A stretch of DNA of 27,705 nucleotides. Source: a virus. The DNA lies in IMG/VR virus record IMGVR_UViG_3300006790_001776, positions 1 to 27,705 of that record. The stretch is one strand, 5' to 3'. This document shows positions 1 to 27,705 of this stretch, piece after piece. Made by a program: the position numbers and the translations under genes. The notes beneath the pieces are model-generated. The model did no database searches. It was not told the DNA's origin and was given only the letters and a program-made list of their open reading frames with translations. Position 1 is the first letter of the stretch, and each line of letters opens with the position of its first letter.

Positions 1-627
1 AACCTTTGATGCAGTGGCCTGATCGACTTCGCCATTTTTCATGACTTCCAGGATCTGCTGATCCCGTTGTTGTTTAGGGAGGGCCATTAACTCTTCCGCC
101 GACGCCGCGACCTCTGGGATGAGGGATTTCAGGGTGTTGGCCACTTCCTGACGCTTCCCTGTCAGCGCTTGAGTAGCGGCAACAACCTCCGGAGCGTCAT
201 TGATGGAGAGCGTTCGAATCTTGTTCTCGTAGTCAGCGACCTGAGTCTGCAAGGCTTTAACTGCTTCTTCGTTGAATTGAGCTTTGTATTTCTCAAATTC
301 GCCGGAAATGCCTGTATGGTTGGCTTCCAAGGCGGCGTGCTGCGATTTTATTTCCTGCAGCCGTTTCAACGCCTCGTCTCTCGATTCACGCAACGCCTTG
401 AAATTCTGGTCCTTATCACCAGGTTCAGGGTCTTTGGTCGGAGGGTCCTTGGGCTTCGGATCATCCGGCGTAACAAATTTGACCTTAGGCTCTGGGGCCG
501 CGGGCGTCTTAGGTGTCGCCGGTGGGTCATCGGGTTTTGGAGGGTTTGTTGCTGGAGGTTGAGCGCCCGGTAAATCAATCCCGAGTTTTTGGCTCATCGG
601 TGTGCTGTCGTCTACTTCATCTGCCAT
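1..627 (-). CDS. Scaffold-like head assembly protein (partial, C-terminus beyond window)
   Basis: The ATG is at 627 and the frame stays open to base 1, giving at least 209 residues; the C-terminus lies outside the window. Residues about 20-75 are very rich in Pro, Lys and Asp (repeated PKPDDPP / PKDPPTKDPEPGD type), followed by a long Glu/Lys/Gln-rich helical stretch (RESRDEALKRLQEI, EEAVKALQTQVADYENKI) that looks like coiled coil. A disordered acidic N-terminus followed by coiled coil is typical of podovirus scaffolding proteins, which shape the procapsid and then leave. It starts 5 bases after the stop of the 632-1006 gene, so the two are probably co-translated. The major capsid gene would be expected just beyond the left edge. 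No strong Shine-Dalgarno is visible. The function is inferred from composition and position, not from a sequence match. Confidence 0.6.
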   Translation of the reverse strand, partial: MADEVDDSTPMSQKLGIDLPGAQPPATNPPKPDDPPATPKTPAAPEPKVKFVTPDDPKPKDPPTKDPEPGDKDQNFKALRESRDEALKRLQEIKSQHAALEANHTGISGEFEKYKAQFNEEAVKALQTQVADYENKIRTLSINDAPEVVAATQALTGKRQEVANTLKSLIPEVAASAEELMALPKQQRDQQILEVMKNGEVDQATASKV

Positions 628-631
628 AACG

Positions 632-1006
632 TTATTCTATTAGGGTGTCAGGATCTTGGAACTCGGGCTCTACCTCTTCGACTTCTTGGTTTACGTCTTG
701 CAATGACAGGAGCGTGTTCAGGCACGTCCGATACCCCTGCTCCATCATCATTAGGTTTGCTAACCTCTCTTTTGGTAGAATCGTCAGGTCGTGCATCCCC
801 AACTTCTGCAGCGGACTTTCCCGATCCAGAGTCTTCAGTATGGTCCGCAACAGAGGTTTTCCGAAGAGTTGCTTCGTCTGGTCCGACCATCCCGGAAGCG
901 TTCGCAATTGATTCGAGGGTATGTAGTCCTCGGGGACCTTCGATACTTTCAGCATCGGAGGTTCTTTCGGGGGCCGCCTGAAGAATTGTAGTAGTCGTTT
1001 CATCAT
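632..1006 (-). CDS. Small post-portal head-region protein, 124 aa, unknown function
   Basis: The frame starts at the tandem ATGATG at 1006 and ends 5 bases before the scaffold-like gene. The protein is basic at its N-terminus (KRLLQFFRRPPKEPP) and then mainly helical, with an acidic tail (QEVEEVEPEFQDPD). The composition looks like a genuine folded protein: QTKQLFGKPLLRTILKTL and a helix with LMMMEQGYRTCLNTL. Small proteins of this kind, with a helix ending in GYR-CL, often sit between the portal and scaffold/capsid genes in podoviruses and have no assigned role. It lies in a different frame under the last ~118 codons of the 648-2249 ORF. I favour this frame as the real coding sequence because the competing frame is low-complexity Ser/Asp/Arg there. 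The start has no clear Shine-Dalgarno. Confidence 0.7.
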   Translation of the reverse strand: MMKRLLQFFRRPPKEPPMLKVSKVPEDYIPSNQLRTLPGWSDQTKQLFGKPLLRTILKTLDRESPLQKLGMHDLTILPKERLANLMMMEQGYRTCLNTLLSLQDVNQEVEEVEPEFQDPDTLIE

Positions 1007-2249
1007 TTGAAATCTGAGTAGGCAACGTCATGGAAAGTAGGAAATCGTGAGGCAGCTTTTGCCAACCGCATTCACAATCATTAATCCCCATAACCACCAA
1101 CCATTCTTGCTTTGCTTCGTCGAATAGAGCGCCTCCAGGGAAGACGACTAGTGGGAACTCACCAATCCGCCTATTCTTCAAACTCCCCTTCAACATTGGC
1201 TCGGACGACATCCGAGTGATTCGAAACGGGGGTTTCGCCTCGAACGCGTAGGCACCCATGAAATAACGTCTTCGATTGTTCCACCAAGGTTGGGAAGAGT
1301 GGAAGAAACACCAGTATTCATCCCCTACCCTTACAGGATTTGTGCCCCCACGAGGCTCTCCCAAATCTCCACGCCATAATCGATTAGGCATTTCGGTCTT
1401 GTATTCCCGTTGAGGCGAGCACGCCGAGTCCATCTCAACCACTGTATGGGGTTGGTTTTGGTAAATCAGATGAGGTTTGTCGTCGTGAAAGAACCACGTC
1501 CAATTCTTTTCATGCCCTTTGTTCTCCCGAATCGACCGCCCGTTCACTCCGTATTCCGGATGGAGCGTTGTGAGGATGCTGAAATCGTTATCAAGAACGA
1601 CCATGGCTTGGTGAGCCCAAGTCTTCTTTTGGATGAAGTTCGTGCAGGTAAGCCATAACTTGTTGTCCTTAGCTCGTGCACCCGTTCTCCCGAGGTTCCA
1701 AATCCGAGGGTCCTCCCATTGCTGGTCAGCATTCGGGCCCTTCGATATCGGTATTTCACGCAACGGACCTGCGATCCGCGTATCGTCTAACGGTGCCCAA
1801 GCGATCGTCGAAAACGAATCGTAAGGAGGCGGAATGTTGGGGTTGAGGGTCACCCGCCTGACAAGCAAACGCCGCTGGCCTTCGACCTCGACAATCGTAG
1901 GGTTGAAAAACACGGTGTTGTTCGTCATGAATGGCAGGCCAAAATCGAAAATGCCTGCCTCGTAAGGTAACTGGTCTTGGAACGGTGGGCAGTCGGCGCT
2001 GTGCCCTTCCAAGATTTTCTGGATAGTCTCAGTCTCGACGGCTCGAAGGTTCTTAATGTCGTCGAAACACCGTTCTGCACTTCTCAACGCCTCTATGTAA
2101 GCGCCGTGGTGCTGTTCCATCTCCGCTTTGTGGTCGGCGATCTGGGCCATAAGCCCTGTAACTTGATCCATTTCAGGCACTATGATTTTTGCAATTGCAG
2201 ATCGGGCAACCCAACTCCAGTGTTTGAGCGTTTTTCGTATACTCGACAC
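648..2249 (-). CDS. GH130-like five-bladed beta-propeller glycosidase/phosphorylase
   Basis: Residues about 26-85 form a helical, coiled-coil-like N-terminal segment. From about residue 90 to 415 repeated propeller blades are visible: FFNPTIVEVEG-RRLLVRR, WEDPRIW (179-184), LIYQNQPH, RGGTNPVRVGDEYWCFFH, FPGGALFDEAKQEWLVVMGIND. This EDPRI and blade pattern is typical of the GH130 mannoside phosphorylase family and related propeller glycosidases. The start is GTG at 2249, 7 bases after a strong GGAGGAG, and overlaps the methyltransferase gene by 70 bp; the later ATG at 2171 has no comparable ribosome site. The last ~118 residues are low-complexity and read antiphase over the 632-1006 gene, so the functional domain probably ends near residue 415. 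It belongs to a glycan-modification cassette. The substrate is unknown. Confidence 0.75.
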   Translation of the reverse strand: MSSIRKTLKHWSWVARSAIAKIIVPEMDQVTGLMAQIADHKAEMEQHHGAYIEALRSAERCFDDIKNLRAVETETIQKILEGHSADCPPFQDQLPYEAGIFDFGLPFMTNNTVFFNPTIVEVEGQRRLLVRRVTLNPNIPPPYDSFSTIAWAPLDDTRIAGPLREIPISKGPNADQQWEDPRIWNLGRTGARAKDNKLWLTCTNFIQKKTWAHQAMVVLDNDFSILTTLHPEYGVNGRSIRENKGHEKNWTWFFHDDKPHLIYQNQPHTVVEMDSACSPQREYKTEMPNRLWRGDLGEPRGGTNPVRVGDEYWCFFHSSQPWWNNRRRYFMGAYAFEAKPPFRITRMSSEPMLKGSLKNRRIGEFPLVVFPGGALFDEAKQEWLVVMGINDCECGWQKLPHDFLLSMTLPTQISNDETTTTILQAAPERTSDAESIEGPRGLHTLESIANASGMVGPDEATLRKTSVADHTEDSGSGKSAAEVGDARPDDSTKREVSKPNDDGAGVSDVPEHAPVIARRKPRSRRGRARVPRS

Positions 2250-2836
2250 TCGCTTTCTCCTCCAATATCGCGAACCACATCACATCGGGACTCCAAGATA
2301 TGCCGAGCAGCGCTAGTGGTTTCCCAGTTGGCATCATCAAAGTAGATCAGCCCGCCCGGAATGACCTTGGGGAACCACAGAAGCACGTCTAAGCACGAGC
2401 TCCATGTCGAATGGTTCCCGTCAATGTGCAGGATGCCGATACCTGGCCGAATGTTCTTAAATGCATCAGCACTGGTACTGCGGTATAAATGAGTGCACCC
2501 CCCGATCCCCGCGACTGCAATCGCTGTCTTCGCCCAGTCGTAAACCTGGTTCAAATCTACCTTCGTCGTCCACCAGTCAAGGTTTTGACCCTCGGATTCG
2601 AAGGCAGCATCTTCCGCTTTATACGGGTCGATTCCGATCACTTCGCACTGACCTATCTTTTTCGCAGCCAATCCTAAGGCAGTGAGGCTCTTCCCCCCAA
2701 ATACGCCGATTTCCACAACCAGGTGAGGTTTGAGCGCACAGACTCGATCGAACATGTCAACGCCCTTGTCTACAGAGCACCAACCCTGAAGCTCTGGGTC
2801 GTTGAATCGCTCTAGTAAGAATGCTTTTTCGTCCAT
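2180..2836 (-). CDS. Class I SAM-dependent methyltransferase
   Basis: This 218-residue protein has the Rossmann methyltransferase signatures in order: motif I VVEIGVFGGKS (40-50) binds S-adenosylmethionine, VIGIDPY (67-72) supplies the acidic residue for the ribose, and LHIDGNHS (136-143) followed by PGGLIYFDD (160-168) matches the Methyltransf_24 / macrocin-O-methyltransferase-like group, whose members often methylate sugars or small molecules. It lies in a cassette with two glycosyltransferases, a B12 radical SAM protein and a propeller glycosidase, so a sugar O-methyltransferase role is reasonable but inferred. Its 3' end overlaps the next gene by 70 bp, and it begins only 3 bases after the stop of the 313-aa glycosyltransferase, consistent with one polycistronic transcript. 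Confidence 0.85.
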   Translation of the reverse strand: MDEKAFLLERFNDPELQGWCSVDKGVDMFDRVCALKPHLVVEIGVFGGKSLTALGLAAKKIGQCEVIGIDPYKAEDAAFESEGQNLDWWTTKVDLNQVYDWAKTAIAVAGIGGCTHLYRSTSADAFKNIRPGIGILHIDGNHSTWSSCLDVLLWFPKVIPGGLIYFDDANWETTSAARHILESRCDVVRDIGGESECRVYEKRSNTGVGLPDLQLQKS

Positions 2837-2839
2837 GGC

Positions 2840-3781
2840 TTAAAACAGTTCGGACAATGGAGTGCTGTCATACCAAAAAGTATGCGGACCGTTGATGGCT
2901 GGAAACTCACCGGTAGCAAGCACTTGTTCTCGGATCTCTCTGATGTGGGGTTGATGCGCATTAGCGGCTTCGCCCGGGCCTTCCTTCGTTAATCGTATGA
3001 GGGTGTGCGCAGCATCATCAGTGTTTTCACCTCGGCTCAAGCGAGGGAAAACATTATCCGGAATATGGTGCAGATCCTCGTCTTCCAAATGCTTCATCCC
3101 TGGGGCCAAGAACATCGGGCACCCAAGTTTTTCTAGAAGCATGCCGGTGATGTAGTCCTCCGTCCCCATACCGTTGGCCAGTTCCTCAAAGCCATTGATT
3201 TTGAGGAAAAAATCGACGGGAGCTACCGAGGAACCGTACAACCACTGCCCCCCTGCCGGATAAACCGAATCGTCTTTGGCTGCGCCGTACTTTGGAATTA
3301 GGGTTCCTGGACGGGAATCCTCGCTCGCGATCTTCTCATAAGTGGGGTTGCCATGCTCGTCGACGGAAAGGCCATTGACCTTTTTGTAGGTGCCGAGAAC
3401 CAACTGCCCCTTCTCGTGCGCGTAACGCACCCATTTCATATAGCCAGGCATCAAGACGGACAAGTCATCGACAAAGGCGATCGTTTTGCCTCGGGCATAG
3501 GCGATTGCGGTGTTGCGAGAATTAGCAGCGGCAAACCAATCACGTTTGGTCAAACGATGCGGTCCCTGCCACGCGCAGGGTTTTGGAGCGTAGACCTTGA
3601 GCCAGGCAGCCCCTTCGGCCTTAACCTTCTCCCTTACTTCTTCAGGGTGGAAGGCGATGCAGTAAACCTCGATTCCCGAAAAATCGTCTTCGAGTTCTCG
3701 CTTCAGCGAACGGATGAACCACTCGATTTTAGGGTCCTTCCGGTTAGTGATGTAGGCAATGGAAATGTCTGGTTCGCTCAT
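2840..3781 (-). CDS. GT-A fold glycosyltransferase (family 2-like)
   Basis: The N-terminus (PDISIAYITNRKDPKIEWFIRSL) is the first Rossmann strand and helix of a GT-A fold. NSRNTAIAYARGKTIAFVDD (88-106) matches the family 2 pattern NxGxxxAxGxxIxFxDDD, with the acidic pair D105-D106 expected to bind metal and nucleotide sugar. INGFEE...GMGTEDY (195-210) is the acceptor-side motif common in family 2 and galactosyltransferase-C type domains. There is no membrane segment, so it should be cytoplasmic. It overlaps the upstream 246-aa glycosyltransferase by 4 bp (ATGA), indicating translational coupling. The sugar and acceptor cannot be read from the sequence; virion protein, phage DNA or host surface glycan are all possible acceptors. 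Confidence 0.85.
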   Translation of the reverse strand: MSEPDISIAYITNRKDPKIEWFIRSLKRELEDDFSGIEVYCIAFHPEEVREKVKAEGAAWLKVYAPKPCAWQGPHRLTKRDWFAAANSRNTAIAYARGKTIAFVDDLSVLMPGYMKWVRYAHEKGQLVLGTYKKVNGLSVDEHGNPTYEKIASEDSRPGTLIPKYGAAKDDSVYPAGGQWLYGSSVAPVDFFLKINGFEELANGMGTEDYITGMLLEKLGCPMFLAPGMKHLEDEDLHHIPDNVFPRLSRGENTDDAAHTLIRLTKEGPGEAANAHQPHIREIREQVLATGEFPAINGPHTFWYDSTPLSELF

Positions 3782-4518
3782 TCTTCTGTGTTGCCCTCGT
3801 TACGTTTAAGGAGCGGCGCCCACTTATCTCGAAAAGCACTTTGCCCGTTCAGGTCTACCTTGATGTTTCGTTTCCCCATCGCAGTCACGATACCTCCGGT
3901 AGCATGATCGACGCGGGACAGATACGATATCCCCGCTTTCTGCTGTTGAGTCTCTAACCAAAACCAGTAATCACAGTCAGCCTCGTAAAGCGTGAATTGC
4001 TCATCCCACTTGTAAAGCGGCTGCGTCCGGAACAAGCCGACATGCATCAATGGGTTCGCGATTGGAACCATTCGATTCTCTTGTGCCGGGTGGCTTAAGT
4101 AGTTCTCACCCTCGTGAATAGGGCTGTAGGCAAACGGATGGACGGAAAAGAATTCTGGGTTGTCGCCTTGGCCCCACTGTTCATGAAGATAGTGCAACCA
4201 ATGTGGGTAGAAAATAACGTCAGCGTTTGAAAAGACGACGAAATCGAACTGGCTCTTAACCTTGTTGGCTCCGTAGTTACAAAGCTTGGTCCACGAGAAC
4301 GGTTCTACGGAATACTCGTAGGTGTAACCGCACTCCTCGACGGTTTCTCGCATCGCATCCTGTTGAGCCGGGTTTTCACAGGTGTTGTCGATGAAAAGCA
4401 GGTTCGCCTTGCAGGTATCCTTGTGGTACCTAACCGCATCCTGGCACATCTTTAACGTCGAGAAATTCATCGACGTTCCTGGCATGATTGTGCATGTGCG
4501 TTCTTCCGGCGATTTCAT
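3778..4518 (-). CDS. GT-A fold glycosyltransferase (second, shorter)
   Basis: A 246-residue protein with the features of a compact family 2-like transferase. ANLLFIDNT (38-46) is an early beta strand, TKLCNYGANKVKSQFDFVVF (77-96) resembles the N-x-G-x-x-x-A helix, and SNAD (97-100) sits where the DXD metal site normally falls, although it has Asn-Ala-Asp instead of Asp-x-Asp. A later WDEQFTLYEADCDYWFWL stretch matches the acceptor/base region (ED/EAD type motif). It overlaps both neighbours by 4 bp (ATGA at each junction), so it is coupled between the radical SAM gene and the other glycosyltransferase. The imperfect DXD could mean altered metal use; activity is inferred from the fold. Confidence 0.75.
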   Translation of the reverse strand: MKSPEERTCTIMPGTSMNFSTLKMCQDAVRYHKDTCKANLLFIDNTCENPAQQDAMRETVEECGYTYEYSVEPFSWTKLCNYGANKVKSQFDFVVFSNADVIFYPHWLHYLHEQWGQGDNPEFFSVHPFAYSPIHEGENYLSHPAQENRMVPIANPLMHVGLFRTQPLYKWDEQFTLYEADCDYWFWLETQQQKAGISYLSRVDHATGGIVTAMGKRNIKVDLNGQSAFRDKWAPLLKRNEGNTEE

Positions 4519-5924
4519 TGTCCCATGGATGATTCGAAGGCGCGTTGGTGAGGGGGTAAGGGAGGAAGGTTGAGTGTGGAGCGAAACGACCTCTCCATGT
4601 CGTCGCGCATCTCGACGAGCTCTTTTGCGTTTACGTAATCGGTAGCTACCGTAGACCGATAAGACCCTGGCACGCCTTTGTAAAAGCTCATGTCGCTATG
4701 GAAATCTACCGGTAGTTGGTACTGCTTATCGCCGTTCACTTCGTAGACCCAGCAGTCACCATTCCACTCAGCTTTGTCGTAGTACGGACTCCCTGGGTAC
4801 GGCGTAATGAGAGCCACGTCGACGTCGTCAGGTTTGACGTCTTCTACCCACCTAGATGTAATTATGTAGGTGCTAGTGTTTTCGCCCGGATGCCCCAACG
4901 ACATTAAAGCCTTGATCTTAATGCCGTTTCGAGAGCACCGCTCCACCACTCGCGTGTTGTCGTCTTTGGTCGCTTTCTTATTAATGTTCCGTAAAATCTT
5001 CTCGTCTCCAGATTCAAAACCGCACAGCAACGACACGAACCCCGTATGAGACATTAGTTCTGCCTGCTCATCAGAAAACAGTTCGGCTTTTATGAAACCT
5101 CGAAGTTTGAAATCAACTCCAAGATCAGATTGAAGATCCTGGATCGCATGGCATAGCTCATCCAACGACTTGTTCACGTTCAACTCGTCATCGTAAAACA
5201 TGAAACCCTTCACCTTGTAGGTGTCGTAGAGATGCCGCATTTCCTTGATTACCGATTGAGTAGAACGCCGTCTGATTCGACGGAACGAAGCCGAAGACCG
5301 ACCACCGCAAAACCCACAGTTGAACGGGCATCCTAGTTGAGACACGAGAGACATCGCACGTTCACCCTCTATCTCGAAATGGTAGGAATCGACGTCAACG
5401 AGGCTGCGGTCAGGGAATGGGAGGGAGTCGAGGTCTTTAACCCAATGCTCGCTTTTCGGGTCGTCAGCGTCCCATACTTGGGGAATTCCAGCACGATCAC
5501 TTCTGGTAGGCTTGCCCCCAAGTTTCTCGATCAACGATCGCATGGCTATTTCACCGTCGCCGACAACGATAACGTCGAACACGCCTTTCAACTCTTCCCA
5601 CAGAAGCGCCGCTCGTGTCGAACCAGCATCCATGGAGGCTTTCACCATGGTTACGTGGGGTCCCCCAATGACTTTAACCGAGTCGGCAAGCCATTCATGT
5701 TTAGCCATGTACATCACATAAGGCATTTGCGGAGTTGTGGCCGTAAACGCGTAGACATGGGAGTAGTTCGAACCCAGCTTGTCCATCTCGTGCTCCCCCC
5801 GCGGTTCGAAAACTTGGACGTCACACACGTCTTCCACCGCTGCCGCAACGCGCAAAACGCCTAACGACATGAAGACTCTTTGGTCTAAGAGAAAAGGACT
5901 TGGAGGGATGACAAACGTAACCAT
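4515..5924 (-). CDS. B12-binding domain radical SAM protein
   Basis: A 469-residue protein. The N-terminal ~130 residues look like a cobalamin-binding Rossmann domain (SVKVIGGPHVT at 82-92, VIVVGDGEIAM at 119-128), though the classical DxHxxG cobalamin ligand motif is not seen. The radical SAM core has the CxxxCxxC cluster motif CPFNCGFC (C199, C203, C206) that holds a 4Fe-4S cluster and cleaves S-adenosylmethionine, followed by ELNVNKSLDELC and LCGFESGDEKIL typical of the core barrel. Such enzymes perform methylations or rearrangements on unactivated carbons, including in sugar and antibiotic pathways. It is the first gene of the cassette, preceded by its own promoter-like site, and overlaps the next gene by 4 bp. 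The reaction is unknown. Confidence 0.9.
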   Translation of the reverse strand: MVTFVIPPSPFLLDQRVFMSLGVLRVAAAVEDVCDVQVFEPRGEHEMDKLGSNYSHVYAFTATTPQMPYVMYMAKHEWLADSVKVIGGPHVTMVKASMDAGSTRAALLWEELKGVFDVIVVGDGEIAMRSLIEKLGGKPTRSDRAGIPQVWDADDPKSEHWVKDLDSLPFPDRSLVDVDSYHFEIEGERAMSLVSQLGCPFNCGFCGGRSSASFRRIRRRSTQSVIKEMRHLYDTYKVKGFMFYDDELNVNKSLDELCHAIQDLQSDLGVDFKLRGFIKAELFSDEQAELMSHTGFVSLLCGFESGDEKILRNINKKATKDDNTRVVERCSRNGIKIKALMSLGHPGENTSTYIITSRWVEDVKPDDVDVALITPYPGSPYYDKAEWNGDCWVYEVNGDKQYQLPVDFHSDMSFYKGVPGSYRSTVATDYVNAKELVEMRDDMERSFRSTLNLPPLPPHQRAFESSMGQ

Positions 5925-5945
5925 ACCGACAACTAACCCAACGCC

Positions 5946-5984
5946 AAGCTACGCCAGGATTAGCCAGGTGTCAACTGTCTTACC
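5946..5984 (-). promoter_or_regulatory. Promoter-like site with shared element (copy 1) before the glycan cassette
   Basis: On the minus strand TTGACA (5974-5969) is followed after 17 bp by TAGCTT (5951-5946), a modest -10. Two bases before the -35 lies GGTAAGAC; the 12-bp element AACTGTCTTACC is read on plus at 5973-5984. The site fills the 55-bp gap between portal stop and the radical SAM start and would give a ~15-nt leader. The element recurs in seven other intergenic gaps. Confidence 0.6.
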
Positions 5985-8217
5985 CTAGAGCCGCTGCGTG
6001 CTTTTCAGCAGCTTGGCGCATGGTTTGTAGGTGCCGCTCCTCTTTGTGACGCAACTGCTGTTCAGCTTTCAACTCACGCTCTTGGATCTTCTGCTGAGTG
6101 TTAGCGGCCTTGATTTGCACCGAAGGGTCTAATCCGGATTCGATTCCCGCAACCTGTTGTTGGGCTTCGACTTGCGCCTCCTGGGCTTGTCGACGATCCT
6201 GTAAAATCCCCTCCAATTGACCCAAGTGGTTTTCAAGTGCCTTCAGTTGTTCTTGAACCTGTTGGCCTTCGGCTGCGCGCAATGGGTCGGACAAAAGTGG
6301 GCCTAGATGCGCCTGTGCGACATGGCTTATCACTGAAGAAACGAACACGAAGATTTCTTCCAAATCACCCTCTTGAGTAGCCGTTTGCATCGCCTCTGCG
6401 GCCGCTGACAAATGCACCTCAGAATGGGTGAGGTGGTTATCCGTCCCCACGGGCTGAACCGGCATGCCATCACGAAGCGACGTATTTTCGAAAGCTGCGA
6501 TACGTTCTTGGTCCTGGACGTTGGTGGAAGACGTCGACTTGGGGTTGTAGCGGACCACCTGCTTATTCCCAGCCTTGGAAGCGATGATGTCGTCGATTAA
6601 CTGCTGTCGCCCAGTTTCTGGTAGGCTCGGCCCCACCATGCTCGCCAATTCCGACAACGACTGCTGACGTAAGAACGAAGAGCCTTGCCCCACTGTCCGA
6701 CTTGCTACAACCTTGCAGGACGCGGCGACCTCAAGAGGAACCCCTTGTTGCTGAAGTTTCAGTTGGAATTCTTGGGCTAATTTGGTTGCACGGCTCGTGA
6801 CCGCTTGCTCGACCATCGCTCGTCTGAATCGTTCAGCATACCAGGCGTCCAGTTGCTCGAAATACCGGATAATAGCCGTTTTCGTAAGGACAGCTTGTTG
6901 GTTGGCCCGAAATGCCACTTCGGTGGCACTCGCGTGATTACCCTGCGCCCTCGGGGGGTCCGGCTTGTATTGCGCGATATTTGATTGGGCGCTTTGATCC
7001 AGTGATCGGCTAACCGCGTCAGCGGCTTCGATCGCCCCTGACGTGTTGAACGAGAATGGCTCGATATTTGGCCGCCACATCGTGTAAGGGCCTAGCTGAA
7101 GCTGGGCGGACGACATGTTGGACACGTCGCCATCGGTAGTCCGGACATGGATCGACGACATCTGGAATGCCGCATCCACCTTCTGGTTCTCTAACCGCTC
7201 GCGCTGAACCAGGAGATTGTACATCCGAACCCCAAGGCCCTTGATCGAATGGTAGGTCCCGTTACCGTGATTGAGGATGAAGGGACCGGTGAACTGCTGC
7301 CAATTCGCATACTTCCGCTGTTTGCGGTATAGGAATTTCGGGATGTCGGTTCCCAACTCCACCCACACCTCAGAGATCCCGCCGTACTCGTCCGTCGGGT
7401 CCTCTGGAAACTCTCGGAACAGTAGTTTTCCCACTTGGACAGTGTGGTCGGGCTGTGTGAAGGCAAGATCGTTGTTCCGAATCTGATCTTGGAGCTTGTA
7501 CCACTTGTTTTCATCCGAATACTCCTGGTCCCCAAAGTTCGCTCGGATGAGAGCGTCTTTTACAGCCTCGACGTCCCACCCTACAGCGCTGGCCGCCTCG
7601 GGATCCCGGATGAACTTGTAAAGCTGGCTCAAGGTGTAGTTTTCTACGATGAGAAGCTTGGTCCATTCCTCCATGTTCGATCGCTCGTTAGGTGAGAGGA
7701 TGAAATCACGATGGAGAATCGCCTTACTGGTCCAGTCCGTCGAATTCTCGAATACCATGGGGCCAGAGCCGTAAGCGGTCATTTCATGGATGCTCTTTTG
7801 GATGTCTGCATCCATCCGAGTATCCTTCTCCTGAAGGGTTTGGAATTCCGTAGTGAGAATTCGGCTCCACTGCGTGTCTTGCTCAGGGTTGCCAGTATCG
7901 CACGTGACTTCGGCAAACGTGTGGACGGAAGAAAAAAGATCGTAGTATCCGGTGTGCGCCGTCTCTAGAAACGTGAGTGCCTGGCCGGAATTAAAGTTCG
8001 ACCGATAACGCTGGCCAGCCTGGGCTAACCGTGAGGGGTCGTAAGGCGGATTCCCATCAATCAACCCTCGGACTTTCGTATCGCGCTGAGCCCTAGCGGA
8101 ATTATCCGAAATCATCGAGCTAGCGAGGTGACGCGCTTCGATGGGGTCTGTGAGACGAGACGCTGGAAGAGATCCAGATTCTGTCAGGCCGCTTAACTGT
8201 TGGTCAGGAGATGCCAT
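5980..8217 (-). CDS. Portal (head-tail connector) protein
   Basis: At 745 residues, lying downstream of terminase and upstream of a scaffold-like gene, this is the dodecameric ring through which DNA is packaged and ejected. The arrangement follows the podovirus head-tail connector family: an N-terminal region with YRSNFNSGQALTFLETAHTGYYDLF, a mixed alpha/beta wing and clip, a central FHRDFILSPNE-like segment, FEELDAWYAERFRRAM-like stem helix (region about 450-470) and a long Gln/Glu-rich C-terminal coiled coil (about 640-745, QAQEAQVEAQQQV, KAEQQLRHKEERHLQTM) expected to form the barrel. Length and position fit the family well. The ATG at 8217 is preceded by a promoter/operator-like site (copy 2). 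No unusual base composition relative to neighbours is apparent. Confidence 0.88.
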   Translation of the reverse strand: MASPDQQLSGLTESGSLPASRLTDPIEARHLASSMISDNSARAQRDTKVRGLIDGNPPYDPSRLAQAGQRYRSNFNSGQALTFLETAHTGYYDLFSSVHTFAEVTCDTGNPEQDTQWSRILTTEFQTLQEKDTRMDADIQKSIHEMTAYGSGPMVFENSTDWTSKAILHRDFILSPNERSNMEEWTKLLIVENYTLSQLYKFIRDPEAASAVGWDVEAVKDALIRANFGDQEYSDENKWYKLQDQIRNNDLAFTQPDHTVQVGKLLFREFPEDPTDEYGGISEVWVELGTDIPKFLYRKQRKYANWQQFTGPFILNHGNGTYHSIKGLGVRMYNLLVQRERLENQKVDAAFQMSSIHVRTTDGDVSNMSSAQLQLGPYTMWRPNIEPFSFNTSGAIEAADAVSRSLDQSAQSNIAQYKPDPPRAQGNHASATEVAFRANQQAVLTKTAIIRYFEQLDAWYAERFRRAMVEQAVTSRATKLAQEFQLKLQQQGVPLEVAASCKVVASRTVGQGSSFLRQQSLSELASMVGPSLPETGRQQLIDDIIASKAGNKQVVRYNPKSTSSTNVQDQERIAAFENTSLRDGMPVQPVGTDNHLTHSEVHLSAAAEAMQTATQEGDLEEIFVFVSSVISHVAQAHLGPLLSDPLRAAEGQQVQEQLKALENHLGQLEGILQDRRQAQEAQVEAQQQVAGIESGLDPSVQIKAANTQQKIQERELKAEQQLRHKEERHLQTMRQAAEKHAAALG

Positions 8218-8227
8218 TACGAGTTCG

Positions 8228-8243
8228 ACGCGTCTTACGTCAA
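8228..8243 (-). promoter_or_regulatory. Shared regulatory element (copy 2) before portal
   Basis: ACGCGTCTTACG lies at 8228-8239 on plus. On minus, TTGACG (8243-8238) overlaps its end and reads into GTAAGACGCGT, so the -35-like box and the element share bases. No convincing -10 is seen before the portal ATG at 8217. The last base of the element differs from the consensus (G for C). Confidence 0.5.
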
Positions 8244-8278
8244 GAAAAAGCTCTCAAAACAGACCTGAATAAGCAAGG

Positions 8279-8755
8279 TCAAACCGCAGCCCACCGGCCG
8301 TCAGGGCACTGCTCGGTAGGAGACCAAAGCTTGAGGCCCGTGCACCCGCATTTCCCACATGCTTGAACGCCAAACCGATTTTCTGACGTGTAATACGGGC
8401 ACTGACGACAGATCTCACGACGCTGCAAAAGCACCTCCTCGCTAACCGTTTTCAACCCTGCTGAAACCCACTCCCTTAAAGCATGAGTCGCCCGAGCTAG
8501 TAGCTCTTTCTTGGTCGGCGGGGTGTGGTCCTGACACCACCTGGACTGAGACCCTAGTTCGATGCCGTCACAAATCTGATCCTGAATCTCGTGTTCGAGA
8601 TTTGCCGGTGCCTTTTTCTTATTGTTGAGGTAGGTGTTTCGTACCTCCTGCACCAGAAACGCCCATTGAAGCTGCTTTACGGGAATGCCTAGCTCAGGGA
8701 TGGTGTATTGCCACCCTCCTGGAGGAACCTTGTTTAGTCGTTGAAGGATCTTCAT
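8279..8755 (-). CDS. Zinc-ribbon protein, 158 aa, between terminase and portal
   Basis: The N-terminal half is helical and charged (VKQLQWAFLVQEVRNTYLNN). The C-terminal ~45 residues carry clustered cysteines, CRQCPYY (C116, C119), ACGKCGC (C133, C136, C138) and EQCPDGRW (C150), spaced as a zinc ribbon; CPDGRW at the very end is characteristic of small phage zinc-ribbon proteins. It overlaps the terminase gene by 4 bp (ATGA), so it is translationally coupled to it and placed before portal. A role in packaging, or in binding nucleic acid or terminase, is an inference from position only. A 62-bp gap separates it from portal. Confidence 0.75.
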   Translation of the reverse strand: MKILQRLNKVPPGGWQYTIPELGIPVKQLQWAFLVQEVRNTYLNNKKKAPANLEHEIQDQICDGIELGSQSRWCQDHTPPTKKELLARATHALREWVSAGLKTVSEEVLLQRREICRQCPYYTSENRFGVQACGKCGCTGLKLWSPTEQCPDGRWAAV

Positions 8756-10569
8756 ATTGCCATCTCGTAATCGGGGTCTTCCAGGCCGTTCAAATCGTAA
8801 ATATCGCCTGCTTGCTCGACCTGTTCATCCCACTCCTTATTCGTATCGTTGACGTGCGCTGCGGTGGAGGGCATGACGCCGATCTGCCGGGCCACCTCGG
8901 TAAGCACCGCTACCGTGTCAGCCATGTCAGGTGACCGCGTGTAACGAGCTTTCATCTCGTCTTTGGTCTCTAACCGGATCTTGTTCTTTTTGACCTCGTA
9001 CTCACGATTGCAAAACTCGTCGATGGTAGGGGTGTCGAGTCCTCTCAATTGCCCCGATTCCAAGAACTCCTTAGACTGAAACCACAATTCGGTGACTCTA
9101 CGGTCGTAAACATCTTTGCATGCTCGGTCGTCGGCAGCAGACACGTTCCGGTCACTGGGAGCGCCTCCAAACTCGACACCGATCACCCGCTTACTCCACG
9201 TCTTCCGAAGAATGTCGTAAAGGCCCCCACCCTCGCCCGTCGCATCAAGACCGAAGTTCTGTGGCTCACAACCCTCTTTCTTCGCCCAAGCGATGATTTG
9301 GTCCGCTAACTGGTAATGGATCGGGTAGTCCTCGGCCTGCGCCATGTCGAGTTCCAAAGATTCGACCGCTCGAAGTTCGATCCCCAAAAACCCCTTTTCC
9401 TGCACCTCACCAACCTCGGCAAATCGGATGATAGCTCTGTCCCCTCCACCGAATGCCGGATCGCATGCACCGATCACCGTTTTCCGTGCGCCCGTAAAAA
9501 GGTGGCCGTGCTTCGCATCCATCTTGTTGACGAGGCCGATATCCCAGACGTTTAGGGTCAGACCCGATGGAGGCCAAAAGCCTTTGTAGAATTTCCAATA
9601 CAGCGGACTGTTAGCCCCCAACCGCTGCCTCGCGTTCTCCATCTGCTTCGACGTAACCAAATACGGGAACTTGGTCACTTTGTCGTAAGCCATGTTCGGT
9701 GACTTATCCCCATCAAACCGAACGCAGATGCCGTGGTCTCCCGTGATCTGCATCACCGTCTCCCACTCGTCGTCTTCAAGGGTTACGCTATTCCACCCAT
9801 CCTTGGGTTCACAGAATCGGCCATGAGGATCGCCTGTCTGTGACTGAGGGTTTCCGATCACGAGCATCTGGAATTGCTCATTTGCTGCCATATTGGCAGT
9901 TGCTTCGAAAATACCTTCAGGCGTGGCAGTAGCCTCGTCGATGATAAGGAGAACACGCTTAGCATGGATGCCCTGAATCATCGCGCATGCATTCGCCGTG
10001 TTACCGTCCTTGACCGCTAACCCGAAAATCGCGTGTTTGAAATCAGCCTCCCGAGAACACCAGGTCATCCGGCTATCGACCATGTTTCCCGGCTTCTCCG
10101 GGAGCTCGGAATACATCGCTTGGATGTAACTCCAGACACGTTTTCGAAGCATCTCCTTAGTGGTCGTGGTAAGGACCACCGTCGAATTCCAGGGATCACA
10201 TAACCACCAGATTACCGCGTACTCTGCAGCGGTGAACGTCTTGCCTGAAGCCGCACAACCTGTCCAAGCGGTGGCCTTGTAATCGAGCAACGACCGGATC
10301 TGACGCTCACGCCATGGATGCCACTCGTGAGACGGGAACAGGTGGTCTGCTATGTATTTGTAATGGTCAAATCGGGTGCAGCCAGCCTTCTGAAGCCCCT
10401 GATAATTGCCCAGAGAAAGGAAGTGGTAATTCAGTTGTGACAACTCATGGTCGAGAGGAAATCCAAAAGTCTGGACATCCATTTCACCCGCTATTTGCGC
10501 CTCTATCGCGTCGATTAACCGGCCTGCTTCCTTCTTCGAAGCTCTAGCTCTTTGCTGTTTATCGGGCAT
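8752..10569 (-). CDS. terL: Terminase large subunit
   Basis: The 605-residue protein has both functional halves of a DNA-packaging motor. The ATPase has Walker A GCAASGKT (104-111) and Walker B VLLIIDEA (206-213, with catalytic Glu212), followed by a coupling-type segment LVIGNPQ. The RuvC-like nuclease has IGACDPAFGGGD (367-377, D370), NFGLDATGEGGG (438-449, D442) and SPDMADTV (546-553, acidic D548/D551), the three acidic positions expected to hold metal. Length matches the family (about 450-650). Start ATG at 10569 with AAGAG a few bases upstream. The gene is first of the leftward head operon and divergent from a plus-strand island. Its small-subunit partner is not adjacent; the HTH protein at 24719-25279 is a candidate. 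Confidence 0.95.
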   Translation of the reverse strand: MPDKQQRARASKKEAGRLIDAIEAQIAGEMDVQTFGFPLDHELSQLNYHFLSLGNYQGLQKAGCTRFDHYKYIADHLFPSHEWHPWRERQIRSLLDYKATAWTGCAASGKTFTAAEYAVIWWLCDPWNSTVVLTTTTKEMLRKRVWSYIQAMYSELPEKPGNMVDSRMTWCSREADFKHAIFGLAVKDGNTANACAMIQGIHAKRVLLIIDEATATPEGIFEATANMAANEQFQMLVIGNPQSQTGDPHGRFCEPKDGWNSVTLEDDEWETVMQITGDHGICVRFDGDKSPNMAYDKVTKFPYLVTSKQMENARQRLGANSPLYWKFYKGFWPPSGLTLNVWDIGLVNKMDAKHGHLFTGARKTVIGACDPAFGGGDRAIIRFAEVGEVQEKGFLGIELRAVESLELDMAQAEDYPIHYQLADQIIAWAKKEGCEPQNFGLDATGEGGGLYDILRKTWSKRVIGVEFGGAPSDRNVSAADDRACKDVYDRRVTELWFQSKEFLESGQLRGLDTPTIDEFCNREYEVKKNKIRLETKDEMKARYTRSPDMADTVAVLTEVARQIGVMPSTAAHVNDTNKEWDEQVEQAGDIYDLNGLEDPDYEMAI

Positions 10570-10575
10570 CAGCTC

Positions 10576-10617
10576 TTGACAAACACGCGATCGTGTTGGA
10601 CTTGTCTTACCGTAAGA
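10576..10617. promoter_or_regulatory. Divergent control region with two palindromes (element copy 3)
   Basis: Between terminase and the plus-strand island there are 70 bp. On plus, TTGACA (10576-10581) is followed by an inverted repeat AACACG-CGAT-CGTGTT (10582-10597), then the shared element ACTTGTCTTACC (10600-10611), which itself is part of the perfect palindrome TCTTAC-C-GTAAGA (10605-10617). Stacked dyads in a divergent gap are typical of operators. The -10 for either direction is not clear. Confidence 0.6.
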
Positions 10618-10639
10618 AAAATAAACTTGCGAGACGAAA

Positions 10640-10870
10640 ATGAATGCTATGCCCCTCCTAGCTCACTCCGGAGAATTCGGACCTGCCTCAGCAGCAATGG
10701 CGATCCTTCTATGCGCCATGTTGATCCACTTCGGAGCCACGAACGCTCCTCGTATCTGGAGCATACAAACTCTTCTAATAGACACGGCCCTCTCAATCCT
10801 CCCTGTCGGATTAGGAATAGGAGGGCTCATCACAATCGCAGTGTGGAGTCTTAAAACATGGGCACAATGA
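10640..10870 (+). CDS. Small two-TM membrane protein, holin-like
   Basis: This 76-residue protein has two hydrophobic segments, about 17-33 (SAAMAILLCAMLIHFG) and about 44-70 (LLIDTALSILPVGLGIGG then LITIAVW), with a short polar turn between them and a short C-terminal tail ending KTWAQ. Size and topology fit a class II type holin, which would make the membrane lesion that releases the lysin, but no lysin is adjacent, so the role is inferred. A GAGACG lies just before the ATG at 10640; a second ATG (codon 4) is possible. It overlaps the next gene by 13 bp. With that gene it forms a plus-strand pair inside an otherwise minus-strand structural region. Confidence 0.65.
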   Translation: MNAMPLLAHSGEFGPASAAMAILLCAMLIHFGATNAPRIWSIQTLLIDTALSILPVGLGIGGLITIAVWSLKTWAQ

Positions 10871-11277
10871 ACATTTTCGACACCCCGATCCATAGACGAA
10901 TCCACAAACTGGCTGACACGTCATCCAAACGCCTCAAATCCCTTCAAGAGCAATTCAAAGACGTGAGCCTTGAGGGTTCAGTCCTACTCGACGACCCCAA
11001 AGATCCCGTCGATATCGCGATCGAACACGAAGAGCTAGGAGCTGAAATCCAAGACGAGGCCTATTACCTCAACATCTTGGAGGAAACAGAAACTCAGAAG
11101 GACCCGTGGGCGTTCATTAATTCAAAAATCAAGGACTTCGAACTCATGCTACCTCTACTCGTTGAGAGCCCACAGGCCCGAGAAATCATCAAAAAGGCCC
11201 TAACCACTTACCAAAAGATCAGAGACGGAATTCAAGACCTTGCGCCTGAGGGTGAGGAGCTGGAACGGGAGGAGTAA
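10858..11277 (+). CDS. Acidic helical protein, 139 aa, unknown function
   Basis: Almost entirely predicted helix and rich in Glu/Asp: KLADTSSKRLKSLQEQF, HEELGAEIQDEAYYLNIL, then KIKDFELMLPLLVESPQ and a C-terminus EGEELEREE. No cysteine and no membrane segment, so it is likely soluble and possibly coiled coil. The ATG at 10858 is preceded by GGAG with a 9-base spacer and lies inside the end of the holin-like gene, so the two are coupled. The next gene is convergent and its coding ends about 20 bp away; I see no strong terminator in that gap. Not recognised. It may be a regulator or partner of the membrane protein. Confidence 0.65.
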   Translation: MGTMNIFDTPIHRRIHKLADTSSKRLKSLQEQFKDVSLEGSVLLDDPKDPVDIAIEHEELGAEIQDEAYYLNILEETETQKDPWAFINSKIKDFELMLPLLVESPQAREIIKKALTTYQKIRDGIQDLAPEGEELEREE

Positions 11278-11295
11278 GACGCAAACTCACATCTA

Positions 11296-11599
11296 TTATG
11301 AGAATGCCTTCATCAACAAACTCAGCAACCCTGCCACTGCCCGGTGACCGGCGAGGTCGTCGGGGTCGGGCTTGTCAGGGAGTAGCAACAACGTTGTTTC
11401 GTGCTTCTTCAACTCTAGCCACACTTCGAGGTAGTCTAGGGCGATGGTACGGCAAACTACTGGGCTCCTCGGAAAAAAAGAACTGCGAAGCCTTTCTGAG
11501 CTTCCTTACACGTCTGTACAGACTATTCCACGGCTCTTTAGTGGAATTCGGACCGATCAACCGCGACCAAAAACGCATGTCTTCGCCGAAACTTCCCAT
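11296..11599 (-). pseudogene. Small tail-operon gene split by an apparent +1 frameshift
   Basis: Frame A starts at ATG 11599 (MGSFGEDMRFWSRLIG...) and reads protein-like sequence to a run of seven T (minus strand, about 11480-11474), then becomes Arg/Pro-rich and stops at 11375. Frame B, shifted +1, opens just before the same T-run without any ATG and reads a convincing end: ALDYLEVWLELKKHE, LLLLPDKPDPDDLAGH, LLSLLMKAF, then TAA TAG at 11298-11293. Joining them at the T-run gives about 100 residues. Either programmed +1 frameshifting, a one-base insertion mutation, or a homopolymer sequencing error explains it. It is the last gene of the tail/ejection operon, 40 bases after the 1017-aa gene. 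Function not recognised. Confidence 0.6.
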
Positions 11600-11638
11600 G
11601 TAGGGTACGTAGCTTCGCTGCTCAAGATGTGCAAGTAA

Positions 11639-14600
11639 TTATTTCTCTGTTGTGGGGGTTTGGGTAGCAGGAGTCGCCGTTTGGGGTAGTCCCCCTACCG
11701 TTAATGAGGCTGCGTCTAGGGCCTGCTGCCCAAGAGCAAGCCAGTCGATCCCAAAGGCATCCGCCATTTCGTCAAGAGCTCTGGCCTTGGCTTGTGGGCC
11801 TTGAATCTCGGCCAACATCGTCGATTGGAAAGCCTCGGTGGCAAAGATGCTACGTAAGAACGTGTCTATTTGCGGAACCGTTCGAGACGACGCTGCCCAA
11901 TTCGCGGTTGCTGGGTTAGTAACGATGAAAGCAAGGAGCTTGAACTTGGCTCGATCTCGGAGATTTTTGAGTTTCCCGTCGAGCAACGAAGTCATCATTG
12001 CTGTACGAGCAAACCCCCCGGACGAATCACGAAACTGCCCACGAGAAGTGCTTGTTACTTCGATGAAAGCTTCCAAATGTCGCAGAACGTCATCGCCAAG
12101 AATGGCTTGGTAGTTCTTCGAGCCCTTTCCTTCGAAAAGTTCCTTTGCTAGAGCTTTCGGAGTCAGCGTCCGTTCAGTCCCGTCGCTCAGCCCTGCTGTA
12201 ATTCCATCTTTGCCTCCTCGGTCTGCGGCCTTGGTAAGCAGTCGCTCAAATGTCTCACGGCGTAGCGCCATTAACTGTTCGCCAGTTCCGATCTTGTTCA
12301 TGATCGACGCAATTTCCTTCTCGCTAGCTACCTCCAAAAAGGAATCGGCGAATTGCCGTGCATCGATAGAAGCAAACTGGTCGGAGCCCTTAACGAATCG
12401 CTGCACGAGGTTTTCACGGAATAGCTTATCCTTAGCTACCTGCCCCTCGATCGCAGAGACTAGACGCTTCCCAAACTTGGATGCGTTGTCAGAATCGCGT
12501 ATGACTTCATTCACGATGTCCTGAAACTCGTTGGGGTTGATCCGTGAACTTTTTAATGCTTTTTGCGCGGTGGTGATTTCCCGGATTATCGCATCTGCCT
12601 TCCCACCAAATACGTCCTCTCGAACCTTTCGAGGCATCTTGTTTAACGCTGCCTTGAAAGCCCCTAGGTCTGACGTCGAAGTAATCGTGGCTAAATCGAC
12701 AGCCTCGGCGGCTAAGTTCTCACGGAACGTGGTGAATGCTTCTGCCCCTCCTTCTTCTCTGATAATGAGATTCTTGACGTCGAAGTACTCACGCTCACTC
12801 CGAGCTAACCGCCTCACGATGTCGGCATTTTCTACGAACGATTTTGAGTTCCTATTGGAGGTCAGAATCCTCTCAATGATAGGACTCTGGAATTCGCCGA
12901 CGTGGGATTTGTAAAAATCATTCGCTGCTCGGTGTGCCTTTCTTAACTCCGGAGTCGGCAGCGAGTTTTGCATGTCGTCAATTGAATCAGTGAGCGTCTG
13001 ACGTAACTTTTTCAGCGTCGCCTCGGCTGAGGACGTCAGGCCTTCGCCGAATGCGATCTCAGCGCCTAACTCTGAGCGTAGATTCAAGACCGTCTCCAGT
13101 GGCTGGGGTGTTTCCAGCAATCCTTCAACCTTGTTCCGCCAACGTCGAACGCTCGCCGGCAGGAACTTCCGATTCACCACTTGTTCGATCTCGCCAACAA
13201 CCGGCCGAGTGTCGGGACCCGTGATTGGTTCGTTCTTAGGGACTCGCTTAACGTTAGTTGTTATCTTCCGATCCAGATCTTTGAAAAGCTTCCCTACTCT
13301 GGGCTTAAGATTAACGGCTGCGCCTAGCCCATCTCCGAAAGCGGCGTTCGCTTTAGCGAGCTCCTTGTTGAATTCTCCAAACAGTCGAGCTGACTCTTCG
13401 CGAAAAAGACGATGCCCGGTTTGGACTGCCTCTCGAAGTGCATTGCCGACAGCGTCGAAAGACTGGACGCGACCACGGACGGTAGGACCGCCTGCTGCTT
13501 CCAAAGCGTCGTGAATCGTACCGTTGGCTAGTTCGCGGCGTGCTGTGAAATAATCGAGCTCAGCCTTTCGAGCTCGATCGACTATGTCTTGAGCTATCTG
13601 CTCTGAAGGGCGAAGCGGGCCTACGACGGCATCGTGGTCACCGATACGGACCAAAGACTCCAGCACCGTACGTTCCGCTTCCGATTTCGCAGCTTTGAGA
13701 GCTTGGAATTGCTTTTCAGCGCCTAGCTTCTCCGCAACTTGTTCTAGAGCAATTAAATCGCTACTTCCTGACGCCTCCCCAACAGACTGTGGGATCTCTA
13801 CGCCGGTTCGACGGCGTAACATTTCACGAGCCTCTCGCACCCTTTGAAGATGGGGCGCTAACGGCGACTCCGCGAACGGCCCCACGATCTTTTGAAGGAC
13901 AGGGCGGCCAAGCATTGCTGCTCCGCCCATGACAGCGGCAGAGCGTAAATCAAGCACAGCCTCGGCAGCGCCCAATTCAACCGCTCCGATTTGGTTCTCG
14001 GGGTCGACGCCCAGTGCCTCGCGAGCCGCGGTGTCGCTTACCGACCGACCGACACCAGCGCCAATGGCTCCGCGTGCAGCCATGATAGCTTTCTGAATAA
14101 AGTTCCCCATGCCGCCGCGCATTGTGGCTGCAACGGACAGCACCGTAGGTAGAATTTCGCTGGAAAGGTCAAGTAGATCGCCAGGCTCTAACCGCTCAGG
14201 GTCAACGAGCACATCGATCTGGGCTTCGGGGTCGTCAGAATTTGGATCTGGTTGGGGTATGATAAAAGCATTGCCAGACACCCTTGACTCAAAACCTTCT
14301 CCGTACAGCCGCTTGAGCTCAGCATCCAGCATCGCTTTACCGTCGATCTCAGACGACAGAAATCCGAGCTTCGCACGCATACCGAGGGGAGCGCCGGTTT
14401 CGCGATCGAGAGGCACGCCAGGTCGAGCCTCGGGACCAAACACTCGATCACCTAGTCGTGCTCCAGTGGGTATCGGTCGCCCAAAAACAGACTCAGGAAC
14501 CTGCCCCGGAAGACTGTTCGCCGGGTTAGACTCCACGATCATCGGACCGCCATCAAAAAAAGCTTCGATCTCTGAACGCGTGATTTTACGTTCCTCCCCA

Positions 14601-14692
14601 CTCGACGGGGAGAGAGTAGGGTCCGGAACTATTTCATCCAGGGATGCTTCAAACTCCTTTAGTTGCTCCAGGGTAAGACGTTTATCTGGCAT
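11639..14692 (-). CDS. Large internal virion / ejection protein, 1017 aa
   Basis: The largest gene of the tail operon and the third of three consecutive genes whose products increase in size (236, 465, 1017 aa), the same pattern as the T7 gp14-15-16 ejection proteins that form a channel through the cell envelope. The protein is mostly helical with many Arg/Glu-rich stretches (VREAREMLRRRTGVEI, EQVAEKLGAEKQFQALKAAK). It has one hydrophobic Gly/Ala-rich region (about 178-215, LSVAATMRGGMGNFIQ and AARGAIGAGVG) that could insert into membrane. I see no lysozyme or lytic transglycosylase catalytic motif. Only one base separates it from the upstream gene. The role is inferred from order, size and composition. 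Confidence 0.65.
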   Translation of the reverse strand: MPDKRLTLEQLKEFEASLDEIVPDPTLSPSSGEERKITRSEIEAFFDGGPMIVESNPANSLPGQVPESVFGRPIPTGARLGDRVFGPEARPGVPLDRETGAPLGMRAKLGFLSSEIDGKAMLDAELKRLYGEGFESRVSGNAFIIPQPDPNSDDPEAQIDVLVDPERLEPGDLLDLSSEILPTVLSVAATMRGGMGNFIQKAIMAARGAIGAGVGRSVSDTAAREALGVDPENQIGAVELGAAEAVLDLRSAAVMGGAAMLGRPVLQKIVGPFAESPLAPHLQRVREAREMLRRRTGVEIPQSVGEASGSSDLIALEQVAEKLGAEKQFQALKAAKSEAERTVLESLVRIGDHDAVVGPLRPSEQIAQDIVDRARKAELDYFTARRELANGTIHDALEAAGGPTVRGRVQSFDAVGNALREAVQTGHRLFREESARLFGEFNKELAKANAAFGDGLGAAVNLKPRVGKLFKDLDRKITTNVKRVPKNEPITGPDTRPVVGEIEQVVNRKFLPASVRRWRNKVEGLLETPQPLETVLNLRSELGAEIAFGEGLTSSAEATLKKLRQTLTDSIDDMQNSLPTPELRKAHRAANDFYKSHVGEFQSPIIERILTSNRNSKSFVENADIVRRLARSEREYFDVKNLIIREEGGAEAFTTFRENLAAEAVDLATITSTSDLGAFKAALNKMPRKVREDVFGGKADAIIREITTAQKALKSSRINPNEFQDIVNEVIRDSDNASKFGKRLVSAIEGQVAKDKLFRENLVQRFVKGSDQFASIDARQFADSFLEVASEKEIASIMNKIGTGEQLMALRRETFERLLTKAADRGGKDGITAGLSDGTERTLTPKALAKELFEGKGSKNYQAILGDDVLRHLEAFIEVTSTSRGQFRDSSGGFARTAMMTSLLDGKLKNLRDRAKFKLLAFIVTNPATANWAASSRTVPQIDTFLRSIFATEAFQSTMLAEIQGPQAKARALDEMADAFGIDWLALGQQALDAASLTVGGLPQTATPATQTPTTEK

Positions 14693-14693
14693 G

Positions 14694-16091
14694 TTATTCG
14701 GGGGCTACATCCAAAAGCTCGCTAGCAATTGCAGTAGCCTCGTTACGAGTGAAGATTTTTAGCGTTACCCCTTTGCGAAGAAAACGAAGAGTGTCTTCGG
14801 TTCCAAGCCGATCAAACAACGGTGCTTGGGATTCACCCAACGACCTCCGGTTCAGAAACTCGCCTAGGTTAATCGAGTCAGCAAGCGTATTAAGTTTCTG
14901 AAGCGTAACAGACAGCGTGTCCGAGGCGTTTAGCTCAGGAAGCGCATTCTGAATGACGGAAAACTCACGCATATTCATCTGAGAATCGGGCTTCAACGCC
15001 TTGATAGCCTCGGAATTGATCATGGCGAAAAGTGACGTCGCTTGTACTAGATCCGTATCGGCCTTGTCCTCCAAATTGAACAACTGTCGAGCATTGGCCG
15101 TAAACTTGTTGATCGCGATATTTCGGATCACTCCTCGAAGACCCGTTGTGTCGTTGGATAACAAAGGGCGGATTTCATTGATAAGCGACCTAGTGAAATC
15201 CCCTGCCCTAATCTTCTCTTGGAACTTGCCTCGAACACCGAGCGGCAACGCTCCCATCTCAGATTGAAGCCCAGCACCGGAAGCTGCTAGAACCTTGCCC
15301 GTTGATGGGTCTAGTTCAAATCGCATTCCCGAAGGAGCGGTGATCTTATTGAGCGCGGCCATGGCGATGCTGATCTCCTCAGTGTCCCCCCTATCTTTCG
15401 CGAGTTCCACATTCCTCATAGCCTCCCCAAACGAGCCTTCAAACTGTCTGGAAGCGTCTGAGAGCTGGTCCAACGCAGCATTACGGCGGTCAACGTCGCC
15501 ACTCACGAAATCTTCATTCAACCGGAAGGCAAGCCCGGGATCTCGTTCCGCTAATGCCGTGAACGATTTTCGGATGCCGGCGTCAATTGCTCCCTTCGTC
15601 GTCTCGTCTTCCAAAGATGCCGCAAACTTCTGCGCCTCCATGTCCGCGGACAACTCATCCAAAACCCCCTGTCGAATAACGCCGTAGATCTTCGGGACTT
15701 TGGCCGCGAGGTTTGAGCTCTGAGAAACGAGGGAAAGACGTTTCCGCAAATCGGGCTCTGCATCTAACGCATCTTGAAGCGCTGCTGCTTCGCGAAGCCC
15801 CTCACGTTCTAGCCTCACCGAGCGTTGGGCTAACCCGTTTTGTAAGTTGAAGTTCTCGCGCTGCAGTTCCAATTGATCCCGCCTCAGCTGTAACTCAGGT
15901 GAAACCTGCGCGTTGCGGAACCCCTGAAACACTGCCCCAGTGAACGACGGGACGTCAGAATGGATCGGTCTATCGAGACCGAGGAAATTCATCCCGTGCC
16001 GATTTTCCTTCTTTAACTGACGTCGAACACGTCCGGCATCAGCGCCATGGGCGATGGCACCGAGGAATCCGTCTATGGGGTTTTCTGGCAT
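14694..16091 (-). CDS. Internal virion / ejection protein, 465 aa
   Basis: A helical protein rich in Gln, Arg, Asn and Leu: LQLRRDQLELQRENFNLQNG (about 65-84) looks like a strong coiled coil, followed by many short helices and KLNTLADSINLGEFLNRRSL near the end. No cysteine motif, no membrane segment, no enzyme signature. It sits between the 236-aa glycine-rich protein and the 1017-aa protein with gaps of one base on each side, in the place of T7 gp15-type core proteins. I infer that it is packaged in the capsid and ejected with the DNA. Alternative: a tail-associated structural protein. Confidence 0.6.
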   Translation of the reverse strand: MPENPIDGFLGAIAHGADAGRVRRQLKKENRHGMNFLGLDRPIHSDVPSFTGAVFQGFRNAQVSPELQLRRDQLELQRENFNLQNGLAQRSVRLEREGLREAAALQDALDAEPDLRKRLSLVSQSSNLAAKVPKIYGVIRQGVLDELSADMEAQKFAASLEDETTKGAIDAGIRKSFTALAERDPGLAFRLNEDFVSGDVDRRNAALDQLSDASRQFEGSFGEAMRNVELAKDRGDTEEISIAMAALNKITAPSGMRFELDPSTGKVLAASGAGLQSEMGALPLGVRGKFQEKIRAGDFTRSLINEIRPLLSNDTTGLRGVIRNIAINKFTANARQLFNLEDKADTDLVQATSLFAMINSEAIKALKPDSQMNMREFSVIQNALPELNASDTLSVTLQKLNTLADSINLGEFLNRRSLGESQAPLFDRLGTEDTLRFLRKGVTLKIFTRNEATAIASELLDVAPE

Positions 16092-16092
16092 G

Positions 16093-16803
16093 TCAATTTC
16101 GTGAAGGATTCAACCCTAAATTGTTACCGAAACGATTTCCGAACGTGCTGTCTCCACCACCGAACACGGAAGGGAATGCAGCACCGATGAATGCGCCTCC
16201 GAGTTTACCAAGCGGACCTGCTAGCCCCGCTGCAACGGGGTTCGGACCGGCGTTGGCTAGGGCGCGTTGACTCTCGGCCTGGAATTGTGCATTTCGCTCA
16301 GCCTGCAAAGCATTGATCCGTTGGCCTGGGGTGAGGAACGAAGATCCTACTCCAAAGCTACGAGGTGCTAATTGACCAAACAACGCAAGCGCCTGGCCCG
16401 CCTGAGAAATTGCTTGATTGGAGCGTTGAAGGGACGTGAGCCCAAAATCACGGAGCCCAAGATTCCGTCCTGCAGCACTTCCACCAAATCCACCGGCAAA
16501 CGCGGTTGCATTCGCTTGGTCAGAGATCTGCCGTTGAACGTCTGCAGGCAACTCCCCACGTAGTCCGGATTGGATGTTGTTGACGAGACCGCTAATCACG
16601 TCCCGTGAACCGGGGGCGAATTGTTCAAGAGACTGGAGGGCGATCGCCGTATCGGCCGACGCCGTGTCACGCGCCAATGCCGTTGCATCGGTCAGATTCG
16701 CACGGTTCGCCGCAATCGTCTTGCGGACCTCGTCATCGATATTGACTGGTCGAAATTTCGGGAGCTTCGGCCTACTCCCAAACACATCAGATAGAAGTCC
16801 CAT
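16093..16803 (-). CDS. Small Gly/Ala-rich internal virion protein, 236 aa
   Basis: The N-terminus MGLLSDVFGSRPKLPKF is followed by an Ala/Asn/Asp-rich helical part and then a Gly/Ala/Phe-rich region (AFAGGFGGSAAGRNLGL, PVAAGLAGPLGKLGGAFIGA, GGGDSTFGNRFGNNLGL). Small proteins of this composition lead the ejection-protein series in podoviruses (T7 gp14-like or P22 gp7-like) and are thought to form the outer-membrane part of the ejection pore. The gene overlaps the adaptor-like gene by one base (TAATG) and is followed after one base by the 465-aa gene. Assignment rests on composition and gene order. Confidence 0.6.
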   Translation of the reverse strand: MGLLSDVFGSRPKLPKFRPVNIDDEVRKTIAANRANLTDATALARDTASADTAIALQSLEQFAPGSRDVISGLVNNIQSGLRGELPADVQRQISDQANATAFAGGFGGSAAGRNLGLRDFGLTSLQRSNQAISQAGQALALFGQLAPRSFGVGSSFLTPGQRINALQAERNAQFQAESQRALANAGPNPVAAGLAGPLGKLGGAFIGAAFPSVFGGGDSTFGNRFGNNLGLNPSRN

Positions 16804-17813
16804 TACTGTATGTTTCCTGCTTCGCCCGGACTACCGGCGTATTGAATGTTCAACGGATCGACAACCCCACTGCCTTCATAATGCTTCACTTCTTCACTCA
16901 AAAGTTGTCGGGCCTTCGCCCACATCCCTTCGGCCTGACGTTGGTCCTCCCGAGATTCCAAAAGCACGGCCTTAGCCGCTAACTTCAAGGCCGGAAGATT
17001 CATCAGCACAAGGAAATCGTTATCGTGGGACACGTCGATGTGGTCCAGCTTCACTATCGTCTGAAGCATCCTCTTATTCACAATCGTCGTGCCCGTGTCC
17101 TGGAACGTGTAGTCAGGAGCATTCTTCAACCCTGGGATCAAACTTCGCCGATACGTGGGGTTAGTCTCCGATGGTTCGAAAAACCCGATCGGAACTGCAG
17201 GTCCTGGACTCTTGTAACGGTTCAATCGAACATTGCCGCTAGTCACTGGCTTCACAATGCCAGTCACATGAGAATATTTCTTAGTCGAGGTGACGGTAGA
17301 ATTCCCAAGCGAAAGGTATTCCCCGTCGATCCAAGTCCCAGAATCTTGGGTTCTCACCCACTGGCCTGCATGGTCATATCCCTGGATCAGAATCCGTGCT
17401 CCGGACGCTTCTTCAGTCTCTGAATAAACCTGAACGTAATGGTCGTTGTCAGGCATCGACTCGAACACCACTCCCATTCCATGGTCGATTAACTGCAGTT
17501 CGCCAGAGTCCTTGATGTTCGCCCGCAGGCCGTTCCCGCTAGGGAGATACTCAAACCATCCGTTTCTGATTATTTGAGGGACGTCGTTAACAGCGAAGGC
17601 CTCAATGGCAGCGACCTGACGAGGCCACAACAAACTCCCGTCCGTACCGACTGCTATATCGTAACGCTGGTAGGTCCCCCACCACTTATCTTCCTTCACC
17701 AAGCGACTATGCGCCTCGTTGATGGTTTGACGGAACCGGTCGTCAGTCGAACAAAGCCCAATCGCACCCGGGATGTTCGACTCTTTGACCGTCTTGAATG
17801 TTAAACGTTCCAT
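16803..17813 (-). CDS. Tail adaptor-like structural protein, 336 aa
   Basis: The N-terminal part (IPGAIGLCSTDDRFRQTINE then AHSRLVKEDKWWGTYQRYDI) is followed by LLWPRQVAAIEAFAV, RNGWFEYLPSG, and a C-terminal helical region (LNLPALKLAAKAVLLESREDQ) with an alternating beta-rich centre. The combination of an N-terminal helical bundle carrying a WPRQV / IRN-WFE type motif and a C-terminal helix (residues about 265-310) is one I associate with a family of podovirus head-tail or tail-tube structural proteins from uncultured phages, but I cannot name a characterised member. It lies between the collar-fibre gene (adjacent, no gap) and the ejection genes. It could be the adaptor (gp11/gp4-like) ring below the portal. 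Confidence 0.5.
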   Translation of the reverse strand: MERLTFKTVKESNIPGAIGLCSTDDRFRQTINEAHSRLVKEDKWWGTYQRYDIAVGTDGSLLWPRQVAAIEAFAVNDVPQIIRNGWFEYLPSGNGLRANIKDSGELQLIDHGMGVVFESMPDNDHYVQVYSETEEASGARILIQGYDHAGQWVRTQDSGTWIDGEYLSLGNSTVTSTKKYSHVTGIVKPVTSGNVRLNRYKSPGPAVPIGFFEPSETNPTYRRSLIPGLKNAPDYTFQDTGTTIVNKRMLQTIVKLDHIDVSHDNDFLVLMNLPALKLAAKAVLLESREDQRQAEGMWAKARQLLSEEVKHYEGSGVVDPLNIQYAGSPGEAGNIQ

Positions 17814-18515
17814 CTAACCAACGTAGTAAATCCGTGCCGTTCGTTTCAGAAAGTAGACCCCGTAATACGGAGGCAAATTCGTGTGAGGCTGCCCACCACC
17901 GGTCTCACTTGAAACCTGGTTGGCCCGAGGGGTTCCGGACGGAGCATCATTGGCCATATACCCTTCGTTCGGGCTCTGAGCACCTCCACCTCCTACCCCA
18001 TCCACTGAATACGGAGTATTATGGGTATGGGCCGGTAAGTGGTCGGTCGTGAGGGTCACCTCATCCGAGCCACCCGTTCCACCCACAGTCACAGAATCTC
18101 CACCATCAAACGTGCCGACTCCAACCGGAAACCGGGCATCCAATGCTGTCTCGATCTGCCAAAACGGGCCATCGGCGTTAGACACCGAGTTCCCATTCCC
18201 TCCATCAAGAGAATTCACCGCGGAAGCCAACCCTGTAAACAAAACCAACCGAGAATCACTTGCCGGAATAGGATGAGGCCACACCCATTGGCCTGAGTAA
18301 AAGACGTATTGCCCCACGGGGGCAGAGCCTGACAACTTTATCCACAGCTTATCCCGATCATCAGAAGACGGGGTCGAAGCCTGCATGACATACGCAAGCG
18401 TGCCCGGAACCACGGCAGTCGCTTGGTTCAGGATGTCGTTCGCGAACTGCTGGTTATTCGAGTAGCAGCTTTGCGGCAGCGTTCCTGGTGTGATCGTTAC
18501 GGCCGTATTACTCAT
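17814..18515 (-). CDS. Tail fibre with phage tail-collar type tip domain
   Basis: 233 residues. The C-terminal half carries the hallmarks of the phage tail collar / short tail fibre tip: ALDARFPVGVGTF (about 130-142), LPAHTHN (about 165-171) and HTNLPPYYGVYFLKRT close to the end, separated by a Gly/Ser-rich loop (VDGVGGGGAQSPNEG) likely to be the receptor-facing part. The N-terminal ~90 residues are a beta-rich module. Proteins of this kind form trimers at the tail and bind the host surface. It overlaps the 602-aa gene by 4 bp (ATGA) and is followed directly by the adaptor-like gene. No enzymatic motif seen. Confidence 0.75.
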   Translation of the reverse strand: MSNTAVTITPGTLPQSCYSNNQQFANDILNQATAVVPGTLAYVMQASTPSSDDRDKLWIKLSGSAPVGQYVFYSGQWVWPHPIPASDSRLVLFTGLASAVNSLDGGNGNSVSNADGPFWQIETALDARFPVGVGTFDGGDSVTVGGTGGSDEVTLTTDHLPAHTHNTPYSVDGVGGGGAQSPNEGYMANDAPSGTPRANQVSSETGGGQPHTNLPPYYGVYFLKRTARIYYVG

Positions 18516-20320
18516 GTCATCGCTACAAAATCAGAAAGTGGGCAATTGCTATCGACCGACTCCGTCGCTGAAGTCGTAGGACATTTCTTGTATGGTTCTT
18601 CCGTCACAATATCAGCGAACAACCTGAAATTACTCACTCGGAAGTCCCCAGTCCCCTTCACTCGGACCTGAAACGTGTACCCCAGGTCGGTGGGCGCTTT
18701 AATATCGCCCAAATCATTGCACGACTGTGGTGGGGTAGAAATCTGAACCCTGGGACGGTAGGAACTCTGATACGTCTTTAACGAAAAACACCCATCTTCC
18801 TGATCCGAACAGTTCTTGGCCTTAGACCGATGCTCCCAGGAATGCCATAGATTCCAATTTGGTGATGCATCCGGACGGGAATAAACTGAGAGATCAGCCT
18901 CGCCCCGCAAGTCCTCTAACCACAGATCAAACGTGCTGAGTTTCTTCTGCTCAAACTGACTGCCGAATGCCATAGCCCGAGTCTCGAAAAACCATTCGAT
19001 CCTCTTATCCGAACCGTCGTTGTCACAGTGAACATCCTTCTGCACCTCCCAGATCTCAACCTCATTCGATGCATTCTCCGCGAATACGAAACACCTCTGT
19101 TCATCCCCAAAACTACCAACCACGATCTGCAACACGTTCAACCCAGTCCACATGCCATCGTAGGCAGGCCGACTCGTTTGACCGGAAAACGCCAACGGGG
19201 CGAAATCCATCGAAATTAAAGCGCGGTGATGCACCCCTCGGGTTGAGCGTTGAGGAGCCGAGGTCATGAGGAGCCGATTCTCAAACAACACCGCGCTCGC
19301 GTAGGAGTCAAGGAGCGGGGACTCCCACGCTAAAGCCCTGTTCACTTCTTGGGAAATCGGGGTATTGCCCGCACTCCCAAACTGTCGACGAGCGAACACC
19401 AAAGACCGAATCCCATCTGGTGACCGGTAGTAAAGATCACCATTCACATTCACGATCGCATTCTCCGACACCGCCCCGGCCGGAACCGCAAATCGTTGAA
19501 CCGGGTAAGACAAATCCTTCCACAATGTGCGATCAGTCGGAACCTGGGTCACAAAACCGCCGTCCCGAGAAAATACGACCAACTCCCCATCACCCAACAC
19601 GGTGTCAAGGTTAGAAATGAAATGCATGCCCGTGACGGCACCAGCATTGACGGGAAGGGCAAACGCCCCGCCCTCGGCGATAAAGGTGTTTTCCGTAAAT
19701 TGTAAAACCGCGTCCCTTCGAGTCGGAACCGTGCCCGAACTCGACCCCACTAAATCACCGGCGACGTACCCCCTATCCTTTGACACCCACAATCGACCAT
19801 TCCCATATGCCATCGCCTCACCAGACGGAACCTCGTCATTCGTCAAAGGCGCTGCCCGTCGAACCGAGCCGGTTCCATAGATAATCGGAGCATCGAGGCC
19901 ATTCTGAACCACCGTCCAGTCTTCGGCTTGTTGGAAATACGCACGGGGACGAGTGGACATGTTGACGTCACTCCCATTACCCGGAGTCACTTCAGCCACT
20001 TTAAAATTTCGGCATGGCTCGATCGAAAAAAGCCGCCCGCCGACCATGGCCAACAACACAGAATCCTTACCGGCTTCATGCACCCCGGCTCCTTGGAAAA
20101 ACCCCCCAGTCTCAAACCGAGATTCGGTGGTCGTGGATTCAAAATTCAGGGTCTTTTTGTGGTAGCCGGGACGAGGACCTATCGATCCGCCTCGCATCGT
20201 CGTATTGACGCCCCAAGAATACTGCCCTTCACCAACCAGAAATGGGCGCACACCGCTATTCGCACCGCCTAGAAACGTGCTTTGGCCATCTGTCCTAACA
20301 TTCTGTCGTGTCTGAGCCAC
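18512..20320 (-). CDS. Tail tube / nozzle-like protein, 602 aa, beta-rich
   Basis: The protein is beta-rich with repeated short strands and the pattern of a propeller-type tail protein: FLVGEGQYSWGVNTTMRGGS (about 27-46) followed by GPRPGYHKKTL, YFQQAEDWTVVQNGLDAPII, MAYGNGRLWVSKD, FRDG-like VVFSRDGGFVTQVP, GDLYYRSPDGIRSLVF. The 'rPG' N-terminus, 'NGlD-Pii' and 'GRLWV' blades are typical of the tail nozzle/stabilisation proteins (T7 gp12 or P22 gp10 role) that extend the portal-adaptor channel. The start is GTG at 20320, overlapping the fibre gene stop by one base (TAGTG). An alternative is a tail hub protein. Several Cys pairs in the last 100 residues are unusual. Confidence 0.65.
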   Translation of the reverse strand: MAQTRQNVRTDGQSTFLGGANSGVRPFLVGEGQYSWGVNTTMRGGSIGPRPGYHKKTLNFESTTTESRFETGGFFQGAGVHEAGKDSVLLAMVGGRLFSIEPCRNFKVAEVTPGNGSDVNMSTRPRAYFQQAEDWTVVQNGLDAPIIYGTGSVRRAAPLTNDEVPSGEAMAYGNGRLWVSKDRGYVAGDLVGSSSGTVPTRRDAVLQFTENTFIAEGGAFALPVNAGAVTGMHFISNLDTVLGDGELVVFSRDGGFVTQVPTDRTLWKDLSYPVQRFAVPAGAVSENAIVNVNGDLYYRSPDGIRSLVFARRQFGSAGNTPISQEVNRALAWESPLLDSYASAVLFENRLLMTSAPQRSTRGVHHRALISMDFAPLAFSGQTSRPAYDGMWTGLNVLQIVVGSFGDEQRCFVFAENASNEVEIWEVQKDVHCDNDGSDKRIEWFFETRAMAFGSQFEQKKLSTFDLWLEDLRGEADLSVYSRPDASPNWNLWHSWEHRSKAKNCSDQEDGCFSLKTYQSSYRPRVQISTPPQSCNDLGDIKAPTDLGYTFQVRVKGTGDFRVSNFRLFADIVTEEPYKKCPTTSATESVDSNCPLSDFVAMT

Positions 20321-21426
20321 TACACTTCAAACCAATTGCTCCCATCGGTGACAATCGAAACTTTATCCCATTGAGTGGTGAGAGATTTGGTTGAGTTGCT
20401 ATTGATCGTTTCTGAACCGTCGGGATCGATCGTAATGTTGCCAGCCGCACTATCGACTTTCACAAAAGTCAGTTTCACGGACTTGGTGGAGTCAAAATAG
20501 TCCGCTGCCGGAGAAAGAGTGAGGGTGAACCCGCTTGCACCAGCCGTACAGAGGTAAATAGCCTCGGGCACCTCCGGTGCAGTAAGCGTCGCCGCCGCAG
20601 AACGGGAAGAAATCAACGAATTGAGAGACCCGTAAGACACGGCACCGCTAAAAACGCCCAAAACGTTGCCGTTCGTGCTCGCTTTCGCTAGCCGAGCCCA
20701 ATTTGAAGCCCCTCGAAGCAACAAATCGCCGTTAGCAACGCTTGCAATCGCATTCAGGAAGGCCTGAACGCTTAAAGCCAAGGTGTTTTGACCACTTCCG
20801 CCTCTCGTAGCACCCAAAACACCACTCAATGACGTGTTTGTGCCTGATAAATCAATCGAATCATGGATCACCCCCAACGTCTCCGACGCCCGACAATGCA
20901 GAACCTTACCATCGGACCCTACCGACAACGCGGAATTCCGTGGTTCAGAGGCCGTGCCCTGCTGGTTGACGATAATATCGCCTTTAGCCGACGTCACTTT
21001 GAGCGTAGCCCCAGGGAACGTACCCGTTAAATCCGTTCCAGTCGCTGTTCCGGTCAAGTTCCCGGCCGGGCCTTGTAAACCTGCAGGTGAAACCTGTGAT
21101 GCGACAGGGATCGATGTGCCGGGAGCGACATTATCGGTATACGACGACGTCCCGGTTGACTCCATGTTCCGCAAAACAACGGACGTCGAGTCCGGTTTGC
21201 TTTGAACACGCATGTGCCCGGCATTTTGGACGTAAACGAACTGTAACGAAACCATCCAGGTGCTATCCGCAACCGTTACCGTTACGTCTGCGCCCTCAGC
21301 GGGCATGGTGAAAGCCGTAGAAACGGTAGTGAAAGCACTCACACCGTTTGTGCCTGCTGCCGGGGTCGTTCCAGCAATGCCCTGAGGCCCTGGAACATTG
21401 ATCGCTGTCGTGGTGGTCGCGCTCAT
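20320..21426 (-). CDS. Tail fibre with short collagen-like segments, 368 aa
   Basis: Collagen-like Gly-x-y stretches VPGPQGIAG (N-terminus) and AGLQGPAGN (about 115-123) are separated by a beta-strand domain; then low-complexity Thr/Gly/Ser/Ala (GTATGTDLTGTFPG) and GATRGGSGQNTL, a motif common in fibre shafts that repeat a beta-solenoid-like fold. The C-terminal ~85 residues (TLTLSPAADYFDSTKSVKLT, WDKVSIVTDGSNWFEV) look like a small beta-sandwich trimer tip. No enzyme motif. Overlaps the upstream 111-aa gene by one base. Together with the neighbouring 111-aa protein it probably forms the side fibres. Confidence 0.75.
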   Translation of the reverse strand: MSATTTTAINVPGPQGIAGTTPAAGTNGVSAFTTVSTAFTMPAEGADVTVTVADSTWMVSLQFVYVQNAGHMRVQSKPDSTSVVLRNMESTGTSSYTDNVAPGTSIPVASQVSPAGLQGPAGNLTGTATGTDLTGTFPGATLKVTSAKGDIIVNQQGTASEPRNSALSVGSDGKVLHCRASETLGVIHDSIDLSGTNTSLSGVLGATRGGSGQNTLALSVQAFLNAIASVANGDLLLRGASNWARLAKASTNGNVLGVFSGAVSYGSLNSLISSRSAAATLTAPEVPEAIYLCTAGASGFTLTLSPAADYFDSTKSVKLTFVKVDSAAGNITIDPDGSETINSNSTKSLTTQWDKVSIVTDGSNWFEV

Positions 21427-21761
21427 CAGGCAATCAAGATGTTGATTTGTCGGGTGTAACGCCCTGGGCTCCCGGAAGCAATATTGTCAGGCTTAATGAC
21501 GTTCACCCCGTCATCCGTTTGGGAATCGGTCGAGTTGTAAACCCATTCACCCCCGGCCGTTCCGCCGGTCACCACAGAGACGTAGTACATGACGCCATTG
21601 ACGTAGGTCGTATTCGCCCGAAGCGCCGTCGCATCAGCAAATGTGTTGCCTCCTGCGATATTGGCGTCGACGGATTCCTTGATGTAGGCATCGAGTTGCG
21701 TCTGCGTGACAGTCGAACTGCCATCAGAATTCACGATCGGGCCTGGAAGAGCACTTGCCAT
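21426..21761 (-). CDS. Small beta-rich fibre-associated protein, 111 aa
   Basis: Thr/Ser/Asn-rich protein with strand-like stretches VMYYVSVVTGGTAGGEWVYN and a C-terminus ending GRYTRQINILIA. NTTYVNGVMYYV and GGTAGGEWVYNS are like the short carbohydrate-facing modules found in fibre proteins. It is the first gene of the tail/ejection operon, with the shared regulatory element (copy 4) ending 20 bp before its ATG and an intrinsic terminator just upstream of that. It overlaps the collagen-like fibre gene by one base (TGATG), so both are probably made together. The name is by composition and position. Confidence 0.6.
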   Translation of the reverse strand: MASALPGPIVNSDGSSTVTQTQLDAYIKESVDANIAGGNTFADATALRANTTYVNGVMYYVSVVTGGTAGGEWVYNSTDSQTDDGVNVIKPDNIASGSPGRYTRQINILIA

Positions 21762-21780
21762 CTCTACAACCCGACGTAAT

Positions 21781-21792
21781 AACTGTCCTACC
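21781..21792 (-). promoter_or_regulatory. Shared regulatory element (copy 4) before the tail operon
   Basis: AACTGTCCTACC on plus; read on minus it is GGTAGGACAGTT, one base off the common GGTAAGACAGTT of copy 1. It lies 20 bp before the first tail-operon ATG, downstream of the terminator at 21823-21865. It is the only copy with no obvious TTGACA nearby on the minus strand. Confidence 0.45.
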
Positions 21793-21822
21793 TCTAAAAT
21801 GGAAGGAAAAACTTGACGTCAC

Positions 21823-21865
21823 AAAAAACGCCCCTCCGGGGCAAAACGCCAAAACCCGGAGGGGC
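21823..21865 (-). terminator. Intrinsic terminator between tailspike and tail operon
   Basis: Perfect 11-bp stem GCCCCTCCGGG (21830-21840) with CCCGGAGGGGC (21855-21865) and a 14-base loop. On the minus strand the stem is followed by G and six T, so it terminates leftward transcription. On plus there is no T-run. Confidence 0.85.
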
Positions 21866-21936
21866 ATGAACCCAATACGTAACCAAGGTAGTGGCTCTGA
21901 GGAAGTGCGTTAACTCAGAACCACAATACCAATGTC
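21823..21936 (-). ncRNA. Candidate ~110-nt small RNA or attenuator leader
   Basis: A minus-strand TTGACA at 21959-21954 precedes a ~110-nt stretch with two hairpins and no ORF of note. The first stem is 21914-21924 with 21891-21901: its one imperfect pair is a G-U wobble in minus-strand RNA but a C-A mismatch in plus-strand RNA, which favours a minus transcript. The second is the intrinsic terminator at 21823-21865. It could be a small RNA, or just the trailer of the tailspike mRNA. The -10 is weak (GACATT after 17 bp). Confidence 0.4.
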
Positions 21937-21938
21937 GC

Positions 21939-21959
21939 ACATGTCTTACCTCGTGTCAA
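21939..21959 (-). promoter_or_regulatory. Promoter-like site with shared element (copy 5)
   Basis: ACATGTCTTACC lies at 21939-21950 on plus. On minus, TTGACA (21959-21954) is followed directly by the element (GGTAAGACATGT), which therefore fills the spacer between -35 and a weak -10. A protein bound here would block polymerase. It lies 10 bp after the tailspike stop. Confidence 0.5.
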
Positions 21960-21968
21960 TAGGTTACC

Positions 21969-23063
21969 TTAATCCACTGCATACGGAGGCTTGGCCCCCT
22001 TGTTAAACGGTCCAAAATCCTTTGGCGATTGCCACTGACCGTCAATTTGCCAGTCTGTCTGCCTCCCCCTTGGCACACCCTGAATCACGTTGCCAATCAA
22101 GCCATTCTCATTGTCCTTACCCCGCCAAGCCACACCGAGGTCTAGGTCTGTGAAATGGTTGCCTATGATCGCCACTCGATGGCCACTTCCGATAATGCCC
22201 GCTTGATCGCCTGGCTGAATCGATTCTCCTCTTCTCGCCCCCTTGAACGAGTTGCCCTGGACGAAAAGGTTGCGGCAGTTGCGGGCCTCTACCCCCAGGT
22301 TCATGTAGACAAACTTGTTATCCTTGATAAAGCAATTGGTCGCCCCTGATACCGATACCGAAGCGCTAAAGCCCTCAAACTGGTTGTTCCGGATATCCAC
22401 CTCTTTCAAAGTATGGCCGCCGCAAGGCTGCGTCAAAATCGGGCCAAAGGGGGTATCCGCTTGATACGCATTCACATGCTGAACGCCAGGGCAGTTTCTC
22501 GCATTTACCCTGATAACATGGTTTTTTGTGAAATGCCAGTTAGCCAAATCACCCCAAAGTTGAACCGGAGAAATCGTATCGGATGCTCCAACGAATTTGA
22601 CCCCATGCACATGGCCTCTCACCATATGGAAAGGCATGTCTGGGCTCTGCAAGTTGCCAAGCACTCGGAGACAGCCTTGGCCCTTAAACCGGATATTCGT
22701 CCCACCCATCCCTTTACCCGGCCCAACCAAGCTCACACATTGTGGCAGGTATATCGGCTTATCCACCTCTAGCTCAAAGGCAGGCAGTTGCACCACTGGC
22801 GCAATGGCAACCTCGCTCTTTGGCCAGGCATGGGGATCGCCTTGGAAAGCGGGGTAGTTGACTTTGGGGTCTGGTTCCCACAACTTCGTGGCGTTAAGCG
22901 CCTCTTGCCAAGCATGCTCAATCGCGTCTTGTAATTCAGACGCCTCTCTGACCGGCACCCTAACCAATTGATCTTGGTCGAGTGGGAATCGGTAGTGCTC
23001 TCCATTGGCTCCCCCTATGGTTAAAGCCTGAGGTTGGATAGTCGTTATTGTTGCTGTGCTCAT
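21969..23063 (-). CDS. Right-handed beta-helix tailspike-like protein, 364 aa
   Basis: From about residue 95 the sequence shows the rung pattern of a right-handed parallel beta-helix: repeated short strands with N-x-F/I turns, such as VHGVKFVGASD, VDIRNNQFEGFSASV, NCFIKDNKFVYMNLGVEARN, NLFVQGNSFKGARR, HRVAIIGNHFTDLDLGV and NGLIGNVIQGV. These are typical of NosD/pectate-lyase type repeats and of phage tailspikes that bind or cut surface polysaccharide. The N-terminal ~90 residues would attach to the virion or form the cap. Catalytic residues cannot be assigned by eye, so depolymerase activity is uncertain. The gene stands apart from the fibre operon, with its own terminator downstream and five bases from the 93-aa gene upstream. 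Confidence 0.7.
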   Translation of the reverse strand: MSTATITTIQPQALTIGGANGEHYRFPLDQDQLVRVPVREASELQDAIEHAWQEALNATKLWEPDPKVNYPAFQGDPHAWPKSEVAIAPVVQLPAFELEVDKPIYLPQCVSLVGPGKGMGGTNIRFKGQGCLRVLGNLQSPDMPFHMVRGHVHGVKFVGASDTISPVQLWGDLANWHFTKNHVIRVNARNCPGVQHVNAYQADTPFGPILTQPCGGHTLKEVDIRNNQFEGFSASVSVSGATNCFIKDNKFVYMNLGVEARNCRNLFVQGNSFKGARRGESIQPGDQAGIIGSGHRVAIIGNHFTDLDLGVAWRGKDNENGLIGNVIQGVPRGRQTDWQIDGQWQSPKDFGPFNKGAKPPYAVD

Positions 23064-23068
23064 AAGTT

Positions 23069-23350
23069 TTAGTCTTTGGTAATGTAATCAGGCGCAAGCC
23101 CTTTGCCTTCCTCACCACAATTAGGACAGCCCTCGCCATTGCACACAAAGCACACTGGGGAAGTCTCTTCATTCCACCACTTCGCCTTCTTTATCCAATC
23201 ACCTTGCAGCTCTTGGCAGTCGGACTGTCTCGGCTCGGTAGAAACAATCAGATTGTAGTAATCCGCCTTCTCTAAGGCCTCCTCCTCGCTCTCCGCCTCG
23301 ACATATGCCGTCACATGACAGAACTTATGCGTTACTTTGTAGGATTTCAT
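23069..23350 (-). CDS. Small protein with DpnD/PcfM-like N-terminus and Cys cluster
   Basis: I choose ATG 23350 (MKSYKV) because GGGAGGT lies 4 bases upstream and the ATG overlaps the previous stop as ATGA; an upstream in-frame ATG at 23362 lacks support. The 93-residue protein begins YKVTHKFCHVTAYVEAESEE followed by EALEKADYY, a strand-strand-helix pattern like the DpnD/PcfM-type small domain. The C-terminal part has CFVCNGEGCPNCGEEG, four Cys spaced as a zinc-binding knuckle like DnaJ-type CxxCxGxG motifs. A nucleic-acid or protein binding role is possible but unproven. Confidence 0.7.
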   Translation of the reverse strand: MKSYKVTHKFCHVTAYVEAESEEEALEKADYYNLIVSTEPRQSDCQELQGDWIKKAKWWNEETSPVCFVCNGEGCPNCGEEGKGLAPDYITKD

Positions 23351-23658
23351 AACACCTCCCAAACTCGAACCGGACGTTTGTGCGCTTTCGGATTACTCGT
23401 CGACCTCCAACCCTTCGCACGAATCTTGTCGTTCTTGTGAAGCCTTTGAATCACCTTCCCAAATGCTCGGGCTTCTCTCGGAACCGTGATCCAATTACGC
23501 TTCACCTCATTCCTTAACTCCTCACAGGTGAAGTGGTGACCTGAGCAGTAATATCCTTGGAAGTACTGAATTACTTCCTCCTCCCAACCCGGACACTCCT
23601 TAGCCGCAGCACGGGAGGAACGGTCGATTGCGTCTTGTGTTAGTGTTTCGGCTTCCAT
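23347..23658 (-). CDS. Winged-helix-like small phage protein, 103 aa
   Basis: HFTCEELRNEVKRNWITVPR followed by AFGKVIQRLHKNDKIRAKGW and KAHKRPVRVWEV is a pattern I recognise from small phage proteins found near replication genes: helix-turn-helix, a wing, and a final 'NPKAHxRPVxVWE' strand. DNA binding is likely. The only ATG is at 23658 (a TTG at 23664 is the alternative). There is no Shine-Dalgarno: the start codon lies 5-10 bases after the T-run of an intrinsic terminator hairpin, which is odd and suggests control at this point. It overlaps the next gene as ATGA. Confidence 0.7.
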   Translation of the reverse strand: MEAETLTQDAIDRSSRAAAKECPGWEEEVIQYFQGYYCSGHHFTCEELRNEVKRNWITVPREARAFGKVIQRLHKNDKIRAKGWRSTSNPKAHKRPVRVWEVL

Positions 23659-23662
23659 GGTC

Positions 23663-23703
23663 AAAAATGGGGGCTAGGTGTTTCCTAAATTTCCCTAGCC
23701 CCC
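23663..23703 (-). terminator. Intrinsic terminator directly before a start codon
   Basis: Perfect 10-bp stem GGGGGCTAGG (23669-23678) with CCTAGCCCCC (23694-23703) and a 15-base loop. On minus it is followed by A and five T, then immediately by the 23658 ATG. Position suggests an attenuator for that gene or a terminator of a short RNA from copy 6. Confidence 0.75.
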
Positions 23704-23773
23704 GATGTTGTATTTGGTTTTTTGTCGCATGAACCATTGTAGGCCTACCGGCCTGATTCAAACGGCAAGTCTA

Positions 23774-23807
23774 ACGTGTCTTACCTTTGCCCATTTGTCA
23801 AATGGGG
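23774..23807 (-). promoter_or_regulatory. Promoter-like site with shared element (copy 6)
   Basis: ACGTGTCTTACC lies at 23774-23785 on plus. On minus, TTGACA (23801-23796) precedes it and is part of the palindrome CCATTT-GTC-AAATGG (23791-23805). The element lies across the -35/-10 spacer. An intrinsic terminator follows ~70 bp downstream, the same layout as copy 5. Confidence 0.5.
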
Positions 23808-24016
23808 GTGAGATGTTTTCTCAAGAAACGCGCATCAAAAATAATGGAATCGTAACCGTCATACCGGTCAAACCCCAAACCATGCTCCCCTACCCCAAAC
23901 GCGTAATCAGTTGCACGTTCCATGGGCACACGCCAAAACCCTGGAGCATCTATACAAAAGCCCTTAGTCACTAGAAAATGACTAAGGGCTGCATAATGTT
24001 CGTGCTCTGGAAGCAC
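23798..24016 (-). CDS. Doubtful 72-aa ORF
   Basis: A GTG-initiated frame with protein-like sequence in its second half (APGFWRVPMERATDYAFGVG, DGYDSIIFDARFLRKHL) but no Shine-Dalgarno, and its first third contains the 12-bp inverted repeat that I read as an intrinsic terminator for the upstream gene. Both cannot easily be true. I list it because the composition is reasonable and the stretch would otherwise be ~360 bases without a gene. It ends beside regulatory copy 6. Confidence 0.3.
   Translation of the reverse strand: MLPEHEHYAALSHFLVTKGFCIDAPGFWRVPMERATDYAFGVGEHGLGFDRYDGYDSIIFDARFLRKHLTPI
23955..23990 (-). terminator. Hairpin terminator after the 121-aa gene
   Basis: Perfect 12-bp stem AGCCCTTAGTCA (23959-23970) with TGACTAAGGGCT (23979-23990), 8-base loop. 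On minus it ends in four T then G, a short but plausible U-tract. It lies 35 bp after the stop of the 24025-24390 gene. Confidence 0.6.
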
Positions 24017-24024
24017 AGTGAACG

Positions 24025-24390
24025 TTAACTAATCTGACCAGGAGATGGGGACGGTGAATACTCTTGCGTCGCCGGAAACGCCTCCTTCGCCTGAGCAACC
24101 GCTTCTTCCGCTGATATGGGTGAAGGGCTTGGTGAATACTCGGGCGCGGGAGATGGGGAATGCTGCCCTTCAACAAACTTCCCAATCAACTGATTGGCTG
24201 CCGCGTCCTTACCCGCACTGTCCTGCGAAATCAATCGATAGATGTTCAGCGCCACCTCACGGGAAACATCAATCCGTCCCTCCGCTCGCAATGCTGCGTT
24301 ACTACTCTGGTCTCTGTGTTCACGCTCAAGATCTGCGGCGTTCGCCTCTAAGCCTTGAGCCAATAAGTTTAATTCCTTTATTAAAGCCAT
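24025..24390 (-). CDS. Helical protein with EYSPSPSP repeats, 121 aa
   Basis: Residues 1-75 are helical and charged (LNLLAQGLEANAADLEREHR, REVALNIYRLISQDSAGKDA), followed by a tail with two exact EYSPSPSP blocks and a related HSPSPAP. The repeats are encoded by similar DNA, suggesting duplication, and look like a flexible or disordered linker. The ATG at 24390 is preceded by AGAAAGAGAG. It lies downstream of regulatory copy 7 and upstream of a hairpin terminator, so it may be a single-gene transcript. Not recognised; a small virion-associated or regulatory protein is possible. Confidence 0.6.
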   Translation of the reverse strand: MALIKELNLLAQGLEANAADLEREHRDQSSNAALRAEGRIDVSREVALNIYRLISQDSAGKDAAANQLIGKFVEGQHSPSPAPEYSPSPSPISAEEAVAQAKEAFPATQEYSPSPSPGQIS

Positions 24391-24417
24391 ACTCTCTTTC
24401 TGCTATGTTATCTCGTC

Positions 24418-24453
24418 AGTAAGACCTGTCGCACCACTATGGGGAGATGTCAA
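24418..24453 (-). promoter_or_regulatory. Promoter-like site with shared element (copy 7, reversed)
   Basis: On minus, TTGACA (24453-24448) is followed after 17 bp by GACAGG and then TCTTACT; the element ACAGGTCTTACT is read on minus (24429-24418), opposite to the other leftward copies. TTGACA-N17-GACNNG-TCTTAC has exactly the same spacing as copy 3 on plus. It lies 28 bp before the 24390 ATG. Confidence 0.5.
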
Positions 24454-24480
24454 GGGACAGAAATCAAAGGTCATGGGACA

Positions 24481-27705: not shown

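Follow-up and report, generated by a model that had tools for sequence, protein, structure and literature searches.

The window, a 27,705-nucleotide stretch of DNA, stems from an uncultivated, podovirus-like phage group and carries on its minus strand, at 648-5924, five close-packed genes that an ORF check placed between the portal and scaffold genes (Table 1). The first-pass annotation had described a coupled set of a B12 radical SAM enzyme, two glycosyltransferases, a methyltransferase and a GH130-like propeller at this site. That description held: all five ORFs were found at the given place and their families were supported by domain searches, weakly in the case of the two glycosyltransferases, whose matches were GT2-like. 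The radical SAM and glycosyltransferase A genes overlap by 4 bp, as do those of glycosyltransferases A and B, a 3 bp gap separates glycosyltransferase B from the methyltransferase, and the methyltransferase and propeller genes overlap by 70 bp. Together the glycosyltransferase pair, the radical SAM enzyme, the methyltransferase and the propeller make up a glycan-modification cassette within the head block, as had been proposed. Membrane helices were absent from every cassette protein, the highest 19-residue hydropathy mean being 1.48. A promoter-like site of its own, also claimed for the cassette, was not borne out, as a consensus scan of positions 1-11700 found no sigma-70-like site on the minus strand and one site in all, against 7.1 expected by chance. 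A perfect TTGACA lies at 5974-5969, where the -10 hexamer at matching distance reads TAGCTT.

Table 1. Cassette genes and adjoining head genes in the window, with the basis for each assignment.
Feature	Position	Strand	Basis
Radical SAM enzyme, probable B12-binding class, 469 aa	4515..5924	-	PF04055 2.6e-21
Putative glycosyltransferase A, GT-A-like, 246 aa, NADV motif	3778..4518	-	PF00535 0.08
Glycosyltransferase B, GT-A-like, 313 aa	2840..3781	-	PF13641 0.0066, PF00535 0.011
SAM-dependent methyltransferase, Methyltransf_24/CmcI-like, 218 aa	2180..2836	-	PF13578 1.8e-17
GH130-fold five-bladed propeller, 533 aa	648..2249	-	PF04041 5.9e-5, profile, predicted fold
Portal protein, 745 aa, bounds exchanged block on 5' side	5980..8217	-	AlphaFold model, podophage portal fold
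Scaffold-like protein, truncated at contig end, 3' of propeller	1..627	-	Homology, make-up and position
Conserved small Cys-rich gene between terminase and portal	8279..8755	-	phrog_13558 2.7e-7
Terminase large subunit	8752..10569	-	phrog_2 1.7e-18

The flanking genes were identified by different means. Searches of Pfam, PHROGs, PDB sequences and named phages gave no match for the portal gene. Its identity was instead confirmed by predicted fold, the AlphaFold model (pLDDT 79) matching podophage portals, best that of Pan3 (1.1e-12) and also those of T7 and N4. The scaffold ORF has a homologue in L007 (5.7e-8) that immediately precedes the major capsid protein (MCP) gene, and this homology, a low-complexity, coiled-coil make-up and its position point to a scaffold function. 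The MCP, which had no match in PHROGs or PDB sequences, was assigned from position. The order of terminase, small Cys-rich gene and portal is conserved among relatives.

Enzymes of the cassette

The radical SAM protein carries the CxxxCxxC motif of class B radical SAM enzymes at residues 199-206, with C199, C203 and C206 invariant across six phage homologues. In NCBIfam it comes closest to B12-binding radical SAM families (HpnJ 3.6e-33, PhpK and BchE), and profile matches were also obtained to TsrM (1.2e-6) and to AprD4 (9.6e-18), an enzyme not known to need B12. The N-terminal cobalamin-binding domain was matched weakly (PF02310, 0.02); NCBIfam matches of the BchE/HpnR type extend into the N-terminal part, all of them under cut-off. 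Within this phage group the gene is present in the window only, and named phages yielded one distant match (SF3), in a different context.

Glycosyltransferase A, assigned tentatively, shares 43% identity with an L010 cassette gene. Glycosyltransferase B further matched EpsD (2.4e-4) and chondroitin synthase (0.009); its VDDLS and GxED motifs are invariant, D105, D106, E208 and D209 being kept in an alignment of 11 lineages. A search of named phages with this protein gave no match; apart from the SF3 match, named phages yielded only distant GT4 matches. Soluble, phage-encoded glycosyltransferases, one mark of a phage virion glycosylation system, were found in the window and in its relatives; an initiating protein glycosyltransferase was not identifiable. 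The methyltransferase is of the type most common in the relatives' cassettes, where its cluster (c1) accounts for 62 ORFs.

The propeller protein has an N-terminal helix (27-86) and a disordered basic tail (425-533). Its Pfam GH130 score of 22.6 bits falls under the cut-off of 26, and we therefore call it GH130-fold and not a GH130 member; propellers of relatives L010 (34.4 bits) and L149 (35.2 bits) score above the cut-off. A PDB profile search retrieved Lin0857 (9.5e-13), and the AlphaFold model matched GH130 structures best, with Teth514_1788 at 2.2e-11 and a TM-score (target) of 0.73. Among solved structures, beta-1,2-mannoside phosphorylases are nearest. N116, R131, E179, D180, Y329, F370 and D391 are invariant in 11 aligned propeller homologues and, when placed by alignment to Lin0857 and mapped from there to BT3780 by spacing, correspond to the BT3780 mannose-site residues N74, R89, E141, D142, Y302, F344 and D363 (PMC4599007). 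The catalytic Asp (EDPR or YDPR) and the mannose-site residues that characterise GH130 are accordingly retained. GH130 phosphorylases have three basic residues that bind phosphate, and the mannosidases a Glu pair; the position of Lin0857 R246 is taken by E, Q, D or H in the phage propellers, whose middle region does not align with known structures.

The propeller is fused to a GT-A-like domain in L008, L010 and L058 and to a GT4 domain in L149. Its nearest viral folds are proteins of pithovirus, EsV-1 and a mimivirus relative, and giant-virus structural relatives are fused to fucosyltransferase, LicD or pyruvyltransferase domains. Named phages gave no match for the propeller. The only cellular-type matches were two genome contigs, of which L212 is clearly phage DNA inside a MAG and L213 is bacterial-looking, and therefore no cellular pathway can be inferred for the propeller.

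Exchange of the enzyme block between portal and propeller

Portal, propeller and scaffold occur together in 69 distinct viral loci; the propeller sits between the other two in 66 of these and follows the scaffold in three. Usually a small gene alone was said to fill this gap, and relatives without the cassette indeed have just one gene of 91-110 aa there. The idea of the five genes as a unit did not hold. Where the cassette precedes the scaffold the propeller is constant, but the radical SAM gene is confined to the window and the glycosyltransferase and methyltransferase combinations of relatives differ. Replacement genes of recognised family are glycosyltransferases or methyltransferases, joined in sister groups by an NDP-sugar epimerase/C-methyltransferase. 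In sister groups lacking the propeller, the interval from scaffold to MCP holds glycan genes.

Exchange was evaluated in related group B, as relatives within the window's own subgroup, at 46% portal identity, are too diverged for breakpoints to be placed on DNA. Among 117 pairs of loci with portals at least 95% identical in nucleotide sequence, the cassette was alignable over less than 20% of its length in 69 and over at least 80% in 46, with two pairs in between. The same pairs served as controls: at least 80% was alignable in 80/80 pairs for the terminase, 117/117 for the portal, 117/117 for the propeller and 89/93 for the scaffold. Breakpoints fall a few bases from the portal stop and the propeller start. 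The scoring was performed on DNA, without ORF calls inside the cassette, because cassette types defined from ORF clusters arose in part from greedy picking of ORFs (c3-c6 versus c3-c4, for instance) and were abandoned. The whole block of enzymes separating portal from propeller is exchanged, while the propeller stays. Cassette genes showed dN/dS of 0.05-0.10, indicating purifying selection. Scattered or decaying copies in relatives had been named as evidence against the first proposal; the opposite was found, co-location with head genes being conserved and under selection.

Target of the cassette

We consider it probable that the cassette is an exchangeable, serotype-like virion-glycosylation locus in the head operon, most likely acting on the capsid or another head protein. 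Presumably co-expressed with the head genes, it would act on the virion while the head is being made. In the host cytoplasm the soluble glycosyltransferases would lengthen a glycan whose sugars the methyltransferase would O-methylate; in the window phage, the radical SAM enzyme may also modify them, by radical methylation or deoxygenation. The propeller, the constant part with its GH130/GT108 fold, is probably responsible for adding or rearranging a mannose-like sugar common to all glycoforms. Since the enzymes are exchanged as one block, a swap between related phages would alter the glycan coat in the manner of a bacterial serotype change. The selective reason might be evasion of host defences, antibodies or predators that recognise surfaces, or the tuning of adsorption.

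The cassette may lie in the head operon for reasons of timing, or because the site tolerates recombination, and not because its target is in the head. If position set late timing only, the enzymes could modify the host surface late in infection, remodelling LPS or capsule for superinfection exclusion or release. The GT25-like genes of relatives belong to an LPS-biosynthesis family, the block exchange resembles that of O-antigen and serotype-conversion loci, and radical SAM homologues L003 and L004 lie in large polysaccharide-type clusters. We nevertheless regard a host-surface target as unlikely, as the cassette proteins have no membrane helix, neither a flippase nor a lipid-linked initiating glycosyltransferase accompanies them, and remodelling would be of little use so late. 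Nor did a link between cassette type and distal tail fibre emerge, in a comparison of 43 pairs with few shared fibres and hence low power.

A recombination-tolerant spacer could harbour selfish or neutral cargo, and such a hotspot would likewise yield all-or-none exchange at fixed boundaries. Cargo of this kind is improbable considering that the content comprises glycan enzymes wherever a family is assignable, the genes are under purifying selection, the same propeller partner is kept on the 3' side, and propeller-free sister groups still have their glycan genes at another head site.

Modification of phage DNA, with bases glycosylated and methylated against restriction, appears slightly less probable again. 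Phage glycosyltransferases are often DNA-modifying (PMC12619734), and phrog_2675, matched by the methyltransferase, carries a DNA methyltransferase annotation. Against this, the methyltransferase is of a type found in small-molecule and sugar methylation, the cassette sits among head genes and not replication genes, and PF00303, the thymidylate-synthase-family hydroxymethylase, was absent from all 14 related records searched, which measure 25-61 kb and may be incomplete. We know of no DNA role for a GH130 propeller. The absence of PF00303 and the lack of membrane helices lower the likelihood of DNA and host-surface targets.

Although its nearest solved structures are mannoside phosphorylases, the propeller is very unlikely to be an auxiliary metabolic gene of that activity for host mannan metabolism during infection, being present in single copy per record with no adjoining transporter, epimerase or mannanase, fused to glycosyltransferases in several phages and placed beside variable glycosyltransferase and methyltransferase genes in a head operon. 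A literature search on GH130 as an auxiliary metabolic gene returned, in the parts of the sources available, nothing concerning a phage GH130.

Virion glycosylation can be taken further to serotype switching within one phage species, with the propeller as a glycosyltransferase-type enzyme common to phages and giant viruses, a combination that we propose tentatively. In such switching an unchanged capsid protein could receive different methylated glycans, modified in the window phage by the radical SAM enzyme.

The usual picture of a phage particle is one of naked protein. The block swap amid unchanged neighbours, between phages whose portal and capsid proteins are nearly identical, suggests that these phages change the sugars on their own particles, and some environmental phages may diversify their coat by recombination as bacteria do their serotypes. 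Close natural pairs that share the surrounding head genes but not the cassette offer a simple genetic test of the purpose of phage glycans. The results further suggest that annotation of GH130-type genes as mannan-degrading auxiliary metabolic genes is best avoided beside phage head genes, and that phages and giant viruses have glycosylation machinery connected by one propeller fold.

Comparison with known systems

The first-pass annotation knew of no characterised phage system with this gene set, which stands for the exact set but not for the arrangement. Synechococcus phage S-CBS4 (NC_016766) is annotated with portal, GT4, galactosyltransferase, SAM methyltransferase, head protease and major head protein in that order, placing two glycosyltransferases and a methyltransferase between portal and head genes. 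Neither a propeller nor a radical SAM enzyme appears in this annotation, and the functions of the genes are predicted.

Mycobacteriophages Che8 and Rita are reported to bear glycans on capsid and tail subunits (Freeman et al. 2023, as cited in PMC11256854 and PMC12619734). Phage-encoded glycosyltransferases are common to both systems. The Maravista glycosyltransferases are described as lying near the genome 3' end, not between portal and scaffold (PMC11256854), and mycobacteriophage glycosylation, as far as covered in PMC11256854 and PMC12619734, is described with no GH130-fold partner and no block exchange.

With the GH130 enzymes Lin0857, Teth514_1788 and BT3780 the phage propeller shares the five-bladed fold, EDPR with the catalytic Asp, an N..R spacing of 15 and the sugar-site Tyr, Phe and Asp. 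It differs in being 12-18% identical to them, with the window copy below the Pfam cut-off, in having an extra N-terminal helix or GT domain and in a context that is biosynthetic instead of degradative. The fold is also that of the GT108 mannosyltransferase-phosphorylases of Leishmania (6q4w, 6q4x, 6q50; 3.5e-7), which illustrate that mannosyltransferase activity is possible for a GH130-like propeller (PMC8950772). This structural match is weaker than that to GH130, and GDP-Man-dependent mannosyl transfer, the GT108 reaction, would be hypothetical for the phage protein.

Giant viruses are described as glycosylating autonomously (PMC4691112). They likewise encode glycan machinery and have propeller-fold relatives, several fused to glycan enzymes. 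Their hosts are eukaryotic, and to our knowledge no exchangeable cassette occurs at a head-gene site in them.

Bacterial O-antigen and serotype loci and gtr cassettes are blocks of sugar genes exchanged whole between constant flanks. The phage cassette differs from gtr serotype conversion in lacking a membrane glycosyltransferase or flippase and in sitting among head genes; like these loci, it is swapped whole between flanks that stay constant.

The head block and its five inserted genes

The window, an IMG/VR viral record of 27,705 bases, carries the five genes described in the first-pass annotation, all on the minus strand and tightly spaced, in the transcription order terminase, small Cys-rich gene, portal, the five cassette-region genes and scaffold-like gene. 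Within the set, neighbouring genes overlap by 4 bp at 4515-4518 and at 3778-3781 and by 70 bp at 2180-2249, 3 bp separate the pair at 2837-2839, and the first gene alone is set off, standing 55 bp from the portal. Domain matches were found to Radical_SAM (2.6e-21), Methyltransf_24 (1.8e-17), GH130 (5.9e-5) and, for the two glycosyltransferases (GTs), GT2-like families (0.007 and 0.08). A promoter of their own had been proposed for the set, which was not borne out by a consensus scan of the minus strand over 1-11700 that returned zero sigma-70-like sites.

Features of the window
Feature	Position	Strand	Basis or remark
terminase large subunit	10569-8752	-	phrog_2, 1.7e-18
small Cys-rich gene	8755-8279	-	between terminase and portal
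portal	8217-5980	-	predicted fold
five-gene set	5924-648	-	radical SAM, GT A, GT B, methyltransferase (MT), propeller
propeller	2249-648	-	GH130 fold
scaffold-like gene	627-1	-	incomplete, runs off contig end
probable tail spike	21969-23063		NosD/right-handed-helix-like protein, PF05048 2.9e-6
121-aa protein	24025-24390		EYSPSPSP motifs repeated close to C-terminus

Zero sequence matches to the portal and capsid proteins of the phage group were found in PHROGs or solved structures, and zero to the portal in Pfam or named phages. A portal structure predicted from 20 homologues (pLDDT 79) matched podophage portals, with Pan3 best (1.1e-12), followed by Pa223, Carin1, N4 and T7. As this fold agrees with the terminase match and with the order terL-portal-scaffold-MCP (terminase large subunit to major capsid protein) mapped in relatives, the placement of the five genes inside the head block stands. 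The MCP of the relatives was assigned by position only.

Gene order and block exchange in relatives

Metagenomic viral contigs were scanned with portal and propeller alignments by means of short peptide patterns, the best 80 loci being kept. For the portal this gave 49 loci, and for the propeller the best 80 of 149 and the best 80 of 158, with some overlap between the sets. Purpose-built profiles served to map the gene order. Among the distinct loci listed with all three genes on the same strand, the propeller was found between portal and scaffold in 66 of 69 and past the scaffold in 3. The window's nearest relatives among the loci listed (L007, L060 and L061) have the order portal-MT-propeller-scaffold-MCP, with GT B following the portal in L007. 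In group B, a large group distinct from the window's own subgroup, the order is portal-(GT25, MT, other GT/MT)-propeller-107 to 129 aa gene-scaffold, while three further loci (L008, L010 and L058) read, within contig reach, portal-small gene-scaffold-(GT-propeller fusion and further GT/MT genes)-MCP. The portal-scaffold slot of L061 holds MT and propeller only, and GT25-like and GT B genes were seen at a second site (16-19.7 kb), far downstream of its head genes.

Most portal relatives without a propeller have a 91-110 aa gene alone between portal and scaffold. In several of them, glycan genes of other kinds lie between scaffold and MCP, namely GT4 and an FkbM methyltransferase in L012, and GT-like genes, methyltransferases, an NDP-sugar (NAD) epimerase and a sugar C-methyltransferase in L034 (12261-17701; likewise L033). 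Propeller presence mapped on the portal tree with 3 changes, against 11 with labels shuffled, and all 13 rows of the window's clade (support 95/98) have a propeller.

In loci with near-identical portals, the genes of the portal-propeller interval differed while both flanks were constant. This was measured at the DNA level in 117 locus pairs with portals at least 95% identical, the cassette of enzymes between portal and propeller being counted as alignable at 80% identity or above. Less than 20% of the cassette was alignable in 69 pairs, at least 80% in 46 and an intermediate share in 2. The 69 exchanged pairs, which draw on 30 loci, had a median portal identity of 96.5% against 96.6% in the 46 shared-cassette pairs, and a propeller identity of 95.4% against 96.6%; MCP identity was about equal with the cassette shared or not (96.8 and 96.1%). 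In the same pairs terL aligned in 80/80, portal and propeller each in 117/117 and scaffold in 89/93. Homology ends a few bases from the portal stop codon and resumes at the propeller start: L195 and L130, for instance, are 97.7% identical through base 7246 (portal stop 7241) and align once more from 9749 (propeller start 9737). Exchange was shown for group B, which is made up of closely related phages (the 163 propeller sequences fell into 15 clusters at 70% identity) and lies outside the window's own subgroup.

Cassette type showed no association with the distal part of the fibre-like gene next to it, in a test of low power (odds ratio 0.86, p = 1). Fibre-like genes of group B (such as L077 13929-16811) are convergent with the scaffold gene, conserved at the N-terminus (NDGTGTPLRTAF) and highly variable in length (276-960 aa). 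Cassette genes are under purifying selection, with median dN/dS of 0.067 for the MT, 0.082 for the GT25-like gene and 0.048 for the second MT, alongside 0.096 for the propeller and 0.060 for the portal.

The propeller and the radical SAM protein

An 11-homologue propeller profile retrieved GH130 mannoside phosphorylases from the PDB (Lin0857, 9.5e-13), and a structure model of the propeller, with a pLDDT of mostly 75-95 in the core, matched Teth514_1788 (2.2e-11) and, more weakly, Leishmania GT108 mannosyltransferases (3.5e-7), same-fold enzymes of which some have both transferase and phosphorylase activity (PMC8950772). Counterparts of the residues that a study of GH130 BT3780 describes as important (PMC4599007), transferred via Lin0857 with the step to BT3780 made by spacing, are invariant (N116, R131, E179, D180 (EDPR), Y329, F370 and D391), and the N116-R131 spacing of 15 is that of BT3780. 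In L008, L010 and L058 the propeller is joined to what reads as a GT-A-like domain, one without a Pfam match, and in L149 (8630-11041), an otherwise different phage on a 93-kb contig, it is fused to GT4 (PF04041 8.8e-9, PF00534 1.6e-4) and has GT B and GT25-like genes in its vicinity. Among viral proteins, the folds closest to the propeller come from giant viruses and uncultured phages, and several of the giant-virus entries bear the names fucosyltransferase, LicD or pyruvyltransferase. Together, fold, residues, GT fusions and these viral structural relatives suggest that the propeller may be an active sugar-transfer enzyme in virus-encoded glycan machinery; a mannan-degrading role was set aside in favour of this reading.

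In the window's subgroup, propeller residues 425-533 form a long disordered tail with a basic end (RRKPRSRRGRARVPRS; KRSRKRAAKAS in L007), missing from GT-fused propellers. A homologue was also seen on a bacterial-looking contig (L213 9371-10417, from a MAG labelled Bordetella parapertussis), apparently frameshifted, preceded by a SEC-C-like motif (PCPCGSGLRYKSCC) and adjoining genes for a short-chain dehydrogenase and an aldose-epimerase-like protein.

Within the phage group the radical SAM gene was found in the window only, among loci listed. Homologues at 44-49% identity occur in unrelated phages. The L002 copy comes after a GT2 and three methyltransferase genes, in a region that lies downstream of what look like head genes, and those of L003/L004 are part of large GT and nucleotide-sugar gene clusters. 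Solved relatives include AprD4 (9.6e-18), which acts in deoxygenation of an aminoglycoside sugar, and TsrM (1.2e-6), a tryptophan C-methyltransferase. Sugar methylation or deoxygenation is a likely role.

Proposed virion glycosylation and known systems

The best-supported account is that of a virion glycosylation locus, which would be expressed together with the head genes and in which the GT/MT enzymes would be the exchangeable part and the propeller the constant part. The target may be the capsid, as suggested by the position of the locus, the unchanged MCP and the precedent of virion glycosylation in mycobacteriophages, as cited in PMC11256854 and PMC12619734. Glycosylation of DNA as in T4 is argued against, since a thymidylate-synthase-type base hydroxymethylase was found in 0 of 14 related, possibly incomplete, records. 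Serotype conversion of the host is likewise argued against by the cassette proteins of the window, in which no membrane helices were found.

In Synechococcus phage S-CBS4, genes for a GT4, a galactosyltransferase and a SAM methyltransferase lie between portal and head protease, and GT/MT genes in the head block are thus not unique to this phage group. Neither the GH130-fold partner nor the exchange of the whole block at fixed boundaries was found in named phages or the literature searched.
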